Positions 1 through 64,000 of a DNA stretch of 64,000 nucleotides are shown here, one piece after another (the stretch's first letter is position 1; each line of letters starts with the position of its first letter). Origin of the DNA: Thermaurantimonas aggregans. Lineage in GTDB: Bacteria > Bacteroidota > Bacteroidia > Flavobacteriales > Schleiferiaceae. The stretch spans positions 1 through 64,000 of the forward strand of contig NZ_BHZE01000014.1 in assembly GCF_003851885.1 (NCBI RefSeq), written 5' to 3'. The notes beneath the pieces are model-generated. The model made no database searches. It was not told where the DNA came from and saw only the letters and a list, made by a program, of their open reading frames with translations. Position numbers and translations under genes: made by a program.

Positions 1-92
1 AATCAATTTTTTGAAATATCACTACCAAAAACCTGCTTTAAGTCTAATTCATTTTTTGTAACATTAAATACCATTTAAAAACTGATAAAAAA

Positions 93-125
93 AAGCTGCC
101 CTCTTTTAGGACAGCTTCTTTTTTT
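93..125. terminator. Intrinsic terminator, probably bidirectional
   Basis: Arms at 93-102 and 108-117 pair with one mismatch around a CTTTT loop. A-rich sequence lies on the left and a T-run on the right, so either strand ends in a U-tract. It lies just past the PID-CTERM gene and would end that minus-strand operon. Confidence 0.8.
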
Positions 126-146
126 TTGGAATAACTTACATTTCGA

Positions 147-305
147 TTATTTATTTTTCCTGAACTTTGATATTCCTAGAGCAGCACCTGAAGCAATCAG
201 TAGGGCACTTATCCCGTCAATGGGTGTTGGATTGTTGGGCATACCTGGCTGAGCCATTACACCGATACCAATCAATAAAACTGCAAGTAAAAGTATTTTT
301 TTCAT
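147..305 (-). CDS. PID-CTERM sorting-domain mini-protein
   Basis: A 52-residue protein. Residues 1-19 are a signal peptide (MKKILLLAVLLIGIG...AQ). After a short Pro/Asn linker comes the motif PIDGISALLIASGAALG, a hydrophobic segment, and a basic tail (KFRKNK). This layout (short motif, transmembrane stretch, positive tail) is that of the PID-CTERM sorting signal of Bacteroidota. Almost the whole mature protein is the sorting signal. The gene starts 2 bases after the stop of the upstream T9SS-protein gene, so the two are co-transcribed and end at the hairpin at 93-125. The function of such minimal PID-CTERM proteins is unknown to me. Confidence 0.8.
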   Translation of the reverse strand: MKKILLLAVLLIGIGVMAQPGMPNNPTPIDGISALLIASGAALGISKFRKNK

Positions 306-307
306 GA

Positions 308-3300
308 CTATCGCACAAATTTTAAGGTTGTTTCTGTTCCTTCGATGTTGGCTCTTACCACATACACTCCTTGGCGCAACATACTTAGGTCAAAGGTAAG
401 GTGCTGACCGGCTGAAGCAGTGAATTTCTTTTCGAAAACCCGTTTACCTGTCATATCGACGAGGAAAAATTCTCCACGAGCAGCAGTTGGGCTCATTACT
501 ATGTGAAGTGTTTCTCCAGATGCCCAGATTTGCGAAGCTTTATTAAGAGCACCTTCATCTACTCCGATAAGGTTTTCTGCAAGGTGTAGTGTAAAGCGGT
601 GATGACTACCCGTAGTAGGCTGATAGAAGCTGTATGGACCATCTTCGATTTTCACAAATTGATTAGTCACGTGGTCTTCGAGCCAGGCATGATATCCATT
701 TGGTAATCCCAAGGCTTCAAGCTCTATGGTCATCACTGATGGCTTGCCGCAGTACACGTGCAGAGGTATCTGCTTGCTGCCGGTTATCAGACTTCTGCTG
801 TCTACAGCTAAGGGCTTATTACCTGCGATGGTGTAGAAAGAAATGCGTGTAGGGTCGCCTTTTAGTTTTTCGCTGTCATAGGTATTTTCATATCCATCTG
901 TGGCCTCGCTGCGGAAGTAGATGCGCAGTTCATCAGTGCTTCCATCTGCTCTGCTGAGCTTTAGCCATGCGTGGTCTATTGAGATCTGCGGCTTTGCCTG
1001 AGCCGGATTTACACTAGTGCTCTGATTTGCTGGTACTACAGTCACATTACCACCAGTGGAAGTCGCCCGTACCCAAAATGCCTGCATAGGCGCTATAGTG
1101 AAGGGAGTGGGGTCTGTAAAATTGTAAGTAGTGAAATTTCCGGTGGTAGGATTGTAGATGTAGGCTGTGCCGACTGCACTTGATACTGAAGTGGTCTGAA
1201 GATTTAATGGAGCCAAATATGGATTTACAATAAGATTCCAACCATCAGTATGAGAGCCGATTATATTGGTAAAAGTTGGGGTATTGGTATAACCGAGACT
1301 GATGGATGGCGATGGATTAGCCGGGCTCATGCTAATATTCACCAGATTTTGGGTAGTCAAATTTCGAGTGATGATACCGTGTTGGTTTTCGCCCATGTAG
1401 ATCACATAACCTTGATTAGGGAGAAATGTCTCAGTAGTAATGCTTGTCGGATATACATAGTCACCGGTATTGGGATTCCAGCGTGCTATCGGTAGTGGTG
1501 ATGCTGCGGAGAAAAACGCGGGACTGCCTCCATCAAATTGACTCATTGCAACCCCAGGCATTGGAAAGCCAATGCTAAACCAACGGCCATTTTTACCATC
1601 ATTGAAGTCGCTTGATAGAGGATTTGTATTAGCTGCTCCGGCCGGGAAAAATGCTTGTCTTGTGATGGTGCCTGTGCCGCTTAGTGTACAATTGGAGCAT
1701 ATTACTAATTTGGCATATTCCGTGGCGTCTGCTTCTAAGGTGAGGGTGCCATGTACGACTATTTTTGAATTGTTGGCCGTAGAGATAAATCCATTTTTTC
1801 GAATGGTGATGTTTTCTGTTCCTGTGCCGAATTGTACACCTATGGTGGCATTGTCAATGATTACGTAGTCAAGGGTAAAATCACTGCCTTGAAAAGTCTG
1901 CGTGCCGGAGGTATTATTGGTAAAAAAGATTGCGCGGTTGTTGGTATTGAGCGTCCCTCCCGCAGATTTATGAATTCCTCCTCCAACTCCCAAAAATTCG
2001 ATATCACCACCTATTACTGTCGATAGATTTACAACTCCAGAAATCTGGAGCAAACCTTTTGAAACTATTTTTCGATTACTGTTATTCATGTTTAAGGTTC
2101 CATGGACATTAATGCCTGAACCATTTATTACAAAATCATAAGGCACTGTCGTGTTGGTAAAATTGAATGTAGAGGCAGTGTTTATAATCAGCTGATTGCC
2201 AACAGCACGATTGAGATTGGTGAAATTGACTGTAGTAGGGTCTGTTCCGTTACCAACGATAACGTTAAATGGATATCCAGGGTCAGTACCCACGATACCG
2301 GTACCTAAATGACTCCATTCCAAACCAGGAGAATAACTTGGAGCGAGGTATTGCAGCCAAGAACCATACGCGTAGATGGGTGCATATCCGCTCACAAAAC
2401 CACCTGATTTTATTTTCAGACTATTACCAATGGTCACGTTGGTATCCAAGATGAGATTTCCATTAATGGTTATTTCTCCATTCATATAAAAGTTAGCGGG
2501 AAGTCTGCCTGTTCCTGTAAAAGTAAAATTGGTTCCATTGGTTATAAAATTAGAAGCTATACCAACTAGGGCGGCATCATTTACAAATTCTACTGAAGAA
2601 AAGGAAAAATCAATTTTCCCATTACCAATTAATTCAATGGAATCAAGATTCAATGGAGAAGGTAGGCTACTTGCATTAAGCTCTACACTGTCTTCCACCT
2701 GGATGCGTGCACCAGAGGGAGGTATTACATTTCCTCGCCATGTAGAAGCATTGGTGTAGGGTAGAATACCTGCAGTAGCAATGGTGCGATAAGCCGGTTG
2801 AACGGTAAAGGTGTAGTTGGGGCCGGAGTTGTTATTGAAATGTATTGTGCGCAAGTCGTAAAAGAGGCTTGACTCACCGCCTGTGATCGTTCCAATGGAA
2901 GAACTGAATACGTAGAACGCAATGCTTTGATTGGGCAACACATTGAAGGTAGCTGTTCCAGTAGTACCTGTAATGGTGAAGGGAGTAATGTTACTGGATG
3001 CAAAGTTGTTAGTCGTCCAGCGCAGGTAAAAGTATTCGTCGGATGCCGGAGTGCCGCTGAGGGTAATGGTTACGGTAAGTTCACCGGGATAAACGCTGGT
3101 TAGCGGTTGAGAGGTGGTAACGGCAGTGATGGTACGCGGCTCACCGCTGGTTTCCATAAAGATGGCTTGTGTGCTATCGTATCCAATGTTTCTGAAATTG
3201 ACGGTGTACCACTTTCCGTTGGTGAGAGTTACCGTATTATCGGGTCCAGAGTTGTAAGAATAGGTCTGTACAGTATTCATAGACACAGCTACGTTAGCCC

Positions 3301-3598
3301 ATTTATTGGCATAAGGTGTTGCTAAGGGGCCGCTGGTAAACAACCATGTGTAATTACCTCCTACAAGGTCTCCACCGGAAGAGGCTACGCTAAAAATGGT
3401 TTGGTAAATGTTTGTTCCTAAGCCGGTTTTGATTTGAATGCGTCCGCCACTTACCTGAACTCCGCCTATGGCAGGGTTGGTAGGTGGATTACTCCAGGAG
3501 TTCCAGTTTCCAGGCATATTTAAACCTTCGGGGGCAAAAATTTGCCCATACGAAAGAATGCTTATACAAAATAAGAAAAATAAGTAAAGTTTTTTCAT
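308..3598 (-). CDS. Secreted protein with T9SS type A C-terminal sorting domain
   Basis: A 1096-residue secreted protein. Residues 1-18 form a signal peptide ending near SYGQ. The body is rich in Thr, Asn, Ser and Gly, with repeated beta-strand-like segments (several INGN/VHGTL/ITNGT-type stretches around 300-650) that suggest a beta-helix or adhesin-like fold. The last ~75 residues have the T9SS type A pattern (FFLVDMTGKRVFEKK, then LRQGVYVVRA, ending LKFVR), so it should cross the outer membrane by the T9SS and be anchored or released. No catalytic motif was recognised. A TACTTTTG element sits 18 bp upstream inside an inverted repeat. Exact role unknown; an adhesin or matrix protein is a guess. 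Confidence 0.85.
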   Translation of the reverse strand: MKKLYLFFLFCISILSYGQIFAPEGLNMPGNWNSWSNPPTNPAIGGVQVSGGRIQIKTGLGTNIYQTIFSVASSGGDLVGGNYTWLFTSGPLATPYANKWANVAVSMNTVQTYSYNSGPDNTVTLTNGKWYTVNFRNIGYDSTQAIFMETSGEPRTITAVTTSQPLTSVYPGELTVTITLSGTPASDEYFYLRWTTNNFASSNITPFTITGTTGTATFNVLPNQSIAFYVFSSSIGTITGGESSLFYDLRTIHFNNNSGPNYTFTVQPAYRTIATAGILPYTNASTWRGNVIPPSGARIQVEDSVELNASSLPSPLNLDSIELIGNGKIDFSFSSVEFVNDAALVGIASNFITNGTNFTFTGTGRLPANFYMNGEITINGNLILDTNVTIGNSLKIKSGGFVSGYAPIYAYGSWLQYLAPSYSPGLEWSHLGTGIVGTDPGYPFNVIVGNGTDPTTVNFTNLNRAVGNQLIINTASTFNFTNTTVPYDFVINGSGINVHGTLNMNNSNRKIVSKGLLQISGVVNLSTVIGGDIEFLGVGGGIHKSAGGTLNTNNRAIFFTNNTSGTQTFQGSDFTLDYVIIDNATIGVQFGTGTENITIRKNGFISTANNSKIVVHGTLTLEADATEYAKLVICSNCTLSGTGTITRQAFFPAGAANTNPLSSDFNDGKNGRWFSIGFPMPGVAMSQFDGGSPAFFSAASPLPIARWNPNTGDYVYPTSITTETFLPNQGYVIYMGENQHGIITRNLTTQNLVNISMSPANPSPSISLGYTNTPTFTNIIGSHTDGWNLIVNPYLAPLNLQTTSVSSAVGTAYIYNPTTGNFTTYNFTDPTPFTIAPMQAFWVRATSTGGNVTVVPANQSTSVNPAQAKPQISIDHAWLKLSRADGSTDELRIYFRSEATDGYENTYDSEKLKGDPTRISFYTIAGNKPLAVDSRSLITGSKQIPLHVYCGKPSVMTIELEALGLPNGYHAWLEDHVTNQFVKIEDGPYSFYQPTTGSHHRFTLHLAENLIGVDEGALNKASQIWASGETLHIVMSPTAARGEFFLVDMTGKRVFEKKFTASAGQHLTFDLSMLRQGVYVVRANIEGTETTLKFVR

Positions 3599-3608
3599 AA
3601 GAAAAATT

Positions 3609-3631
3609 TATAGTGTCAAAAGTACACTATA
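3609..3631 (-). promoter_or_regulatory. TAnnTTTG promoter inside an 8-bp inverted repeat
   Basis: Perfect arms TATAGTGT (3609-3616) and ACACTATA (3624-3631) flank a 7-bp centre. On the minus strand TACTTTTG (3617-3624) matches the Bacteroidota -7 element and lies 18 bp upstream of the T9SS-protein ATG. The repeat could be an operator covering the promoter, or a hairpin at the start of the transcript. Confidence 0.6.
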
Positions 3632-3716
3632 GGCTCGTAGGAAAATTTTTTTTGTGGTGTGTGCCTGAAAAACTTTTTGAAACTTTCTAATTAATTAGCG
3701 AAAATAGGGTAATAAA

Positions 3717-4127
3717 TCAGGCTAACATCAATTTAATCAGGTCGGTAGTGGTGACTATGCCAATGGGTTCACCGGCGTCGTTTACCACGGGTAAGGCGTG
3801 GATGGGATTGTTTACGAAAAGTTCGGCGGCTGTGCGCACGGTGTCGGCAGGACTCAAAGCTTTGACGTGTCGGTTCATCAGTTGATCGATGGTAAACATG
3901 TCGTACACCTCGGGGCTGAAGTCATCTTCGGTAACGGCATCGGCAAAGCTGATGCGCAGAAGGTCAGTAAGGCTGAGCATTCCGACAATTTTACCGGCTT
4001 TTACCACGGGCACGTGTCTGATTTTGTGCTTTTTCATCAGCTTTTCAGCGTCGGCAGGGTGTTTTTTTACATCGATGGTGAGCACCTGCTTAGTCATTAT
4101 TTCGGTGATGGGGATGTCTAGGTTCAT
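3717..4127 (-). CDS. Two-CBS-domain protein
   Basis: A 136-residue protein made of two CBS repeats: residues ~5-60 (ITEIMTKQVLTID ... RHVPVV..GKIVGMLSLTDLL) and ~75-136 (IDQLMNRHVKALSP ... HALPVV...GEPIGIVTTTDLI). CBS pairs bind adenine nucleotides and act as energy sensors; here no effector domain is attached, so its partner is unknown. I chose the ATG at 4127 rather than an upstream TTG (4193), because the extra 22 residues resemble no part of the family. It is monocistronic, with a long repeat-bearing intergenic region upstream. Confidence 0.85.
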   Translation of the reverse strand: MNLDIPITEIMTKQVLTIDVKKHPADAEKLMKKHKIRHVPVVKAGKIVGMLSLTDLLRISFADAVTEDDFSPEVYDMFTIDQLMNRHVKALSPADTVRTAAELFVNNPIHALPVVNDAGEPIGIVTTTDLIKLMLA

Positions 4128-4404
4128 TCGTGAGGAGATTTTACAGAGTAAATGTTCTTTTAAAAGGGATGTATGAACTATGATTTGAGTCAATGTTTCG
4201 GAATTCTGAATTAAAAGTAAACTAAATCTCTGACTACCACTTCAACTAAAACTTTGAGGTAAACTTTTGATTTTAAAAGGAATAACAATTCAGCTTTCAG
4301 TGTTGAATTCTATTCGGGAAGTGTGATTTTTTTATGAAAAATCACGATTCAATTTTTCCTTAAACGGAGGTTATGAGTAATTGAGTGTAGCAGCGCAAAA
4401 AATT

Positions 4405-4560
4405 GCGTGTGGGATAGGGGCAAATATGAGCGGATAGTTGCAAGCGAAGTCAGCTATCACTAGCTTGCCTGAATTAACCCGACCCAGAGGAAGATGCTTT
4501 TAGAATCAGTGTGGGTAAACCCGAACGACTGAGCGCAACTAGGGAATTGGGGGGTACGCC
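4405..4560 (+). repeat. Dispersed intergenic repeat, copy 1
   Basis: About 150 bp that align, with small gaps, to the reverse complement of 11426-11570. The best core is GACCCAGAGGAAGATGCTTT at 4481-4500, followed by TAGAATCA. Both copies begin with GTGNGGGATA, have AGCGGAT nearby, share an AAACCC-AACGACTGA block and end in ACGCC. There is no open reading frame in it. It fills most of the 484-bp gap between lepA and the CBS gene. Two imperfect, oppositely oriented intergenic copies suggest a REP-like or structured-RNA element. Confidence 0.65.
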
Positions 4561-4580
4561 AATAAAAAAACAAAGAAAAA

Positions 4581-4606
4581 TAAAAAATGGCCCGCAGAAC
4601 GGGCCT
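4581..4606 (-). terminator. Intrinsic terminator of lepA
   Basis: Inverted repeat GGCCCG (4589-4594) and CGGGCC (4600-4605) with a 5-base loop, followed on the minus strand by a T-rich tract. It lies just downstream of the lepA stop. Confidence 0.85.
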
Positions 4607-4611
4607 GTTTG

Positions 4612-6408
4612 TTAATCGTTGAGCTTAAGAACAGCCAAGAAAGCTTTTTGAGGTATTTCGACGCTGCCGATTTGTTTCATGCGCTTTTTACCTTCTTTCT
4701 GCTTTTCCAACAGTTTGCGTTTTCGGGTGATGTCACCGCCATAACACTTAGCGGTAACGTCCTTGCGAAGGGCGCTGATGGTTTCGCGGGCTATGATTTT
4801 GGAGCCTATAGCTGCTTGTATGGCGATAACAAACTGTTGGCGAGGAATGAGTTCTTTGAGTTTTTCACACATCTTTCGGCCAATGTCGTATGCATTGGAG
4901 CGGTGAACAAGGGCAGATAGGGCGTCGACAGGGTCGCCGTTGATGAGGATATCGACTTTAACGAGGTCGCTCTCGCGATAGCCAATCGGGTAGTAGTCGA
5001 ATGAAGCGTAACCGCGCGAGATAGACTTAAGCCGATCGTAGAAGTCGAAAACGATCTCGGCTAGGGGCATTTCGAAGGTGAGCTCGACGCGATCAGAGGT
5101 AAGGTATACCTGGTTCTTTAGAATGCCACGCTTGTCGATACAGAGCTTCATGATAGAACCGACGTATTCGCTTTTGGAAATGATCTGAGCCTTGATGTAG
5201 GGCTCTTCAATGCGGTCGAGTTTCACCGGATCGGGGAAGTCGGCGGGATTGTTTACCTTCACCGGTACGGTGGGGTCCTTCTTCATGTAGGCGATGTACG
5301 ATACGTTTGGCACGGTGGTGATTACGTCCATGTTAAACTCGCGGTCGAGCCGCTCTTGGACGATTTCCATGTGGAGCATGCCGAGAAAGCCGCATCGGAA
5401 GCCAAAGCCGAGGGCTGCCGATGATTCGGGCTCGAAGGTGAGGGAGGCGTCGTTGAGCCGTAGCTTTTCGAGCGATGAACGGAGCTCTTCGTACTGGTCG
5501 ATTTCTACAGGATAAACGCCCGCAAAGACCATAGGCTTTACTTCTTCAAAGCCTTCAATGGGGGCATCCGCGGGATTGTCGGCCGAAGTGATGGTGTCGC
5601 CGACTTTGACTTCGCGGGCATCTTTAATGCCGGAAACGATGTACCCTACGTCGCCGGCTGATATTTCGTCTTTGGGGTATTGCTTGAGTTGTAAGATGCC
5701 GATTTCATCTGCATTATACACCTTGTCGGTGGCCATGAATTTGACGCGCTGCCCTTTTCGTATGGTGCCATTTACTACCTTAAAGTACGCCTCTATACCG
5801 CGATAGGGATTATAAACGGAGTCGAAGATCAAGGCTTGGAGAGGCGCATTGGGATCGCCTTTGGGCGCAGGGATGCGCTTGACGATGGCTTCGAGGATTT
5901 TATCGACGCCTTGCCCCGTCTTGCCGCTGGCGGGGATGATGTCTTCTCTTTTGCAGCCTATAAGATCGATGATCTGGTCGCTTACTTCTTCGGGATTGGC
6001 GGAGGGCAAATCAATTTTGTTCAGCACGGGAATGATTTCGAGATCGTGCTCGAGGGCTAGGTATAGATTACTAATGGTTTGAGCCTGTATGCCCTGGGAG
6101 GCATCTACGATGAGCAGAGCTCCTTCGCAGGCAGCAATAGCACGAGAAACTTCGTAGCTGAAGTCCACATGGCCTGGGGTATCGATGAGGTTTAGGGTGT
6201 ATTCTTTGCCTTCGAATTTGTAGTACATCTGCACGGCATGGCTTTTAATGGTGATACCGCGTTCGCGCTCGAGGTCCATGTTGTCGAGTACCTGATCCAT
6301 TTTTTCGCGCTCACTGATGGCATTGGTCATATCGAGCAGCCGATCGGCCAGAGTGCTCTTGCCGTGGTCGATGTGTGCGATGATGCAAAAGTTTCGAATG
6401 TGCTCCAT
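4612..6408 (-). CDS. lepA: Elongation factor 4 (LepA), ribosome back-translocase GTPase
   Basis: A 598-residue translational GTPase. The N-terminus [19 protein letters not shown] is the classic LepA start with the P-loop. G3 DTPGHVDF and G4 NKIDLPS follow. The rest shows EF-G-like domains II, III and V and the LepA-specific C-terminal domain ([17 protein letters not shown]). The length equals the family norm. It acts on stalled or mispositioned ribosomes on the membrane or in the cytosol. The ATG at 6408 is preferred over an upstream TTG (6423), since family proteins begin at MEHIRN. A TACTTTTG element lies 26 bp upstream and a strong terminator follows, so it looks monocistronic. Confidence 0.97.
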
Positions 6409-6434
6409 TATCCTACTGTGCAATAAAAGTTTGG

Positions 6435-6442
6435 CAAAAGTA
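6435..6442 (-). promoter_or_regulatory. Putative lepA promoter -7 element
   Basis: TACTTTTG on the minus strand, 26 bp upstream of the lepA ATG. It matches the Bacteroidota consensus TAnnTTTG. No clear -33 element was seen. Confidence 0.5.
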
Positions 6443-6562
6443 CGATGCTATGCAGGTATAACTTGATTTGGGAGTTGCTGGTTCGTTCAAAATTTTACAG
6501 AGTAGGTTTATCCTGGTTCTGTGCGATGGAAGTTATGCTTAAGTAAAGACTTTTTAGACGAA

Positions 6563-6604
6563 TGAAAAAAGCCCGAATGGATTCTGTGAAGACCATTCGG
6601 GCTT
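6563..6604 (-). terminator. Intrinsic terminator of the dehydrogenase-nusB-yajC operon
   Basis: Perfect 12-bp arms AAGCCCGAATGG (6569-6580) and CCATTCGGGCTT (6593-6604) with a 12-base loop, followed on the minus strand by six Ts. It lies 20 bp after the yajC stop. Confidence 0.9.
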
Positions 6605-6623
6605 TGGTAAAGTATAAGAGGTG

Positions 6624-6992
6624 CTACTTTTTTTTGGATGAGTCTTCTGCCTCTTCTTTTTTAGAGCCAAGCACTGATGCATTTACGTCGTTGTAAATCT
6701 GGCTTAGCTCTTTAGAAATGGCATTTTTGTTAATTTTCAAGCGGCTGTTTTCACTTTCAATGATCACGTAGTTGTCACCTACCTCTTGCACCTTACCATG
6801 AATGCCAGCGGCTGTTACGATGCGCATGCCTTTTACGACCGATTCTGCAAATTTGGCTTCTTCTTTCTGGCGCTTCACCTGCGGACGTATCATGAAAAAG
6901 TAAAGCACAACTATGAGCAGCAGAAAAGGCAGAAAAGAGCCAAGAGGTGAGGGTTGAGCCTGTAAAAAGAGTGTTAAAAGCAAGTGGTTCAT
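6624..6992 (-). CDS. yajC: Preprotein translocase subunit YajC
   Basis: A 122-residue protein with one membrane helix at residues ~18-35 (FLPFLLLIVVLYFFMIRPQ) followed at once by the YajC signature IRPQ.KRQKE. A short cytosolic beta-rich domain (GMRIVTAAGIHGKVQEV) and a charged tail (SKKEEAEDSSKKK) complete it. YajC associates with SecDF at the Sec translocon. It is the last gene of a tight operon with the DUF1573 lipoprotein, nusB and leucine dehydrogenase, and is followed by a strong terminator. The nusB-DUF1573-yajC order is common in Bacteroidota. Confidence 0.95.
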   Translation of the reverse strand: MNHLLLTLFLQAQPSPLGSFLPFLLLIVVLYFFMIRPQVKRQKEEAKFAESVVKGMRIVTAAGIHGKVQEVGDNYVIIESENSRLKINKNAISKELSQIYNDVNASVLGSKKEEAEDSSKKK

Positions 6993-7004
6993 TGTGTTGG
7001 TGGT

Positions 7005-7460
7005 TTACTGATTTTGTGGTTTTTTGCTTACTACTTCAGAAGTGATTTTGAGAATTTTGGTGTTGGGCACTGTGTTGGCAATGAGTGTTACCGTTTTGTC
7101 TTGACGGCCTGCGCGATTGCTGCTATCAAAAGAGACTTTGATTACGCCTTTTTTTCCGGGCATTACAGGGTCGCGTGGGTATTCAGGCACGGTGCATCCG
7201 CAGCTGCCTTGCGCGCTTGTGATTACAAGGGGTGCTTTGCCTGCGTTGGTAAAGACAAATTCATGAGTCACGACGGTTCCTTCTTCGATGATGCCAAAGT
7301 CGTGCTCTTCTGACTCAAACTGGAAAACCGGCTGATCGTCAGCAGTGACGACATCTGTCGTTACAGTGCCCGATTTCTTGATTTTGCTGCTAGCGCTATC
7401 GCAAGAGATGGCTGTGCTGATAGCCAATGACAAGAGAAAGAAAATGCGGATATACTTCAT
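7005..7460 (-). CDS. DUF1573 domain lipoprotein
   Basis: A 151-residue protein. Residues 1-20 are a lipoprotein signal peptide with Cys20 in TAISC. Residues ~45-145 form a DUF1573 domain, an Ig-like fold of the ASPM/SPD-2/Hydin kind: HDFGIIEEGTVVTHEFVFTN, then SCGCTVPEYP, then PGKKGVIKVSFD. The paired cysteines of SCGCT are typical. It is probably anchored to a membrane facing the periplasm; the biochemical role of the family is unknown. It lies 12 bp upstream of yajC and downstream of nusB in one operon. Confidence 0.9.
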   Translation of the reverse strand: MKYIRIFFLLSLAISTAISCDSASSKIKKSGTVTTDVVTADDQPVFQFESEEHDFGIIEEGTVVTHEFVFTNAGKAPLVITSAQGSCGCTVPEYPRDPVMPGKKGVIKVSFDSSNRAGRQDKTVTLIANTVPNTKILKITSEVVSKKPQNQ

Positions 7461-7490
7461 AGCTTTCTGGTATTTAGTTTGGGAAATTTT

Positions 7491-8423
7491 TCATTCTTGT
7501 AACAAACCTCTGCCGGTTTTAATTAAAAGGTTTTGTTCTGCCAATTCTTGGGCAATTTTGTCAATGATTCCGTTGATGAAAATGCGGCTCTTTGGGGTGG
7601 AATAAAGCTTTGCCAAGTCGAGATATTCGTTGATGGTGACTTTCACAGGAATTTCTTCAAAATACATAAACTCACACAGAGCCATTTTCATCAAAATCAT
7701 GTCAGAAACATTTACTCTTTCAGGCTCCCAATTGGCTATTTTCTTTATGATCAGACTCTCGAAATAGGCGTCATTTTCAATGGTTTTCTGATAAAGATTT
7801 TTTGCCATTTCACGGTCTGATTCGTCCTTGAAGAGCTCTGGAAGAATGTTTTGTTTGTCGTCCCAAATGTTTTGTAGAGTTTGATAAACGAGCATTTGGG
7901 CAGGTTCAAGCTCTTCAGACCAGTGAATGTTTTTGTCTTCGTAGAGCTGATGAACCAATTCGTTGTTTGCGAAGGCCGTACTGTATACCCAAACAATGAA
8001 TTCAAAATCGTTCATGGAAGAGGTGCCATTCATGTACTGCTGAAATTCCTCAGCTTTGATCAAGTTTTGATAAATTCGTTGAATCAATTCGCGATCGTCG
8101 CCCCATTGAATTTTGCGTTTTTCAAAGAGCAGCTGTAATGCTTTATTTTCTACTAAATGTAAGAAAATTTTATTGTTTACAAAGCGAAGGTTAGGATGCA
8201 GGTCTTCGTAGGTAGGTTTTACCTTTTGCTTCCGACGTTCAATGATTTCGAGGTTGGTATTTCGAAGTTCCAATAGTCCTTTTACTTCGAATAGAAAAAG
8301 GTCATAAATGGCCTCGAAACTTTTAAACAAGTTCGATAATCCTACCTGAATATCGATCGGGGCGTGATGGTGTGCAAAAAGGGCTTGGAAAGTTTTAATC
8401 CGTATCTGACGACGTGTGAGCAT
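7491..8423 (-). CDS. nusB: Transcription antitermination factor NusB
   Basis: A 310-residue protein, about twice the length of E. coli NusB, which is normal in Bacteroidota. The N-terminus MLTRRQIRIKTFQALFA is typical of NusB, and the C-terminal ~130 residues hold the all-helical RNA-binding fold (ILMKMALCEFMYFEEIPVKV, then TINEYLDLAKLYST, then FINGIIDKI). It binds boxA RNA with NusE during rRNA transcription. It starts 2 bases after the leucine dehydrogenase stop and lies 30 bp upstream of the DUF1573 gene. Confidence 0.95.
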   Translation of the reverse strand: MLTRRQIRIKTFQALFAHHHAPIDIQVGLSNLFKSFEAIYDLFLFEVKGLLELRNTNLEIIERRKQKVKPTYEDLHPNLRFVNNKIFLHLVENKALQLLFEKRKIQWGDDRELIQRIYQNLIKAEEFQQYMNGTSSMNDFEFIVWVYSTAFANNELVHQLYEDKNIHWSEELEPAQMLVYQTLQNIWDDKQNILPELFKDESDREMAKNLYQKTIENDAYFESLIIKKIANWEPERVNVSDMILMKMALCEFMYFEEIPVKVTINEYLDLAKLYSTPKSRIFINGIIDKIAQELAEQNLLIKTGRGLLQE

Positions 8424-8425
8424 AG

Positions 8426-9505
8426 TTAGGAGTGAACGAGTGACTTCTTATGGTTTTGAATGCGTTCTTGAGCTTTCACGTACGCAGCTTGATGAGTGGT
8501 GATATGTTGCTGCTCAGCGATGGAGATTACTTCGAGCAAAGTGTTGTAAATGTTTTCCGTACGGCGCAGCGCCTCCTGGCGATCGTATTTGGCTATTTCG
8601 GAGTACACATTGATCAGACCTCCAGCGTTGATCAGAAAATCAGGGCAGTAGAGTATGCCGCGTTCTTCGATCATCTTGGCATGGCGGTTTTCATCAGCCA
8701 GCTGATTGTTGGCTGCACCTGCTACAATGGCACAACGGAGGGCTGGAATTGTTTCGTCGTTGAGGGTAGCTCCAAGGGCACAGGGTGCATAGATATCTAC
8801 CTCAGCTTCAGCAAAGTGACCGTTGAAGGGCTTTGCTCTGTATTTAGCTACGGCTTCCTCTACGCGATCGGCATACACGTCTTGTACCCATACTTCCGCT
8901 CCAGCATTCGTTAGGTGTTCTACCAGCGTGATACCCACGTTGCCAACGCCCTGCACCAGCACCTTTCGGCCGGCAAGATTTTCGCTTCCCCAACGGTGTT
9001 TTGCAGCGGCCTTAATACCGACAAACACCCCGTAAGCTGTTACCGGACTGGGGTCGCCACTGCCACCCATTTCTAGCGGAATGCCGGTTACGTAGTCGGT
9101 TACCTCTTTCACGTAGCGAATGTCAGCTTCCTTGATACCCACATCTTCAGCAGTGATGTATCGGCCTGACAGGCTGTTTACATACCGGCCGAAGGCGCGC
9201 ATCATCTCAGGCGTCTTGTCTGTGCGGCTGTCGGCAATGATTACAGCCTTGCCACCGCCCAAATTGAGGCCTGCCAGCGAAGCCTTAAACGACATACCTC
9301 TCGACAGGCGAAGTACGTCCCAAAGAGCTATGGATTCATCTTCATAAGGCCACATACGCGTACCGCCGAGCGCCGGCCCCAGTACAGTTGAGTGAATTCC
9401 GATGATGGCTTTTAATCCAGTATCCGGATCATGGCAAAAAACTACTTGCTCGTGGTTGTCAAAGGAGGGATGATTGAAAACAAGGTGATGAACTTTTTCT
9501 TGCAT
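8426..9505 (-). CDS. Leucine dehydrogenase (Glu/Leu/Phe/Val dehydrogenase family)
   Basis: A 359-residue NAD-dependent amino-acid dehydrogenase. The N-terminal domain has GPALGGTRMWPY and the glycine-rich GLNLGGGKAVI with the substrate-binding lysine. The C-terminal Rossmann domain has the NAD motif VQGVGNVG (~residue 190). Length and motifs fit leucine/valine dehydrogenase, which deaminates branched-chain amino acids to keto acids that feed iso-branched fatty acid synthesis. It is the first gene of the nusB-DUF1573-yajC operon and is divergent from the ABC exporter gene. A second, distinct family member lies at 55800-57038. Confidence 0.93.
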   Translation of the reverse strand: MQEKVHHLVFNHPSFDNHEQVVFCHDPDTGLKAIIGIHSTVLGPALGGTRMWPYEDESIALWDVLRLSRGMSFKASLAGLNLGGGKAVIIADSRTDKTPEMMRAFGRYVNSLSGRYITAEDVGIKEADIRYVKEVTDYVTGIPLEMGGSGDPSPVTAYGVFVGIKAAAKHRWGSENLAGRKVLVQGVGNVGITLVEHLTNAGAEVWVQDVYADRVEEAVAKYRAKPFNGHFAEAEVDIYAPCALGATLNDETIPALRCAIVAGAANNQLADENRHAKMIEERGILYCPDFLINAGGLINVYSEIAKYDRQEALRRTENIYNTLLEVISIAEQQHITTHQAAYVKAQERIQNHKKSLVHS

Positions 9506-9542
9506 CTTGACTTTAATAATAATCGTTTAAGAACCCTTGTGA

Positions 9543-9550
9543 TACCTTTG
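9543..9550 (+). promoter_or_regulatory. Putative promoter -7 element of the ABC exporter gene
   Basis: TACCTTTG on the plus strand, in the 122-bp divergent region. It would give a leader of about 70 bases before the ATG at 9628. It fits TAnnTTTG; no convincing -33 box was seen. Confidence 0.45.
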
Positions 9551-9627
9551 CATATAGCCAAGGCATATCGGCGGCTAAAGTACAATGTTTGTGAGCAGTT
9601 CATCAAATTTCTTGGTCTTAGCAATTC

Positions 9628-11409
9628 ATGAAAAACCTTTCATACCTCAATAAATACATCCTTCGCTATAAATGGCACTTCCTTACAGGCACTCTGTTTG
9701 TTGCCATCTCAGTAGTCTTTGGCATTTATCCGGCACAGTACATTCGACTGAGCTTCAACGAAGTGGAAAAAGTAATCCACTTATATCGCTCTGGAGCTGC
9801 GGTCGACTACCATTTGCTATCAAACACGCTGCTTTGGTATGCGATAGTCATCATTGGCTCATCTATTTTAAAAGGGGCTTTTACCTTCTTTATGCGTCAA
9901 ACCATCATCGTGGCCAGCCGCCGGATCGAATACGACCTTAAGAATGAAATCTACCAACACTATCAGAAGTTGCATCTGGCGTTTTATCGCAAGAATTCGA
10001 CTGGCGACCTTATGAACCGCATCTCTGAAGACGTCAGTCGTGTGCGTATGTATATCGGTCCAGCGGTGATGTATGGCATTAACGTGCTGGTGACTTTGGC
10101 TATTGTGATTCCCATCATGTTCAGCATCAGCGCCAAGCTCACGCTCTACGTGCTTCTGCCCCTTCCTGTACTCTCGTATGTAATTTACCATGTAAGCCAG
10201 CTCATCAATGTACGAAGCGAGGTGGTGCAGCGCAAACTCTCAGACTTAAGCACGTTGGCTCAAGAAACTTTTTCAGGCATTCGCGTCATCAAGGCATTTT
10301 CTAAGGAAAATTTCTTCGCCCACTTGTTTGCTGAGGCATCTGATGAGTACAGCCGTGTAAACGAAAAGCTCTACAAGGTCAATGCGATGTTTATGCCGTT
10401 GGTGATGTTTCTCATCGGCCTGAGCACACTCCTTACAGTGTATGTAGGCGGTATGGAAACATTAGCCGGCCGCCTTACTACGGGAAATATTGCCGAGTTT
10501 ATCCTTTACCTCAATATGCTTACTTGGCCAGTTACCTCGATCGGTTGGGTCACCTCCATAATACAGCGCGCTGAAGCTTCACAGATGCGCATTAACGAAT
10601 TTTTACACACCGAGCCCGAAATAGTAAACCCCACTGAAAAACCCTTCGAATTCAAGGGAAAAATCGAATTTCAAAACGTCACAATGGTCTATCCTGACAG
10701 TGGGGTTAAAGCACTCGACAACGTAAGCTTTACCATTGAGCCCGGCACTACGGTGGGTCTTGTAGGTAAAACAGGCTCGGGTAAATCGACCGTTGCCGCC
10801 CTTATGCTCAGACAGTATGACCCCACCAATGGCCGAATCCTTATCGATGGCCACGACCTGCGCACCATTAACCTTGAAGACTATCGAAAAAACCTCGGCG
10901 TTGTGCCCCAAGACGGCTATCTGTTTTCGGACACCATTTACAACAACATTGCCTTTGGGCTTGACCATCCCAAAGATCAAGTTATTTATTCATCTGCTGA
11001 AATAGCCGATCTCGACGCCAACATTCGCGACTTCCCACAGGGCTATCAGACGCGCGTGGGTGAGCGGGGCATCACCCTTTCCGGCGGTCAAAAACAGCGG
11101 ACAGCTCTTGCCCGAGCCATAGCTCGAAGGCCAATGATGTACATACTCGACGACTGCTTGTCAGCTGTAGATACTGAAACCGAAGACCGCATATTGCGCA
11201 ACATTCGCCAGCTCACTGCTCAGGCTACTACACTCATCATCTCTCACCGAATCTCTTCTATAAAAGATGCAGACAAGATCATTGTACTCGATCACGGTCG
11301 TGTCGTTGAGCAGGGCACCCATCAGCAGCTCATTGATGCAGGTGGTTATTATGCTCATATGTATCAGCAGCAGGTACAGTCAGCTGCCCAGCCTGTCGAT
11401 TTGGAATAA
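9628..11409 (+). CDS. MsbA-like ABC exporter (fused permease and ATPase)
   Basis: A 593-residue half-transporter. Residues ~1-315 hold six membrane helices of the type I exporter fold, with the intracellular-loop motif NSTGDLMNRISEDV. Residues ~340-580 are the nucleotide-binding domain: Walker A GKTGSGKST (~380), ABC signature LSGGQKQR (~483), Walker B MYILDDCLSAVD (~505) and H-loop ISHRISS. In the Walker B region D replaces the usual catalytic E (ILDDCLSA), as in some asymmetric heterodimers, so ATP hydrolysis at this site may be weak or need a partner subunit. Substrate unknown; lipid or drug export is the family theme. Confidence 0.93.
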   Translation: MKNLSYLNKYILRYKWHFLTGTLFVAISVVFGIYPAQYIRLSFNEVEKVIHLYRSGAAVDYHLLSNTLLWYAIVIIGSSILKGAFTFFMRQTIIVASRRIEYDLKNEIYQHYQKLHLAFYRKNSTGDLMNRISEDVSRVRMYIGPAVMYGINVLVTLAIVIPIMFSISAKLTLYVLLPLPVLSYVIYHVSQLINVRSEVVQRKLSDLSTLAQETFSGIRVIKAFSKENFFAHLFAEASDEYSRVNEKLYKVNAMFMPLVMFLIGLSTLLTVYVGGMETLAGRLTTGNIAEFILYLNMLTWPVTSIGWVTSIIQRAEASQMRINEFLHTEPEIVNPTEKPFEFKGKIEFQNVTMVYPDSGVKALDNVSFTIEPGTTVGLVGKTGSGKSTVAALMLRQYDPTNGRILIDGHDLRTINLEDYRKNLGVVPQDGYLFSDTIYNNIAFGLDHPKDQVIYSSAEIADLDANIRDFPQGYQTRVGERGITLSGGQKQRTALARAIARRPMMYILDDCLSAVDTETEDRILRNIRQLTAQATTLIISHRISSIKDADKIIVLDHGRVVEQGTHQQLIDAGGYYAHMYQQQVQSAAQPVDLE

Positions 11410-11425
11410 TTCTTTTTTCTCTTCC

Positions 11426-11570
11426 GGCGTGCCCTTTACTCCTTTTGTTGTGTTCAGTCGTTTGGGTTTGTCAAGACATGATTCTAAAAGCATCTTCGTC
11501 TGGGTCAGGTTAACCCAGATAAGGCAGCAATGGTTGTTTTCGTAAGGTGCCATCCGCTTTTATCCCTCAC
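11426..11570 (-). repeat. Dispersed intergenic repeat, copy 2
   Basis: On the minus strand this begins GTGAGGGATAAAAGCGGATG at 11570, carries the GACCCAGACGAAGATGCTTT-TAGAATCA core (11487-11514), an AAACCCAAACGACTGA block, and ends ACGCC near 11426. It matches copy 1 at 4405-4560 in the opposite orientation. It fills most of the 302-bp gap between the convergent ABC-exporter and radC genes. No open reading frame was seen. Confidence 0.65.
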
Positions 11571-11711
11571 GAAGCTGTGGACTAGGGCCACATGTAAAAA
11601 CTCTTTGTGGGCTTTCGGTTTACCTCTAAAGCTAAACAAGTTATTTAAAAAAAAGCTTTGAATCGCCTACTGCAATACTCAGAATTTTAAATATGTCGGC
11701 ACTTTTGTCTA

Positions 11712-12404
11712 TCAGGGTCTGAAAAATTCATCCCTCAGGATGCTGTAACACTCGTTGTGCCCAAAAATGTAATGATCTATCAGCTGAATGCCCAGAAGCT
11801 TTCCGCCTTCTTCCAGGCGCTTAGTAAGCGCTCGATCGGCTTCCGAAGGTTTCAAGTTGCCTGATGGGTGATTATGAGCCACAATCACGCGCGTTGCGCT
11901 GCACTCCAAAGCTTTTTTAAACACCACAATCGGATCTACCATTGTGGCGGTTACACCTCCTGATCCAATGAGTTCACAACGCAAAACAGCCAGCCTGTTT
12001 GACAAATAGAGCGCGTAAAATCGCTCCACTTCCAAGTCGGCCAAGTAGCGGTTCAGATATACATACGCTTTGTCAATTCGATCGATGATTTCTTCATTAC
12101 TGCTGCGTGTGTCGCGCGTCCGTCGGCCTAGTTCCAGAGCGGCAAGTATGGTGATAGCTTTTGCCTTGCCTATGCCTTTGATCGATTTGAGCTCATCGAG
12201 GCTCATGCGCGCCAGTCGAAGCAAGTTTTTGTCGCACTTGTCCAGCACTTGGCGTGCCAGCTCCACGGCATTGAGCTCTCTGGTACCCGAGCCGAGAAGT
12301 ATTGCGAGCAGCTCTGCATCTGAGAGGGCTTCCCGACCTTTCAGTTCGAGTTTTTCACGCGGTCGGTCGTCTTTAGCTAGTTGTTTTATGCTTCTATTGC
12401 TCAT
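11712..12404 (-). CDS. radC: RadC family JAMM-domain protein
   Basis: A 230-residue protein. An N-terminal UPF0758 part (REKLELKGREALSDAELLAILLGSG) is followed by a helix-hairpin-helix (LKSIKGIGKAKAITI) and the JAMM/MPN+ metal motif VAHNHPSGNLKPSEAD at ~177-192, with both His, Ser and Asp ligands present. RadC was named from a repair phenotype later ascribed to another gene; its function is unresolved, although the metal site suggests a hydrolase. It overlaps the stop of the upstream oxidoreductase gene by 11 bp, so the two are co-transcribed. Confidence 0.95.
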   Translation of the reverse strand: MSNRSIKQLAKDDRPREKLELKGREALSDAELLAILLGSGTRELNAVELARQVLDKCDKNLLRLARMSLDELKSIKGIGKAKAITILAALELGRRTRDTRSSNEEIIDRIDKAYVYLNRYLADLEVERFYALYLSNRLAVLRCELIGSGGVTATMVDPIVVFKKALECSATRVIVAHNHPSGNLKPSEADRALTKRLEEGGKLLGIQLIDHYIFGHNECYSILRDEFFRP

Positions 12405-13515
12405 TGAGTGCGATTTCCTCTTTTACAAAGTTAGGCCAGCGCTTCATGTAGCGCACAAAGGGCATACTCAGTCCTTCTCTCATTAAATGCTCAGCTGAAT
12501 AAGGCGGGTAGTGGAGAGCCAAATTACTTGCCCATCGCTTAGGCAGGTCGTGATGTGCTATGGCTGCTCGTCCAACAGCAAGCAAGTCAGTGCCAAGCGA
12601 AAAGAGTTGATCGCCCTGTTCATGCGTCCAAATGTTGCCAGCGGTGCGCAGTAGGGTGGGCGAGGAGCCTCTCAATTGGCTGAAGTAGCTAATGGCCGGC
12701 GGGCCCTCGGGGTATTTGTTGGGTCGTTTCAGAGCATCCCATAGCGAGATATCGACATAGTCAACCTCCAAGGTGAAGAGTTGTTGAGCTGTTTCCAGAC
12801 TTTCGTCGAAGTCTATACCCGAGAAAAAGGAAAAATCTTCAGGCGAGATGCGCACACCTACCACCAGTTGCCCTTTCAGATGTTTCTGAACAGCGTTTAA
12901 AATCTCTTTTAAAAAGCGCCTTCTCTTTTCTGCATCTCCACCCCATTGGTCAGTGCGTCGATTGGTGGTAGCGCTGAGAAATTGGTGAATTAAGTAGCCA
13001 TGTGCAGCGTGAATTTCCACGCCGTCAAATCCGGCCTCTGCTGCTCGTATCGCAGCACGCTCGAAGGCTTGAATGACCCCTTGAATGTCTTCTTCACAGC
13101 CCTCTACAGCTATCTGATGCCCTTTAGCTGGATGGAATATGTCTGAGGCGCTCCAAACACGCCCGCCGTTTAAGGAAGCATCGGCACGCGAACCAGCGTG
13201 AAACAGTTGAGCAATCGAAAGAGAACCATGCGCTCTGATGGCTTCGGTCAGCTTTCGCAAGCCCGCAATGTGCGCATCTTCAGAGATGCCCATTTGACCC
13301 TGCCATGCCTTGCCGTCTTGCTGTACGTACATCGCACAGGTCACTACTGTGCCAAATCCTCCCTGTGCGCGCATGCTAAGGAATCGAATTTCTTCTTCTG
13401 AAGCTGTGCCGTCGGCATGGCTTTGTTGATTGGTCATTGGTGCTAACACCATTCGGTTTGGAGCTTTTTTTTTCGAAGCAGGGTAAAGAATAGGTTCCGT
13501 AAAAAGTGGTTTCAA
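12394..13515 (-). CDS. NADH:flavin oxidoreductase, old yellow enzyme family
   Basis: A ~373-residue FMN-binding TIM-barrel enzyme. MVLAPMTN near the start is the FMN-binding strand, EIHAAHGYLIHQFLS the active-site region and NRRTDQWGG the family signature; VGVRISPEDF and AVGRAAIAH follow near the C-terminus. Such enzymes reduce activated C=C bonds with NAD(P)H. No ATG gives a sensible N-terminus, so I favour the TTG at 13515 (reading MKPLFTEPILYP). The longer reading to 13638 would overlap the divergent dGTPase gene and adds 41 unrelated residues. It is co-transcribed with radC. Confidence 0.88.
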   Translation of the reverse strand: MKPLFTEPILYPASKKKAPNRMVLAPMTNQQSHADGTASEEEIRFLSMRAQGGFGTVVTCAMYVQQDGKAWQGQMGISEDAHIAGLRKLTEAIRAHGSLSIAQLFHAGSRADASLNGGRVWSASDIFHPAKGHQIAVEGCEEDIQGVIQAFERAAIRAAEAGFDGVEIHAAHGYLIHQFLSATTNRRTDQWGGDAEKRRRFLKEILNAVQKHLKGQLVVGVRISPEDFSFFSGIDFDESLETAQQLFTLEVDYVDISLWDALKRPNKYPEGPPAISYFSQLRGSSPTLLRTAGNIWTHEQGDQLFSLGTDLLAVGRAAIAHHDLPKRWASNLALHYPPYSAEHLMREGLSMPFVRYMKRWPNFVKEEIALNEQ

Positions 13516-13558
13516 GGCAGTATTGCGTTTATTTGCTGCAAAATAGCGTTTTATTTCT

Positions 13559-14935
13559 ATGTCCACTTCACCGGATTGGTCTAAAATCTTCACCGGCCGC
13601 AGGCTGGGCGACGAAGAAAATACCTCAACCCTTCGCACCGAATACGAGCGCGATTACGATCGCATTATATTTTCATCGGCTTTTCGAAGGCTGCAAAACA
13701 AAACACAGGTATTTCCGCTGCCCGGCCACATTTTTGTGCACAATCGCCTCACCCATTCGCTCGAGGTGGCCAGTGTTGGTCGCAGCTTGGCGCGCTATGC
13801 GGGCCATTACATCGCCCAACATTGCATAGATGCATCTGATCACTCCTCACAAGAATTCTACCGCTTCAGCTTGCCTTCCGTCATTGCCTCTGCTTGTCTG
13901 GCGCACGACATCGGCAACCCTGCCTTTGGCCATTCCGGTGAAAAGGCCATTAGCCAGTATTTTCTTCAGAATCAGGATTTAAAAAACCATTTTTCTGATA
14001 AAGAGTGGGCTGACTTGATCAACTTCGAGGGCAATGCCAATGCTTTCCGCATCGTGGCTCAGCGCAAGCCTTACCGAATACAACAGGGCCTTGGCATTAC
14101 CATGACCACCTTGGCCGCTATGATCAAATATCCTTGTGAATCTGTAGCAATAGACAAAACCACTGCCTATCGAAAGAAATACAACTTCTTTCAGAGCGAA
14201 GTTAACTTGTTTGAAGAAGTCGCGAATGCGACTCACATGAGGTTCGAATCAAGGGAACCTTTGGTGTATGCTCGGCATCCCTTTGTGTATCTGGTAGAGG
14301 CTGCCGACGACATCTGCTATGCCATAATGGATTGGGAAGATGCAGCTCGATTAAAAATTTTGCCACACGACTATGCTGCTGAGTACCTCTTGGCCCTGGT
14401 TAAAACCGATCCAGATTACAACGCGAGTAAAACGGAAAAAATTCTTCAAACCCTCCGCTCTGACCCTAACGAACAGTTGGCTTACTTGCGCGCAAAAAGC
14501 ATTAATGCCCTTGTAAAGCACTGTGCCGAAGTATTTACCCACTATGTTCGATCAGGCGAAATTTTTAATAATCCTAGGCCTTTGGCCAAAAAAGTGCCGA
14601 CAGAGGTATCAGACATTTTAAAAGAGATTAGCGAATTGTCCATACAAAATATTTACAACCACGATTCTGTAGTGAAAATTGAACTCGCTGGCTACCGCGT
14701 ACTTCGCGGATTGCTCGAAGATTTCGTTCCTGCCGTGCTCGCGTCAGAGCCCAACGCAGCAGAGGAAAAATTGCTTCAGCTTTTGCCCATTCAATACAAA
14801 CCCGAATACGCTGACACCGCCTATCAAAAGGTAATGAAAGTGCTCGACTTCGTCTCGGGCATGACTGATTTGTACGCTCTTGAGTTGTATCGGAACCTTC
14901 GCGGTATTTCTATGCCCGGATATGGCTTGCATTGA
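13559..14935 (+). CDS. dgt: Deoxyguanosinetriphosphate triphosphohydrolase (dGTPase)
   Basis: A 458-residue HD-superfamily enzyme that splits dGTP into deoxyguanosine and triphosphate. RTEYERDYDRIIFSSAFRRL and NKTQVFPLPGHIFVHNRLTH are family hallmarks. The metal ligands are seen in HNRLTHSLEV (~60) and AHDIGNPAFGHSGE (~120). It is slightly shorter than the ~500-residue E. coli enzyme. It begins 43 bp from the divergent oxidoreductase gene and is followed by a small zinc-ribbon-like gene on the same strand. Confidence 0.94.
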   Translation: MSTSPDWSKIFTGRRLGDEENTSTLRTEYERDYDRIIFSSAFRRLQNKTQVFPLPGHIFVHNRLTHSLEVASVGRSLARYAGHYIAQHCIDASDHSSQEFYRFSLPSVIASACLAHDIGNPAFGHSGEKAISQYFLQNQDLKNHFSDKEWADLINFEGNANAFRIVAQRKPYRIQQGLGITMTTLAAMIKYPCESVAIDKTTAYRKKYNFFQSEVNLFEEVANATHMRFESREPLVYARHPFVYLVEAADDICYAIMDWEDAARLKILPHDYAAEYLLALVKTDPDYNASKTEKILQTLRSDPNEQLAYLRAKSINALVKHCAEVFTHYVRSGEIFNNPRPLAKKVPTEVSDILKEISELSIQNIYNHDSVVKIELAGYRVLRGLLEDFVPAVLASEPNAAEEKLLQLLPIQYKPEYADTAYQKVMKVLDFVSGMTDLYALELYRNLRGISMPGYGLH

Positions 14936-14984
14936 GTTCAAACAGCAGCTGTGACGCTTTTGTTACCTTTCAAACGTCCACTAC

Positions 14985-15185
14985 ATGGAAGAATATTTTT
15001 ATCACTGCCCGTATTGCGATGCGCCTATTTCGACGTTAATCGAGCCGGTTCAGGGTTGGTACGATTACGAAGAAGATTGCGAAGTGTGCTGCCGACCCAT
15101 TCGCCTGCGTTTTAGGATAGTGTACACTGCAACCGGCCATGTAAGGGTTAGGACTTTTTCGGCCACAACGATTGACGATCTTTGA
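14985..15185 (+). CDS. CPXCG-motif cysteine-rich small protein
   Basis: A 66-residue protein with C8PYC11 and C32EVC35C36, a zinc-ribbon-like pair of knuckles. It matches the CPXCG-motif family (here CPYCDA), whose function is unknown. Between the knuckles is an acidic aromatic stretch (GWYDYEEDC). It lies 49 bp after dgt and 58 bp before folP, all on the plus strand. Confidence 0.85.
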   Translation: MEEYFYHCPYCDAPISTLIEPVQGWYDYEEDCEVCCRPIRLRFRIVYTATGHVRVRTFSATTIDDL

Positions 15186-15243
15186 GAAGATGCGAAATTT
15201 TCAACCTCAAAATAAATTTTTATCATTTCACCATAATTTTTAA

Positions 15244-16146
15244 ATGGATGTAATTTGCGCATACGCAAAACCTGCCCAAATGAAAAGGTACAACATCATC
15301 AACGAAATTCCTCCGAGCATCAATGTTGAAGGTAAACTCATCGTCTTCGATCGGCCGAAAGTGATGGGCATACTCAATGCCACCCCCGACAGTTTTCACT
15401 CCGTAAGTCGCGTGGCCGGCGTCGATGAGGCCCTCGCATTGGCTGAGAAGATGGTGGCTGAAGGTGCAGAGTTTCTCGACCTCGGCGGCTGCAGTACTCG
15501 TCCGGGCAGTGAACCTCCGACCATCGAAACCGAATGGGAGCGCATCCATGCTATCATACCAGCTTTGCGCAAGGCTTTTCCAGATACAGTGATCAGTGTT
15601 GACACTTATCGCTCAGAAATCGCCCGAAGAGCTCTAGATGCTGGCGCCCAAATGATCAACGATATCAGTGGCGGTACGCTCGATCCGCAGATTTTCAAAA
15701 TAGTGGCTGAATATCAGGTTCCCTATGTGCTCTCGCACCTCAAGGGCGTGCCCAAAACCATGCAAGACGATCCTCAATATCAAGACCTTATTGGCGAAAT
15801 CTACCACTACTTTAGCGAACGGATCAAAAAAGTGCGCGATACCGGCATCAACGATATCATACTCGATCCGGGCTTTGGTTTCGGTAAAAAACTTGAACAC
15901 AATTTCTTAATTCTCAAAAATTTACACATTTTCCAAGACTTTGCTATGCCTGTAATGGTGGGCATAAGTCGCAAATCAATGATTCATAAAGCTTTGGGAA
16001 TTTCTCCTGACGATGCTCTCAATGGCACTACAGCTCTTCACATGGCGGCATTGATGGGTGGGGCGCATTTGCTACGTGTACACGATGTGAAAGAAGCCGT
16101 GCAGACGATTAAGCTTTACGAACTCATCAAATACACCGAAGCCTGA
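15244..16146 (+). CDS. folP: Dihydropteroate synthase
   Basis: A 300-residue TIM-barrel enzyme that joins p-aminobenzoate to dihydropterin pyrophosphate in folate synthesis. MGILNATPDSF (pterin-site loop 1), DLGGCSTRPGS (loop 2), SVDTYR, and the C-terminal GISRKSMI and GTTALHMAAL are all in place. The start may be the ATG at 15244 or the one at 15280 (MKRYNIINEIPPS), which lies nearer conserved sequence. It ends 2 bp before cdaA, a frequent pairing in Bacteroidota. Confidence 0.95.
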   Translation: MDVICAYAKPAQMKRYNIINEIPPSINVEGKLIVFDRPKVMGILNATPDSFHSVSRVAGVDEALALAEKMVAEGAEFLDLGGCSTRPGSEPPTIETEWERIHAIIPALRKAFPDTVISVDTYRSEIARRALDAGAQMINDISGGTLDPQIFKIVAEYQVPYVLSHLKGVPKTMQDDPQYQDLIGEIYHYFSERIKKVRDTGINDIILDPGFGFGKKLEHNFLILKNLHIFQDFAMPVMVGISRKSMIHKALGISPDDALNGTTALHMAALMGGAHLLRVHDVKEAVQTIKLYELIKYTEA

Positions 16147-16148
16147 AT

Positions 16149-16922
16149 ATGGGGGCAATCACCTGGGTTCAGATTCTCGACATACTGCTCGTATCGCTGC
16201 TGATTTATCAGATTTATCGATTGATACGAGGTACCTCCTCTCAGAGCATACTCATAGGCATATTTGTCATCTATCTGATATGGAAGGTGGTGCACTGGCT
16301 CAATCTCACCCTCCTCACCGAAATCATGAGCCGCTTCATCGATATTGGTTTTTTAGCATTGGTTATCATCTTTCAGACGGAAATACGTCGATTTCTCCTT
16401 GTACTTGGCACCCCGGGCAGTCGCATCAATTTTCGCTGGCTTCGAAAGATATTGGCTAAGAAGTCTGAAGATATTCACGAAATGATGGATTACGATCAAA
16501 TCTTACTGGCATGTGAGCGCCTTCAGCGCCAGCGCAACGGTGCTTTGATTGTAATTGGTCGAAAAAACGTGTTGTCGCCTTACATCCAAACGGGTATCAG
16601 TATCGATGCGCATCTCAGCGCCTTGCTCATCGAATGCATTTTCCAAAAAACTTCGCCCCTGCACGACGGGGCGGTGATCATCGAAAAAAACAAAATCACC
16701 GCTGCGCGAGTCATCTTGCCCGTGAGTGAAAATCCGCGATTGCCTGCAAACTTTGGCCTTCGCCATAGAGCCGCTATCGGAATATCGGAGCGTACTGACG
16801 CCATCGTTATTGCCCTGTCTGAAGAAACTGGCCAAATCATGGTCTGCCACGATGGACAGTACCGCTGCGACCTCTCTAAGCCAGAGCTTAGCAAAGAGTT
16901 ACATAAATATTTCCTCTTTTGA
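16149..16922 (+). CDS. cdaA: Diadenylate cyclase CdaA (c-di-AMP synthase)
   Basis: A 257-residue membrane enzyme that makes c-di-AMP from two ATP. Three hydrophobic helices lie in residues ~5-80, followed by the DAC (DisA_N) domain with LHDGAVII (~171) and the nucleotide-binding RHRAAIG (~205). It follows folP by 2 bp, so the two are co-transcribed. Its stop codon directly abuts the stop of the convergent dtd gene with no spacer. Confidence 0.95.
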   Translation: MGAITWVQILDILLVSLLIYQIYRLIRGTSSQSILIGIFVIYLIWKVVHWLNLTLLTEIMSRFIDIGFLALVIIFQTEIRRFLLVLGTPGSRINFRWLRKILAKKSEDIHEMMDYDQILLACERLQRQRNGALIVIGRKNVLSPYIQTGISIDAHLSALLIECIFQKTSPLHDGAVIIEKNKITAARVILPVSENPRLPANFGLRHRAAIGISERTDAIVIALSEETGQIMVCHDGQYRCDLSKPELSKELHKYFLF

Positions 16923-17375
16923 TTATTCCCGGTTTTTTGAATCCATCAAAATCGTCACCGGGCCATCGTTTACCAGTTCTACTTCCATCATGGCTCCAAA
17001 TATGCCCGTATGCACTTTTTTACCGTGTAATTCTTCTACCTTTTTTACAAAGTATTCATACAGTTCGTTGGCCAGTGCGGGTGGAGCCGCGGCTGTGTAG
17101 CTCGGTCGGTTGCCTTTTTTGGTAGAGGCATGTAAGGTAAATTGACTCACTACTAGTACATCACCTTCTACATCGGCCAGCGATAGGTTCATCTTCCCCT
17201 GGCTATCGTTGAATATCCGCAGCTGAACGAGCTTCGAGGCTAGCCAGTCGGCATCAGTAGGCCCATCGTCGTGCGTAACGCCAAGCAATACCAAAACACC
17301 CCTTTCGATCTGTCCCGTAACTTGTCCGTTTACCGTTACTTTCGCGCGGCTTACGCGTTGAATCACAATTCGCAT
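16923..17375 (-). CDS. dtd: D-aminoacyl-tRNA deacylase
   Basis: A 150-residue protein that removes D-amino acids (and Gly from tRNA-Ala) from mischarged tRNA. The N-terminus MRIVIQRVSRAKVTVNG is the family start. The catalytic SQFTLHASTKKGNRPSYT and the Gly-cis-Pro-type NDGPVTI near the C-terminus are present. I placed the start at the ATG at 17375; the longer upstream reading would run through the divergent acetyltransferase gene. The two divergent start codons share the tetramer CATG. Confidence 0.95.
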   Translation of the reverse strand: MRIVIQRVSRAKVTVNGQVTGQIERGVLVLLGVTHDDGPTDADWLASKLVQLRIFNDSQGKMNLSLADVEGDVLVVSQFTLHASTKKGNRPSYTAAAPPALANELYEYFVKKVEELHGKKVHTGIFGAMMEVELVNDGPVTILMDSKNRE

Positions 17376-17820
17376 GTTGATGATTAAAGAAGTGTATCGA
17401 TTTTCAGAACTATCAGCCGCAAAATTGTACGAAATACTCAGGATACGAAACGAAATTTTTGTGGTCGAACAACAATCGGTATACAACGATACCGACGGCC
17501 ACGACCTGAAGGCACTGCATTACACCTATTGGCAAGAGGGCGAATTAATTGCTTACAGCCGCATTTTACCGCGTTATACGGTCTATCCACTTGCCAGCAT
17601 CGGTCGGGTGTGCGTGCGGAAGCCTCATCGCGGCCAGGGCTTTGGCCGTACGTTATTTTCCGAATCCTTAGAAATTTTAGAAAGCACCTTTGGGAAGCAG
17701 CCTATTAAAATCCAAGCCCAACTCTACCTGAAGACTTTTTACGAGAGCTTTGGCTTCAGAAGCATTACTGACGCCTACGACGATTGCGGAATTTTACACG
17801 TCGATATGGTGAAAGATTGA
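17374..17820 (+). CDS. GNAT N-acetyltransferase, ElaA-like
   Basis: A 148-residue single GNAT domain. RNEIFVVEQQSVYNDTDGHD near residues 25-45 is typical of the ElaA family, GRVCVRKPHRGQGFGRTLF (~75-93) is the acetyl-CoA-binding motif A, and YESFGF is motif B. Substrate unknown. The start is the ATG at 17374 or, equally possible, at 17380. The first shares bases with the dtd start on the other strand, leaving no room for a conventional promoter between the coding regions; transcription must begin inside dtd. A terminator follows. Confidence 0.88.
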   Translation: MLMIKEVYRFSELSAAKLYEILRIRNEIFVVEQQSVYNDTDGHDLKALHYTYWQEGELIAYSRILPRYTVYPLASIGRVCVRKPHRGQGFGRTLFSESLEILESTFGKQPIKIQAQLYLKTFYESFGFRSITDAYDDCGILHVDMVKD

Positions 17821-17844
17821 GTAGTGTTTCATCATCAAATGAAA

Positions 17845-17880
17845 AAGCTGGAACTCATTGTATCAGTTCCGGCTTTTTTT
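17845..17880 (+). terminator. Intrinsic terminator after the acetyltransferase gene
   Basis: Arms AAGCTGGAACT (17845-17855) and AGTTCCGGCTT (17864-17874) with one G-T pair, followed by a run of Ts. Confidence 0.88.
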
Positions 17881-17929
17881 AAAAACAACTAAAAAACAAA
17901 ACCTTGTGCCGAATTGGAGGGAGCAAAGA

Positions 17930-18232
17930 TTAAATCTTAGCCTTCAATGAATCCCAGGGGCCGCCGTTGTATGCTTCAATGCCATTGGCTTTTAAGATGT
18001 TAGCAGCTGCACCACTGCGCGCACCACTGCGGCAGCAGGTAATTACGGGCTTGCGGGCTATTTTCAGTTCGTTTACGTATTTTGAGATTTGGTCGAGGGG
18101 TATATTGCGAGAGCCCTTAATGTGGCCAGAGGCGTATTCAGCCGGGGTGCGAACGTCGATGATGATGGCGCCTTTTTCTTTAAGAGCTTTAAAATCAACC
18201 TTTTTTCTGAAAATTAAATCAAAAAATCCCAT
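17930..18232 (-). CDS. Single-domain rhodanese-like protein
   Basis: A 100-residue protein. IIDVRTPAEYASGHIKGSRNIPL is the rhodanese N-terminal signature, and the active-site loop CCRSGARS carries the predicted catalytic Cys67. These proteins carry persulfide sulfur; the acceptor here is unknown. I chose the ATG at 18232 rather than the TTG two codons upstream. It is monocistronic and divergent from the transaldolase gene. Confidence 0.92.
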   Translation of the reverse strand: MGFFDLIFRKKVDFKALKEKGAIIIDVRTPAEYASGHIKGSRNIPLDQISKYVNELKIARKPVITCCRSGARSGAAANILKANGIEAYNGGPWDSLKAKI

Positions 18233-18333
18233 GAGCAAAAATTTTTAGCAAAATTCCATGCAGCGCTGCAGGCCAATACGTGACAGAAGTTACTACCTTG
18301 CAATTCGCTACCGTAAAAATACCACCTTTTCAA

Positions 18334-18341
18334 TACCTTTG
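18334..18341 (+). promoter_or_regulatory. Putative transaldolase promoter -7 element
   Basis: TACCTTTG, 17 bp before the ATG at 18359. It fits TAnnTTTG. Confidence 0.5.
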
Positions 18342-18358
18342 GCTTCTAAAATAGGCAT

Positions 18359-19015
18359 ATGAAATTTTTTATAGACACTGCTAACATTGATCAAATCAAA
18401 CAAGCTCAATCCCTTGGCATTCTCGATGGAGTAACTACCAATCCCAGCCTGATGGCCAAAGAAGGTATAAAAGGTGAAGCAAACATTCGCAATCACTACA
18501 AAAAGATTTGCGAAATTGTGAATGGCCCGGTAAGTGCTGAGGTCATTTCTACCGATTTCGAAGGCATTGTGCGCGAAGGAGAGTCTTTGGCTGAAATTGA
18601 CCCTAACATCGTAATTAAGGTTCCGATGATTCCCGACGGGGTTCGCGCCATCAAGTATTTTTCAGAAAAGGGATTAAAAACCAACTGTACCCTTGTATTC
18701 TCTGCCGGACAGGCCTTGCTTGCAGCCAAAGCTGGTGCCACTTACGTATCGCCGTTCATAGGCCGTCTCGACGATGTGTCTTACGATGGAATGGAACTCA
18801 TCCATCAGATACGAATGATTTACGACAACTACGGGTATGAGACACTCATTCTGGCAGCATCTGTTCGGCATACGCTGCACATCATCAAGTGTGCTGAAGC
18901 AGGTGCCGATGTGATGACGGGTCCGCTTAGCTCCATCATGGGTCTTTTCAATCATCCGCTGACAGATATTGGATTAAAAAAGTTTTTAGAAGACTTTCAA
19001 AAATCACAACAATAA
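18359..19015 (+). CDS. Transaldolase / fructose-6-phosphate aldolase-like
   Basis: A 218-residue short transaldolase (TalC/FSA subfamily). [19 protein letters not shown] and the Schiff-base Lys87 in IVIKVPM are present, along with [26 protein letters not shown]. Members of this size act either as pentose-phosphate transaldolase or as F6P aldolase; the sequence alone does not let me decide. It is monocistronic, with its own promoter element and two terminators downstream. Confidence 0.93.
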
Positions 19016-19017
19016 AC

Positions 19018-19050
19018 GAAGGTAAGGCATACCTTCTTTTTTTCTTTTTT
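19018..19050 (+). terminator. Intrinsic terminator after the transaldolase gene (first)
   Basis: GAAGGTA (19018-19024) pairs with the ATACCTTC run ending at 19036, and a long T-rich tract follows. Confidence 0.7.
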
Positions 19051-19082
19051 TTACAACCCTATTTAGTAAGATTAAATTTCTT

Positions 19083-19133
19083 AAAACCGGATGTTTGCGA
19101 GCACAGATGCCTAAAAGAACATCCGGTTTTTTT
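19083..19133 (+). terminator. Second tandem terminator hairpin
   Basis: Perfect 13-bp arms AAAACCGGATGTT (19083-19095) and AACATCCGGTTTT (19118-19130), then more Ts. The 22-base loop is long. The rest of this 394-bp gap (19134-19409) is AT-rich with no gene that I can see; a TATTTTTG match at 19357-19364 could be a promoter for the next gene. Confidence 0.75.
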
Positions 19134-19409
19134 ATTTTAAAAAAATTGGCTTTTAAAGAGTTGATTGACAAAGTTTTATAGAATTTAAAATACATACACT
19201 AAACTAGTAAAAACTTCTTCTGGAGGTTATAATTGAAGATCGAAAATTGGATGGAAGTTTTTTACATAATTGATTTGAGAAATGCAGCTATTTGACCAAC
19301 AATAAGAATTGACTTTTTACCCACAAATACCTGTTCAAATTGACCTCTTTCATTCATATTTTTGAGAGACTATACTTTTTTTGATTGAAGTAACCCCCCG
19401 AATAAACAC

Positions 19410-21314
19410 ATGAGCACAAACCCCATTGCTGAGCGCATTTTTCAGTTTCTCAAAAAACATCCTCCATACGACAAGCTTACTGAAGAAGATTTAGAAAAAC
19501 TTTGTAAATCCTCTTCCCTGATTCATTATTCTGATGGAGATGTTATTTTTAAAGCAGGTGACCCCATACAGCCACATGTATTTGTGGTATTTAAAGGCTT
19601 GGTGCACCTAAAATGGCCAAACAGTCAGGAGGTCTTTGACTCGGCTGAGCCAGGCGATACCTTTGGCATACGGGCGGCTTTTAGTGGGAATCCCTACGTG
19701 CTCACTGCCGAAACGGCGAAAGAAAGCCTCGTACTGACGCTAGATTTGATATTTTTTCGCCATTTATTGAATTCCAATGCGAGATTCTCCTCTTTTTTTG
19801 CTTCAGGTTTGGCAAGCGGAACCATCCCTCAAAATCATCATTGGGATAATCTGCACAAAGGCAATACCGACGCTGCTGACGAAGGCAGCACCTTGGATGA
19901 AATACTCAAGAATCATCGCACTCCGGTAGTGAGCCGTTCAGACGACTTGCTGCCGTCCATAGCTCAGCTCATGATCGATAACAATGTGGGCAGTGTGGTA
20001 ATCATCGATGAGAATCAACGCCCCAAAGGCATTGTAACGGATAAAGACATCCGGAGGATAGTGGCTAAAAAGTTTGATCCCACTGCGCTTAAGGCTTCTG
20101 ATGTAATGTCGAGTCCGGTCATCACCATCTCAAACAAACTCCTTTGGTCTGATGCTTATATAAAAATGGCAGAACACGGCATTCGACATTTAGTGCTGAC
20201 TGCCGACGGTACTGACCAGACCTCAGTGATGGCTGTGCTTTCAGAACACGACCTCTTGCGACGCAACAGTGCACAAATGCTTTCAGTGCTTAAAAAACTC
20301 AAAACGGCTCAAGAAATCGCTGCTTTAGCCGCTACTCGCCAAGAAGCTGAAAAGCGCATCAGCAATTTGCTCAACAACGATTTGCCCATCGAGAAAATTA
20401 CCATCCTAGCCAACCGCGTCAATGATCTTACAGTACAACGAGCTATTTCTTTGGCTATAAACGATTTGCGCGAAGATTTGGAATATCCGCTCTCCGACAA
20501 CTGGTGCTGGCTTGCGCTTGGCAGCTATGGACGACAGGAGCAAATTATTCGCACCGATCAAGACAACGCCCTTATTTTTACAGGAAGTGATCACTTTAGA
20601 AAGCTCTTCTTGAAACTAGCTAACCAGGTGAATACCTACCTGGCCGAATGCGGCTATGAAAAATGCCCGGCCGAGGTAATGGCTTCAAATCCGAAATGGT
20701 GTCTTACAGTAGAAGAATGGAAAAAAACCTTTTCACACTGGATCCATGAGCCCGATCCCAAAGCTGTGATGCACACCACCATCTTCTTTGACTTTAGACC
20801 TGTGTTTGGCAACGATACCTTAGCCAGCGACCTTGCCCGGTACATTTCATCTGAAATTGATACAAATAAAAAATTTCTGACATATTTGGCAGCCAATGCA
20901 TTGGCATCTCCGCCGGCATTTAATTTTTTTAAGTCGCTCGCAGTAGAAGACTCAGGAGAGCATAAAGGAATGTTTGACTTAAAAGCCAAAGCTTTAGCAC
21001 CTTATGCCGATTGTGCAAGACTCTTTGCCATTTATCACAAAATTTGGGGAGTGACCGATACAGTATCGCGCTATCAATCCGTTGCAACCCTTGAGCCTCA
21101 CTACACCGATTTATTGCGAGATGCCGCCAAAGCGTATCAATGGCTAACGAAAATACGCGTGAAAAATGCCCTTGCTAATGGCAGGGGAGGGCGCTGGCTT
21201 CCCAAAGATTTCCTATCGCCTCTCGAACGGCAAATTCTTAAAAAAGCCTTGATGCCTTTGCAAGAGCTCAAATCGATCGCTGAAACCAGATTTCAAACCC
21301 ACTTTGTACAGTGA
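19410..21314 (+). CDS. cNMP-binding / CBS / DUF294 nucleotidyltransferase-like protein
   Basis: A 634-residue multidomain protein. Residues ~10-135 are a cyclic-nucleotide-binding (CRP-type) sensor (FKAGDPIQPHVFVVFKGLVH). Residues ~165-290 are two CBS repeats (NNVGSVVIIDENQRPKGIVT). Residues ~330-480 are a DUF294 putative nucleotidyltransferase with GSYGRQEQ (~370) and TDQDNALIF, like the GlnD/GlnE catalytic core, and a DUF294 C-terminal domain follows. It is probably a nucleotide-sensing regulator that modifies a target protein. Its stop overlaps the exonuclease GTG start, a pairing seen in other bacteria. Confidence 0.88.
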   Translation: MSTNPIAERIFQFLKKHPPYDKLTEEDLEKLCKSSSLIHYSDGDVIFKAGDPIQPHVFVVFKGLVHLKWPNSQEVFDSAEPGDTFGIRAAFSGNPYVLTAETAKESLVLTLDLIFFRHLLNSNARFSSFFASGLASGTIPQNHHWDNLHKGNTDAADEGSTLDEILKNHRTPVVSRSDDLLPSIAQLMIDNNVGSVVIIDENQRPKGIVTDKDIRRIVAKKFDPTALKASDVMSSPVITISNKLLWSDAYIKMAEHGIRHLVLTADGTDQTSVMAVLSEHDLLRRNSAQMLSVLKKLKTAQEIAALAATRQEAEKRISNLLNNDLPIEKITILANRVNDLTVQRAISLAINDLREDLEYPLSDNWCWLALGSYGRQEQIIRTDQDNALIFTGSDHFRKLFLKLANQVNTYLAECGYEKCPAEVMASNPKWCLTVEEWKKTFSHWIHEPDPKAVMHTTIFFDFRPVFGNDTLASDLARYISSEIDTNKKFLTYLAANALASPPAFNFFKSLAVEDSGEHKGMFDLKAKALAPYADCARLFAIYHKIWGVTDTVSRYQSVATLEPHYTDLLRDAAKAYQWLTKIRVKNALANGRGGRWLPKDFLSPLERQILKKALMPLQELKSIAETRFQTHFVQ

Positions 21315-21946
21315 TATTGAAAGTACTCTCAAAACTTTTTAACCTACATCTCAAGAGGTTGACTATTGATCCTGCTGAGTTTCAGGCGGAATTTTTTTGG
21401 TGTTTGGATTTAGAAACAACCGGCTTAAACGCGCGCAGAGATTACATTGTAGAGGCAGCACTCATTTCGATAAACAGTAATAAAATCAGCATTAGCGAAG
21501 CGAAAAATTATAAAATACACACACCTGCCTACAGTAAGGAAGCTGCTCAAGTACACGGCGTATTGCGATCTGAAGGGAATCTCTCAGAGCCCGATGCTCT
21601 TAGAGAAATTTCAGACCTAATCAGAAATCAATGGCTGGTGGGGCATCACATTTCTTTTGATTACGAAATGCTACATGCGCGCTGCCAGGCCTACGCCATC
21701 GATTTTTTACCTAAAGGATTGATTGATACACAACTCCTTGCCATCAAGGCAGATACGGGCTCAACACACCTTAGCGAATTGATTGCGAAAAAGTATTCAC
21801 TTGATGCGCTCTGCAAGCGTTTTGACGTGCAACTTGAAGATGCTCATACAGCAGCTGGCGACGCACTGGCCACAGCTATTCTCTTTCTTAAGCTTTTAAA
21901 ATTGTATCAGAGCAAAAAAATGCTTATGCCTGTGATGATACCGTGA
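21311..21946 (+). CDS. DnaQ-like 3'-5' exonuclease (DEDDh)
   Basis: A 211-residue protein with the DEDDh exonuclease fold: ExoI D33-L-E35 in CLDLETTGL, ExoII HHISFDYEML and ExoIII HTAAGDA with the terminal His-Asp pair. It resembles the epsilon subunit/PolC exonuclease family, but it is not next to a polymerase. The start is a GTG whose sequence GTGA overlaps the stop of the DUF294 protein gene, so translation is coupled. Confidence 0.9.
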   Translation: MILKVLSKLFNLHLKRLTIDPAEFQAEFFWCLDLETTGLNARRDYIVEAALISINSNKISISEAKNYKIHTPAYSKEAAQVHGVLRSEGNLSEPDALREISDLIRNQWLVGHHISFDYEMLHARCQAYAIDFLPKGLIDTQLLAIKADTGSTHLSELIAKKYSLDALCKRFDVQLEDAHTAAGDALATAILFLKLLKLYQSKKMLMPVMIP

Positions 21947-21956
21947 TGAAATAGGG

Positions 21957-22955
21957 TTATTTCAAGACAAAAACTCCGATAAGTCCTTTGCCAGTTTCAC
22001 GAATTTGGGCATATTCGAGCAGGTCGATGATGGCTCTGCTTGCTTCTTGCTTGCCAAGCTTATTGGCCATGATTTTTTGAATATCTGCCGTGGTGTATTC
22101 TCCTATCTGGACAGGCAAAAAGTGGTAATCGCCCTCCGGTAAAACGGAATTATTCAATCCCTGAAAAGAAGCTTTTTGTTCCAACGGAAAACCAACGTGA
22201 GCCTCGAGGGAATTTTCAGATTGTGAAGCTATGTAAATCACCAAATTTCCAAAAGGTTGTATGCCTTTATCGTTGAGTTTTTTTTCAATATCTCCACTAA
22301 TTTTCAAGGCATCTTCTAAAATGTTTTCAAAGGATGTATTGATCGGTTTATAAACAAAATATCGGGGTTGAAAACTGACGTCTTGCAGATATATGTTTCT
22401 GTAGGGATTTTTTTCGGCAAAATGCTGTTCGGCAAGTTGTTTTAGCTGAACTAATCCCTCATCGTAATCTTTACCAATGGCTTCTTCAAAATTTGAAAAG
22501 AGCAGCATCAGGTTAAAGGGACGGGGAATTTTTCCGGAGAAGCCCCAGGTTACAGCCACTACATTTTCAAATCGGGTATCAATAGCCAGCCACGAGCGAT
22601 TTTTTGTTTCAAAAGGTTGTTTAAATCGCACTTCAATGTCCACCCGATCAGGGCGAATGCTAAGGATTTCTTGTTCGCCTTCGCCTACCTGGTCATTGCC
22701 CTTCCAACGGTGCAAGCTACCCGGTGCACCATCTGTACCTTCAAACGATTCTACCAGCTTTGGGTCGCGCTTGTGCCAGGGCGACCATTTGCGCATTTCT
22801 TTCAAATTCGATATGAGCGGAAATACAGTTTCATAATCGGCATTGATCTCTACCGCGCGTTCTACGGTATATTCAGACTTTACGGCGAAGGAAACGCCAT
22901 AAATCACTACAATTGTCAGTATGATGAAATAAAGAACAAAGCGTGCGATTTTCAC
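21957..22955 (-). CDS. SRPBCC family protein with GyrI-like C-terminal domain
   Basis: A 332-residue protein. Residues ~5-25 are a membrane anchor. Residues ~33-175 form an SRPBCC (START-like) domain (EINADYETVFPLISNLKEMRKWSPW). The remainder (~185-332) resembles the GyrI-like/effector-binding fold (FVYKPINTSF ... GDYHFLPVQIGEY). Ligand unknown; probably binds hydrophobic small molecules. It lies just downstream of the CRISPR island on the same strand, with its own promoter element, and marks the backbone boundary. Confidence 0.82.
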   Translation of the reverse strand: MKIARFVLYFIILTIVVIYGVSFAVKSEYTVERAVEINADYETVFPLISNLKEMRKWSPWHKRDPKLVESFEGTDGAPGSLHRWKGNDQVGEGEQEILSIRPDRVDIEVRFKQPFETKNRSWLAIDTRFENVVAVTWGFSGKIPRPFNLMLLFSNFEEAIGKDYDEGLVQLKQLAEQHFAEKNPYRNIYLQDVSFQPRYFVYKPINTSFENILEDALKISGDIEKKLNDKGIQPFGNLVIYIASQSENSLEAHVGFPLEQKASFQGLNNSVLPEGDYHFLPVQIGEYTTADIQKIMANKLGKQEASRAIIDLLEYAQIRETGKGLIGVFVLK

Positions 22956-22978
22956 TGTAAGTAATTTTTCTAGCCCGC

Positions 22979-22986
22979 CAAAATTA
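22979..22986 (-). promoter_or_regulatory. Putative promoter -7 element of the SRPBCC gene
   Basis: TAATTTTG on the minus strand, 23 bp upstream of the ATG at 22955. A TTTG lies 16 bp further upstream as a possible, short-spaced -33 box. Confidence 0.5.
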
Positions 22987-23031
22987 TTAAGGATGTAGTA
23001 AACAAAGTCTAAGCGGCAAAGTAAGTTTAAA

Positions 23032-24522
23032 TTAAACTTCTCTTACAAAGGACACTTCAGTTACTTTGCCGTACTGCATCCTCGTAACTTTTACTTTATA
23101 CAGTTTTCCCAGAACAGCGCTGGCATAGCCATTCATATCAGCTTCTACAGTATTTGGTTCCTTCAAAAATACTTTTACACGCGATTTTCTGCCAATTGGG
23201 GAGCTAATACACTCTGCTATTAATTCAGTATTTAGCTTAATCTCATTACCCGTAAAGAATGGATTTAAAGAGGGTTTTTCGGGTTCGTTTCTAGGTTGTG
23301 TTTCGTCTTGAGGAATAGTAATGATTTCTTTTTTCTCAAAAGCTTTTTTTAGTTGATGGTCTAATGCGTGGTAGTATTCTGATTTTTCAATGGGCGTTAA
23401 TTTTATGTATCCCAGAGGCTTACCATCTGCAGTAATTCTTCTAGACTTTGGAAAAGGAAGCGAGTTATTATTAGTATTTCGATCAGTAATCCTTCTCACG
23501 TAAAGCGCTAGCTCTTCCTGGTCTGAGATAGATAGTAAATCTTCTTGCCAACCTCCGGTCATGTTTAAATAACCTGTTTGACCAGAAATTCTTAAAACAA
23601 ATGAATTTTTATCATAAAAAGATTCTTCGATTTTTTCAATGCTTTCTTGGTTATAATGATCAGTTTTGTCAAAAAACAACTCCTTATCCTTCTCAAAAAG
23701 TTTCTTAGTACGGTCCTTAGATATATTTAGTAACGATAGTAATTCCTCATTTTTATTCCGATCGATATTGTTTTCAACTTTATTTCTTTCAAACAGATTC
23801 TCATTCCACTTCATTTGAATGTAGAACTCTGTTTCCTCCGGTATGCATTCCAAAAAGGTTCTTAGGTCATCTCGTTTACTGAGGTTATCATCCTTTACTT
23901 CAACAGATAGAGTTTTCACAATGATAGATCTCTCAGCGTAACCATCAGAAATCAATAAGAAACGGAAAAAATCATGAGTAGCATAGTCGTTATTATTTTT
24001 AAATATTTTTTTATTGAAATTTCTGTCAGAATACTTTGGTTTATTATTATTTTTTAAGATATTAAAAGAATTCAGATTTAATCCACCTGTTGAATTGTAG
24101 ATTGATATTAAACTTTCAGAAAAAAAAGCGGTGCGTATAGCTCCTTTAATAGAGCTACCTGGAATCATTAAAAGACCATTACCTGATCGAAGGTGTTTTT
24201 TGATTTCTTCATCCAATCTAATTTCCTCGGTGGGTATTATTGTTTCACTTATGTCTTCTGGTTTAAAATTGGACTTTTTTTGTTTGAGTAAATTTCGCAG
24301 AGTTATTGCTTTTTCTTGTCTTGATTCTAAATTCATCAATGCATTCGACCATTGCTCAATAAATCGCTCGTCTAAATCAAATTTCTTAAACAAGATCTCC
24401 GGCTCAAGTATGGCTACAATTTTTCTTTCCGGAAAGTGCACATAATCAGCGCCAGGCGTTAAGGAAATTCCACTGCCAATAAAAATTGGGCTAAGAGTGG
24501 TAACCTTAAAATATTGAATCAT
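23032..24522 (-). CDS. csm5: Type III-A CRISPR RAMP protein Csm5
   Basis: A 496-residue RAMP protein of the III-A effector. The N-terminus TTLSPIFIGSGISLTPGADY and the glycine-loop motif MIPGSSIKGAIRTAFFSES (~115-135) are typical of Csm5, which caps the crRNA 3' end. It is longer than usual (most are ~350-420). The extra length is a Lys/Asn/Glu/Asp-rich central segment (~150-300). It is the last gene of the csm operon and overlaps csm4 by 4 bp. Confidence 0.9.
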   Translation of the reverse strand: MIQYFKVTTLSPIFIGSGISLTPGADYVHFPERKIVAILEPEILFKKFDLDERFIEQWSNALMNLESRQEKAITLRNLLKQKKSNFKPEDISETIIPTEEIRLDEEIKKHLRSGNGLLMIPGSSIKGAIRTAFFSESLISIYNSTGGLNLNSFNILKNNNKPKYSDRNFNKKIFKNNNDYATHDFFRFLLISDGYAERSIIVKTLSVEVKDDNLSKRDDLRTFLECIPEETEFYIQMKWNENLFERNKVENNIDRNKNEELLSLLNISKDRTKKLFEKDKELFFDKTDHYNQESIEKIEESFYDKNSFVLRISGQTGYLNMTGGWQEDLLSISDQEELALYVRRITDRNTNNNSLPFPKSRRITADGKPLGYIKLTPIEKSEYYHALDHQLKKAFEKKEIITIPQDETQPRNEPEKPSLNPFFTGNEIKLNTELIAECISSPIGRKSRVKVFLKEPNTVEADMNGYASAVLGKLYKVKVTRMQYGKVTEVSFVREV

Positions 24523-25601
24523 AGAATTTCAAATTTGAAATTGGCTGGGAAGAATATTGGTCGTCCATCTCTCCATACCGGATGCATGCGTTCGAATGCA
24601 TCACCGGGTAGTGCCTTTCGCAGGTCTTCGGTATCGGGCTTTAAGTCCACGCATTTACCGATTGGCTTATCATTTGTCGCTAAAAAACTGCCCTCTTCCA
24701 TCATGTAGATGGTTCGCTTTAGTTTGTTTCTGAGCTCTTCTGTGCCCGGGCTGCTGATGTAGCCCCCACGGCGAGTGATTTGGTAAGCAGATTGTTCCAA
24801 ATCAGCAAGTGTCAATTCTTCTCTTGTTGGGCAGTATTTTCCTAAAGCTACATATCCTATTGCACTCTTGGGAAGCTGTATCTCTAAATCCACAATGTCT
24901 TTGCTAGGGTCAAACTCAAACCATCCACCCCCCACAGAGCGATCGCTGCCAATGCCTTCATCAGCGAGCAAACGCAAGGCTGGTACTATCGTCTCATCGA
25001 GGGTTTTATCGTTTCCTTCATACAGAAAATACAATCCTATTTGCGAATGAAAATACCTGCGTCTGAAATAATAAGGGTCTCCTTGTTCGGTATAAATGGG
25101 GCCAATAGAAACGCGCTCGTCATCTGTCTCATACACAGGCTCACCCTCATAGGGTTTGGGATTCAGTTCGATATCCTTGGTAGTTAGAAATTTTTCAAAC
25201 AAGATTTTGTCTGAATCTGACAATTGCAGCTTACCCTCGGAGAGCAATTTTTCGTAGTAACCTTTATCTATCCACTGGATTTTTTTGGCTTTTTTTCGAT
25301 GTGTGATGTCGTCTGACTTGCCCAGATGAATCACACCCGGAAAGATAGGCCGTGGAAAAAACTGAACGTATGAATTTTGATGCTGTAGGAAGTAGAATGC
25401 TGAGGATACTTTAAAGGCATCCAGAAATTCCTTTACATCGCTTACAAGGTCAAGCGACAAGGCACAAGCTGCTAAAGCGCTCTTAATGGCATCGCTGCCC
25501 CAGAATTCTTGCATTTCGTCTTGCACGTCGTTGATCACGCCAATGTGTAGCGGTCCGTGAATGTGCAAGTGAATAGCCTTGTATGTTCTATTTTCGGTCA
25601 T
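24519..25601 (-). CDS. csm4: Type III-A CRISPR RAMP protein Csm4
   Basis: A 360-residue Cas5-like RAMP that holds the crRNA 5' handle next to Cas10. LHIHGPLHIGV near the N-terminus, IKSALAACALSL, RRYFHSQIGLYFLYEG and the LADEGIGSDRSVGGGWFEF glycine-rich segment fit Csm4. It sits between csm3 (39-bp spacer) and csm5 (4-bp overlap) in the standard III-A order. Confidence 0.92.
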   Translation of the reverse strand: MTENRTYKAIHLHIHGPLHIGVINDVQDEMQEFWGSDAIKSALAACALSLDLVSDVKEFLDAFKVSSAFYFLQHQNSYVQFFPRPIFPGVIHLGKSDDITHRKKAKKIQWIDKGYYEKLLSEGKLQLSDSDKILFEKFLTTKDIELNPKPYEGEPVYETDDERVSIGPIYTEQGDPYYFRRRYFHSQIGLYFLYEGNDKTLDETIVPALRLLADEGIGSDRSVGGGWFEFDPSKDIVDLEIQLPKSAIGYVALGKYCPTREELTLADLEQSAYQITRRGGYISSPGTEELRNKLKRTIYMMEEGSFLATNDKPIGKCVDLKPDTEDLRKALPGDAFERMHPVWRDGRPIFFPANFKFEIL

Positions 25602-25640
25602 ACGTTGCTATAATCAAAGGATTTTTTGGCCTGAGATGAA

Positions 25641-26384
25641 TTAAGAAACTGCCTGTGCCCTGAGCGATTCAGGAATTTCGATATCAAAATTTTTCTCGAG
25701 ATGTTTTATGGGATTCTTATAATATTCAGCACTGCGCTCTTTAATGGAGTCAATGGTAATTTTCACCCGACCGCTACCGCGCGAACCTTTACCACCCAAA
25801 TAATCGTCTTCTAAGAGCATCAGTCCACTGAAGATGGTATTTACATATTCTTTTTCGTCGTCTTTTACACCATTAGCTTCTCCTTCAAAAACATTAATTA
25901 CAATTTCAAGGGGAAACTCAGCACCTGCAGGAACGCGTTCGATTTGGCGTGGCATAGCAGCAGATGTGATTCGGTCAATCACCACTTCCATTTTTGTTTC
26001 TGTGTAGGGCATATCTGTATTTTGGAACTTTTCCGGATCATCCAAAATCTCAGCGTCTCTAAAAATTACTCTTGAGGGGCGTGGATTATTTGCTTCAGCT
26101 TTTCCAAAAAGTCGAGCAGAAATATTATTTACATCTGACGATGAAATCCATTTTACATTATTCATATCTGCTCTAACAATCGACCCATCTCTTACGTCAA
26201 TAAGACTTCTTATTTTTCCTTTTAGAGATGACCCTGGAATATAGGGTTTTCCACTGATGGGATTTCGTATCACAATATTATCCGGTGCACCAATGGAAAG
26301 TGGTGAAAATGTGCCACCTATTGTTAAACCACTTAAGGTTTTAATTTTACCGGTGATGATGATTTTTGAACGTAACTTTAACAT
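25641..26384 (-). CDS. csm3: Type III-A CRISPR backbone RAMP and target RNase Csm3
   Basis: A 247-residue Cas7-like subunit that forms the Csm filament and cuts target RNA every 6 nt. LSGLTIGGTFSPLSIGAPDN carries Asp35 at the position of the family's catalytic Asp, so RNase activity is expected. GSSLKGKIRSL (~52-62) and GGKGSRGSGRVKI (~200) are the RAMP glycine motifs. It lies 14 bp after csm2 in the operon. Confidence 0.95.
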   Translation of the reverse strand: MLKLRSKIIITGKIKTLSGLTIGGTFSPLSIGAPDNIVIRNPISGKPYIPGSSLKGKIRSLIDVRDGSIVRADMNNVKWISSSDVNNISARLFGKAEANNPRPSRVIFRDAEILDDPEKFQNTDMPYTETKMEVVIDRITSAAMPRQIERVPAGAEFPLEIVINVFEGEANGVKDDEKEYVNTIFSGLMLLEDDYLGGKGSRGSGRVKITIDSIKERSAEYYKNPIKHLEKNFDIEIPESLRAQAVS

Positions 26385-26398
26385 ATTCTTAAATTTTA

Positions 26399-26863
26399 TT
26401 ATTTTCCACCATAATATTTGTGATAAGCCAAGATGGCCTCAATGAGACTTACGAAATTTATAAAGTTTTTTTCTTCGGTTAGATTCACTTGTCTAAATAT
26501 ATTTTTTAAAGCATTATAGAATGTCTTTCCCGCGTTGCTATTACCTTCATTAGTTTTTCGAGCTGCGTTATAAGCAAGTTTTGGCCTTAAGAGTTGGATA
26601 TTTTGTTTATTCTTTTCTACTCCGTTTAATTGAATTCTTTTTAATTCACCGTAAAAATTTCTTAGTTGAGAAGTAGATAACTTTTCTCTTGTCGCGAGGT
26701 GCTCTCCAAATTTTTCACAGAATTTGTCTGCTTCTTTGTCCATTCCATTGGTAATCCATTCAGTTTTAACATTCCATTTCTCAGTCTGTTGATTTACTTC
26801 TTTTTTATTATTCGATTGATCTCTTTTTGGGTTAGGACTGTTTGAAGTGTTATTTGGTGCCAT
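26399..26863 (-). CDS. csm2: Type III-A CRISPR small subunit Csm2
   Basis: A 154-residue mostly helical protein. After an Asn/Ser-rich disordered N-terminus (~1-35), the Csm2 helices follow (LSTSQLRNFYGELKRIQ, LLRPKLAYNAARK, then FVSLIEAILAYHKYYGG). It lines the belly of the Csm complex. I placed the start at the ATG at 26863, 14 bp after the csm1 stop; an upstream GTG (26896) would overlap csm1. Position between csm1 and csm3 supports the call. Confidence 0.9.
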   Translation of the reverse strand: MAPNNTSNSPNPKRDQSNNKKEVNQQTEKWNVKTEWITNGMDKEADKFCEKFGEHLATREKLSTSQLRNFYGELKRIQLNGVEKNKQNIQLLRPKLAYNAARKTNEGNSNAGKTFYNALKNIFRQVNLTEEKNFINFVSLIEAILAYHKYYGGK

Positions 26864-26877
26864 GATATTAAAAAATT

Positions 26878-29463
26878 TTAGGTTAAACTTCTCCACTTAA
26901 ATTCAGCCAATCGACAAGCCACAGCGGCTAAGTCGAGGAAGGAGTTTCCGCTTCCGGAAATCAATTTTTCTCCAGCTTGGTTTGTAGAAATTCCGTTTAA
27001 AAATATTGAATAATCTCCAAATTTTATATAGCTATCTGTAAATGCACTCGTGTGAAAAGCTTGCAGAAATTCTCTTTGATTCTTATCACGTTCTATCATA
27101 CGACCGAAAGTGTATGCCAGCAACCATCGCCAGCTAACATTATCGGGTGTCAATTTTCTGTATTCGTAAAATGTCAACACTCTGGAAATAAAGGATTTGT
27201 TTAATTCACCATTCATCAGTTTAGAATAAATGGTTTTATAAAGGTGTTTTACCATTGGCCATTCGGTATCCCAATTCAGTGCAAATCCAAACACGGAAAG
27301 CGAATTTTTTTCTAACGATATTTCGCCATTAGATACTTTGTGTGATTTTGCATTTTTCTCTTCATTTTCTGCCAATTTAGCAAATCTTTTGGCTGGAAAT
27401 TTACCTTTCACGAATACAATTCCACCAGATATTGATAAATTGGGATTGTAGGCTGTATATTCTCTGAAATCATTTCGAATTATTTCTGCAATTTCAAGAA
27501 TAACGTCCCATTTCCCAAGTAAGAACAAATCATCGCCACCAGAATACAAAATGTAACAATCACTTTTGTGCGTTCCTACTAAATTATTTAAATATCCTTT
27601 AAAGAAAAAGTCCAAAGATCTACTCAGGGTTGCCAATCTACTAATGCTATGTTTTTTTCGTGAGAATCCATTTTTAAAAAGAGCTCCGAGATTGTCAACG
27701 TCCATCCTCAAAATTCCCAATCTCTTAAAGTCTCCCTCCCCTGCTAATTCATCAAATGTTTTGGGTTCCCCATCTTCATCAGCTGGATATGTATTTCCAC
27801 CATAAAATGTAAATCCTTTTATTACATTTCGTTCACTAAATAAAGGCACTAAAAAATCAGTAGCATTAAACAATAAAGATCTGCCGTTTTCTACGTGATT
27901 TCCTTTATAATAATATTTTTCATTTCGCTTTTCGATCAAAACACCTTTTTTGGTATAAGCACATTGAAAATCGAATTCAAAAAATTTCTCCTGACTGTTT
28001 ATACCTATATCTTCAGCTACTATTAATCCAGCACTATTTTTCAGTTGTCTTCCCAATTCAATTTGCAGTTGTGACTGTCGGCTTCTGTTCTTTCCAATCT
28101 TATTTTCTGGTTCAATTATATCGCCAGATATATCGTCAATATCATCAAATTTTGGTGCGATACCCGGTTCAAAGAATTTTGGATAAGCATCCTCAGAAAT
28201 AAACATTTTGTCGTATCGCTGCACTTTGTGGCGCTCTAATTTTTTATGCAGTTCGGTCCACTTGTCGGCAAGCGATGGTATGGAAATATCTTCTTGTTGT
28301 AGTAGATTTTTTGAGGTAATTTCTATGTAATCAATTGATATGAAAAGTCTTGTTCCAAAATTGTTAAATAACCATTCGTTTATTGTGGTGCGCAGTTCAT
28401 CTACTGTTTGTCGTACCTGTGCGGTGTTTGGGGCAAGAACATGAAATCCTCCTCCGCTATCGATGATTACATTACCTCGATACAATCCGGTTTTTTTCAA
28501 AAAGCAGTAGAGTACATTGTCTATGAGCCATTGTAGATAAAACGAGCGACCTTTAAGCGATTTGGCAGCATTTTTTGAAGATATGTTGTAAATAAAGGAC
28601 TGAATGCCACTGAGGTCAGCTCCAATCAAAAGAGCAAACGGTGTATCTATATCAGGCAGTTTTACATTGGGCTCATTAATGCTTTTATAGTTTTCTATTA
28701 AATAATCGTACAGACTAATGGCTAGTCCGGCACTGGTTCTCAAATGGTCGTAAAGCGACACATCGGGCAGGTCAACTGTGCTGGAGGGAATAAAGCGGGC
28801 ATGTTTTTCCAGCACGTAGGTGAAAGATTCAATCCATGTTTTTAGATCTGATTTGGTGTCGATAGACTTAATATCTCTGCTGAACGCCTGCCATACTTCA
28901 CTGTATTTTGGATCGTTTGTGAAAGAGTCCTTGTCATTGGAAAAACTCAATTCTTTAACTGCAGAGGCATCGAGGGCAGAGTTGTATTCAAATGGTTGTA
29001 TATCAAATCTGTGGATTCCCGAGTAATCGTCGGGTCGACTTACATATTCCATTACATTGTGCAGCCGGACTTTTTTGAAGCTTTTTTGTGTATTATCGTC
29101 GTTTTCGTTTATGGAATTTGACTTTATCCGATCCATGCCGCTGCTAAGCTTATCTGCCAAAGCAATGAGTTGTTCGTCGATTTTTCCTGGCTTATGGTGA
29201 GCGCAGGCAAGGCGCATCAGATTTAGGTCGTCAACTGTAAATTCAAGATTATTATTTTTTATAAACTGTGCAGTCCATAATACGTGAAGATGTGAATAGT
29301 AATTCCCTTGATTTGGGCAGTAAACGCTCTCAAGCTTACGAATTTCAGGCTCTAACAAACGCGTAGTTTTCATTCCATCTGGGTCAGCCCGTTGGAAGAA
29401 TTTTCCGATATCGTGTAATAACGCTGCTAAATAAACGATGTCTCTATCTGTAGCGTTTTTCAT
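26878..29463 (-). CDS. csm1: Cas10/Csm1, type III-A signature subunit
   Basis: An 861-residue Cas10. An N-terminal HD nuclease domain carries AALLHDIGKFFQ (His17-Asp18), for ssDNA cleavage. A first palm-like region follows (GADLSGIQSFIY ~285), and the active Palm polymerase has YSGGDDLFLLGKW at ~640-650 for cyclic oligoadenylate synthesis. Both active sites look intact, so target RNA binding should trigger DNA cleavage and second-messenger production. It overlaps cas6 by 4 bp upstream. Confidence 0.96.
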   Translation of the reverse strand: MKNATDRDIVYLAALLHDIGKFFQRADPDGMKTTRLLEPEIRKLESVYCPNQGNYYSHLHVLWTAQFIKNNNLEFTVDDLNLMRLACAHHKPGKIDEQLIALADKLSSGMDRIKSNSINENDDNTQKSFKKVRLHNVMEYVSRPDDYSGIHRFDIQPFEYNSALDASAVKELSFSNDKDSFTNDPKYSEVWQAFSRDIKSIDTKSDLKTWIESFTYVLEKHARFIPSSTVDLPDVSLYDHLRTSAGLAISLYDYLIENYKSINEPNVKLPDIDTPFALLIGADLSGIQSFIYNISSKNAAKSLKGRSFYLQWLIDNVLYCFLKKTGLYRGNVIIDSGGGFHVLAPNTAQVRQTVDELRTTINEWLFNNFGTRLFISIDYIEITSKNLLQQEDISIPSLADKWTELHKKLERHKVQRYDKMFISEDAYPKFFEPGIAPKFDDIDDISGDIIEPENKIGKNRSRQSQLQIELGRQLKNSAGLIVAEDIGINSQEKFFEFDFQCAYTKKGVLIEKRNEKYYYKGNHVENGRSLLFNATDFLVPLFSERNVIKGFTFYGGNTYPADEDGEPKTFDELAGEGDFKRLGILRMDVDNLGALFKNGFSRKKHSISRLATLSRSLDFFFKGYLNNLVGTHKSDCYILYSGGDDLFLLGKWDVILEIAEIIRNDFREYTAYNPNLSISGGIVFVKGKFPAKRFAKLAENEEKNAKSHKVSNGEISLEKNSLSVFGFALNWDTEWPMVKHLYKTIYSKLMNGELNKSFISRVLTFYEYRKLTPDNVSWRWLLAYTFGRMIERDKNQREFLQAFHTSAFTDSYIKFGDYSIFLNGISTNQAGEKLISGSGNSFLDLAAVACRLAEFKWRSLT

Positions 29464-30164
29464 GCAGATATTACTTTATCTTCTGTTTCTTTCTTCTTTT
29501 TTAACATCCGTAAGCTTCCAAAGCCGTGGCTTACTCCCTTTCCCAGTCCTAAGTAGTCGGGCATAAAGACGTTGGTGGTAAAGCGCACGTTGAATGCCTT
29601 CATTCCTACGCCTTTGTATTTGACCGATACTTCCTCAGGTAAATTGATGAATTTGACTTTTAGGGGTTTATCGATTTTCCAATCGATACCTTTGGCCATT
29701 GACAATATATTTCCGATCAGAATTTTTTCTAAAAATTCTATGCGCTCTCCTGCGCCTTCAATGGCATTGTATTTTTCATAATTCTCTTCATTGAGGGCAA
29801 GCCAGCGATTTATATAGTATTCAAAAGAATAATCCCAAACGTTAAAAGTAATTTGTCTGAGAATCAGGTCGTGTATTTTCAAGTGTAATTCTCGATCACT
29901 GATGGAAATTTTCCAGGAGGGTTGTTGAAAGAGATGTGTGATTTCGTCAGTTCCGTCGTCGATGCAGAAAATGGCAGCATTGCCTCGTACGGTTTTATAT
30001 TGAATTCCAGGATATTCGTAATAAAAACCACCTTCAGGTCGATGATTGTGAAAACCTATGTGCTCGAGACCTACTTTTTTAATAACCGCCCCTCTGAAGG
30101 CAGGTATTTCATGCGCAGCTATTTGATTCTGAAATACTACCAGTAGGGTGCGTACTTTTTTCAT
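29460..30164 (-). CDS. cas6: CRISPR pre-crRNA endoribonuclease Cas6
   Basis: A 234-residue RAMP. The C-terminal glycine-rich loop GKGVSHGFGSLRML is the Cas6 signature, and the rest has the two-ferredoxin-fold layout (FNVRFTTNVFMPDY). It is the only cas6 in the window, first in the csm operon, so it may supply crRNAs to both the Csm and Cmr complexes. A promoter element lies 30 bp upstream, and an inverted repeat CTACCAGTAG occurs inside its first codons. Confidence 0.88.
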   Translation of the reverse strand: MKKVRTLLVVFQNQIAAHEIPAFRGAVIKKVGLEHIGFHNHRPEGGFYYEYPGIQYKTVRGNAAIFCIDDGTDEITHLFQQPSWKISISDRELHLKIHDLILRQITFNVWDYSFEYYINRWLALNEENYEKYNAIEGAGERIEFLEKILIGNILSMAKGIDWKIDKPLKVKFINLPEEVSVKYKGVGMKAFNVRFTTNVFMPDYLGLGKGVSHGFGSLRMLKKKKETEDKVISA

Positions 30165-30193
30165 GGGTATTGTAAAGATATCTTAATTAATTG

Positions 30194-30201
30194 CAAATCT
30201 A
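30194..30201 (-). promoter_or_regulatory. Putative promoter of the cas6-csm operon
   Basis: TAGATTTG on the minus strand, 29 bp upstream of the cas6 ATG, in a 91-bp spacer after cmr6. It fits TAnnTTTG and suggests that the csm operon has its own promoter apart from the cmr operon. Confidence 0.55.
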
Positions 30202-30239
30202 TAGTAAAAGTAAAAAATTTCCTTTCACATATTCAATAC

Positions 30240-30249
30240 CTACTGGTAG
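30240..30249. promoter_or_regulatory. Inverted repeat CTAC-TG-GTAG upstream of cas6
   Basis: CTACTGGTAG with flanking AC...GT giving 6-bp arms. A second site, CTACCAGTAG, lies at 30137-30146 within cas6. The two centres are 103 bp apart and bracket the promoter element at 30194-30201. Possible operator pair; no regulator is known. Confidence 0.3.
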
Positions 30250-30255
30250 GTTTTT

Positions 30256-31395
30256 TCACAGTTGTTTCATGTATCCATATCCTACAGCAGTTTTTGCACC
30301 GATGCCGCGTTCTTGTAGAGCTTCTTTGAGAAAGCCTGAAGTTACCGAAAGCATATCCCCCCTTTTTGCCCCTAACTTGATATTTTCATTCTCCACGCCT
30401 TTGCGCAAGCCTACCATAAATTGAAAAGTGAGGTTTTCAACGGTAAGGAAAATGATAGGCACGGGGCTTTGATAATCCGCAGGCGGTTGAAATTTCGGGC
30501 TATTTACATCATATTCATAATAATTCGGATAGTGAGGATTCATTATATCCGCTTTGATGCAACCTTGCGGGCTGTGGGTGGGGTAGGCATCAAAGAATAT
30601 AATATCTCCTTCCTTTTCAGTAATTTCAGGAAAGCGATATTTTGATAAATCTTTCCCAAATTCGCGCTTATCTTCATCAAAACAACGTTTGTAAAAAGTA
30701 GTCATCCGTCTTTTTTGACCGTTTTCCTCATATATTGTTTCTTCTCCACATCCAAAAATGTCACACATTTCTTTTGAGTTGTGAAATAATAAGGCTTCAC
30801 TATTTGCCTTATTACCTTGCAAAGTTGTAATCATATAACTTCTCAATACGCCTTTAATTGCGCTTGCAGGGATATAAGGAAATCCATACACGTGATGTAA
30901 CGAAATAGACGTTTCAAACACAGAGCCGCTACCCAAACCTACGGTTAATCGCCAGTCGGGTTGGAATTGCAGTTCATTCTTCTGCTTGTTGTCATACACT
31001 TTGGGCAATAAATTACCGCCTGTGAGTTGCAAAGCGTTGTGATGATGGCGAGCGATGAAACGTTGGTAAAAAGGTGTTTTTTGCCAACCTTTTTCTTCTT
31101 TTTCAAAAATATCAATTATAGAAACATCTTCAAGTCTATTCTTTTTACCCGCAGTCTTTTCAACTACTTTTTCAACATTAATCTTCTTGATAACAAATTT
31201 CTTTCTGTCTTTGTCATCTTCGTTGTTTACCCTCTGAGTTTCCGTCCAAAACCTCTTCCTTTTATGCAAAAAAGAATAGAAGTTTTGGGCGGTTTCCTGT
31301 GACGAAACATTTTTAACTTCTCTTTCTATGCCCATAAGTTTACCTAAATCCTGTAAAGAGTTGGCCGTTTGTTGCCTCTTGTCTTGCTTTGCCAT
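30256..31395 (-). CDS. cmr6: Type III-B CRISPR RAMP protein Cmr6
   Basis: A 379-residue Cas7-like subunit that caps the Cmr complex near the crRNA 3' end. The GLGSGSVFETSISLHHVYG region (~170) and PYIPASAIKGVLRSY (~190) are Cmr6 hallmarks, and GAKTAVGYGYMKQL closes the protein. The first ~110 residues are a charged Lys/Glu-rich extension not needed for the core fold. It is the last gene of the cmr operon, with its ATG 2 bp after the intended stop of cmr5. Confidence 0.92.
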   Translation of the reverse strand: MAKQDKRQQTANSLQDLGKLMGIEREVKNVSSQETAQNFYSFLHKRKRFWTETQRVNNEDDKDRKKFVIKKINVEKVVEKTAGKKNRLEDVSIIDIFEKEEKGWQKTPFYQRFIARHHHNALQLTGGNLLPKVYDNKQKNELQFQPDWRLTVGLGSGSVFETSISLHHVYGFPYIPASAIKGVLRSYMITTLQGNKANSEALLFHNSKEMCDIFGCGEETIYEENGQKRRMTTFYKRCFDEDKREFGKDLSKYRFPEITEKEGDIIFFDAYPTHSPQGCIKADIMNPHYPNYYEYDVNSPKFQPPADYQSPVPIIFLTVENLTFQFMVGLRKGVENENIKLGAKRGDMLSVTSGFLKEALQERGIGAKTAVGYGYMKQL

Positions 31396-31397
31396 AG

Positions 31398-31826
31398 TTA
31401 TTCTGATTTAGCGAACCTACGTAACCAATTGAACAAGGCTAATACTTCAGTGGTGCATTGGATTAAGTCCTTTGCCGTTGCTGAAGTTGTTAGATGTGTC
31501 ATCAGTTGCTCGTCAGTATTTGGATTGAGTGAAAGCAAGCCATATTATGAATGTGTAAGCCATTCGCGGATATTTTTTAAAACCTCGCCATTTTTTCCGC
31601 TACCTTTCTTAGAGTACAAAAAAGCCAAAGTGTTTAATAATCCATTGGTTTTGATATAAGTGGGTACTTTATCAACAATGGCACTATACTCGTCTTTTGC
31701 CTTCTTTTTACGTTTTTTATCTTCTTCGCTGTCAGTTTCAAGCGAATTGTATTTACTCGCACACTCCCACGCAAATTTTGCTCTTGCCTGGGCGATGCTT
31801 TTCATGGTTGATAGATTGTTAGGCAT
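31398..31826 (-). pseudogene. cmr5: cmr5 (type III-B small subunit), interrupted by an in-frame stop
   Basis: The first 93 residues (AQARAKFAWECASKY ... VPTYIKTNGLLNTLAFLYSK ... NIREWLTHS) are clearly the helical small subunit Cmr5. A TAA at 31545-31547 then stops translation. Past it the same frame stays open for 48 codons and encodes the family's expected C-terminal helix (TEVLALFNWLRRFAKSE), ending at 31398, 2 bp before cmr6. A one-base change in TAA would restore a normal 142-residue Cmr5. So this is a recent nonsense mutation or a base error in the sequence. A re-start at the ATG 17 codons past the stop could give a 34-residue C-terminal piece. It overlaps cmr4 by 8 bp. Confidence 0.88.
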
Positions 31827-32847
31827 TTTCTACCTCCTTCTCTTTTTCAGTTAAAAATTTAGTTCTCACAATTCCTTTGCCTAGGGTAGCGTTGCCGCCG
31901 ATTTGGACAATGTTGGGTATTTCTTCAAAAAACGTTTTTACGTCTGCTGCTGTCATGCGATCTTCTCTTGATGAAAATTCATCTGAAAACATCACCAACG
32001 AATACATCACGCTTTCGGCGGGCAGGTATTCTTCGCTGAACAATGCCCCTTGCTGTACCGTACCCGTTTCGTTGTTGATTTTGGTGCGGGTAATGACTTC
32101 GGTAGCAAGGGTTACAAAGTCGCGGAAATTTTCATCTGAAAGAATAATGATGTCTTTTTCCATTTTCGTAGCCCAATAACTTGTATCAGTGGCAGAAAAG
32201 ATATTTTCTTTCAACCATTTAGCTAACTTATCTACATTACCGTTGGCTGTATCTTTGGTAAGTGTAAAAACAAATTCTTCTAAATAGGCTTGTTGCTTAC
32301 TGTTGTTATTTTTTAGAATTTCTGCTTTTGAAGTGGTTTTATCTTCCTCTGTGTTAAAATCATCCGCAGAAAAACTGGTTGTAATCCTCGCCAACTCCAA
32401 ATCCGCAATAAACTTCTTAATTACCCTTGGGCAGGTAATCCACGCAAATACGCCGTACAAGGACTTGACGGGAAACAACAACAAACGGGCATCGGTTATC
32501 GAAATACAACCAGAAAATTGTGAATTTTCTTTGAAAGTTTCTTTTAAAAATTCTTTTGCTGAAAAGCGTTTTTTCACATCAAATCCCAATTCTCCATCAT
32601 CATAACCAAAAGCTTTGTTGATGGTGATTAGGTTACTTTTTGCTTTGCTATCGTCTTTTTCAGACAATACTAATTTACTTTCAAAAGCCTCTCGTAAAGC
32701 ACCTTTGAGCGATGAGGCTTCTATTTTTGGGAAATTGGTGTGCCTTTCGCGTTGGATAGGCAAATCTACGATACCCAGATCTGAGCCGCTGCCTACGTGC
32801 AGGGGTGTTTCGCAGATAAGAAATAAAGGTCTGGCATTTTTGTACAT
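31819..32847 (-). CDS. cmr4: Type III-B CRISPR backbone RAMP and target RNase Cmr4
   Basis: A 342-residue Cas7-like backbone subunit. The N-terminus CETPLHVGSGSDLGIVDLPI matches Cmr4, with Asp28 in VDLPIQRE at the catalytic position, so target RNA cleavage is expected. IEASSLKGALREAFE and NATLGKGIVRTKF are the glycine-loop motifs. It lies 49 bp after the CARF nuclease gene inserted in the operon and overlaps cmr5 by 8 bp. Confidence 0.94.
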   Translation of the reverse strand: MYKNARPLFLICETPLHVGSGSDLGIVDLPIQRERHTNFPKIEASSLKGALREAFESKLVLSEKDDSKAKSNLITINKAFGYDDGELGFDVKKRFSAKEFLKETFKENSQFSGCISITDARLLLFPVKSLYGVFAWITCPRVIKKFIADLELARITTSFSADDFNTEEDKTTSKAEILKNNNSKQQAYLEEFVFTLTKDTANGNVDKLAKWLKENIFSATDTSYWATKMEKDIIILSDENFRDFVTLATEVITRTKINNETGTVQQGALFSEEYLPAESVMYSLVMFSDEFSSREDRMTAADVKTFFEEIPNIVQIGGNATLGKGIVRTKFLTEKEKEVENA

Positions 32848-32896
32848 AGTGTTTTATGGTTTTAGTGTTTTAGGACAGGATTTCAGGGTTTATGGA

Positions 32897-34261
32897 TTAT
32901 GTTAAGATAATATCTATCAATTGAGAATCTTTAATATCTGATTTGAAAAAGTCTTGATAAATATGTCTTTCTTGACTTTGCTTACTTTTTTGTATTTTTA
33001 GAAATTTACATTTGAAGTCAATATTCATATCAAATCTTTCTTTCAATTGCATTACTGTTTCCACATTGACACTATTTTCACTTTCACCATAAAGAATTAA
33101 CCATATTTCGTTAATGTTTTCTAAGGATTTAACCCTACTAGGAAAATGCGCTAACAAATGTGTCCAACTATCATAAGTATTTTCCAATACGGAAGCAGGT
33201 TTTACTTCAATACCAATTTTAGAAGTTTCATTTGGCTTTATGACCAAATCGATATCGCCACCATCTTTAGTTTTTACACTATGCTTTACCTTATTACAAT
33301 CAAATTTTGTTTGGTAATATTTGTACAGTTTATATTCTACAAAATAACCCATAATAGTACCTGTTAACGGACTTGCTTTATCTTTAAGATACTCACTTAA
33401 AATTATTCCTAAAGGCGTTAGTTTGGTATTATCCTTAAACACCAAATTAAGTTCACGCATTTCTTCAACATCTTTTAGATATTTTATATTATTTCTTTTA
33501 TTTTCATTAAACAACAAAATTGTATATTTTTCAATTATTTCCCAATCAAAACCAACGGGCATTGGGGGCAAATGAATAATCTCTGAACTGTCTTCATATA
33601 AATAGTAAATTGACAAGTGATATAACTGTGCTAAAATTGTAATGGGTGGTATTAAGGCTTTATAGCCACCTGTAATATTAAGTAAAGTGTTTTCTGAACC
33701 CGCGGTAGAAGTAATAATTTTAATTTTTTCAATAAGGTTTAGCAGACCTTGTTCTGAATATTTTTTTAGGTTAAGATTTTTTATAATATGGGCTGACGAA
33801 AAGTTATGGTCTTTTATTTTTTCAATGATGGTAGCATTTTCAGCAACTTCTTCAAAGGCTACCGTATAACCTTTCCTTCTCAAATACCCCGCTATCACCT
33901 CTGCACACAAAGGCGACAAAATGGTATCGGTGCAAAGTAGGTGAATGGTTAAGGTTAATTCTTCGCCTTCTTTCAACGATTTTCTTAATTCCTTTTCAAT
34001 GGCGGTAATGCTGCTGATTTCGGCGCAGTTGGATTTTGCATTTAAATATTCTATCAGTAATTGAAGAATCCCTCTTTCGCCATATTCGCCCTTTACATAA
34101 TTGATATAACTATCTGCGGTTGTGCCTGAATTTTCAAAAAAAGAGCATTTTTCAAGTTCTCTCAGTTGTTCTCTAATTTCATCTGTAAGTCCATAATTAT
34201 TGGTTTCTTTCCAATTAGAAATTAAAGAAGTGCCAACAGTAGTAAGGATAGTTTTATTCAT
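32897..34261 (-). CDS. CARF-PD-(D/E)XK nuclease within the cmr operon
   Basis: A 454-residue predicted cyclic-oligoadenylate-activated nuclease. Residues ~1-215 are a CARF domain of the APE2256 kind, with TTVGTSLISN at the N-terminus and the ligand-site motif LLNITGGYKALIPP (~195). A linker with possible winged-helix character follows. Residues ~300-420 carry a PD-(D/E)XK core, GGDIDLV (~335) and IGIEVKPAS (~348). Binding cOA would switch on DNA and/or RNA cleavage. It sits between cmr3 (5-bp spacer) and cmr4, so it is made with the complex. The exact family and substrate are unsure. Confidence 0.82.
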   Translation of the reverse strand: MNKTILTTVGTSLISNWKETNNYGLTDEIREQLRELEKCSFFENSGTTADSYINYVKGEYGERGILQLLIEYLNAKSNCAEISSITAIEKELRKSLKEGEELTLTIHLLCTDTILSPLCAEVIAGYLRRKGYTVAFEEVAENATIIEKIKDHNFSSAHIIKNLNLKKYSEQGLLNLIEKIKIITSTAGSENTLLNITGGYKALIPPITILAQLYHLSIYYLYEDSSEIIHLPPMPVGFDWEIIEKYTILLFNENKRNNIKYLKDVEEMRELNLVFKDNTKLTPLGIILSEYLKDKASPLTGTIMGYFVEYKLYKYYQTKFDCNKVKHSVKTKDGGDIDLVIKPNETSKIGIEVKPASVLENTYDSWTHLLAHFPSRVKSLENINEIWLILYGESENSVNVETVMQLKERFDMNIDFKCKFLKIQKSKQSQERHIYQDFFKSDIKDSQLIDIILT

Positions 34262-34266
34262 CGTGC

Positions 34267-35343
34267 TCAGTTGTTTGGGGTTGTACCAATGTAAAATTTT
34301 CCGAAACCTTGTTTTTCAAAGCCTTCAATTTCGTTGAAAGGATTATTTTGGTACAAGTGCTCAAATACTTGCTGAGGATTTTTTGCTTTAAGGTAGTACA
34401 CACTTCCCGCAGGAACTGCTTTGTACATCGGTTTGGGTGCTTGCTTTGCCATATCAAACCCACCTGCAAACAGGGGTTTTCCTATTGCATAAGTGAGTAG
34501 TTCAAAATCATTGGAATTGAGAAAAGCCTTTGGGCAGTAGCCATTTTCTAAAATTGCAGGTGTATTTAGATAAACCCTTAAAATATCAGACTTTAAATTC
34601 TCAGTTTTTAAATGAAGATTAGGTACTTGACTTTGGTCAATATGTTTATAAAAGACAGATTTGTTTTCACCTCCAAAACGAACTATACCTGTATCATCGA
34701 GAGTTAAGTTTTCGTATTCAACGGCTATTTTCAATTTATTTTTTTCAGCATTATCAAGCCTTTGCATATTCACCCTATACATTTTGCCTTCGGCTTCACC
34801 TGATGTTGTACGGCTGTTATTATCCCGTCCTATGCCGATTTTAGGCTCAGAAGTGATGTATTTTGAAAGCGAATCGGCAAAAATTTCACTTTCGTTATAG
34901 TTTAAGTAATGCACAAAACGATTTTTCGATAAAATTCCCTTGTTCAGTTCGTCTACCTTTTTGCGTAGCGGTGTGTATAAAATTTCTGGACATTCATTAG
35001 AGCCTGTATTGAAAGGTTCACGTTTTAAGAAATAGATTTTTTTTGCCTCGTTTTCGTCTTTGTCTTTGAATTTTACTAAATCCAAAGGCATTGTAAAATA
35101 GGGTGTATTATCAATTAACAGGTAAATGTTGTGAAGTATAAAATTTTTTGTATTTTCTATAACCTGTGTTGGGTCTGTAATGCCTTGTTGAAACATATAC
35201 GCACTACGCAAAGCCCCATAAATTACCGAAGGCAATGGCGGAAAAATACCGTCAGCCCATACATCTTCCCCCATAGAAAAAGGCTTGCCGTCTCTGAAAA
35301 ACAGTGTATCTATTGCCTCAATATGTATCGTTTTTTTAGTCAT
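34267..35343 (-). CDS. cmr3: Type III-B CRISPR RAMP protein Cmr3
   Basis: A 358-residue Cas5-like RAMP that anchors the crRNA 5' tag against Cmr2. EAIDTLFFRDGKPFSMGED and FPPLPSVIYGALRSAYM at the N-terminus are Cmr3 signatures. The C-terminal GFDMAKQAPKPMYKAVPAGSVYYL is also typical. It overlaps cmr2 by 8 bp and precedes the CARF nuclease gene by 5 bp. Confidence 0.94.
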   Translation of the reverse strand: MTKKTIHIEAIDTLFFRDGKPFSMGEDVWADGIFPPLPSVIYGALRSAYMFQQGITDPTQVIENTKNFILHNIYLLIDNTPYFTMPLDLVKFKDKDENEAKKIYFLKREPFNTGSNECPEILYTPLRKKVDELNKGILSKNRFVHYLNYNESEIFADSLSKYITSEPKIGIGRDNNSRTTSGEAEGKMYRVNMQRLDNAEKNKLKIAVEYENLTLDDTGIVRFGGENKSVFYKHIDQSQVPNLHLKTENLKSDILRVYLNTPAILENGYCPKAFLNSNDFELLTYAIGKPLFAGGFDMAKQAPKPMYKAVPAGSVYYLKAKNPQQVFEHLYQNNPFNEIEGFEKQGFGKFYIGTTPNN

Positions 35344-37123
35344 TGCCTTGCAGTTTCCGGTTGATAAAATCGCAAATACTTAGTGAAGCATTGAAGTTTT
35401 TGATATTGCGTTTGTTCGGTTCATAGACTTGCATTACTTTTTTAGCCATTTCTTTTGCTTCCTCTTTGGTGGCTTTGTTTTTGGCTCGCAACACAAGTCG
35501 CTCAATTTCAAAATTCATAATTTGAATAATTCTGGTATCTTCGTTCTCTGCCAATAGTTCCATTTCACTTTGCAAAACCGTAATGTAATTGCTGCTGAAA
35601 TGTGTTTCCAAACCCTCTCTTACTTCTCTCATCAGTTCTGAGTACCAAATGTCTTTGCCGTCTTTCATTGCTCTAAACGGTAAAACCGCTTTATGTATCT
35701 CGCCCGATTTTTTGAGTACAGCGATACCGAAACTGTCTTTAGTATCGGTATCTTTAGCTTCTTTTTCCATTCTTCTTGCCCAGTTTAGAACTTCCGTGAG
35801 GGGTGTTTTGTAGTGAGCAATGGCAATGCCTGCCGAAAAGGTCATTTCTTTGTTGTCTGTAATTTGAAACCTGCCATCAGAAATTTTATCACTGACTTGT
35901 GCTTTAAACTGTTCTCGCAGATGCTTCATTACTTCAAAGAGGTAGTGCAAATTCACAAAGCCCAGATAATCATCGCCACCTGCATACACAGTGCGACCTT
36001 TTTTAGTTGTATCAGCACCTAAGCCATCTACATAATTTTTAGCGTAGTCGGCAAAGCTCGAAAGCAAGCCAGAGAGGTGTTTGTGAAAATCGCGTAATTT
36101 ATTTTCCCGGTCAGAGAGGTATTCGCCCGAAAGCCAAGCCCCCATACTGTCGGCATCAAAAAGCAGGATAGCGTAGTATTTGGTGAATTTTAAGCCTTTT
36201 TTTCTGAGTGCATCACGCAGTTTTTTATGGGCTTTTTGGGCAATTTCTAATTGTTGCTTGCAGGGAATATTTTTTGAAGTGAGATTTTCATCATAAAAGA
36301 ACTGTTCATTGAATTGTGTCCAATCTTTTCCTTCTAACTTCAAGCATTTTTCTTGTTCTGCTGCTTTCAAAATATCAAAGATGTCTTCAAAATCTTGAAA
36401 TGCTTTCGGGGCTTCTTGAATGCTTTTGAGTAAGGCAATATCTGTGGTAGAATCAAACGACTTTTTTTTACTGTCAAACGGATAAAATCTTTTGATAAAA
36501 GAAATGGCGGACAAGCCCTCCTTATCATCTATCATATCGCTTTTGATTTGTGCGACATTGGTAGCAAAAGAAGGTAAGGGGGCTCCGTTAAACACCAACG
36601 CATTTTGCTCACCACTCAGAGAGCATTTACGTCCTTGTTCGGGGTATTGGGTGAAGGTACGTGCGTTTTTGACCGCCCCGAGCAATCGGTCTGCATTGTC
36701 GTAGGCGGCTGCATAGTTGTTGTTTTCAACCGGTACGAACACCCAAAAAGTAGAAAAATAGTCTTTGAGTTGGGCTTCAAAGGCTGTTTTGATTTTGGCG
36801 TATTCGGTTGTGCCGATTTTGGTTTCGGCTTTTAGCCTCAAAACTTCTAACTCATCCGCAACGGATTTGGCTATTTTTTTACCCAAGTCTTTTAGTTCTT
36901 GGTCTGTTTTGCTAAAACTGAAAAAAGCCAATAGGCGGTTAGGCATTGACTTGGATATTTTGGAAGGGAAGATAATAGTTCCGCCTTCTCGCGTAATAGC
37001 CTCATATACTTTGCCTACAAAAGCCGAAAGCATACGACTCCCCGCCCACAAATCTTGTGTTTTGCGTGCCTGCGAGATAAAACTCTGCACGGGCGTAAGA
37101 GTGAAAAGGAACAGGTGGGTCAT
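35336..37123 (-). CDS. cmr2: Cas10/Cmr2, type III-B signature subunit, without HD domain
   Basis: A 595-residue Cas10. It begins directly at the first palm (LFLFTLTPVQSFISQARKTQ), which in Cmr2 proteins with an HD domain comes after ~200 residues; no HD nuclease is present. The active Palm has VYAGGDDYLGFVN at ~380-390, and FSAGIAIAHYKTPL follows. So it should make cyclic oligoadenylate but not cut ssDNA. It overlaps cmr1 and cmr3 at its ends. Confidence 0.95.
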   Translation of the reverse strand: MTHLFLFTLTPVQSFISQARKTQDLWAGSRMLSAFVGKVYEAITREGGTIIFPSKISKSMPNRLLAFFSFSKTDQELKDLGKKIAKSVADELEVLRLKAETKIGTTEYAKIKTAFEAQLKDYFSTFWVFVPVENNNYAAAYDNADRLLGAVKNARTFTQYPEQGRKCSLSGEQNALVFNGAPLPSFATNVAQIKSDMIDDKEGLSAISFIKRFYPFDSKKKSFDSTTDIALLKSIQEAPKAFQDFEDIFDILKAAEQEKCLKLEGKDWTQFNEQFFYDENLTSKNIPCKQQLEIAQKAHKKLRDALRKKGLKFTKYYAILLFDADSMGAWLSGEYLSDRENKLRDFHKHLSGLLSSFADYAKNYVDGLGADTTKKGRTVYAGGDDYLGFVNLHYLFEVMKHLREQFKAQVSDKISDGRFQITDNKEMTFSAGIAIAHYKTPLTEVLNWARRMEKEAKDTDTKDSFGIAVLKKSGEIHKAVLPFRAMKDGKDIWYSELMREVREGLETHFSSNYITVLQSEMELLAENEDTRIIQIMNFEIERLVLRAKNKATKEEAKEMAKKVMQVYEPNKRNIKNFNASLSICDFINRKLQGND

Positions 37124-38144
37124 AGTCGCTCAAGATTTAATTTTTCTTGAAGTTTTTCATTGAACTTTTGAGTTGCGGCATCAAATTTTTCTAATACATC
37201 TGTAGGAATAGACTTGCCTTTTTTCAAATTTTCATTGCCTATACCTGACACATACTTATAGGGAACAAATAAGATGTACCCCCTGTATCCTCCATTTTCT
37301 TCATCTAAAAATAAAAAATATGATTTTGAGTGTCTTTCTAAGAAAGAATTACTATCTTGTACGATAGGTGCGGCTATGTATCTCCTTGTATTATAAGTAT
37401 GCCCGTCACCCATATTTTTCCTTGCATGAATATAAGCATCGCCAATGATTTTTAGCGCATTATCGTAAGAACGACTGCTAACTTCTTTTGCACTAAAAAG
37501 CTTTACTGAATCTGAAAGGCTTGTATAATTAGATTTTGAATTATTCGTTTTTAGCAAATTTTTCCATTTTGGTAAACTTTGAGTTATATCTATCTCATTA
37601 TTTTCTTTGTTTTCTACCGCTTTAATAATTTTTATTTTTCCAAAACCATTTCTACTCTTAGCCCCCAATCCGCCTACATAACACATTACTACAAAAGCTT
37701 TAATTACTTCATCCACTTTTGTTTCATTTGTAAATCTTAGACAGATGTCAAACCTTTGTCTTTCATCAAAAAAAGCATGTGTAAATCTGTCACGATAATC
37801 ATAAACACCGTAAGCAAGATAATTCAAGATATTAACAGGCGTATTTCTTGAAAGTGGATAGTTTCCCCTATGTTCAGGGAATTTGTCTTTAGTGCTTGGC
37901 TTTAAAAAATTTTTATCTTTTGGGCAAGTAATCACCACCTTACTCCTCTGAGCAGGTTCAGTCCCCCCAAAAATCTCGCTTTCTTTTGCTTCAATTCTTC
38001 AAGGCTCAAATGCCCGTTCATCGCTCGCCACCAAAATCTCAATGCTCCCTTGATGGATGGTGGTCTCAATTCAGGTACCCTTTGGTCTGCTCCCGAAAGG
38101 AACATTGGTGTGATGGTTTCGCAAGTGAAGGTGATTGTTTTCAT
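37120..38144 (-). pseudogene. cmr1: cmr1 (type III-B RAMP), disrupted by a -1 frameshift
   Basis: The first part reads MKTITFTCETITPMFLSGAD ... PSIKGALRFWWRAMNG, a clear Cmr1 N-terminus, but runs to a TGA at 37932. Moving to the next frame at an A-run (T4 on the plus strand, 37984-37987) restores ESEIFGGTEPAQRSKVVITC and the rest of Cmr1 (GGLGAKSRNGFGKIKI and on to 37120). One missing A would explain the break: with it the gene is exactly 342 codons. This may be a real mutation, tRNA slippage at A-AAG, or an assembly error. The downstream GTG at 37938 is probably not a true start. It is first in the cmr operon and its stop overlaps cmr2. Confidence 0.88.
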
Positions 38145-38237
38145 TCTCTGCAATGATTGAGCGTATATTCTTTATTTTGATTTAATATTTACATAACTCA
38201 TCACAAAAATTATTTTAAAAATCAAATTTTGCAATAT

Positions 38238-39278
38238 TTATTTTTCGGTATTTTCTATGATTCGCGTGTAGCGGTGTAGCATTTTCATGCTTTCGAGCAT
38301 GATTTGTTTTCGAAAATGATCAGGGCTTAAGATCTCAATCTGGCCGCCAAAAGACAATAATTGATTTTTCAACTCTTGATTGATGATGACTTGTAGTTGT
38401 ATCTCGGCACCGTTTTCACTTTCTGATTTCTGAATAATTTTTTGGCTTTGATGGATGGGCTTGGTTCGAATGTAAGGCAATACATTTTTATCAACCCATA
38501 TTCGTATTTTCTCCGGAGTTGCACCTTCAGGGCGCGTCACGCCTACTATGTCTTCAAAATACTCCGTGAAATCGATTTCCGTATTTGGCATGGCTTCCTT
38601 TGTGCTCAGTTCATATGATTCTATTCGATCCACAGCCAGATTCATAATTCTGAGCTCCGGCCGGTGCATGGCTTTGCCAAATACGAACCAGCGGCCGTTA
38701 TAATGGCGCATATGCCAGGGATGAAATTCAAATTGCTGCTTTTCGTCGGTGAAGGGTGCATAGAGTACATCTGCTTTTAGACCTTTCAGCACCGAGTACA
38801 CGATTTTAGGAACGAGTTTTACATTGTGGTAATCTACATTTAAGTCGTAGGTGATTTTATTGTACTGTTTAGCGACGCGTTCTTCGCGCAATTCGGTTAG
38901 GGCAGTAAGTTTTTCAAAGATGTCAGCATCTATTATGGCTTTGAAGTCGCCCAAAGTACTGAAGTAGAGTCGATAGAGCTCTTTGTCGCGTTCGCTGAGC
39001 TGTCGGGTCCAAGAAGCATTTTCTTGAATGTCTGGACTAGCAATTTTGTAGATGATTCTTCGGCCTTTTCGCACTTTATCGACCACGATTTCACCGCCTT
39101 TCTCGATTTCTTCGATGTCGTTGTAGAAAGTCCGGCGGGTGATGGGTTGATAGCCATTTCGCATGAGCCAGGTATTGATTTGTTCGACCACATCCTCTAC
39201 GCAGTATTCGTGAAAAGGGTGCTGAAGTATTTCGACAATCTTCTGCTGACGCTTAAACGCTGGATAAGTTTCTGCCAT
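38238..39278 (-). CDS. WYL-domain transcriptional regulator
   Basis: A 346-residue regulator. Residues ~8-75 are a winged helix-turn-helix (ITRRTFYNDIEEIEKGGEIV). Residues ~150-220 are a WYL-type ligand domain (LKADVLYAPF ... HPWHMRHYNGRWFVFG), and a WCX-like C-terminal part follows. WYL proteins often control CRISPR and other defence operons and may bind nucleic acid or nucleotide ligands. It lies 93 bp upstream of cmr1 on the same strand and is divergent from the HNH cassette. Two abutting palindromes in its promoter (39302-39329) suggest autoregulation. Confidence 0.88.
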   Translation of the reverse strand: MAETYPAFKRQQKIVEILQHPFHEYCVEDVVEQINTWLMRNGYQPITRRTFYNDIEEIEKGGEIVVDKVRKGRRIIYKIASPDIQENASWTRQLSERDKELYRLYFSTLGDFKAIIDADIFEKLTALTELREERVAKQYNKITYDLNVDYHNVKLVPKIVYSVLKGLKADVLYAPFTDEKQQFEFHPWHMRHYNGRWFVFGKAMHRPELRIMNLAVDRIESYELSTKEAMPNTEIDFTEYFEDIVGVTRPEGATPEKIRIWVDKNVLPYIRTKPIHQSQKIIQKSESENGAEIQLQVIINQELKNQLLSFGGQIEILSPDHFRKQIMLESMKMLHRYTRIIENTEK

Positions 39279-39301
39279 ACTGGTTGATTTTATGTTTTTG
39301 T

Positions 39302-39329
39302 TTTCATTAATGAAACAAAAGTACTTTTG
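39302..39329 (-). promoter_or_regulatory. WYL regulator promoter with two abutting palindromes
   Basis: TTTCATTAATGAAA (39302-39315) and CAAAAGTACTTTTG (39316-39329) are two adjoining perfect 14-bp palindromes. The second contains TACTTTTG on both strands; on the minus strand (39316-39323) it lies 37 bp before the WYL gene start. They look like operators overlapping the promoter and start site. Confidence 0.6.
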
Positions 39330-39424
39330 AGATATTCATGACGTAAAGAATATAATTCACTGATAAAGAGATAAAATGAATTAAATTCTTCACATATACG
39401 AAATGTAATTTCATACATAACCTA

Positions 39425-39432
39425 TACTTTTG
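39425..39432 (+). promoter_or_regulatory. Putative promoter -7 element of the HNH cassette
   Basis: TACTTTTG, 59 bp before the HNH gene start. A short inverted repeat GAAAT-gta-ATTTC lies just upstream at 39400-39412. Confidence 0.5.
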
Positions 39433-39491
39433 CGAAGGGTTTTTAAGACCTACGGCAAATAGTTGTTTATCCACCAAAAAAAGCTAAGAAT

Positions 39492-39866
39492 ATGAATACT
39501 AAGAATATGAATAACACAAGTGAAACATTCAAAAATGGAGCGTACGGAGCTAACAATGCTTTTGCTGAACAAGGTAGGCCGATGTACGCAGAAGAGGCTA
39601 CTCACGGTAGTTATGGAGCACTGCTGCTGCACCCAGAGTGGAAAAAGTGCCGTGAACGCATACTGGCTCGCGACTTTCGCAAGTGTAGAAACTGTGGTTC
39701 GCCCGATGAATTAGAAGTTCATCACCGTCAGTATCACTTCTACCTCAGCCAAAATAAGTATGCCGAACCTTGGAACTATCCTGATCATCTGATGATTACG
39801 CTCTGCAAGCGCTGCCATGCTCGTGGGCATCAGCTGTTTCAGGTACCAACTTTTTACGTAGAATAA
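39492..39866 (+). CDS. Small HNH-nuclease-like zinc protein
   Basis: A 124-residue protein. The N-terminal ~45 residues are Asn/Gly-rich. The C-terminal half has C65RNC68, ELEVHH (His77/His78), then LCKRCH (Cys105, Cys108, His109) and His113, the metal-binding and catalytic layout of an HNH (beta-beta-alpha metal) nuclease. It could cut DNA, but HNH-like folds also occur in non-nucleases. It is the first gene of a three-gene plus-strand cassette inside the CRISPR island, divergent from the WYL regulator. Confidence 0.72.
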   Translation: MNTKNMNNTSETFKNGAYGANNAFAEQGRPMYAEEATHGSYGALLLHPEWKKCRERILARDFRKCRNCGSPDELEVHHRQYHFYLSQNKYAEPWNYPDHLMITLCKRCHARGHQLFQVPTFYVE

Positions 39867-39896
39867 TTAATTGTTTAACCTTAAAATCTAACAAGT

Positions 39897-40529
39897 ATGT
39901 CATTTTTTTCAAGATTATTTGGTAAAAAAACAAATGCATCCACCGATCAAAATTTAAGATCTAATGGAGCTGCTGACTCCAATAATTATGGGTCTAATTC
40001 CTACGATGTGCCCCGCGATTTGTTTATCGATGAAAATCCGCCAAAAGGTGCCCAGAATTTCAATGGTAATGAACAGCAAAAACAAAGCGAAATGAGCCAA
40101 AGTTACACCATGCTAAAAGGCATAAGAGCAGTTATCGCTCAATTTAGAGAAGACTTTGATCAAAAAGGATTCGACGATGGTTTAGTGATTCAAGATAGAA
40201 ATTACATGAACAAAGGCATTGAACTCCTCAAGCTTAAGCTACATTCAGTAATTGAACAGTCTCTACTAGATGTGACTAAAGAAATAATTTCATTGGAAAG
40301 TCAAATTCAACAATTTAATGATTTTAATTTATATGATCATGCGAACATATTACTGGGTAAATTGAACAATGTAAAAAAAGAATTGGAGCACATTAAAGAG
40401 TATCAAAATGACCTTCAAGAAGAAGGGAATTGGACGCGTAAATGCCTACTTTCCTATGAAAGAGGTTTTATGAAGGGAATTGTTCATTTACATAAAAATA
40501 ACACCAACAATAGTTATATTTTCAAATAA
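39897..40529 (+). CDS. Uncharacterised protein with coiled-coil C-terminal half
   Basis: A 210-residue protein that I do not recognise. MSFFSRLFGKK is a basic amphipathic start that might touch membranes. Residues ~15-70 are Asn/Ser/Gln-rich and probably disordered. Residues ~75-190 are long charged helices with heptad-like spacing (LLKLKLHSVIEQSLLDVTKE, LNNVKKELEHIKEYQNDLQ). It lies 30 bp after the HNH gene and 32 bp before the DUF4407-like membrane protein gene, so it is probably a partner of both. Confidence 0.7.
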   Translation: MSFFSRLFGKKTNASTDQNLRSNGAADSNNYGSNSYDVPRDLFIDENPPKGAQNFNGNEQQKQSEMSQSYTMLKGIRAVIAQFREDFDQKGFDDGLVIQDRNYMNKGIELLKLKLHSVIEQSLLDVTKEIISLESQIQQFNDFNLYDHANILLGKLNNVKKELEHIKEYQNDLQEEGNWTRKCLLSYERGFMKGIVHLHKNNTNNSYIFK

Positions 40530-40561
40530 AAAAATTGTTTTACTTCTAAATTTCAACAGCC

Positions 40562-41569
40562 ATGAGAAACATTTTATTAAGAATTTCTTCCTTCCTTACA
40601 GGCTACAACTACGATGTTGTAAAAGTGTGTTCACCTGCATTGTCCAGGATTGTTAATACATATACAATTGGCCTTATATTAATAGTTGGAATCTGGTTTT
40701 TCCTGGGCAAATTTTTTTACACGATGTATGTAAATCCACATGAGACTCCTGAGCAGGAAAATATTTCTTACTATGTAGGAGCTTTTGCGGCATTTATGGT
40801 GTTTGTCATTGAGCGGATAATTTTATCAATAGATAAGATTAATAAATGGATAATTATTATTAGATTCATACTTGGAATTTTAATAGCTTTTATAGGTTCC
40901 TTAGTTATAGATCAATTTCTATTTAGAGGTGATATTGAAATCGAAAGGAATAAAGTAAAAGGAGAAAGAATAGATCATTTAGTAGCATCTCGCTCAAAAG
41001 ATTTAAAGGATCAATTGATCAAGTTAGAAGAGGAAAAAAATGCATTGCTGTTAAAGTCAGATTCAATTCAGAAGGAGGTGATGAAAAAACCCTACACACG
41101 AGAAGTTATATTTAAGGAAGAATCAACTGAAAATAATGGCAGTGAAATAAAGGATCAAAAACAAACTGGAAATACGAAGAAAGTACAAATTATTTTGGTA
41201 CCTAATCCTGGTATTGAAATTCTCAAGGAAATAAAAGAAAAAACCGCCTTGATCAATTCACAAATTCAAGAAAGACAAATGAATATGCAACAATTAAGAG
41301 AAAATGTGACGAAAGAAGTAGAAAAATCTTTTGGATTGATAGATGATTTAAAACTTTTATGGAATATGGTTTTTAGTTCTTGGTCATCAGTCATAGTATA
41401 TTTTGTTTTTGCTTTTTTCTTTGTAATAGTTGAACTTTTAATTGTATTAATGAAGTCCGAAAATAATAGAAATGGTGTTGAGGATGAATATCACGAAATT
41501 GTGCGTGAAATATTGAATATCAATCGAATGAACCGAACGAGAGATACTTTAAATAAAGTGTTGAATTAA
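40562..41569 (+). CDS. DUF4407-like membrane protein with long cytosolic coiled coil
   Basis: A 335-residue protein. Three membrane helices lie at ~30-55 (TIGLILIVGIWFFLGKFFY), ~68-88 (AAFMVFVIERIILSID) and ~94-118 (IIIIRFILGILIAFIGSLVI). A charged coiled coil (~120-265) and a fourth helix at ~275-300 (VIVYFVFAFFFVIVELLIVL) follow. The VIERIILSID...RFILGILIAF layout resembles DUF4407. Function unknown. It is last in the cassette and ends at a strong hairpin shared with the convergent helicase gene. A role in membrane-linked defence is a guess from context. Confidence 0.72.
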   Translation: MRNILLRISSFLTGYNYDVVKVCSPALSRIVNTYTIGLILIVGIWFFLGKFFYTMYVNPHETPEQENISYYVGAFAAFMVFVIERIILSIDKINKWIIIIRFILGILIAFIGSLVIDQFLFRGDIEIERNKVKGERIDHLVASRSKDLKDQLIKLEEEKNALLLKSDSIQKEVMKKPYTREVIFKEESTENNGSEIKDQKQTGNTKKVQIILVPNPGIEILKEIKEKTALINSQIQERQMNMQQLRENVTKEVEKSFGLIDDLKLLWNMVFSSWSSVIVYFVFAFFFVIVELLIVLMKSENNRNGVEDEYHEIVREILNINRMNRTRDTLNKVLN

Positions 41570-41579
41570 AAAAGCTAAT

Positions 41580-41606
41580 GGCCGGTGATCGATAGCGATC
41601 CCGGCC
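41580..41606. terminator. Strong hairpin between the convergent cassette and helicase genes
   Basis: GGCCGG (41580-41585) pairs with CCGGCC (41601-41606), with an inner GATCG/CGATC stem. On the minus strand a T-run follows after a few bases, so it fits best as the helicase-operon terminator; on the plus strand the T-tract is weak. Confidence 0.75.
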
Positions 41607-41612
41607 CATTTA

Positions 41613-44084
41613 TTACTCCCAAATACTATCTATATTTTGACGAAAAACATTGTAAGCTACTGTATATCCATCTTTATTTGACTGTCCGAACTGAATAGCG
41701 GCTACCTGACCTCTATCCACTATATTTTTAAATCGCAGGATTGAATCTTGACTGAAACGATTCACCTCTACTAAGACCATCTGATCGCTGATTTTAAATG
41801 CAAAATATTTTTCACCCAATTTTGATTTTATATTTTCTGGAAACAAAAATTCAATATTTATTTCATCAGGTAATTTTATAAAGTTTCGTAGTAAATTTTC
41901 TAAAGTTTCTTCATAGTAATAACTAATATTGTAAATAGTGCCACTAAAAATCTTTCCCAATGTAAAAAATAGAGGATGTTTTATTCCCGTGCTTCTTTTC
42001 AGTGCATTTGGAAATAGAAACACATGTTCTTTAGCTCGCGTAATGGCTGTGTACAACCATCTAAGATCATCAACTCTCAGATTTGTAAGTAATACATTCT
42101 CCCATTCACTGCCTTGTGCTTTATGGCATGTAAAAGCATAGGCATATTTTACATATAAAGAATTTATGTATTGATCAGTATTTATTAAATTGTTAACATA
42201 GTCAATAAATTCCTCATAATGATTATGGATGATTTCTCTTTGCTCTTTCAAGTTTAGAACTTTTTCTCCTTTTATTTCTGCACAAAATTTAAATTTTGCT
42301 CTGTCTATAAAATATTTATAATTGATCAGGCGTTGATTTATGATAAATCGATTACTTCTAGATTGATGTCCTTTGTCAAAAAGACTAATCAGGTCAAAAT
42401 CCTCTGTATTGTCAAGTATACATTTTACGTTAATAATTTCTTTTGAATTTGATAGATGAACATCTAAGTCGAAAAAGGGCAGAATTACACCAATTTGAAA
42501 ACGAAAATAGTACACATACACTAATTCGCTCTTTTTAAAATTATTTACATAAAGTATATCACCATTGTAAATTTCATATTTGTAATTGTTTTGTACAGAA
42601 ATCAACCGTTCATTACTATTGAAAATATCTTTGTAATTAAAGGAAACCCTTATATTATGATTACAAAAATCAGCAGCATTATTGCTTAATGTTACAACAG
42701 CTACACTGTTATTTTTGGAGTAAATACTTTTAAATATGTTAATTAAAGTGTCCAAATCACTGTAATCCAAAGTTATATTTTTTTCAAACCGAACGGAGTT
42801 GTATTTTCTATATTCCGAAATCAATGATGGTAATGTTATTTTTTGAGAAGTGCCTTCATTAATTTCTTGAATTTTATTACGTAAGAAAAGTGAAAATTCT
42901 AAAATGCTGTTTTCTCCTTTAAAACGATGTGGTGTATATAATTCATACATCATCGTATTTAGTTTATATTTATCTTCTATAAAATTTGGAATTAGCGCAT
43001 AGGGTTGAGTTGATTCGATGGGAGGCAATTGGTAAATATCTCCTATAAAAATTAATTTTAAGGCTTTTTCCTTGCATATTTTCAATAGGTCATTTAATGT
43101 AAATCCTGTACAATTTACATATACTCTTCCCTTTTTCTTATATTCATCTACTTTCTTTTTAATTTCATCATCATCTAATAAATCACTAAGCATACTTGAC
43201 TCATCAACGATACCTAAATGATTTCCAAAATCACTTTTCAGTTTTGTCATAGTGATTAATGAAAATTCTGCTTCGTCCGAATCAATGATTGATGAATTGG
43301 AACTCTGTAATTCTTTGTTTATAGAAATTCCTAAATTCATTTTATAAATCTTTTTGTGCAATGTGGTAGATTTATACCCGGTTCTTTCCTCTATATTTCT
43401 ACTGGCTTTGCCGGTAGGAGCCATTAATGCTGCTGATTCTTCCTTGAAAAGTTCATTAAGCATTTTTATGACATACTTTACAAGTGATGTTTTACCAGTG
43501 CCAGCAGCTCCTCTTAAGATAAATATCCGATATTCTGGAGATTTCATGAACGTAAAAAGCATCTCCAAAGCTTCTTTTTGCTCTTCACTAAGCTGATCTT
43601 CTATTGAAGAAAAAAATTTTTTAAATTCTTCGTCGTTTATTTGTTTTTTTTCTGTTTCTAAAAGTACTTTGAAGTTAAATACGGTAGCTATTTGAGCCAT
43701 CAAGGCAAGTAAATCACTGTCGTTATTTATTGTTGGTTCCTCTGAGCTTTTATTGAGCTTTTGATATAATATTTTTAATAGTCTGCTTGTGGGTGTAGTT
43801 TCGGGTTGGTAAGCTATTTTGAAGTAAGAAAAGATTCTTCTGTCTTTTAAACGTATGACAAAGCGACCACTCAAGAGTTGTTCGGTCTCTGGATTTTCTG
43901 AGCCGTCACATGCATAATAAATTACCTCTGCTTTTGGTATAAGGCTAGTGAGCAAAGTGGCGACCATATTCTCACCTAATTGATCACTCAGAAATAATCC
44001 TGCATTTTGCACACCTTCGTAAAATGCAGCATTAAGTGATTGCTTTTCTTTTTCGACTACTTCGTAGATAAAAAGTTTCTTCAT
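41613..44084 (-). CDS. SF1B (RecD/Pif1-like) helicase in the CARF effector operon
   Basis: An 823-residue helicase. The N-terminal ~165 residues match nothing I know. Motif I RGAAGTGKTS is at ~195, motif II GIVDESSM at ~295, motif III GDIYQLPPI at ~350, and the C-terminal RecA-like domain carries AFTCHKAQGSEWENV (~658) and YTAITRAKEHVFL (~682), like RecD2 and Pif1 5'-3' helicases. The last ~140 residues are a separate unknown domain. The ATG at 44084 lies 16 bp after the previous stop; a longer reading would overlap that gene. It is the last gene of the Card1-Csx1 operon. A link between cOA effectors and DNA unwinding is inferred only from position. Confidence 0.85.
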   Translation of the reverse strand: MKKLFIYEVVEKEKQSLNAAFYEGVQNAGLFLSDQLGENMVATLLTSLIPKAEVIYYACDGSENPETEQLLSGRFVIRLKDRRIFSYFKIAYQPETTPTSRLLKILYQKLNKSSEEPTINNDSDLLALMAQIATVFNFKVLLETEKKQINDEEFKKFFSSIEDQLSEEQKEALEMLFTFMKSPEYRIFILRGAAGTGKTSLVKYVIKMLNELFKEESAALMAPTGKASRNIEERTGYKSTTLHKKIYKMNLGISINKELQSSNSSIIDSDEAEFSLITMTKLKSDFGNHLGIVDESSMLSDLLDDDEIKKKVDEYKKKGRVYVNCTGFTLNDLLKICKEKALKLIFIGDIYQLPPIESTQPYALIPNFIEDKYKLNTMMYELYTPHRFKGENSILEFSLFLRNKIQEINEGTSQKITLPSLISEYRKYNSVRFEKNITLDYSDLDTLINIFKSIYSKNNSVAVVTLSNNAADFCNHNIRVSFNYKDIFNSNERLISVQNNYKYEIYNGDILYVNNFKKSELVYVYYFRFQIGVILPFFDLDVHLSNSKEIINVKCILDNTEDFDLISLFDKGHQSRSNRFIINQRLINYKYFIDRAKFKFCAEIKGEKVLNLKEQREIIHNHYEEFIDYVNNLINTDQYINSLYVKYAYAFTCHKAQGSEWENVLLTNLRVDDLRWLYTAITRAKEHVFLFPNALKRSTGIKHPLFFTLGKIFSGTIYNISYYYEETLENLLRNFIKLPDEINIEFLFPENIKSKLGEKYFAFKISDQMVLVEVNRFSQDSILRFKNIVDRGQVAAIQFGQSNKDGYTVAYNVFRQNIDSIWE

Positions 44085-44100
44085 TTTTTTTAGTTTTTTT

Positions 44101-44481
44101 CTATAAGGAATATTTTCTAAATTGAACAAATTCGAACAGAGTTACTTTACGCGTTACATCGCCAAAAGCTTCTTCTACCACGCGCCTTTGGGTTGTAGAG
44201 GCATACACTTCAGCTCCAAGGTCAATCAGACGTGCCACAAGGGCTAGGCAAAAGGTAAATTCACCCATTACATGAAAAGCTAGGGCATACAGCGGATCGT
44301 ATTTAGTCTTTAACATGTCGATGAAACGTTCGACTTCATCGATTATTTGTTCCGATGTCCATGATGGATCCACAACCGGAAAGGGCTCATCGACAATTTC
44401 TCCAAAGGAATTTTTGGCTGTTTGTCTCTGTCGGGCTGACCACTGAGCAGAGGGGTGGTTTGATATGTTAATTAATGTCAT
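44101..44481 (-). CDS. Small CRISPR-island protein, possible ring nuclease or CARF-like
   Basis: A 126-residue protein. NISNHPSAQWSARQRQTA at the N-terminus, ALAFHVMGEFTFCLALVARL in the middle and VYASTTQRRVVEE then form alternating strands and helices like a small Rossmann fold. Conserved-looking polar residues (SNHP, GEFTF, STTQR) cluster at strand ends where a ligand would bind. Ring nucleases that degrade cyclic oligoadenylate are often such stand-alone CARF-like domains coded beside effectors, so this is a candidate. It overlaps csx1 by 14 bp, which implies tight co-translation. Family membership is inferred, not proven. Confidence 0.6.
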   Translation of the reverse strand: MTLINISNHPSAQWSARQRQTAKNSFGEIVDEPFPVVDPSWTSEQIIDEVERFIDMLKTKYDPLYALAFHVMGEFTFCLALVARLIDLGAEVYASTTQRRVVEEAFGDVTRKVTLFEFVQFRKYSL

Positions 44482-45835
44482 CTTTCAGAATTTCTAAAAG
44501 TTGCATGTAAATATTTTTAAGTCTTTTATTATACTCACCCGGTTGGTTTCTGCCAAAATGACCATGATTCAGAGTATTTCTGATTTCACTCAACTCTAAA
44601 ACTATGGAATGAAGTTGTGTAAAATTAGGTGTATTATTTTTAATAGTTACTCCCAGTTCTTTGTTGTTTTTAAGTTCTTCCTTTTGCCAATTTTCAGCTG
44701 GATACTCCCCAACATTTAGCAGTGATGAAATAAAACTATATCGCTCTATGTATTTTTTATATTCAGAAGTTGCATTTATTGAATAATTAAACTGGTTTTT
44801 ATCTGTTATTTTGGTATGCTCCATATGGGCAATAAGACCTTCGTTTAGTAGAGTAGCGGCTTGTTGGATAAGGTTTTTTTGAAGGCAAAAGCGGGCAGTA
44901 TAAAGGCAATTCAAGGTATTATCTTGAGCATTGTATGTGCCTGAGGGAAAAACGTTTTGAATTTCCGTAACAATAGGTTTAAAAAGATCGGTTATTACTT
45001 GAATGATGCTATTGTCTGATGCTGTTTCGTTAAAAGAAAATTGAAGTATTTTGTTTAAATGTTTACCTTTATTTATATCTGGTCCGTTGCAGATAAAAAT
45101 GTTTTCAGAAAAATTTTGAAGATTTATTATTAACTGGTTAAGATTGTTCAGTGCTTCATTATTGCCTTTAAAAAGTTTTCCAAGTTCGCGGGTAATTTCT
45201 TGTGTGAAATCTTTTGCATCGACGGCATATCCAAATTTTCGGAGTTGATATGCGAAGTCGCTCAACTCCATGAAGAAGCTGTATATGGTTAAATCGATGA
45301 GAGGAGCAATCTGTGTATTCTGGTCGCGACCTTCAAAATTTCCGTATGTAATGGATTTTATGTTAATGTTCAATCGATGGCGCGCATACTGACTTAAGAC
45401 AGTGAACAGGATTGGAATCGATCGAAAGGCATGTGTTACGTCGATGTACACTTCGTCGTTTTCGTGTAGCTGATGGATCATAATGGCAAATAATTGCCAT
45501 ATTTCCTGTTCGTTGCGGCCATCGATGGGGAAGATAACAGGTTCGATTCGGGCTCTGGTTCCGAAGTTGTTTAATCTCTTTTCAAGGCCGTTATTAAGGA
45601 TGATTTGTCCTGTATTTCTATCCTTGTGTCCATTGTCAAGCCAGTTTCGAATTTTAGAATCTTCCGTCATAAAGATGACGATGGAATCGGCTTCATTCCA
45701 CTCTTGGGCATTAAGCATTCGCAAGGTGGAAATTTGCACGTATTTTTCAGGTTCGCTGTCTGTGTAAGTTTCATTTCCGTATTTGCAGGGTACATAGTCG
45801 CTCGTACCGAGAAATGAGAAAAATTTCCTTGACAT
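44468..45835 (-). CDS. csx1: Csx1-type CARF-HEPN ribonuclease (TM1812 family)
   Basis: A 455-residue type III effector. The N-terminus SFLGTSDY and the CARF motif DVTHAFRSIPILFTV (~135) place it in the TM1812/Csx2 family. A C-terminal HEPN domain carries RNTLNH (R-x4-H) at ~420, the catalytic pair of an RNase. Cyclic oligoadenylate bound in the dimeric CARF would activate nonspecific RNA cleavage. It lies 3 bp after the Card1-like gene and overlaps the small downstream gene. Confidence 0.9.
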   Translation of the reverse strand: MSRKFFSFLGTSDYVPCKYGNETYTDSEPEKYVQISTLRMLNAQEWNEADSIVIFMTEDSKIRNWLDNGHKDRNTGQIILNNGLEKRLNNFGTRARIEPVIFPIDGRNEQEIWQLFAIMIHQLHENDEVYIDVTHAFRSIPILFTVLSQYARHRLNINIKSITYGNFEGRDQNTQIAPLIDLTIYSFFMELSDFAYQLRKFGYAVDAKDFTQEITRELGKLFKGNNEALNNLNQLIINLQNFSENIFICNGPDINKGKHLNKILQFSFNETASDNSIIQVITDLFKPIVTEIQNVFPSGTYNAQDNTLNCLYTARFCLQKNLIQQAATLLNEGLIAHMEHTKITDKNQFNYSINATSEYKKYIERYSFISSLLNVGEYPAENWQKEELKNNKELGVTIKNNTPNFTQLHSIVLELSEIRNTLNHGHFGRNQPGEYNKRLKNIYMQLLEILKDDIN

Positions 45836-45838
45836 ATT

Positions 45839-46873
45839 TTATGTATTTTTGATCAATTGAATTATTTTATTTCTTTGTAAATCTGTGTTTCCAAAAAGCT
45901 CAATATTGCCCATTAGGCTGGCTTTTAAACGCAAATTATTTCTCGTTTCTTCGCTCAGTGTTTCGAGTTTGGCTAGCGTGATTAAAATAGAGCGCGCTGA
46001 TAGACCAAATCTTTTGTTTAGACTTGCTACTTTATACATTTGGTTTAAAAGCGTTGTAGATTTAATTTTAATAGGATCATGTACTGTTTTACATTCAATT
46101 ACAAATGGTTGATTTTTGTAGAGAACTAACACGTCGATCTCATTGTCGTTCATGGCACTTTCAACGGTGTGAGTAGGATTTATTTCTTTGAGTTTAATAC
46201 CCAGTTTTATGTATTTATCTTCTAAATTTAATTTTCTTTTTATGCTTAGATAAATATATTGTTCAAACCAATCACCGTACAAATTTCCGTTAATACTTCC
46301 GTCTTGATTTTTAAATTCTAATGGCAATTTTTGAGTATTAAACTCGCTTTTCAAAAGATATTGCCATACATTGTTGCACCATTTGTCGCTTTTAATTTCA
46401 GTTTTACATTCGCAATTCATTCCATGTAAATTCAGATACTCTTCAGCACCCATAAAGTAAGTGAATTCTATAAACTCAGCGGATTTATTTGAATACACTT
46501 TTTCATAGCCTTTTGCGCTGAAAGGGACATAGTAAAATTCAGTATTTTTTCGGTTGGAGAAATAATACCACATGCCTATCGACATGAGCTTAGTTCCACC
46601 AGTTACGTTTACTAAATAGGTAGCTTCTTCTCTATTTAAAACATCAACTTCGGTATATTTTGAAAGATTCTGGTGCAAATCATTTTCTGAAACGATCACT
46701 TTTGTGTATCGCTCAGATGTAATTCCAGCAGTGGTAGCTAAGGTTTCACACTTGCCTTTGGCTTCCATTTTTTGAGTCGTGATAAAAACATAGTGGTCTA
46801 TGTCTTTCAGTTCCTTAATAAGCAAATAGTTAGGCATGGGTTGGTCGGAGATGGTCGATATGAGGATACGCAT
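45839..46873 (-). CDS. Card1/Can2-like CARF-PD-(D/E)XK nuclease
   Basis: A 344-residue effector. TISDQPMPNYLLIKELK and VNVTGGTKLMSIGM (~93) resemble the CARF domain of Card1/Can2 (DUF1887). NEIDVL (~246) and FVIECK (~259) form the PD-(D/E)XK nuclease core. Known relatives are activated by cA4 and cut ssRNA and ssDNA or nick DNA. It is the first gene of the operon with csx1, the small protein and the helicase. Upstream is a 750-bp AT-rich gap where the island ends. Confidence 0.87.
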   Translation of the reverse strand: MRILISTISDQPMPNYLLIKELKDIDHYVFITTQKMEAKGKCETLATTAGITSERYTKVIVSENDLHQNLSKYTEVDVLNREEATYLVNVTGGTKLMSIGMWYYFSNRKNTEFYYVPFSAKGYEKVYSNKSAEFIEFTYFMGAEEYLNLHGMNCECKTEIKSDKWCNNVWQYLLKSEFNTQKLPLEFKNQDGSINGNLYGDWFEQYIYLSIKRKLNLEDKYIKLGIKLKEINPTHTVESAMNDNEIDVLVLYKNQPFVIECKTVHDPIKIKSTTLLNQMYKVASLNKRFGLSARSILITLAKLETLSEETRNNLRLKASLMGNIELFGNTDLQRNKIIQLIKNT

Positions 46874-47202
46874 TTATTGTATTTTAAACCTTTAGCAAAC
46901 CATTAATTACCGAGTATGCAACAACATGTAATTTATTTCTTAACAAGAAAATCCAAATGCTGTATTAAGTAAGTGCAAAATTAAGTGCTACAGAAACATC
47001 TAAATCAATTTGCTATCATATTAAATGATTTTTCATAGCATAATAAAAAAATGAATCTCGGTAAAAAGATTCCCCAAATGTGAACGATGAAATTATTTTA
47101 AGAAATCATGAATATTTCGGACTTCCTTCAAAATTTTTCTTTTTACAATACTTCAAACAACAATTGTGAGATTTTTCAAGAAGTTGTTCTATAATACTCT
47201 GC

Positions 47203-47222
47203 AAAAAAAAAAAAAAAAAAAA
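47203..47222. repeat. Homopolymer of 20 adenines
   Basis: An uninterrupted A20 tract on the plus strand, far longer than any other in the window. The length may vary in the population or be uncertain in the assembly. Confidence 0.9.
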
Positions 47223-47374
47223 CTATTCGAAATTTACCAAAAGGAATTCTTCTAAACGTCAGAGGAAATTGCAATATGTTTTTGAAAGCAATTGTTGCAT
47301 AGCTTCCATTACATTATGCGTAAAAATCTCAGAAATATGTCTCACTGAAATTTTTATATTTTCATACTTTTTCT

Positions 47375-47590
47375 TTGCTACAAAATGGACAAATAAGAAA
47401 TCTTTTATGTACTATCAAACTAAATTTACCAAAAATTCATTTAGACCCTGCTTTAAGTAATGTAGCAAACATTTTTTCAAGAAGCAGAAATACCGCCATT
47501 CACTACAATGAAGTGATTCCCATTCCTTCGAGAGATCAGAACATTATGGTCACCTTTGCTATGCGTGAATTTGTAAGACAGTTTATTTAA
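47375..47590 (+). pseudogene. Possible 3' remnant of an unidentified gene
   Basis: A 71-codon open frame whose C-terminal part (NTAIHYNEVIPIPSRDQNIM, then VTFAMREFVRQFI) has a protein-like composition, unlike the AT-rich sequence around it. The upstream part looks non-coding. I do not recognise the family. It may be the tail of a gene broken when the island was inserted, or chance. Confidence 0.25.
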
Positions 47591-47623
47591 AAAATTTCGT
47601 ATTGTCAAACAGATTTCAAAAGC

Positions 47624-48928
47624 TCATTTTTGTTCCAAAGCCTTTTTATAGCGCTCGATGGCTCGATTACGTGCAAATGTGTGATCGACTATAGGCTTGG
47701 GATAGGCAGATGTGTTAAGCTCGGGCACCCATTTTTTTACGTAATCTAGGTGTTTGTCGAATTTTTCGGTTTGGAGGGCGGGGTTAAAAATTCGGAAGTA
47801 AGGGGCTGCATCGTTGCCGCTTCCAGCTGCCCATTGCCAGCCTCCTACATTAGAGGCCATTTCGTAGTCGAGCAATTTGGCTGCGAAATACTGCTCACCC
47901 CAGCGCCAGTCGATCAGCAAGTGTTTGGTTAAAAAGCTTGAGACAATCATACGTACGCGGTTGTGCATGAAGCCGGTGGCGTTTAATTCGCTCATGCCGG
48001 CATCCACTATAGGGTAACCGGTTCGCCCTTCGCACCAGGCTTTGAAGTGATCTTCGTTGTTTTCCCACTGAATGCGGTCGTATTCGGGTTTAAAAGCTTT
48101 GTCGGGAATGTATGGAAAGTGGTACAAAATCATTTGATAAAAGTCTCTCCAAATCAGTTCGTTAAGATATTTTTCATTGGTGGAGGCAGCTAAGCGGGCT
48201 AGGGTACGGATGCTGATAGTGCCAAATCGCAGGTGAACGCTTAAACGCGAAGTGCCCTGTGTGGCCGGAAAGTCTCTTTTGAGATGATAATTTTGGAGGA
48301 TGCCCATCGGAATCTCTCGCGATGGATATTCGTATGAGGTTGTCACAAATCCCATTTCCTCGAGGGTGGGTATGGGCTTTGGATTTGATTTGTAAAAATT
48401 TGAAAAATAGGCTTGAGTAGGATAGGATTTTAGGTAAAAATCGTTGAGTTTTTCTTTCCATTTTCGGCTGTAAGGCGTGTACACGGTATAGGGCTGACCA
48501 TTGTCTTTTAAAACCTCGTTTTTTTCAAAAATTACATGGTCCTTTGCCCCAGTGAATTTGATGCCTTTTGATTGAAGGATGTCGTAAATCTGTTTATCGC
48601 GCTTTTGAGCATAGGGTTCGTAATCGCGGTTGGCAAATACCTGACTGATTGGGAGCTCTTCGGTGAGTTGAGGCCACACTTCCTCAGGAAATCCATATTT
48701 TACCAAAAGGGTTGAACCCAACTTTTCTAACTCAGCCTTGAGTCTTTTAACCTCTTGATAGATGAAATTTACTCTGCGATCGGTTTTGTCCTGAAGTTTA
48801 TCGAGTATATGTCTGTCGAAAATAAAGAGTCCCAGTACAGGCAAGCCGGATTTCAAAGCGTGATAGAGGGCTGCGTTATCTTCGAGTCTTAAGTCTCTTC
48901 TGAACCAGTGTATAGCAATTTTTTCCAT
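47624..48928 (-). CDS. Deoxyribodipyrimidine photolyase / cryptochrome family
   Basis: A 434-residue flavoprotein. WFRRDLRLEDNAAL at the N-terminus begins the antenna domain. The C-terminal FAD-binding domain has TSRLSVHLRFGTIS, ELIWRDFYQMI, GRTGYPIVDAGMSEL, HNRVRMIVSSFLTKHLLIDW and DYEMASNVGGWQWAAG, all photolyase signatures. It probably repairs cyclobutane pyrimidine dimers with blue light; a cryptochrome role cannot be ruled out. It lies downstream of truB (67-bp spacer with a hairpin) and is the first backbone gene after the island. Confidence 0.94.
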   Translation of the reverse strand: MEKIAIHWFRRDLRLEDNAALYHALKSGLPVLGLFIFDRHILDKLQDKTDRRVNFIYQEVKRLKAELEKLGSTLLVKYGFPEEVWPQLTEELPISQVFANRDYEPYAQKRDKQIYDILQSKGIKFTGAKDHVIFEKNEVLKDNGQPYTVYTPYSRKWKEKLNDFYLKSYPTQAYFSNFYKSNPKPIPTLEEMGFVTTSYEYPSREIPMGILQNYHLKRDFPATQGTSRLSVHLRFGTISIRTLARLAASTNEKYLNELIWRDFYQMILYHFPYIPDKAFKPEYDRIQWENNEDHFKAWCEGRTGYPIVDAGMSELNATGFMHNRVRMIVSSFLTKHLLIDWRWGEQYFAAKLLDYEMASNVGGWQWAAGSGNDAAPYFRIFNPALQTEKFDKHLDYVKKWVPELNTSAYPKPIVDHTFARNRAIERYKKALEQK

Positions 48929-48940
48929 AATTTTTTTTGC

Positions 48941-48981
48941 GTTAAAAACATTTTTAAAACAGCTAAGAAAAGCTGCTGTTC
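48941..48981 (-). terminator. Possible terminator after truB
   Basis: On the minus strand AACAGCAGCT and AGCTGTT can pair with a small bulge (about 48958-48981), followed by a T-rich stretch. It lies in the truB-photolyase spacer. The stem is imperfect. Confidence 0.45.
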
Positions 48982-48995
48982 GGATACATGGAGAA

Positions 48996-49682
48996 TTAAA
49001 GTACCTCTTCTAAGGATTCTAATTTTATGGAATCTTCAATGCGAAATTCTCCGGATTGTATCCTTCTCAGTTCGGTAAGGTAAGCCCCGCAATCGAGCCT
49101 TTGACCGAAGTCGTGAATGAGGCTGCGTATATAGGTACCCTTAGAGCAGTGCACCATAAAGTCAAAAAACGGGGGAGAGAAGTTGGAAATTTCGAATTTG
49201 AAAATCTGAACCGGACGGGCTTTGAGTTCCTTTTGCTGACCTGAGCGAGCCAATTCATATGCCCGCAGACCGTCAATTTTGATGGCGGAGTAGAGTGGGG
49301 GAGTTTGAAGTATTTCACCTTCAAACGTACTTGCAGCCGTTTGAAGCTCTGTGATGTCAGTCGGTAAAGGGCGGTTGGTGGCTATTTCGAGGGTTTCGCG
49401 GTCGTAGCTGGGTGTGGTATAGCCCAGTTTACCTTGTCCGGTGTATACTTTAGAATCGTTGATTAGGGCATCAATATTTTTGGTGGCTTTTCCAGTGCAG
49501 ATAACAAGCAGACCGCTGGCCAATGGGTCGAGTGTACCGGTATGACCTACTTTGATTCCTTTTAGCTGATATTTTTTTTTGATAATGCCCCTTATTCGTC
49601 TGACTACATCAAATGATGTAACACCAATGGGCTTATCAATGAGCAAAATGGCGCCATTTAGATAAAAATCGGCGGATTTCAC
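48996..49682 (-). CDS. truB: tRNA pseudouridine(55) synthase TruB
   Basis: A 228-residue enzyme that makes pseudouridine 55 in the tRNA T-loop. LLIDKPIGVTSFDVVRRIRG opens the fold, GHTGTLDPLASGLLVI carries the catalytic Asp, and SKGTYIRSLIHDFG is motif III. No ATG precedes the conserved start, so the GTG at 49682 is used. It ends the ftsX-DUF3098-uppP-truB operon, 10 bp after uppP. Confidence 0.94.
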   Translation of the reverse strand: MKSADFYLNGAILLIDKPIGVTSFDVVRRIRGIIKKKYQLKGIKVGHTGTLDPLASGLLVICTGKATKNIDALINDSKVYTGQGKLGYTTPSYDRETLEIATNRPLPTDITELQTAASTFEGEILQTPPLYSAIKIDGLRAYELARSGQQKELKARPVQIFKFEISNFSPPFFDFMVHCSKGTYIRSLIHDFGQRLDCGAYLTELRRIQSGEFRIEDSIKLESLEEVL

Positions 49683-49692
49683 GCACGATGGT

Positions 49693-50505
49693 TTAATAGT
49701 AATAGTAAGATACGATGGATACGAATCCGACTACAAAGCAATAAAAGGAGAAATATTTAAGCTGAGCGCGCTTAACCATTGCAATCATCAGATTGCAAGC
49801 GAAAATGCCCACCAAAAACGCACTTGCAAAACCTGCTAGAAGTACGGGGAAGGATACTTGGGTTGGATTTTCAACGGCTGAGACTTCCTGAATCATATCG
49901 CCTGCATCAAGAAGGATTTTGCCAAAAATCACGGGGATAACCATAAGAAAAGAAAAGCGCGCTGCCTGCTCGCGATCTACTCCAAGTATCACTGATGTAC
50001 TTATGGTAGCTCCTGAACGTGAAATACCAGGTAAAATCGCAATGGCCTGAGCTATACCGATGAGAAAAGCGTTGAGCGAAGTAATTGATTTTTTGGATGC
50101 TTTAGACTTATCTGCTACAAAAAGAAGCAAACCGGTGACGATGAGCATAGCTCCCACAAAGGCAATTTTACCTTCGAAAAGCGCTTCGATTTGTTTTTCA
50201 AATAGAAGGCCTACGACTCCAGCAGGAATCATAGATAATACAATAAGACCGACAAATTGAGTTTCTTCGTTGTTTTTGAACTGAAATAAACCACTGATAA
50301 TCTTGCCAACTTCTCGGCGATATACCACCAGGGTGGCGGCAGCTGTGGCAAAGTGTACTACTACTGTAAAGAGAAGGCTTTCTTCGCCACCCATGTGCAG
50401 CCCTAAGAGAGCTTTGCCAATTTCTAGGTGGCCGCTGGAGCTTACCGGTAAAAACTCTGTAAGCCCCTGAAGTATACCCAGAATTATGGCATCTAATAAG
50501 TTCAT
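49693..50505 (-). CDS. uppP: Undecaprenyl-diphosphatase UppP (BacA)
   Basis: A 270-residue integral membrane phosphatase that recycles the cell-wall lipid carrier and confers bacitracin tolerance. ILQGLTEFLPVSSSGHLEI and LPGISRSGATIS are the two active-site motifs, repeated in an inverted fold; about eight helices are seen. It overlaps the DUF3098 gene by 4 bp. Confidence 0.95.
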   Translation of the reverse strand: MNLLDAIILGILQGLTEFLPVSSSGHLEIGKALLGLHMGGEESLLFTVVVHFATAAATLVVYRREVGKIISGLFQFKNNEETQFVGLIVLSMIPAGVVGLLFEKQIEALFEGKIAFVGAMLIVTGLLLFVADKSKASKKSITSLNAFLIGIAQAIAILPGISRSGATISTSVILGVDREQAARFSFLMVIPVIFGKILLDAGDMIQEVSAVENPTQVSFPVLLAGFASAFLVGIFACNLMIAMVKRAQLKYFSFYCFVVGFVSIVSYYYY

Positions 50506-50750
50506 TTTCCTTGCTCTTTAGGCTGGTACATGATGGCGAAGATCTGCGTAATGAAGCCGAGAATGATCAGGGCTGGGGCCACTCGAATTCTTCTTGGACT
50601 GAATATCTCTTCATTAAATACATTAGGATCATCGCTACCCCCTCCTTTCATCAGAAGATACCCGATAGCCATAAGCAAGATGCCACTTATCATAATCAGA
50701 TAGTTGGTTTTTCCGAAAATAAAGGGTTTTTGAGACGAATTATGTTTCAT
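50502..50750 (-). CDS. DUF3098 family small membrane protein
   Basis: An 82-residue protein with two membrane helices (~17-35 and ~58-75) and a short Asp/Asn-rich loop between them (GGGSDDPNVFNEEIFSPRRI). FGKTNYLIMISGILLMAIG and RIRVAPALIILGFITQI fit DUF3098, found between ftsX and uppP in Bacteroidota. Function unknown. It overlaps both neighbours by 4 bp. Confidence 0.9.
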   Translation of the reverse strand: MKHNSSQKPFIFGKTNYLIMISGILLMAIGYLLMKGGGSDDPNVFNEEIFSPRRIRVAPALIILGFITQIFAIMYQPKEQGK

Positions 50751-51616
50751 GCGTATAATTGTTCAATGTCTAACCGAAGATATTTATTGAGGGCAAATAA
50801 AGTGCAGACAGTTGAAACAACCACGCCCAAAGTGCTCAACAGGGGAATATTTATGTAGAGAATGGTTTCATCGAGCTGAAGAAACATTTCAGACGTCCAG
50901 CGCAGTGAATATTTGTATAATGCCAAAAGGAGGCCTGAAGCGAATAAACCTGAGACAAATCCTTGAAGGGCAGCATTTAACATAAATGGGCGGATGATAA
51001 ACCAATGAGTAGCGCCTACCAGTTGCATGGTGCGGATGATAAATCGTGAAGAGTAGATCGACAGCCGAATGGATGAGTTGATCAACGCGATGGAGACCAA
51101 TAACAAGATAACTACCATGCCCAAAGCCACATAAGTGAGCTTTTTGAGATTAGAATTCATCAAGTAAATCAAATCTTTATCGATAACAACCTCATCAACA
51201 CTTGGCTCTGACTTCAAAAGCTTTTCAATGGAAGCGATTACCTGCTCGTCAGCAAACTGTTCATACACATTGAGTTCGATTACATCCGAAAGAGGATTAT
51301 AACCTAAAAAATCAATGAAGTCTTCATTGAGGTCTTTTTTGAGCATTTCAGCAGCCTCTTCCCGCGTGATGAGCTCGGTGCGTCGAATGCGTTCGTCGGT
51401 TTCTAATACCTTTTGAAGTCTTCGGGCATCAGCAGGATTAACTTCAGGTTTTAGAACGACTAATACGGTGAGGTTTTCTTTTAGGTTTTTGGCTATTATA
51501 CGAGCGTTAAAAACGATCAATCCAAAAACACCCAGTACAAAAAGGACGAGTGTTTGAGAGATGATTACACTTACAAAATTTGCTCTAAGCCTGTTTTTCA
51601 AATAGGTGCGGGCCAT
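50747..51616 (-). CDS. ftsX: Cell division protein FtsX
   Basis: A 289-residue membrane protein with an N-terminal helix (~20-42), an extracytoplasmic domain (~45-160) and three further helices. LKENLTVLVVLKPEV and the C-terminal SSIRLSIYSSRFIIRTMQLVG are typical of FtsX. With FtsE it controls peptidoglycan hydrolases at the septum; no ftsE is visible here. It lies 7 bp after the PBP1A gene. Confidence 0.93.
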   Translation of the reverse strand: MARTYLKNRLRANFVSVIISQTLVLFVLGVFGLIVFNARIIAKNLKENLTVLVVLKPEVNPADARRLQKVLETDERIRRTELITREEAAEMLKKDLNEDFIDFLGYNPLSDVIELNVYEQFADEQVIASIEKLLKSEPSVDEVVIDKDLIYLMNSNLKKLTYVALGMVVILLLVSIALINSSIRLSIYSSRFIIRTMQLVGATHWFIIRPFMLNAALQGFVSGLFASGLLLALYKYSLRWTSEMFLQLDETILYINIPLLSTLGVVVSTVCTLFALNKYLRLDIEQLYA

Positions 51617-51623
51617 AGCCTTG

Positions 51624-53894
51624 TTATCTTATCCAATCGGGTAAATCGTCGGCACTTTGCTTTTGTCGGTACAGATTGCAGTCAGTAATGATGGAAATAG
51701 GCTCTTGAGGCGGCTCAAAGTCGGAGCGACTGACCTTCAAATTGGGATCAGCGTAACACTTTTTCATAAAAAGAGCCCAAACAGGCATAGCGGCAGTGGC
51801 ACCTTGTCCGAAGTACGTAGAGCGGAAGTGTGCCGATCGGTCTTCGCAACCAACCCAAGCTCCGGCAACCAGATTAGGAACCATGCCCACAAACCAACCG
51901 TCGCTGTTGTTTTGAGTAGTACCTGTTTTACCGGCGATGGGGTTATCAAATCCCCAGGGAAATCCTGTAACTACATTTTCGAGATAAGAGCCGCCTTTGC
52001 TGCGTAGGCGGGCGCCTGTACCATACTGAGTTACGGCCTTCAGAATATCGAGCATTACGTAGGCCACCTCTTCGCTCATCACTTCCCGTGTTTCGGGTTC
52101 AAATTCAGCTAATACCAATCCATTTTTGTCTTCAATGCGCAGTATCACAATAGGCTCGGTATAGGTACCTTTATTAGCAAATGTCGTGTAAGCGCCAACC
52201 AATTCGTATACGCTTAAGTCCATAGTGCCAAGGGCTATAGAGGGTGCTTCAGGCACTTCGCTTCTGATGCCTAAATCTCTGCAAAGCTGAACGACACTGG
52301 CTGGTCCGATTTGTTTCATTAAAAAGGTGCTCACCGTATTTTTACTTTCGGCTAGTGCTCTCTTCAGGGTCATCATTCCTTCGTATTTATCGTCGGAATT
52401 AGAGGGGCACCAATCTTTAAGAAGGCCGTACATACCGGCTTCGATGCATATTCGAGCGTCAGGTACCTCAAAGCATGGGCTGTACTTTTTTTCTTTAATT
52501 GCCGTAGCATACAAAAACGGTTTAAAAGTAGAGCCCACTTGCCGCTTGGACTGAAACACGTTGTCATACTTAAAATGCTTGAAGTTGATGCCACCTACCC
52601 ATGCTTTCACAAAGCCGGTTTGTGGCTCTACGGCCATAAATCCGGTTTGGTAAAACGATTTGTAGTACCTTATAGAATCGAGAGGTGTCATGAGTGTGTC
52701 GATCTCCCCGCTCCACGAGAAGATTTGCATGGGCGTAGGTGTTTTGAAATTTTTCAGGATAGAATCTTCACTCACACCACTGGATTTCAGTTCTTTATAG
52801 CGTTCGCTACGCTTTACAGCACGCATTAAGAGGTCTTCGATTTCAGCTTCAGTTAGTTTTACAAAAGGAAAGTCTTTTCGACCCTTTTCTTTAGCAAAAA
52901 ATACTCTTTGGTAATTTGATAAATGTTCTGCCACAGCTTCTTCGGCATATTGCTGCATTCGCGAATCGATGGTAGTATAGACTTTTAATCCATCGGTGTA
53001 AATGTTGTACATCGAGCCGTCGGGTTTGCGATGTTCTTTTACCCATTCGCTTAGAAACAGCCTGATGTGTTCTCTAAGATATGAGGCAGGGCCTTCGTTG
53101 TGGCTTTGCTTTCTGAAATTTAGGCTTAATGGCTTGTTTTTGAGTTCTTCGTACTGTTCGGCTGTTATGAATTTGTTTCGAAGCATCTGATTCAGAACCA
53201 CATTTCTTCTCTGCAAGGCTCTTTCAGGAAAGCGAATTGGGTTGAATAATGAAGGGTTTTTGGCCATTCCCACTAGTAGAGCTGCTTCGTGAATGTCTAA
53301 GTCTTTGGGACTTTTGTTAAAATAAATCTGTGCTGCTGACTCGATGCCTACGGCTTGATATAGAAAGTCAAACTGATTCAAATACATCGCCAGGATCTCT
53401 TGTTTCGAGTACTGGCGTTCGAGGCGAAGGGCGATTATCCATTCTTTAACTTTTTGAATAATTCGAGTAAAAATGTTGCTCGGTGGCTCGTGAAAGAGCA
53501 TTTTGGCGAGCTGCTGAGTGATGGTGCTACCGCCACCTGCCTGACCAAGCAAGAACACAGCGCGCATTAGGGCTTTGACATCGATGCCCGAATGACTGTA
53601 AAATCGCTCATCTTCTGTAGCTACTAGGGCATTTACCAGATGCGGACTGAGATCTTCAAACTCGGCATGTGTTCTGTTTTCTTTGTAAAATTTACCAAGT
53701 ACTACCCCATCTTGCGATATGATTTGAGTAGCCAGATTGCTCTTGGGGTTTTCAATTTCTTCAAATCCTGGCAATGGGCCAAAAGCTCCAAGAGCGATAC
53801 TTGTGATAAATAGCAAAAACAATGCTGCTGCAGCACCTACTGAATACCAAAAAAGTTTTACATAATTTAGTAGATTTTTTGTGCTTTTTACCAT
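51624..53894 (-). CDS. Class A penicillin-binding protein (PBP1A-like)
   Basis: A 756-residue bifunctional peptidoglycan synthase. A membrane anchor lies at ~12-35. The GT51 glycosyltransferase domain has ATEDERFYSHSGID with its catalytic Glu and GGSTITQQLAK. The transpeptidase has S-x-x-K in VGSTFKPF, SKN in ALAESKNTVS and KTG in AGKTGTTQNNSD. It is co-transcribed with gldH upstream and ftsX downstream, both within 12 bp. Confidence 0.95.
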   Translation of the reverse strand: MVKSTKNLLNYVKLFWYSVGAAAALFLLFITSIALGAFGPLPGFEEIENPKSNLATQIISQDGVVLGKFYKENRTHAEFEDLSPHLVNALVATEDERFYSHSGIDVKALMRAVFLLGQAGGGSTITQQLAKMLFHEPPSNIFTRIIQKVKEWIIALRLERQYSKQEILAMYLNQFDFLYQAVGIESAAQIYFNKSPKDLDIHEAALLVGMAKNPSLFNPIRFPERALQRRNVVLNQMLRNKFITAEQYEELKNKPLSLNFRKQSHNEGPASYLREHIRLFLSEWVKEHRKPDGSMYNIYTDGLKVYTTIDSRMQQYAEEAVAEHLSNYQRVFFAKEKGRKDFPFVKLTEAEIEDLLMRAVKRSERYKELKSSGVSEDSILKNFKTPTPMQIFSWSGEIDTLMTPLDSIRYYKSFYQTGFMAVEPQTGFVKAWVGGINFKHFKYDNVFQSKRQVGSTFKPFLYATAIKEKKYSPCFEVPDARICIEAGMYGLLKDWCPSNSDDKYEGMMTLKRALAESKNTVSTFLMKQIGPASVVQLCRDLGIRSEVPEAPSIALGTMDLSVYELVGAYTTFANKGTYTEPIVILRIEDKNGLVLAEFEPETREVMSEEVAYVMLDILKAVTQYGTGARLRSKGGSYLENVVTGFPWGFDNPIAGKTGTTQNNSDGWFVGMVPNLVAGAWVGCEDRSAHFRSTYFGQGATAAMPVWALFMKKCYADPNLKVSRSDFEPPQEPISIITDCNLYRQKQSADDLPDWIR

Positions 53895-53905
53895 CTGAAA
53901 AGATT

Positions 53906-54460
53906 TTACTTGACTTCCTGAATTACGATACCTACTTTCTCTATTCCGGGTAAGGAATCTATGCGCATTAAATGATTGAAATCGATGTAATAATATCCAA
54001 TATTTCCAAATCGGAGAGGTCCTTTACCAATGGTGTTTTCTAATACTTTTGTATGTGAAAATCCCTTACCTGTCATCTTTCCCATATCGTCGAAGAGCAC
54101 GTAGTTAGCAGTATCGCCGTACTCACGATTGTCTTCGTAAAAAATTTCTCTTTTTACGTATAAGTTGGCAAAGGGATATTCGCTCGTGTAGTGCAAAATG
54201 GATTTGATTAGATATACTTTAGTCGTGTCTTCAATAAAAAATTGGAAGGAAAGAGTTGTATCCTTGTGCCATGGATTTTCTATTTCTGTAATTTCAATGT
54301 GGTAAATGGTGTCATCTTTACATGATTGAAATGACAAAAGTGCAAAAAAGGAAAGAGATATTAGGAGTAAAAATTTACCGTTTTTTGAATTAAATGATGT
54401 GGAATTTTTGCGAAAATTTTCTATATAGATCAATGACCAGTATTTTTTAAAAAACATCAT
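53906..54460 (-). CDS. gldH: Gliding motility lipoprotein GldH
   Basis: A 184-residue lipoprotein. The hydrophobic signal (FLLLISLSFFALLSFQSC) is preceded by an unusually long ~27-residue N-terminal region. The mature part has the GldH pattern (DTIYHIEITEIENPWHKD, TLSFQFFIEDTTKVY). It is needed for gliding in Bacteroidota that glide and supports T9SS function. The ATG at 54460 or 54457 overlaps the ricT stop; a later start would truncate the signal peptide. Confidence 0.88.
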   Translation of the reverse strand: MMFFKKYWSLIYIENFRKNSTSFNSKNGKFLLLISLSFFALLSFQSCKDDTIYHIEITEIENPWHKDTTLSFQFFIEDTTKVYLIKSILHYTSEYPFANLYVKREIFYEDNREYGDTANYVLFDDMGKMTGKGFSHTKVLENTIGKGPLRFGNIGYYYIDFNHLMRIDSLPGIEKVGIVIQEVK

Positions 54461-55623
54461 TTTTTGTTGGTTTTATTTTGGCTGTTTTTTGCCTTTTTCT
54501 TTTTGTTTCTTTTCTTCTTTTGTGCTTCCTTTTCTGAGTTTTCAATTGTGTCGATAGTAGAAGTGAGCAAAGGAGTTACTGGCATTTCAGCGTTTTGAGG
54601 AGGTTGTTCTACCAGCGATTCGAGGCTTTCGGGCAGGATGTTTTTCTTGTTGTCTTCGAGGGTTTTAAGAACATTATTAAGTGGTATTCCATGCCAATTC
54701 GTTGTATTATCAGCGTAGGCATACCACAATATGCGTCTGAAGATATCAACTTTTTGCAGAACACCTTCTCCTGCTTTTGTTTTCAGTACCTGATTGAAGT
54801 CAGGGAATTCTTTAATGGCCTCCATATAAGAGTCTAGTTCGTAATTGAGGCAACACTTGAGTTTGCCACATTGGCCAGCAAGTTTTTGGGGATTGAGCGA
54901 GAGCTGTTGATAGCGGGCTGCAGCAGTATTCACAGCTCTAAAATCGGTAAGCCAGGTAGAGCAGCACAACTCTCTGCCGCACGAACCGATGCCTCCCAGA
55001 CGAGCGGCCTCCTGGCGAAAGCCAATCTGACGCATTTCGATGCGGATACCAAAAGAGGCAGCCATGTCTTTTATGAGGTTTCTGAAATCAACCCGCTCGT
55101 CGGCTGTGTAATAAAAGGTGGCTTTTGTGCCGTCTGCCTGAAATTCCACATCAGAGACCTTCATGCGAAGATTGTGTTTTTTCGCCAGTTCACGGGTTTT
55201 TAATTTCAATTCTTCTTCTCGCTGCTGGTTTTTTGTCCAGATGGATATGTCTTTTTGGGTTGCCTTGCGCAGGATGCGTTGTTTTATTTCTGCAACATCG
55301 CCTTTTTGCTTTTTGCGCATTTGAAGCCTCACGAGTTCACCGGCGAGGGATACAACTCCCACATCCCAGCCTTGGGCGGCCTCGACTACCACAATATCGC
55401 CAATGTGTAAGCTCAGTTTATCAGGATTGTGATAAAACTCTTTCCGCGTGCCTTTAAAGCGAACTTCTACGTATGGACATGGATTCAGAGCATTTAGCTC
55501 TGTCATATTTGCCAGCCAATCAAAAATGGGCAGTTTATCGCATCCACCGGTGGAGCAACTTCCATTGTTTCTGCACCCTTTGGGCAATCCTTTGTCCGAC
55601 TTACTGCATGATGCACATCCCAT
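54457..55623 (-). CDS. ricT: PSP1-domain protein RicT (YaaT-like)
   Basis: A 388-residue protein. The N-terminus is Cys-rich (MGCASCSKSDKG, then CRNNGSCSTGGCDK). The PSP1 domain has VGVVSLAGELVRLQMRKK near ~85-100 and the cysteine pairs GSCGRELCCSTWL and LAGQCGKLKCCLNYE (~215-265) that in relatives bind Fe-S clusters. The last ~50 residues are a Lys-rich disordered tail. In other bacteria RicT joins RNA-processing complexes; the role in Bacteroidota is unclear. It heads the gldH-PBP1A-ftsX operon, with a TACCTTTG element upstream. Confidence 0.9.
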   Translation of the reverse strand: MGCASCSKSDKGLPKGCRNNGSCSTGGCDKLPIFDWLANMTELNALNPCPYVEVRFKGTRKEFYHNPDKLSLHIGDIVVVEAAQGWDVGVVSLAGELVRLQMRKKQKGDVAEIKQRILRKATQKDISIWTKNQQREEELKLKTRELAKKHNLRMKVSDVEFQADGTKATFYYTADERVDFRNLIKDMAASFGIRIEMRQIGFRQEAARLGGIGSCGRELCCSTWLTDFRAVNTAAARYQQLSLNPQKLAGQCGKLKCCLNYELDSYMEAIKEFPDFNQVLKTKAGEGVLQKVDIFRRILWYAYADNTTNWHGIPLNNVLKTLEDNKKNILPESLESLVEQPPQNAEMPVTPLLTSTIDTIENSEKEAQKKKRNKKKKAKNSQNKTNKK

Positions 55624-55644
55624 TTTTGAAGAAAATTATGACTG

Positions 55645-55652
55645 CAAAGGTA
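55645..55652 (-). promoter_or_regulatory. Putative ricT operon promoter -7 element
   Basis: TACCTTTG on the minus strand, 21 bp upstream of the ricT ATG. Confidence 0.5.
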
Positions 55653-55767
55653 AACATTTCAATATCCAAAGGCCGAGTGAAGCGCTGAGTGTTGTTTAAG
55701 TCAGCGTTAAGGATATCTAAAAATCTGAAAACAAAACAAATATGAGAAAATGGCTTAAGTCTCTAAA

Positions 55768-55775
55768 TAATTTTG
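55768..55775 (+). promoter_or_regulatory. Putative promoter -7 element of the dehydrogenase-nhaD operon
   Basis: TAATTTTG, 24 bp upstream of the ATG at 55800. It fits TAnnTTTG. Confidence 0.5.
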
Positions 55776-55799
55776 CCGGTCGAACTTTTACAGCACTGA

Positions 55800-57038
55800 A
55801 TGGAACTGATTAAAAAATTTGAAGCACAGGCACCGGAAATAGTTTTCGAATGGAACGATCAAGAGACCGAAGCCCGCGGTTGGGTAGTGATCAATTCGCT
55901 TAAAGGTGGTGCTGCAGGTGGTGGTACTCGCATGCGTAAAGGACTTACCAAAGAAGAGGTTCTGTCACTGGCTAAGACGATGGAAATAAAATTCGCCATA
56001 GCTGGTCCTCCTATTGGCGGAGCAAAGTCGGGTATTGATTTTGACCCTACCGATCCACGTAAACACGAGGTTTTAACCCGTTGGTATAAGGCTATCAAGC
56101 CTTTGTTGAAAAATTATTATGGTACTGGGGGCGACTTAAACGTGGATGAGAAAGAAGAGGTAATCCCAATTACATATGGCCTTGGTATTGAGCATCCACA
56201 AGAAGGAGTCTTAGTTGGTCACTATGCGCCTGATGAGGCAACTAAAGCTCAGAAAATAAGCAACCTTCAGAAGGGCGTTGTACTGCCAGTCACTTCTGAG
56301 GGCATTGCACCTAAAATTAAGAGTGTGCTTACTGTATCGGATTTAATCACAGGTTATGGCGTTGCTGAGGCTGTTAAGCACTATTATTCGGTTTTTAGAG
56401 GCTCAGATTTAGAGGGCAAAAGGGCTATCATACAAGGATGGGGAAATGTAGGGGCATCGGCTGCGTATTACCTTGCCTCTTACGGTGTGAAAATTGTGGG
56501 AATCATCGACCGAAAGGGCGGTGTAATTAACCCTGATGGATTCGATTTTCTCACCATAAAAGAATTTTTTGAAAATAAATCTCAAAATTCGTTAGTAGCT
56601 GACGATATGATGGATTACGTACAGGTAAATGAAAAAATTTGGAGCATCGGTGCTGAAATATTTGTGCCGGCAGCAGCCTCCAGATTGGTCGCTGAGCATC
56701 ACTTAGATCATATGTTAAAAGCTGGATTGGAGGTTATTTCTTCCGGTGCCAATGTGCCCTTTGCGGATAATGAAATTTTTATGGGGCCCATAGCTACCAA
56801 AGCAGATTCGCTTGTAAGTGTGATTCCTGATTTTATAGCTAATTGTGGTATGGCGCGCACCTTTGCCTATCTGATGAGCGATTCGGCCGTGGTTAGTGAT
56901 CGAGCCATATTTTCCGATGTCTCCAACAGAATTTTATGGGCAATTCAAAAGTGCTTTGAAATAAATCATTCAGTTTATGGTATAACGAGATCTGCCTATC
57001 AATTGGCATTAGCCTCTCAAAAATCTTTCTTATCATGA
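55800..57038 (+). CDS. Glu/Leu/Phe/Val dehydrogenase family enzyme
   Basis: A 412-residue NAD(P)-dependent amino-acid dehydrogenase. The N-terminal domain has AAGGGTRMRKGLTKEEV and PPIGGAKSGIDFDP, with the catalytic lysine region. The Rossmann domain has IQGWGNVGASAAYYLA (~210). It is longer than, and distinct from, the leucine dehydrogenase at 8426-9505, and substrate preference cannot be read from the sequence. Its stop overlaps the nhaD start by 4 bp, so the two are co-transcribed. Confidence 0.9.
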   Translation: MELIKKFEAQAPEIVFEWNDQETEARGWVVINSLKGGAAGGGTRMRKGLTKEEVLSLAKTMEIKFAIAGPPIGGAKSGIDFDPTDPRKHEVLTRWYKAIKPLLKNYYGTGGDLNVDEKEEVIPITYGLGIEHPQEGVLVGHYAPDEATKAQKISNLQKGVVLPVTSEGIAPKIKSVLTVSDLITGYGVAEAVKHYYSVFRGSDLEGKRAIIQGWGNVGASAAYYLASYGVKIVGIIDRKGGVINPDGFDFLTIKEFFENKSQNSLVADDMMDYVQVNEKIWSIGAEIFVPAAASRLVAEHHLDHMLKAGLEVISSGANVPFADNEIFMGPIATKADSLVSVIPDFIANCGMARTFAYLMSDSAVVSDRAIFSDVSNRILWAIQKCFEINHSVYGITRSAYQLALASQKSFLS

Positions 57039-58420
57039 TGGAGTATATCATTGTGATTGTTTTTGTAATTGGCTATGTAGCAATCGCACTTGAGCATAAA
57101 ATTCATGTAAATAAGGCTGCTTCTGCTTTAGTTACTGGTGTGATCTGCTGGGCATTGTATGCACTATCGTCATCCCAATTAGTAGATTGGAACGATGTAG
57201 CTCACCATCTGGGGATTCCCCTATCAAAACCCGACAAGGAAAAAATTCTGGAATACATTTCGGATCATCAGCTGCTTGAGCACCTTTCTGAGATTGCAAG
57301 CATACTTTTTTTCCTGATCGGGGCAATGACCATTGTGGAGACCATAGATGCTCACGGAGGTTTCTCGATCATTACAAATCGCATTCACACCACCAGCCGA
57401 CTATCGCTTATGTGGCTAGTAAGTGCACTTACTTTCTTTATGAGTGCGGTACTTGACAACCTAACAACGACTATTGTAATGGCCTCGCTCGTGCGAAAAA
57501 TTGTGGCTAATTACAAAGATCGTTGGCTTTTTGCTGGAATGATAGTTATAGCAGCTAATGCGGGCGGGGCATGGTCGCCTATCGGCGATGTGACTACTAC
57601 TATGCTGTGGATTGGAAAGCAGATTACTACAGTACGCATTATTACTATGGTATTTTTACCTAGTCTTTTTTGCTTAATAGTTCCATTGTTGTTGCTTACC
57701 CGCAGTTTAAAAGGCAACATTAGCCATCCGGTTTTTAAGGTATCAACCGGTCACAGTTACCCAGCCGTTACATCAAAAGAAAAAAAAATAATTTTTGTAG
57801 GAGGTCTTTCCCTTCTCTTATTTGTGCCTGTATTTAAAGCCGTTACCCATCTGCCTCCGTTCATGGGTATGATGCTAAGCCTTGGAATAATGTGGATAGC
57901 CACGGAAATGCTACACCGCAAAAAACCGTTTGCAGTTCAGAGGGAGCTATCAGTCATTGGCGTGATCCGAAAAATTGACATGGCATCGGTATTGTTTTTC
58001 CTTGGAATTCTGCTGGCTGTTGGTAGTTTGCAAAGCATCGGTACCTTAAAACATCTGGCCACCTTTCTTGATCATACAATAGGAATAGAGCACAAATCGG
58101 GAATCATTCTCCTTGCTCTTTCAATTGGTTTATTTTCGAGTGTGGTCGACAATGTGCCTTTAGTAGCTGCAGCTATGGGGATGTATCCCATTCAACCGGG
58201 TACTTTTTTCGAACAAGATGGATTGTTTTGGGAGTTTCTGGCATATGCGGCAGGGACTGGTGGTAGCGCCCTGATCATTGGCTCGGCTGCCGGAGTAGCC
58301 GTAATGGGCATTGAGCGTATAACGTTTAGTTGGTATTTTCGAAAAATAGCCCCTCTCGCTCTGATCGGATACCTATCTGGAGCGCTGATTTACGTTTTAC
58401 AATACAATATTTTTCATTGA
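57035..58420 (+). CDS. nhaD: Na+/H+ antiporter NhaD
   Basis: A 461-residue membrane protein of the ion transporter superfamily with about 11-12 helices. The paired re-entrant signatures are seen as SAVLDNLTTTIVMASL and GGAWSPIGDVTTTMLW in the first half and SVVDNVPLVAAAMGM and GTGGSALIIGSAAGV in the second. It exports Na+ or Li+ at alkaline pH. It is translationally coupled to the dehydrogenase gene by a 4-bp overlap. Confidence 0.92.
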   Translation: MMEYIIVIVFVIGYVAIALEHKIHVNKAASALVTGVICWALYALSSSQLVDWNDVAHHLGIPLSKPDKEKILEYISDHQLLEHLSEIASILFFLIGAMTIVETIDAHGGFSIITNRIHTTSRLSLMWLVSALTFFMSAVLDNLTTTIVMASLVRKIVANYKDRWLFAGMIVIAANAGGAWSPIGDVTTTMLWIGKQITTVRIITMVFLPSLFCLIVPLLLLTRSLKGNISHPVFKVSTGHSYPAVTSKEKKIIFVGGLSLLLFVPVFKAVTHLPPFMGMMLSLGIMWIATEMLHRKKPFAVQRELSVIGVIRKIDMASVLFFLGILLAVGSLQSIGTLKHLATFLDHTIGIEHKSGIILLALSIGLFSSVVDNVPLVAAAMGMYPIQPGTFFEQDGLFWEFLAYAAGTGGSALIIGSAAGVAVMGIERITFSWYFRKIAPLALIGYLSGALIYVLQYNIFH

Positions 58421-58491
58421 TAGTTAGTTACTTGACTCAATAGTCACAAACTGTGAATCATTTAGCACTTTCACTTTTGTGACCCTCACTT

Positions 58492-58499
58492 TATGTTTG
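58492..58499 (+). promoter_or_regulatory. Putative exbB operon promoter -7 element
   Basis: TATGTTTG, 27 bp upstream of the exbB ATG at 58527. This also argues against the GTG at 58479 as the start. Confidence 0.5.
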
Positions 58500-58526
58500 C
58501 CAAATAGAAAAAACGTAACAAAAACA

Positions 58527-59222
58527 ATGTTTTTACAGATTCAAACAGGTGTAAATCCAGGTTTTGAACCCCCACAAGAACCAGTACAGAAGACGCTGTC
58601 AATTATGGAATTGATTACAAGTGGGGGAGTAGGCGGCATCGTGATTATGTCGATACTTTTTTTGTTGTTTTCAATTGCTATTTACATCTTTTTCGAACGA
58701 TATCAATCCATCTCAAAGGCAGGAAAACTCGATCAAGGTTTTATCAATGCGATTAAGGCACAGGTTTCAGCCGGTAAGCTCGATGCTGCCAAAGCCATGT
58801 GTGCCTCAGCCAATACACCTGTAGCGCGCATGATCGAAAAAGGCATCAGCAGAATCGGCAGGCCGCTGAAAGACATAGCCGCAGCCATTGAAAACACTGG
58901 AAAAATCGAAGTTTTGCAACTGGAGAAAAACTTAGCCTTGCTTGCTACCATCTCAGGGGCTGCACCTATGATTGGTTTCTTAGGTACGGTAATAGGTATG
59001 ATTCTGGCCTTTCACGAAATGGCTGCAGCTGGCGGGCAAATCCGCGTGGATATGCTGGCTGAAGGCATTTACACAGCGATGACAACTACTGTAGCCGGGT
59101 TGCTTGTGGGCATTGTTTCGTATATGAGTTACAACATCCTGGTAACAAAAGTGAACAACGTGGTGTATAAAATGGAGGTAAGTGCTACAGAATTCCTCGA
59201 CCTGTTAAACGAAGCCGTTTAA
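58527..59222 (+). CDS. exbB: ExbB/MotA/TolQ-family proton channel protein
   Basis: A 231-residue membrane protein with three helices: one near residues 30-50 (GGIVIMSILFLLFSIAIYIF) and two in the C-terminal half. LLATISGAAPMIGFLGTVIG is the MotA/TolQ/ExbB signature. With ExbD it converts the proton gradient into force for TonB. I chose the ATG at 58527; an upstream GTG would add 16 residues and overlap the promoter. It is first in the exbB-exbD-tonB operon. Confidence 0.94.
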   Translation: MFLQIQTGVNPGFEPPQEPVQKTLSIMELITSGGVGGIVIMSILFLLFSIAIYIFFERYQSISKAGKLDQGFINAIKAQVSAGKLDAAKAMCASANTPVARMIEKGISRIGRPLKDIAAAIENTGKIEVLQLEKNLALLATISGAAPMIGFLGTVIGMILAFHEMAAAGGQIRVDMLAEGIYTAMTTTVAGLLVGIVSYMSYNILVTKVNNVVYKMEVSATEFLDLLNEAV

Positions 59223-59234
59223 ACCAAGTCAGCT

Positions 59235-59627
59235 ATGGATCTGAGAGGAAGAAATAAGGTAAGTGCAGAGTTTAGCATGGCCAGCATGACAGACATCGTC
59301 TTTCTGCTGCTCATCTTTTTTATGCTCACCTCTACACTCGTTACAACCAGCGCTTTGGACCTGATACTGCCAAAAAGCAAAGCCGAAACCGTAAAAAAAC
59401 AGGACATTTCTGTAGCCATAAAAAAGGACCTGAAAATTACCGTTAATGACCGACCAGTAACTGAAGATGCTCTGGAGTCTGAACTGGTTTCGCTCATAGC
59501 CGGCAAAGAAGCACCTGTAATCATCTTGTTTGCTGACGAAAGTGTGCCAACCGGAAAGGTGGTAAAAGTAATGGATATCGCATACCGAAATCGTATGAAA
59601 ATGGTGCTTGCAACAGACCCAAAATAA
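59235..59627 (+). CDS. exbD: Biopolymer transport protein ExbD
   Basis: A 130-residue protein with one N-terminal helix (~15-35, MASMTDIVFLLLIFFMLTST) carrying the conserved proton-path Asp, followed by a periplasmic domain. It starts 12 bp after exbB and ends 5 bp before the tonB-like gene. Confidence 0.94.
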   Translation: MDLRGRNKVSAEFSMASMTDIVFLLLIFFMLTSTLVTTSALDLILPKSKAETVKKQDISVAIKKDLKITVNDRPVTEDALESELVSLIAGKEAPVIILFADESVPTGKVVKVMDIAYRNRMKMVLATDPK

Positions 59628-59632
59628 TAGAA

Positions 59633-60442
59633 ATGGATTGGCCAAAAACAAAAGAAGAGAAAAATGCCTTAGCACTCACCATTTTGATCAACCTCGTGTT
59701 GTTCATCATCTTTCTTTTTTTTGGCCTAACTTATTTTGATCCCAAACCTGAAGAGGGTATTGCAATACAATTCGGATTTAATGCAGACGCCGGAGGCCCG
59801 CAAAATATTACCGATACGCAGCAACCACAGCCTTCACAGACTACTCCTGCCTCATCAAACACTTCGAAAACAGAATTTACTTCGCCCACACAAGACGTTG
59901 AAGATGCTCCAGCCATCAACCAAAATAAAAACCCTAAAACAACCCAAAAACCACAGGACATCAAAAAGCCTGAGAATCAACAACCACAGGAAGACAAACC
60001 TCAAATAGACCAACGTTTACAAAACATTCTCAACAACCCGAATCGGGGTGCCGGCGGACAAAGCGGGAGCGGTTCACAAGCAGGTACACAGGGTTCGCCT
60101 ACAGGTACTAACGAAAGCGGCAACTCTGGAGGCGGAGGTTCAGGGGCCGGATCGAGCGGTACAGGTTATTTCTTGGGAGGCCGCACAGCTCAAGTAAAAC
60201 CAAAACCTGATTACAATTGCCAGGAATTCGGACGGGTAGTGGTACGTATTAAAGTAGATCAGAACGGAAATGTAATCGAAGCCATACCGGGTGTGAGCTT
60301 TCAAAACTTTTCTACAAACGTGTTTTCTGAATGTCTTAACCAGATAGCCCGCGATGCTGCATTGCGCACAAAATGGAGTGCCGATCAGGATGCACCGGAA
60401 GAGCAGATTGGTTACATAATTTATGAATTTAGAAAAAACTAA
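59633..60442 (+). CDS. TonB-like energy transducer
   Basis: A 269-residue protein with an N-terminal membrane helix (~13-33, LALTILINLVLFIIFLFFGL). A long Pro/Gln/Thr/Lys-rich periplasmic linker (~50-135) and a Gly/Ser-rich stretch (~140-180) follow. The ~80-residue C-terminal domain has VVVRIKVDQNGNVIEAIPG, a TonB C-terminal pattern. It probably transmits ExbB/ExbD energy to the TonB-dependent receptor coded next. The glycine-rich insert is unusual but occurs in Bacteroidota TonB-like proteins. Confidence 0.88.
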   Translation: MDWPKTKEEKNALALTILINLVLFIIFLFFGLTYFDPKPEEGIAIQFGFNADAGGPQNITDTQQPQPSQTTPASSNTSKTEFTSPTQDVEDAPAINQNKNPKTTQKPQDIKKPENQQPQEDKPQIDQRLQNILNNPNRGAGGQSGSGSQAGTQGSPTGTNESGNSGGGGSGAGSSGTGYFLGGRTAQVKPKPDYNCQEFGRVVVRIKVDQNGNVIEAIPGVSFQNFSTNVFSECLNQIARDAALRTKWSADQDAPEEQIGYIIYEFRKN

Positions 60443-60555
60443 CTGTTTTACAGCTTTTTATCATCTCAATTAGCTAATCCACTTAACACACATTTAATAC
60501 TGCAATTAATGTTACTTAACCTGATGCGGATTGCTTTGCAATCAGTAAAAAACGC

Positions 60556-63357
60556 ATGAGGAAACTTTATTTTCTGGTACTATTTCTAACCTATTTCGCT
60601 TCATTACTAAATGCACAATATGCAACCGTACGAGGAAGAGTAATTGACAAACAATCGAAAGAAAGCCTGGTAGGTGTAAACGTCGTAATAAAAGGTACTA
60701 CTATAGGCGTTTCAACTGATATTGACGGATTCTATGAATTTAAAGTACCGGCAGGCAAACATACGCTGGTATGCTCTTATGTGGGTTACAACCAACAAAC
60801 TGCTTTTATCGAAGTATTTGGCGGAAGAACATACACGCAGAACTTCCAAATCGAAGAATCCACCCAGTTGCTCAGCGATGTACAGGTTGTAGCCACCAAA
60901 GTTACAAATACGCAAAGTGCAGTTATTCTGGAGGTAAAAGAAGCCAAGCAAGTAGTATCAGGCATTTCAAAACAACAAATCGCCCTATCGCAAGACAATA
61001 ATGCTGCTCAAGTAATGCAGCGTATACCAGGCATTACCATCGTAGACGGCAGATTTGTATTGATTCGCGGTTTGAATGAGCGCTATAATAATGTAGTTAT
61101 CAATAACACACTGGCACCGAGCACTGAGGTAGATCGCAGAACTTTCTCTTTCGATTTAATTCCCAGCGGGGCACTTGACCGCATGCTGATTTTTAAATCG
61201 GCTACACCAGAACTACCAGCTGATATGGCCGGAGGTATTATAAAAGTGTACACCAACAATACCGTTGAGTCAAATTTCGATCAGATTCAGTATGGCATTG
61301 GTTATCGCACACAAACCACTTTTCAGCCGTTTTATAGGTCAAAAGGCTCTTCTACCGATTTTTTAGGATTTGATACCTATCGCCGATTGCCAGCTGATTT
61401 TCCTTCCACTGATCGTTTCGAAAGCCTACCCACATTATCACCTGATCGCGCAAGATTTGCTCATCTGCTGCCGAACAATTTTACTACACAGGAATATGTA
61501 GCAGCACCTGATTTTAGTATAGGTTACACCTTAGGTCGTGTAGTAAATAATGGAAAAAATCAATTCTCAAATATTACTGCCTTCTCAATCTCGCAATCGT
61601 ATGTACATGCCACCAGAAGTTTTAATCGCTTTTTAGAATACGATACCACTCGCCCCAACGAGGTCTTACCGCGATTTGAATTTATAGATAACATCTACGA
61701 GAAGAACAACCGACTTTCGCTCATGTCCAATTTCTCTTGGCTTAGAGGTTCAAAATTCAAAATTCAATGGAGCAATCTCTTTAATCAAATCGGCGAAAAC
61801 GAAACCAACATTCGAGTAGGTGAAGATTACATTCAAGACATTGGATTGAGAAGACATTATCTACTCGGATACCGCAGCCGTACTATTTACATTACTCAAG
61901 GTGAAGTCGATTATCACTTAGACGATCATCAAACTCTTAATCTCACCGTCGGCTTCAATCTTCTTAACGAGTCAGAGCCCGATTTAAGACGCTTTAGAAC
62001 GTTTTTGCCCAATAATTCATCGGATGGCAAGTACGTAATGATCACACCACCGTCTTCTAATCTCTTCGATGCTTCTAGATATTTCGGTTCATTGTTTGAG
62101 GTTTCATCATCACAAGCTTTAAACTATGTGTACAAGTGGAATAAACCAGGATTTTTCCAAGCGCTAAAAGCAGGTGTATTTTCTGATGTTAAAATAAGAA
62201 CTTTTGATTCGAGATATTTCTCTTACTTAATTCCTGGATCCATTCCTTCTGATAGAAAAGCAGAGCTTGAGCGCCTTCCTCTCGACCAGATTTTTTCCAA
62301 TGAAAACGTAAACCCCGCTAACGGATTCGTTTTGAGAGAGGGTACGCGCCCTGTCGATTCTTACGATGCGAGCAATCTACTTACGGCATCCTATATTGGG
62401 GTAAATTCCGAATATCGACGTTTCAACTTTGATTACGGCTTCAGGTATGAATACAACATTCAGCGGCTCGACGGTTACCAAGGATTGGTTCCTGTACGTG
62501 TAAACAATCCCTTTGGCAACTTCTTGCCTATGCTGAATATTAGTTATTATTTAAATGAAAAGTCACAGCTTCGTCTTGCATATGCCCGTACAGTAAACAG
62601 ACCTGAGTTTCGCGAATTAGCTCCCTTCCTCTTTTACGATTACAAACTTGACGCGAATAAAGTAGGGGAACCTGGTTTGAAAAATGCAGTAATTGACAAT
62701 TTTGACTTCCGCTACGAATATTACCCGAGGCTGGGTGAAGTAATCAGCATTGCAGCATTCTACAAATACTTCGATAATCCCATTGAGCAGCGAAATATTG
62801 TTACATCAGAATTGCCACAGTTTACCTTCATAAATGCTGATTACGCCCGGAACTATGGCCTTGAATTGGAGTTTAGAAAAAGTTTAAAAAATGTAGTTTC
62901 AAATCCGATTTTGGAGCGATTCAGCTTTAACATCAATGCCTCTTACATCTATTCCATAGTTGATTTAGGTGTACAAGCCTCAGCACAGACCCGTGTTCGT
63001 CCATTACAAGGTCAGTCTCCGTACATTTTTAATGCTATTACAGCCTATACAAACGAAAAACGCAGAGAGATTATCTCTCTGGCATATAACATTTTCGGCG
63101 AGAGACTCTTTGCAATTGGCGATTTGAACTTCCCGGATATCTATGAGCTTCCGAGACACAGTATTGATTTAACTGTATCAAAATCGTTTAAAAAATATCA
63201 GATCAAGTTTGGAATTCAAGACCTGCTAAACTTCAAGTACCGATTCTATCAAGATACTGACCGAAATGGGTCTCCTTACGATGCATTAGATCGAAACATC
63301 TTCAGCTTCCGTCGAGGTACGTTGATAAACCTTCAATTCACCTATGACTTGCGATAA
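60556..63357 (+). CDS. TonB-dependent outer-membrane receptor
   Basis: A 933-residue outer-membrane transporter. A signal peptide (~1-21) is followed by a carboxypeptidase-regulatory-like domain (ATVRGRVIDKQSKESLVGVN) typical of SusC-like receptors. The plug domain (~120-220) has NAAQVMQRIPGITIVDG and LIRGLNERYNNVVINN. The remainder is a ~22-strand barrel rich in aromatic residues, ending LQFTYDLR. Substrate unknown. A 113-bp spacer with a GATTGC-ttt-GCAATC inverted repeat precedes it, so it may have its own control apart from tonB. Confidence 0.92.
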   Translation: MRKLYFLVLFLTYFASLLNAQYATVRGRVIDKQSKESLVGVNVVIKGTTIGVSTDIDGFYEFKVPAGKHTLVCSYVGYNQQTAFIEVFGGRTYTQNFQIEESTQLLSDVQVVATKVTNTQSAVILEVKEAKQVVSGISKQQIALSQDNNAAQVMQRIPGITIVDGRFVLIRGLNERYNNVVINNTLAPSTEVDRRTFSFDLIPSGALDRMLIFKSATPELPADMAGGIIKVYTNNTVESNFDQIQYGIGYRTQTTFQPFYRSKGSSTDFLGFDTYRRLPADFPSTDRFESLPTLSPDRARFAHLLPNNFTTQEYVAAPDFSIGYTLGRVVNNGKNQFSNITAFSISQSYVHATRSFNRFLEYDTTRPNEVLPRFEFIDNIYEKNNRLSLMSNFSWLRGSKFKIQWSNLFNQIGENETNIRVGEDYIQDIGLRRHYLLGYRSRTIYITQGEVDYHLDDHQTLNLTVGFNLLNESEPDLRRFRTFLPNNSSDGKYVMITPPSSNLFDASRYFGSLFEVSSSQALNYVYKWNKPGFFQALKAGVFSDVKIRTFDSRYFSYLIPGSIPSDRKAELERLPLDQIFSNENVNPANGFVLREGTRPVDSYDASNLLTASYIGVNSEYRRFNFDYGFRYEYNIQRLDGYQGLVPVRVNNPFGNFLPMLNISYYLNEKSQLRLAYARTVNRPEFRELAPFLFYDYKLDANKVGEPGLKNAVIDNFDFRYEYYPRLGEVISIAAFYKYFDNPIEQRNIVTSELPQFTFINADYARNYGLELEFRKSLKNVVSNPILERFSFNINASYIYSIVDLGVQASAQTRVRPLQGQSPYIFNAITAYTNEKRREIISLAYNIFGERLFAIGDLNFPDIYELPRHSIDLTVSKSFKKYQIKFGIQDLLNFKYRFYQDTDRNGSPYDALDRNIFSFRRGTLINLQFTYDLR

Positions 63358-63394
63358 AATACTGAAAAGTAAACTAAACCAAAACCCGATAACA

Positions 63395-64000
63395 ATGAGA
63401 AACACTCTAAAAGCAGCTTTGATGGTTTCTGCTGCCCTTGTCATCTCATCTTGTTCGAAGAACGAAGATGACAACAACATTAACAACAACCAGCCCACGC
63501 TTGTGGAGTTGACTGGTGACCTTACTACCCGCACTCTTACAGCTGACAAGAAGTACTTGCTGAAGGGTCAGGTATTTGTGAGAAACGGCCAAACATTGAC
63601 CATCGAGCCAGGTACAGTGATTTTTGGAGATCGCAGAACAAGAGGTACCCTCATCATCGATCGGGGTGGAAGAATCATCGCCCGCGGTACAGCCAATCAA
63701 CCCATTGTATTCACCTCAGCGGTTGAAGAAGGTTTGCGTGATCGCGGTGACTGGGGTGGTCTTGTTATCCTCGGTAATGCAGCCTGCAATCAGGTAGACC
63801 CAGCGATCGAGGGTATTGATCCTCCGGTGTACTTCGGTGGTAATCCTGCTAACAACAACTCAGCTAAAACTGCCAATAACACTGAGTCTTCCGGTGAGCT
63901 CCGCTATGTTCGTGTAGAATTTGCTGGTATCGAGCTTTCACCAAATAACGAAACTAACTCCATCACTATGGGTGGTGTTGGTAGCGGTACCATCATGGAG
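63395..64000 (+). CDS. Beta-helix-like lipoprotein, truncated by window end
   Basis: The first 202 codons are present and open to the window end. Residues 1-20 are a lipoprotein signal with Cys20 in VISSCSK, followed by an Asp/Asn-rich tether. Then come strands such as GQVFVRNGQTLTIEPGTVIF and GRIIARGTANQPIVFTSAVE, a pattern of secreted Bacteroidota beta-helix proteins. It follows the TonB-dependent receptor by 37 bp and may be its surface partner. The C-terminus, which might hold a T9SS signal, is not visible. Confidence 0.85.
   Translation, partial: MRNTLKAALMVSAALVISSCSKNEDDNNINNNQPTLVELTGDLTTRTLTADKKYLLKGQVFVRNGQTLTIEPGTVIFGDRRTRGTLIIDRGGRIIARGTANQPIVFTSAVEEGLRDRGDWGGLVILGNAACNQVDPAIEGIDPPVYFGGNPANNNSAKTANNTESSGELRYVRVEFAGIELSPNNETNSITMGGVGSGTIME

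What the first reader, a model, noticed from the sequence alone, without database searches (positions are those of the whole stretch)
31398..31826. cmr5 has a single in-frame stop, with its C-terminal helix preserved downstream
After TAA at 31545-31547 the same frame stays open for 48 codons and encodes the family's final helix (TEVLALFNWLRRFAKSE), ending exactly 2 bp before cmr6. This is a clean nonsense lesion, not a different short protein. Annotation pipelines would report a deceptively normal 93-residue ORF.
Basis: seen in the sequence. Interest (0 to 1): 0.65.

Follow-up and report, generated by a model that had tools for sequence, protein, structure and literature searches.

The report
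Recently broken cmr5 CRISPR gene
One gene of a bacterial RNA-targeting CRISPR system carries a premature stop codon (and a neighbouring gene of the same system a frameshift), so this copy of the system is probably newly dead while a second, intact one sits beside it: an ordinary decayed gene pair, correctly spotted.

Summary
On the minus strand cmr5 runs 31826→31398. It has a TAA at 31547-31545 after 93 codons, then 48 open codons ending 2 bp before the cmr6 ATG (31395). The tail on its own matches the C-terminal third of Pfam Cas_Cmr5 (31 bits, E 3e-7). All four close relatives encode an intact Cmr5; two of them align GAA (Glu) at the stop position. Of 30 cmr5 copies found in a 395-genome phylum sample, only this one has an internal stop. 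The genome has no second cmr5. The tail is still conserved (dN/dS about 0.07), so the lesion is young or, less likely, bypassed.

The other four cmr genes, the CARF effector, cas6 and the adjacent csm1-5 operon are open. A homology check of about 0.5 Mb of the same genome found no other broken gene, so a generally error-ridden assembly is unlikely. Best reading: recent inactivation of a type III-B Cmr module beside an intact type III-A module, which is ordinary gene decay. Read support at both sites could not be tested.

The parts
31548..31826 (-). cmr5 head, 93 codons (four of the six predicted helices)
   Evidence: helix map of intact relative L002
31545..31547 (-). premature TAA (codon 94); the relatives L002 and L003 align GAA here
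31398..31544 (-). orphaned cmr5 tail, 48 codons plus native TAA; carries the last two helices, conserved LIQCTTEVLALFNWLRRFAKSE
37120..38144 (-). cmr1, broken by a frame change between 37998 and 37972 (N part 38144-37932, C part read in another frame to 37120)
35336..37123 (-). cmr2 (cas10), 595 aa, full length, GGDD present, no HD domain found
34267..35343 (-). cmr3, open
32897..34261 (-). CARF (Cas_APE2256) protein with a C-terminal region that resembles a PD-(D/E)XK nuclease; open
   Evidence: for CARF; nuclease resemblance read by eye from the sequence
31819..32847 (-). cmr4, open, ATG/stop overlaps cmr5 start
30256..31395 (-). cmr6, open, starts 2 bp after native cmr5 stop
29460..30164 (-). 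cas6 (Cas6b domains), open
23032..29463 (-). csm1-csm5 (type III-A) operon, all five genes open; Csm1 with HD and palm domains, Csm2 small subunit intact

Best explanation
The type III-B Cmr module of this genome has been inactivated recently. cmr5 acquired a nonsense codon and, independently, cmr1 a frameshift. From the shortened cmr5 the cell would make at most a 93-residue Cmr5 lacking the last two of six helices, which should not stack properly as the small-subunit filament (inferred). Without full Cmr1 the complex would also lack its crRNA 3'-end/target-binding cap (inferred from published Cmr biochemistry). The remaining cmr genes have not yet decayed. Loss is probably tolerated because an intact type III-A Csm operon and a shared cas6 lie directly next to it (inferred).
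For: Stop and homologous tail. Intact Cmr5 in all four relatives, GAA at the stop position in two. No internal stop in the other 29 copies of the phylum sample. No second cmr5 or cmr1 in the genome (99.93% complete). cmr1 frame change with open homologues in L003 and L004. Tail conserved, dN/dS 0.07 over 48 codons against L002, so the stop is young. Stop falls in the loop after helix 4; helices 5 and 6 are lost: and the model matches solved Cmr5 chains over its whole length. Csm operon and its small subunit intact. No other broken gene among the roughly 150 homology-covered ORFs of 0.5 Mb checked.
Against: Only one genome of the species is at hand and there are no reads, so neither lesion is verified. 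The tail shows no relaxation of constraint, which also fits an assembly error or a bypass. In P. furiosus Cmr5 was dispensable for RNA cleavage in vitro (review PMC3890593), so the cmr5 lesion alone might not abolish activity.
Confidence: 0.8

Rival explanations
1. Sequencing or assembly error: cmr5 and cmr1 are intact in the organism.
For: Draft of 57 contigs. The tail is as conserved as a working gene. The cmr1 change lies in an A-rich stretch. Both are single-base-scale differences.
Against: Completeness is 99.93% with 0.07% contamination, and no other broken gene was found in a 0.5 Mb homology check, so an error-rich assembly is unlikely. A substitution and an indel are different error types, yet both fall in one operon.
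Confidence: 0.1
2. The truncated or split Cmr5 still works: the 93-residue head, with or without a separately started tail peptide (in-frame TTG at 31538 or ATG at 31502), supports a Cmr complex.
For: Cmr5 was dispensable for RNA cleavage by P. furiosus Cmr in vitro (PMC3890593). Tail under constraint. In-frame start codons exist shortly after the stop.
Against: Cmr1 is broken too, and it is described as crucial for target RNA binding (PMC7214462). No split or truncated cmr5 in the other 29 copies of the phylum sample. No ribosome-binding context for restart was tested or is evident. The tail is needed for the conserved last helix.
Confidence: 0.07
3. The stop is read through (recoding) so that full-length Cmr5 is made at low level.
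For: Same frame and conserved tail.
Against: TAA followed by T is a strong termination context in model bacteria (own knowledge). TAA ends ordinary genes here, including cmr5 itself. No sign of the stop in relatives.
Confidence: 0.03

Closest known systems
Cmr5 small subunit (Cas11 family) of type III-B CRISPR-Cas, Pfam PF09701 / TIGR01881
   Same: Head and tail together cover profile positions 2-118 of 119; gene order cmr4-cmr5-cmr6 with 2-bp spacing; the fold of an intact relative matches solved Cmr5 chains 9arw_F, 3x1l_F and 2oeb.
   Different: Premature stop removes helices 5 and 6.
Cmr5 of Bernardetiaceae MAG SKYG123 (L002), and of L003, L004, L005
   Same: Up to 73-76% identity in the best segments; near-identical tail with L002.
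   Different: All four are intact through the stop position; L002 and L003 align GAA there.
Decayed cas genes in multi-system genomes (general phenomenon)
   Same: One interference module acquires disabling lesions while another stays intact.
   Different: Nothing distinctive; two lesions of different kinds in one operon, apparently young.

Membership tests
Cmr5 (PF09701 / TIGR01881) | Sequence match above curated cut-off | tested here: met
   Read through: 91.8 bits vs 21 (Pfam), 52 vs 27.9 (TIGR01881). Head alone 56.6 and 40.2 bits.
Cmr5 (PF09701 / TIGR01881) | Position between cmr4 and cmr6 in a Cmr operon | tested here: met
Cmr5 (PF09701 / TIGR01881) | Uninterrupted frame through the C-terminal helix | tested here: not met
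   TAA at 31547-31545; all relatives uninterrupted
Pseudogene by nonsense mutation | Homologous sequence continues in frame after the stop, and relatives have a sense codon there | tested here: met
Pseudogene by nonsense mutation | Stop present in the organism's reads and in other isolates | not testable with these tools
   No reads; one genome per species; the one same-genus genome (70% complete) has no cmr5 match
Pseudogene by nonsense mutation | Relaxed constraint after the lesion | tested here: inconclusive
   dN/dS 0.07 over 48 codons vs L002, i.e. no relaxation yet seen; low power
Functional type III-B Cmr complex | Open cmr1, cmr2, cmr3, cmr4, cmr5, cmr6 | tested here: not met
   cmr1 frameshifted, cmr5 interrupted; no second copies

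The most novel reading that the evidence does not exclude
The Cmr module is kept in a reduced form: head-only or split Cmr5 and a Cmr1 made by frameshifting form a variant complex, or the operon persists mainly to supply its CARF effector to the intact Csm complex, whose Cas10 has an intact palm domain.
Probability: 0.06. Interest if true: 0.55.

Novelty: already known. Interest (0 to 1): 0.2.

Why it matters
It is a clear example of how one of two neighbouring type III CRISPR modules may be lost: two small, apparently recent lesions hit a Cmr module while the adjacent Csm module stays intact. In practice it warns that automatic annotation would count this genome as having a complete III-B system, because the 93-residue cmr5 head and the larger cmr1 pieces still match family models or sit in the right place. 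It does not change how Cmr systems are understood.

Tried and rejected
A codon-usage scan for broken genes in 0.46 Mb of the genome had too little power: it did not flag cmr5 or cmr1, and the candidates inspected were neighbouring genes or antisense frames. It was replaced by a homology scan with relatives' proteins, in which both known lesions served as positive controls. Viral contigs gave no Cmr5 relative. A CRISPR array for the type III modules was looked for in the window and beside cas1 and not found. The pattern at the C5 contig end proved to be a repeat flanking cas1-cas2, not an array. The organism was not identified. Raineya and Schleiferia were considered; kinship (same order contains a 0.3 Mb complete genome), size and G+C point towards a Schleiferia-like Flavobacteriales member, but no tool could confirm it. 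A literature search found no report of this lesion.

Full report
Observation. The sequence on the minus strand from 31826 to 31398 reads as one Cmr5 interrupted by TAA at 31547-31545. 93 codons precede the stop and 48 follow it before the native TAA. cmr6 starts 2 bp later at 31395. The open tail is not chance in itself evidence: 17 of 119 long open segments in the window are followed by at least 48 open codons. What counts is homology. The isolated tail matches Cas_Cmr5 positions 80-118 at E 3e-7 and the head positions 2-74 at E 3.6e-15.

Relatives. Four named contigs encode close Cmr5 homologues. All are intact across this point. L002, a Bernardetiaceae MAG, and L003 align GAA to the stop codon; L004 aligns ACA in a region of weaker similarity. 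In 395 genomes of the phylum 30 cmr5 matches were found; only the window's has an internal stop. The window's genome (G000, 2.67 Mb, 57 contigs, 99.93% complete) has no other Cmr5.

Age. Against L002, the 48 tail codons have 4 nonsynonymous and 12 synonymous differences (dN/dS about 0.07), like the cmr5 head (0.13) and cmr6 (0.08). So the tail evolved as a coding sequence for nearly all of the time since the two lineages parted. That means a young stop, or one that is not real or not effective. The counts are small.

Structure. The intact L002 protein was predicted with six helices (mean pLDDT 84.7, five-sequence alignment): 2-22, 29-45, 47-56, 67-80, 94-103, 107-129. The stop corresponds to its residue 83, in the loop after helix 4, so helices 5 and 6 are lost, including the most conserved stretch of the tail. 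The model matches solved Cmr5 chains over its whole length (9arw_F, 3x1l_F, 2oeb, 4gkf), and phmmer aligns the tail to the C-terminal helix of the same chains. That the truncated protein cannot fold or stack is inferred, not shown.

A second lesion. The first-stage note did not mention cmr1. Its N-terminal part reads in one frame from ATG 38144 and stops at 37932. The part homologous to the rest (KESEIFGGTEPAQRSKV...) lies in another frame and continues to 37120. The frame change lies between 37998 and 37972 in an A-rich run. L003 and L004 have an open cmr1 there. A search of the genome with the L004 protein found only these two pieces. Published work holds Cmr1 crucial for target RNA binding (PMC7214462), and places it with Cmr6 at the crRNA 3' end (PMC5965380). 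Cmr5 by contrast was dispensable for cleavage in vitro in P. furiosus (review PMC3890593). So the cmr1 lesion is, if anything, the more disabling of the two.

What stays intact. cmr2, cmr3, cmr4, cmr6, the CARF protein between cmr3 and cmr4, cas6, and csm1 to csm5 are open and match their families; Csm2, the Csm small subunit, is single-copy and intact. A type III-A complex could therefore replace the Cmr complex in defence. This is inferred.

Error control. If the assembly were full of errors, other genes should be broken. Proteins from 1.2 Mb of three same-family genomes were compared with 0.5 Mb of G000. 167 ORFs of G000 were hit, some of them antisense shadows. The only internal stops or frame changes in a gene's own frame were those in cmr5 and cmr1 (found with the relatives' Cmr proteins, used as positive controls); the others lay at natural gene ends, upstream of the true start, or in antisense frames. 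This argues against generally poor sequence but does not verify the two sites.

Verdict. The finding is real as described and its interpretation is supported: a nonsense-interrupted cmr5. With the cmr1 frameshift it is best read as recent inactivation of a Cmr module next to an intact Csm module. This is a familiar kind of event. Read support is the one decisive thing missing.

Noticed in passing
window 37120-38144 (-), break at 37972-37998: cmr1 of the same operon is frameshifted; single copy in the genome; relatives L003 and L004 are open.
   Followed up: yes
window 32897-34261 (-): CARF (Cas_APE2256) protein with a C-terminal region that looks like a PD-(D/E)XK nuclease, between cmr3 and cmr4; homologues lie at the same place in L003, L004 and L005. 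Could be served by the Csm complex if Cmr is dead.
   Followed up: partly
window 31398-31544 vs L002: The cmr5 tail is closer to L002 at synonymous sites (dS 0.50) than the cmr5 head (1.50) or cmr6 (1.23), perhaps a small recombination tract.
   Followed up: no
L062 16660-16860 and 19800-20000 (G000:C5), L127 (G000:C45): A roughly 200-bp sequence flanks the cas1 - 347-aa protein - putative cas2 cluster on both sides and recurs at the end of contig C45; possibly a mobile or recombining unit.
   Followed up: partly
L063 9180-9543 (G000:C17): Five-copy repeat array with about 75-bp spacing near a second cas1; looks like a short CRISPR array of a different type.
   Followed up: no
window 22000-39300: The Cmr genes' closest relatives found are in Cytophagales or Bernardetiaceae MAGs, while the 59 relatives of the window's own order that were searched have no close Cmr5 match, suggesting horizontal transfer of the module.
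   Followed up: partly

Follow-up and report, generated by a model that had tools for sequence, protein, structure and literature searches.

A divergent RecD-like helicase encoded with card1, csx1 and csx20 beside type III CRISPR genes of Thermaurantimonas aggregans

The closest described counterpart of the helicase considered here is DbRecD. This RecD-like helicase, encoded in a type III operon with CAPP_B from Dysgonamonadaceae, binds DbCas1 in yeast two-hybrid, and its description calls it a proximal partner of Cas1-CAPP within the operon (Zabrady et al. 2021, PMC8211822). The 2025 CRISPR classification does not name a helicase as a type III ancillary protein in the places listed (12 of 13; PMC12669027), and this absence favours the original prediction, made from the sequence alone, that helicases are not standard type III ancillary proteins; with a helicase in 33 of 80 CAPP_B loci and one, binding Cas1, already reported, that view is nevertheless overstated. 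The name PDC-M16, under which PADLOC lists a candidate phage-defence system with a related helicase, is absent from the one literature collection searched, and no paper in the same collection has Csx20 together with a helicase.

We analyzed a window of 64,000 nucleotides from T. aggregans (contig NZ_BHZE01000014.1) containing a helicase gene of this kind. Like DbRecD, its product is RecD-like, comes from Bacteroidota and has type III genes adjoining, in a genome that also has CAPP_B, Cas1 and Cas2; unlike DbRecD, with which it is compared by published description, its gene adjoins csx20 only and not cas1, and the protein has about 157 and 128 extra residues. The RecD-like type III helicase is already known, and the window form differs by its divergence and its extra end domains.

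The four-gene operon and its neighbors

Four uninterrupted minus-strand ORFs (ORF scan) encode Card1, Csx1, Csx20 and the helicase. From the ORF coordinates, card1 and csx1 are spaced by 3 bp, csx1 and csx20 overlap by 14 bp, and csx20 and the helicase gene are spaced by 16 bp, bearing out the four gene calls and the tight spacing of the original prediction, in which no overlap or gap exceeds 16 bp. The helicase ORF starts at ATG, with an alternative TTG at 44129 that adds 15 residues, and is followed by a convergent DUF4407 gene; a promoter and terminator scan gave a result close to shuffles.

45839..46873, minus strand: Card1/Can2-like CARF and PD-(D/E)XK nuclease, 344 aa (Pfam, motif)
44468..45835, minus strand: Csx1 CARF and HEPN RNase, 455 aa (NCBIfam, PADLOC, motif)
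44101..44481, minus strand: Csx20 ring-nuclease family protein, 126 aa (PADLOC)
41613..44084, minus strand: RecD/Dda-like SF1B helicase, 823 aa (Pfam, NCBIfam, PADLOC, motifs, AlphaFold, Foldseek)
38238..39278, minus strand: WYL-domain regulator beside cmr1 (Pfam WYL/WCX)
30256..38153, minus strand: type III-B (cmr) genes with Cas10 (PADLOC; matches to Runella cmr genes)
32897-34261, minus strand: CARF7-type protein within the type III-B genes (PADLOC)
23032..30164, minus strand: type III-A (csm) genes, Cas10 and Cas6 (PADLOC on four genes; Rhodothermus csm matches)

The first protein has both a Card1 CARF match (CARF_Card1, 1.8e-29) and a PD-(D/E)XK endonuclease match (Card1_endonuc, 1.7e-9), each above its Pfam cut-off, with a D...ECK stretch at 243 (motif scan), and both parts place it in Card1/Can2. 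Csx1 is likewise assigned by the presence of both a CARF DxTHG match (NCBIfam, 34.9 bits, above the cut-off of 21) and the HEPN RxxxxH motif, RNTLNH at 419 (motif scan); PADLOC CARF_HEPN matches it at 4e-74, and TIGR02221 (NCBIfam) at 65.5 bits, below its cut-off of 76.25. The 126-residue protein, predicted earlier as a CARF-like possible ring nuclease, matches PADLOC Csx20 at 1.4e-31 and NCBIfam Csx20 at 1.2e-7 (32.1 bits, below the cut-off of 70); by these matches it is Csx20, a putative ring nuclease, and another Csx20 member has been shown to cleave cA4 (PMC12409355).

All three proteins thus match families of known type III ancillary proteins, with the Card1 and Csx1 motifs present, and the sole oddity against known ancillary sets is that all three occur together with a helicase. 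The operon is probably the ancillary, cyclic oligoadenylate (cOA)-response cluster of the window's type III systems, and cOA signaling presumably operates here. GGDD is present in both the type III-B and the type III-A Cas10 (motif scan). The window contains no CRISPR array, and no match to cas1 among its ORFs. The cas1-CAPP_B-cas2 genes of the same genome lie at the end of another contig (PADLOC PrimPol, 3.8e-17), where an 814-aa PDC-M16A-like match beside cas1 proved to be PriA. The Runella type III-B locus is likewise flanked by WYL genes in its annotation.

A recognizable helicase core between orphan end domains

The domains of the helicase, all on the minus strand, are as follows.

43614..44084, minus strand: orphan N-terminal domain, residues 1-157 (no credible relative; poor models)
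42000..43613, minus strand: helicase core, residues 158-695, approximate limits (phmmer envelope against an Algoriphagus type III helicase)
41613..41999, minus strand: orphan C-terminal domain, residues 696-823, 128 aa (no credible relative)

AAA_30 and UvrD_C_2 (Pfam) match above cut-off, and the motifs GAAGTGKT, DESSM, GDIYQLPP, HKAQGSE and YTAITR are intact (motif scan), as assigned with what we take to be the motif patterns of such helicases. AlphaFold models most of the core confidently, the exceptions being weak stretches at about 250-330 and 560-580, and the best Foldseek matches of the protein are DSH9, Dda and RecD2. Its closest known SF1B helicases are RecD2, Dda and Pif1; the sequence match to RecD2 is 1e-10, the NCBIfam RecD2 equivalog cut-off of 500 bits is missed at 126 bits, and the extra end domains have no match to RecD2.

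The end domains had been described as unknown, and orphans they are in Pfam, PHROGs and the genome searches. The N-terminal domain has no credible relative in Pfam, PHROGs, 345 genomes or plasmids (residues 1-161 as the plasmid query), its matches at E 0.05 falling in 5 of the 345 genomes, one being the window itself and the others partial at E 0.01-0.035. The C-terminal domain likewise has no credible relative in Pfam, PHROGs or the 345 genomes, and its matches at E 0.05 in 27 genomes (the window counted among them; best E otherwise 0.003) are scattered and partial and are read as chance. Modeled alone, residues 1-160 have a pLDDT of 51, and the C-terminal domain is mostly below 55 (AlphaFold). 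No close whole-length relative was found by peptide pattern in genome contigs or viral contigs. Among 99 genomes of relatives, 395 of the phylum and 395 of the class (overlapping samples, listing thresholds 1e-15 or 1e-20, scoring limited to two candidates per genome for the larger pair), all listed helicase matches apart from the window's own start at residue 130 or later, as do all those listed from plasmids. One listed phage match starts at residue 67, and in plasmids and phages alike every place falls short of 80% coverage of the protein.

Helicases of CAPP_B loci

CAPP_B, the primase-polymerase of type III adaptation modules, served as the bait for a scan of GTDB genomes. Of 180 confirmed loci the 80 best were surveyed, and almost all of these carry Bacteroidota titles. 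A strong match (at least 50 bits) to a RecD-like helicase occurs in 33 of these 80, as 28 ORFs of at least 340 aa and five loci with fragments only; four further loci, whose Pif1-like ORFs score 34-37 bits, were left out. Flanks of 3 kb or more are available for 60 loci, of which 26 have the helicase on the cas1 strand at most 4 kb upstream of cas1 and 34 have none upstream of cas1 (29 of the 77 loci with cas1 have it in that position). In 11 loci cas1 comes straight after csx20 with no helicase between. The gene directly before the 26 helicases is csx20 (16), a csx1-csx20 fusion (5), a Csx1/Csm6-like gene (3), card1 (1) or an unidentified gene (1), giving 21 of 26, or 21 of all 29, directly after csx20 or the fusion. 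The window helicase shares this position, directly downstream of csx20 on the same strand. Since the preceding gene is nearly always an effector or a ring nuclease, position alone does not favor adaptation over signaling.

The order csx20-helicase-cas1 recurs in other genera: Algoriphagus has card1-card1-csx20-helicase-cas1-CAPP-cas2 with csx20 and the helicase gene overlapping by 4 bp, and in a Flavobacteriales locus (L126) Csx20 is fused to the helicase (633 aa). The helicase is indeed linked to type III genes, as predicted, and RecD-like helicases lie between csx20 and cas1 in many CAPP_B loci; the expectation that homologs lie beside CARF genes holds for one group, which adjoins csx20 or csx1, and fails for many members of the wider family. 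As a control, csx20 stretches without CAPP have a strong helicase in 2 of 26 cases against 33 of 80 (Fisher p 0.0015), or in 5 of 26 (p 0.059) when three Rhodothermus-type loci with a helicase 11-13 kb away, outside the stretch, are added; the two samples were chosen differently and the Fisher p ignores relatedness.

The usual type III-linked helicase has about 465-545 aa and no extra domains, against 823 aa in the window, the exceptions being L126 and a 695-aa protein with a C extension (L031). In an alignment of the window protein with 26 type III helicases, its two extra domains are absent from all 26, and the 155-aa N extension of L126, considered as a relative of the N-terminal domain, was ruled out, being Csx20. 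In a tree from which helicase ORFs below 340 aa or 100 bits were excluded, and in which the Runella helicase is also absent, a single group of 31 rows (87/98) takes in 29 of the 30 type III helicases, along with two (L073, L118) whose stretches contain no type III genes; L031 is placed outside. In the best tree the window helicase also stands apart from the type III group, on a very long branch. The AU test nevertheless allows it to form one clade with that group (p-AU 0.43), but equally allows grouping with housekeeping-type helicases (0.24) or with nine PDC-M16A-type proteins (0.074, the worst fit).

Possible roles of the helicase

We tentatively favor, at somewhat less than even confidence, the reading that the fourth gene encodes a strongly diverged RecD-like type III helicase working in spacer acquisition with the Cas1-CAPP_B-Cas2 of another contig. 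The divergent protein would then be an ortholog of the type III group, would partner with Cas1-CAPP_B-Cas2 in trans, and would unwind DNA in spacer capture. In such a scheme Cas10 would make cyclic oligoadenylate, which would switch on Card1 and Csx1 to cut nucleic acid, and Csx20 would destroy the signal; the helicase, expressed with csx20 and so under the same induction, would move on and unwind invader DNA, and the single strands or ends exposed would serve CAPP synthesis and prespacer capture by Cas1-Cas2.

The original prediction placed the helicase in the same response as its neighbors, perhaps opening DNA for Card1; we favor instead a spacer-acquisition helicase tied to the cOA genes by position, because a RecD relative binds Cas1 (PMC8211822). 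That binding, and the rarity of helicases in csx20 stretches without CAPP by either count, also make a role within the cOA response rather unlikely, in which the helicase would unwind or strip DNA for Card1 or remove bound protein only during signaling. Such a role is consistent with the single Card1-Csx1-Csx20-helicase unit of the window, with the helicase gene coming immediately after csx20 or csx1-csx20 in 21 of 29 loci, with the Csx20-helicase fusion, and with a locus (G204) whose helicase adjoins csx20 while no match to cas1 lies within 20 kb.

That the gene is an independent defence helicase, of PDC-M16A or another RecD-like kind, which came to lie behind csx20 within a defence island and acts on its own, we regard as unlikely. 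PDC-M16A is the best PADLOC match of its core (2e-73), its branch is long, and helicase and PDC-M16B-like pairs occur away from cas reference matches (L028, L030, L114, L115, L116). Among the best 80 of at least 573 viral-contig loci none matches cas reference proteins, and one viral-contig locus (L218) has a helicase with a PDC-M16B-like gene. However, the PDC-M16A models lack specificity, since the genome's own housekeeping-type helicase matches them too (5e-99). Three type III helicases match PDC-M16A more strongly than the window protein does (3e-83 to 5e-130). Against model PDLC04475 the match stops where the core stops (178-706 to 10-484 of 721), leaving the PDC-M16A C-terminal region (about 200 aa) without a counterpart and the window protein beyond its core unmatched; with two M16B proteins as queries, no PDC-M16B-like gene was found among the window ORFs. 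Eight of the 80 CAPP_B loci contain both such a gene and a helicase. The grouping with PDC-M16A-type proteins that fits worst in the tree and the position behind csx20, as in type III helicases, argue in the same direction. A chance neighbor or decaying gene without a role in type III immunity is very unlikely; the end domains are orphan and no listed match covers the N-terminal one in the overlapping genome samples, with few candidates scored per genome, but all 823 codons are open, the tested motifs are intact, csx20 lies only 16 bp away and the same gene order is found in other genera.

An extension of the spacer-acquisition reading, speculative and distinctly improbable, is that a cyclic-oligoadenylate-controlled helicase couples type III alarm signaling to spacer acquisition: Csx20, with its cA4-binding fold, and the helicase would be one unit, and Cas1-CAPP-Cas2 would be fed invader DNA only with cOA present. 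The extra domains of the window protein could replace the Csx20 fusion as regulatory or nuclease parts.

To our knowledge, how type III systems obtain spacers, and any tie of this process to ongoing infection, is poorly understood. A helicase repeatedly encoded between a signal-destroying ring nuclease and cas1, and once fused to the ring nuclease, is a concrete gene for this question. The PADLOC candidate PDC-M16A/B may be tied to type III CRISPR, and alarm signaling and memory formation may be linked via the helicase of this operon.

The operon and its type III setting

Four genes form an operon on the minus strand (41613-46873), tightly spaced as described in the original prediction: the first two are 3 bp apart, the second and third overlap by 14 bp, and 16 bp lie before the fourth. 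They are given here together with the three plus-strand genes that lie between them and the cmr operon.

Within 41613-46873, minus strand: Card1/Can2-like CARF nuclease; Card1 CARF and Card1 endonuclease above cut-off
Within 41613-46873, minus strand: Csx1 CARF-HEPN RNase; DxTHG, PADLOC CARF_HEPN
Within 41613-46873, minus strand: Csx20, 126 aa; PADLOC 1.4e-31, NCBIfam Csx20 1.2e-7 but below cut-off
Within 41613-46873, minus strand: helicase, 823 aa; SF1B motifs, RecD2/Dda-like predicted model
Within 39492-41569, plus strand: HNH protein, 124 aa; weakly IscB-like, below cut-off
Within 39492-41569, plus strand: uncharacterised protein, 210 aa
Within 39492-41569, plus strand: DUF4407 protein

The 126-residue protein, put forward earlier as a possible ring nuclease, is a Csx20 by its PADLOC match; a member of the Csx20 family is a proven cA4 ring nuclease (PMC12409355). 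Both type III-A (csm) and type III-B (cmr) genes are present in the window, as is cas6, and GGDD is intact in both Cas10 proteins. The cmr1 gene (37120-38153) is apparently split: ORFs of 272 and 73 aa overlap in different frames and each matches Runella Cmr1, which points to a broken gene or an assembly error. A 454-aa CARF7-type protein whose CARF part matches CARF_RelE models is encoded within the cmr operon (32897-34261). Within the 64-kb window neither a CRISPR array nor matches to reference Cas1, Cas2 or CAPP proteins were found. Elsewhere in the same genome, cas1-CAPP_B-cas2, CAPP_B being the primase-polymerase of type III adaptation modules, sits at the end of contig C5, with recR and priA as neighbours. 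On contig C17 (locus L122) a second cas1 accompanies an array and an ORF of 1260 aa, a set that probably belongs to another CRISPR type.

RecD-like helicases at CAPP_B and csx20 loci

The view that helicases are foreign to type III loci was not borne out. An alignment of four CAPP_B proteins was used as query, and among the best 80 of 180 confirmed loci, almost all with Bacteroidota in the title (exceptions are the Bacillota-type titles of L161 and L171 and a bare 'bacterium' for L193), 33 hold a strong match (50 bits or more) to a RecD-like helicase; 28 of these have a helicase ORF of 340 aa or more and five have fragments only (89-222 aa), some at contig edges. Of the 60 loci with at least 3 kb of sequence upstream of cas1, 26 have the helicase on the cas1 strand and no more than 4 kb before that gene; with short contigs included, the count is 29 of 77 loci with cas1, the remaining three helicases being at a contig edge. 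The gene preceding the helicase in the 26 loci is csx20 (16), a csx1-csx20 fusion (5), a Csx1/Csm6-like gene (3, with identity determined on one, L154), card1 (1) or a gene without assignment (1). The helicase gene is optional, since csx20 immediately precedes cas1 without it in 11 loci. In four CAPP_B loci outside the 33, a helicase of 681-684 aa that looks Pif1-like from its sequence is found, close upstream of cas1 in L135, L164 and L165 and elsewhere in the locus in L148; scoring 34-37 bits to the RecD references, these proteins could perhaps substitute for the RecD-like enzyme.

In an uncultured Flavobacteriales MAG (L126:3671-5572), a Csx20 (residues 30-145, 4.8e-38) is fused in frame to a RecD-like helicase (158-624, 7.9e-117); card1 precedes the fusion and cas1-CAPP-cas2 starts 7 bp after it. 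The fusion is seen on a single MAG contig, where a sequencing error is possible. The order in Algoriphagus is card1-card1-csx20-helicase-cas1-CAPP-cas2, and on the Runella plasmid pSP2_2 it is WYL-helicase-cas6-cmr. The helicase lies 157 bp from csx20 on the opposite strand in one genome (G204; no cas1 match in 20 kb) and about 4 kb away in another (G196), and Rhodothermus has both genes in the same region.

Among 394 genomes of the phylum besides that of the window, the helicase (1e-20 or better) occurs in 12, csx20 in 27 and both in seven, with the two on different contigs in one of these seven (Fisher p 2e-6); by genus, csx20 is present in 4/8 helicase genera vs 20/170 of all genera (p 0.007). 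As a control we took the 27 csx20 stretches of this sample, of which one (the Algoriphagus locus, L037 = L199) holds CAPP. A strong helicase match is present in 2 of the 26 without CAPP, five of which are shorter than 10 kb, vs 33 of the best 80 of 180 CAPP_B loci (p 0.0015); three control stretches are Rhodothermus-type, with a helicase about 11-13 kb from csx20, beyond the stretch, and their inclusion gives 5/26 (p 0.059). Enrichment at CAPP_B loci is suggestive, not firm.

Placement of the window helicase and relation to PDC-M16

The helicase core (residues 158-695) contains every SF1B motif sought by the generally known patterns, and structure prediction and search model it as RecD2/Dda-like. 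The N-terminal (157 residues) and C-terminal (128 residues) parts gave no confident model and no credible relative in genome and family searches, in line with their original description as unknown domains. In a tree of 54 sequences, 29 of the 30 helicases from type III loci fall into one group of 31 (support 87/98), the G196 helicase lying outside; the other two members, L073 and L118, come from stretches without a cas match. Housekeeping-type helicases form a separate group (support 100/100); eight, one of them from the window's own genome, come from the same taxonomic order as the window and have no cas-reference match in the stretch. The window helicase belongs to none of these groups and sits at the end of a very long branch. 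A tree that joins it with the type III helicases in one clade is worse by 1.23 log units (p-AU 0.43); for the housekeeping type the difference is 1.67 (p-AU 0.24) and for nine helicases of the type of PDC-M16A, the helicase of a two-gene PADLOC defence candidate, 4.92 (p-AU 0.074), so that the tests allow all three placements. What speaks for counting it with the type III helicases is its position behind csx20, the type III setting and the CAPP_B-Cas1-Cas2 set in the genome; on these grounds orthology is plausible.

The name PDC-M16A is unspecific: its PADLOC models hit not just the window helicase (2e-73) and the type III helicases, but also the housekeeping-type copy of the window's genome (5e-99). 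The M16B-like partner is more telling: its gene is found in 10 of the best 80 of 180 CAPP_B loci, eight of them among the 33 with a RecD-like helicase (L174, L178, L194, L199, L202, L195, L124 and, with a weak match, L189; Fisher p 0.013). The Algoriphagus protein has DUF7017 and TOTE S1/CSD domains; it and the L174 and L178 copies match PADLOC PDC-M16B, the remainder being called by similarity to two references. PDC-M16 thus apparently occurs embedded in CRISPR loci. Other helicase genes of the PDC-M16A type lie in stretches without a cas-reference match, and several of them form a pair with an M16B-like gene; WYL-domain genes lie about 5 kb or less from five PDC-M16A-type helicases (L030, L033, L114, L115 and L117), and a WYL gene likewise lies beside the window's cmr genes.

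All five further helicase genomes of the class sample have no cas-reference match in the helicase stretch either. The association with CARF genes originally predicted for the helicase thus holds for the type III group, beside csx20 or csx1, and fails for many other homologues.

Adaptation or the cyclic oligoadenylate response

A RecD-like helicase of a Bacteroidota CAPP_B operon is reported to bind Cas1 in yeast two-hybrid assays (Zabrady et al., PMC8211822), where CAPPs are described as primase-polymerases associated with Cas1-Cas2. In the simplest mechanism the helicase would unwind DNA, generating prespacers, and would be co-expressed with the cyclic oligoadenylate cluster. Alternatively, it may act within the cyclic oligoadenylate response, a role to which its position and the single Csx20-helicase fusion point. 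One literature collection searched mentions neither Csx20 together with 'helicase' nor PDC-M16. Rather than being the first helicase in such loci, the window enzyme seems to be a diverged form of a helicase that repeatedly accompanies type III genes but has drawn little notice; its importance would rise if the Csx20-helicase link proves functional.
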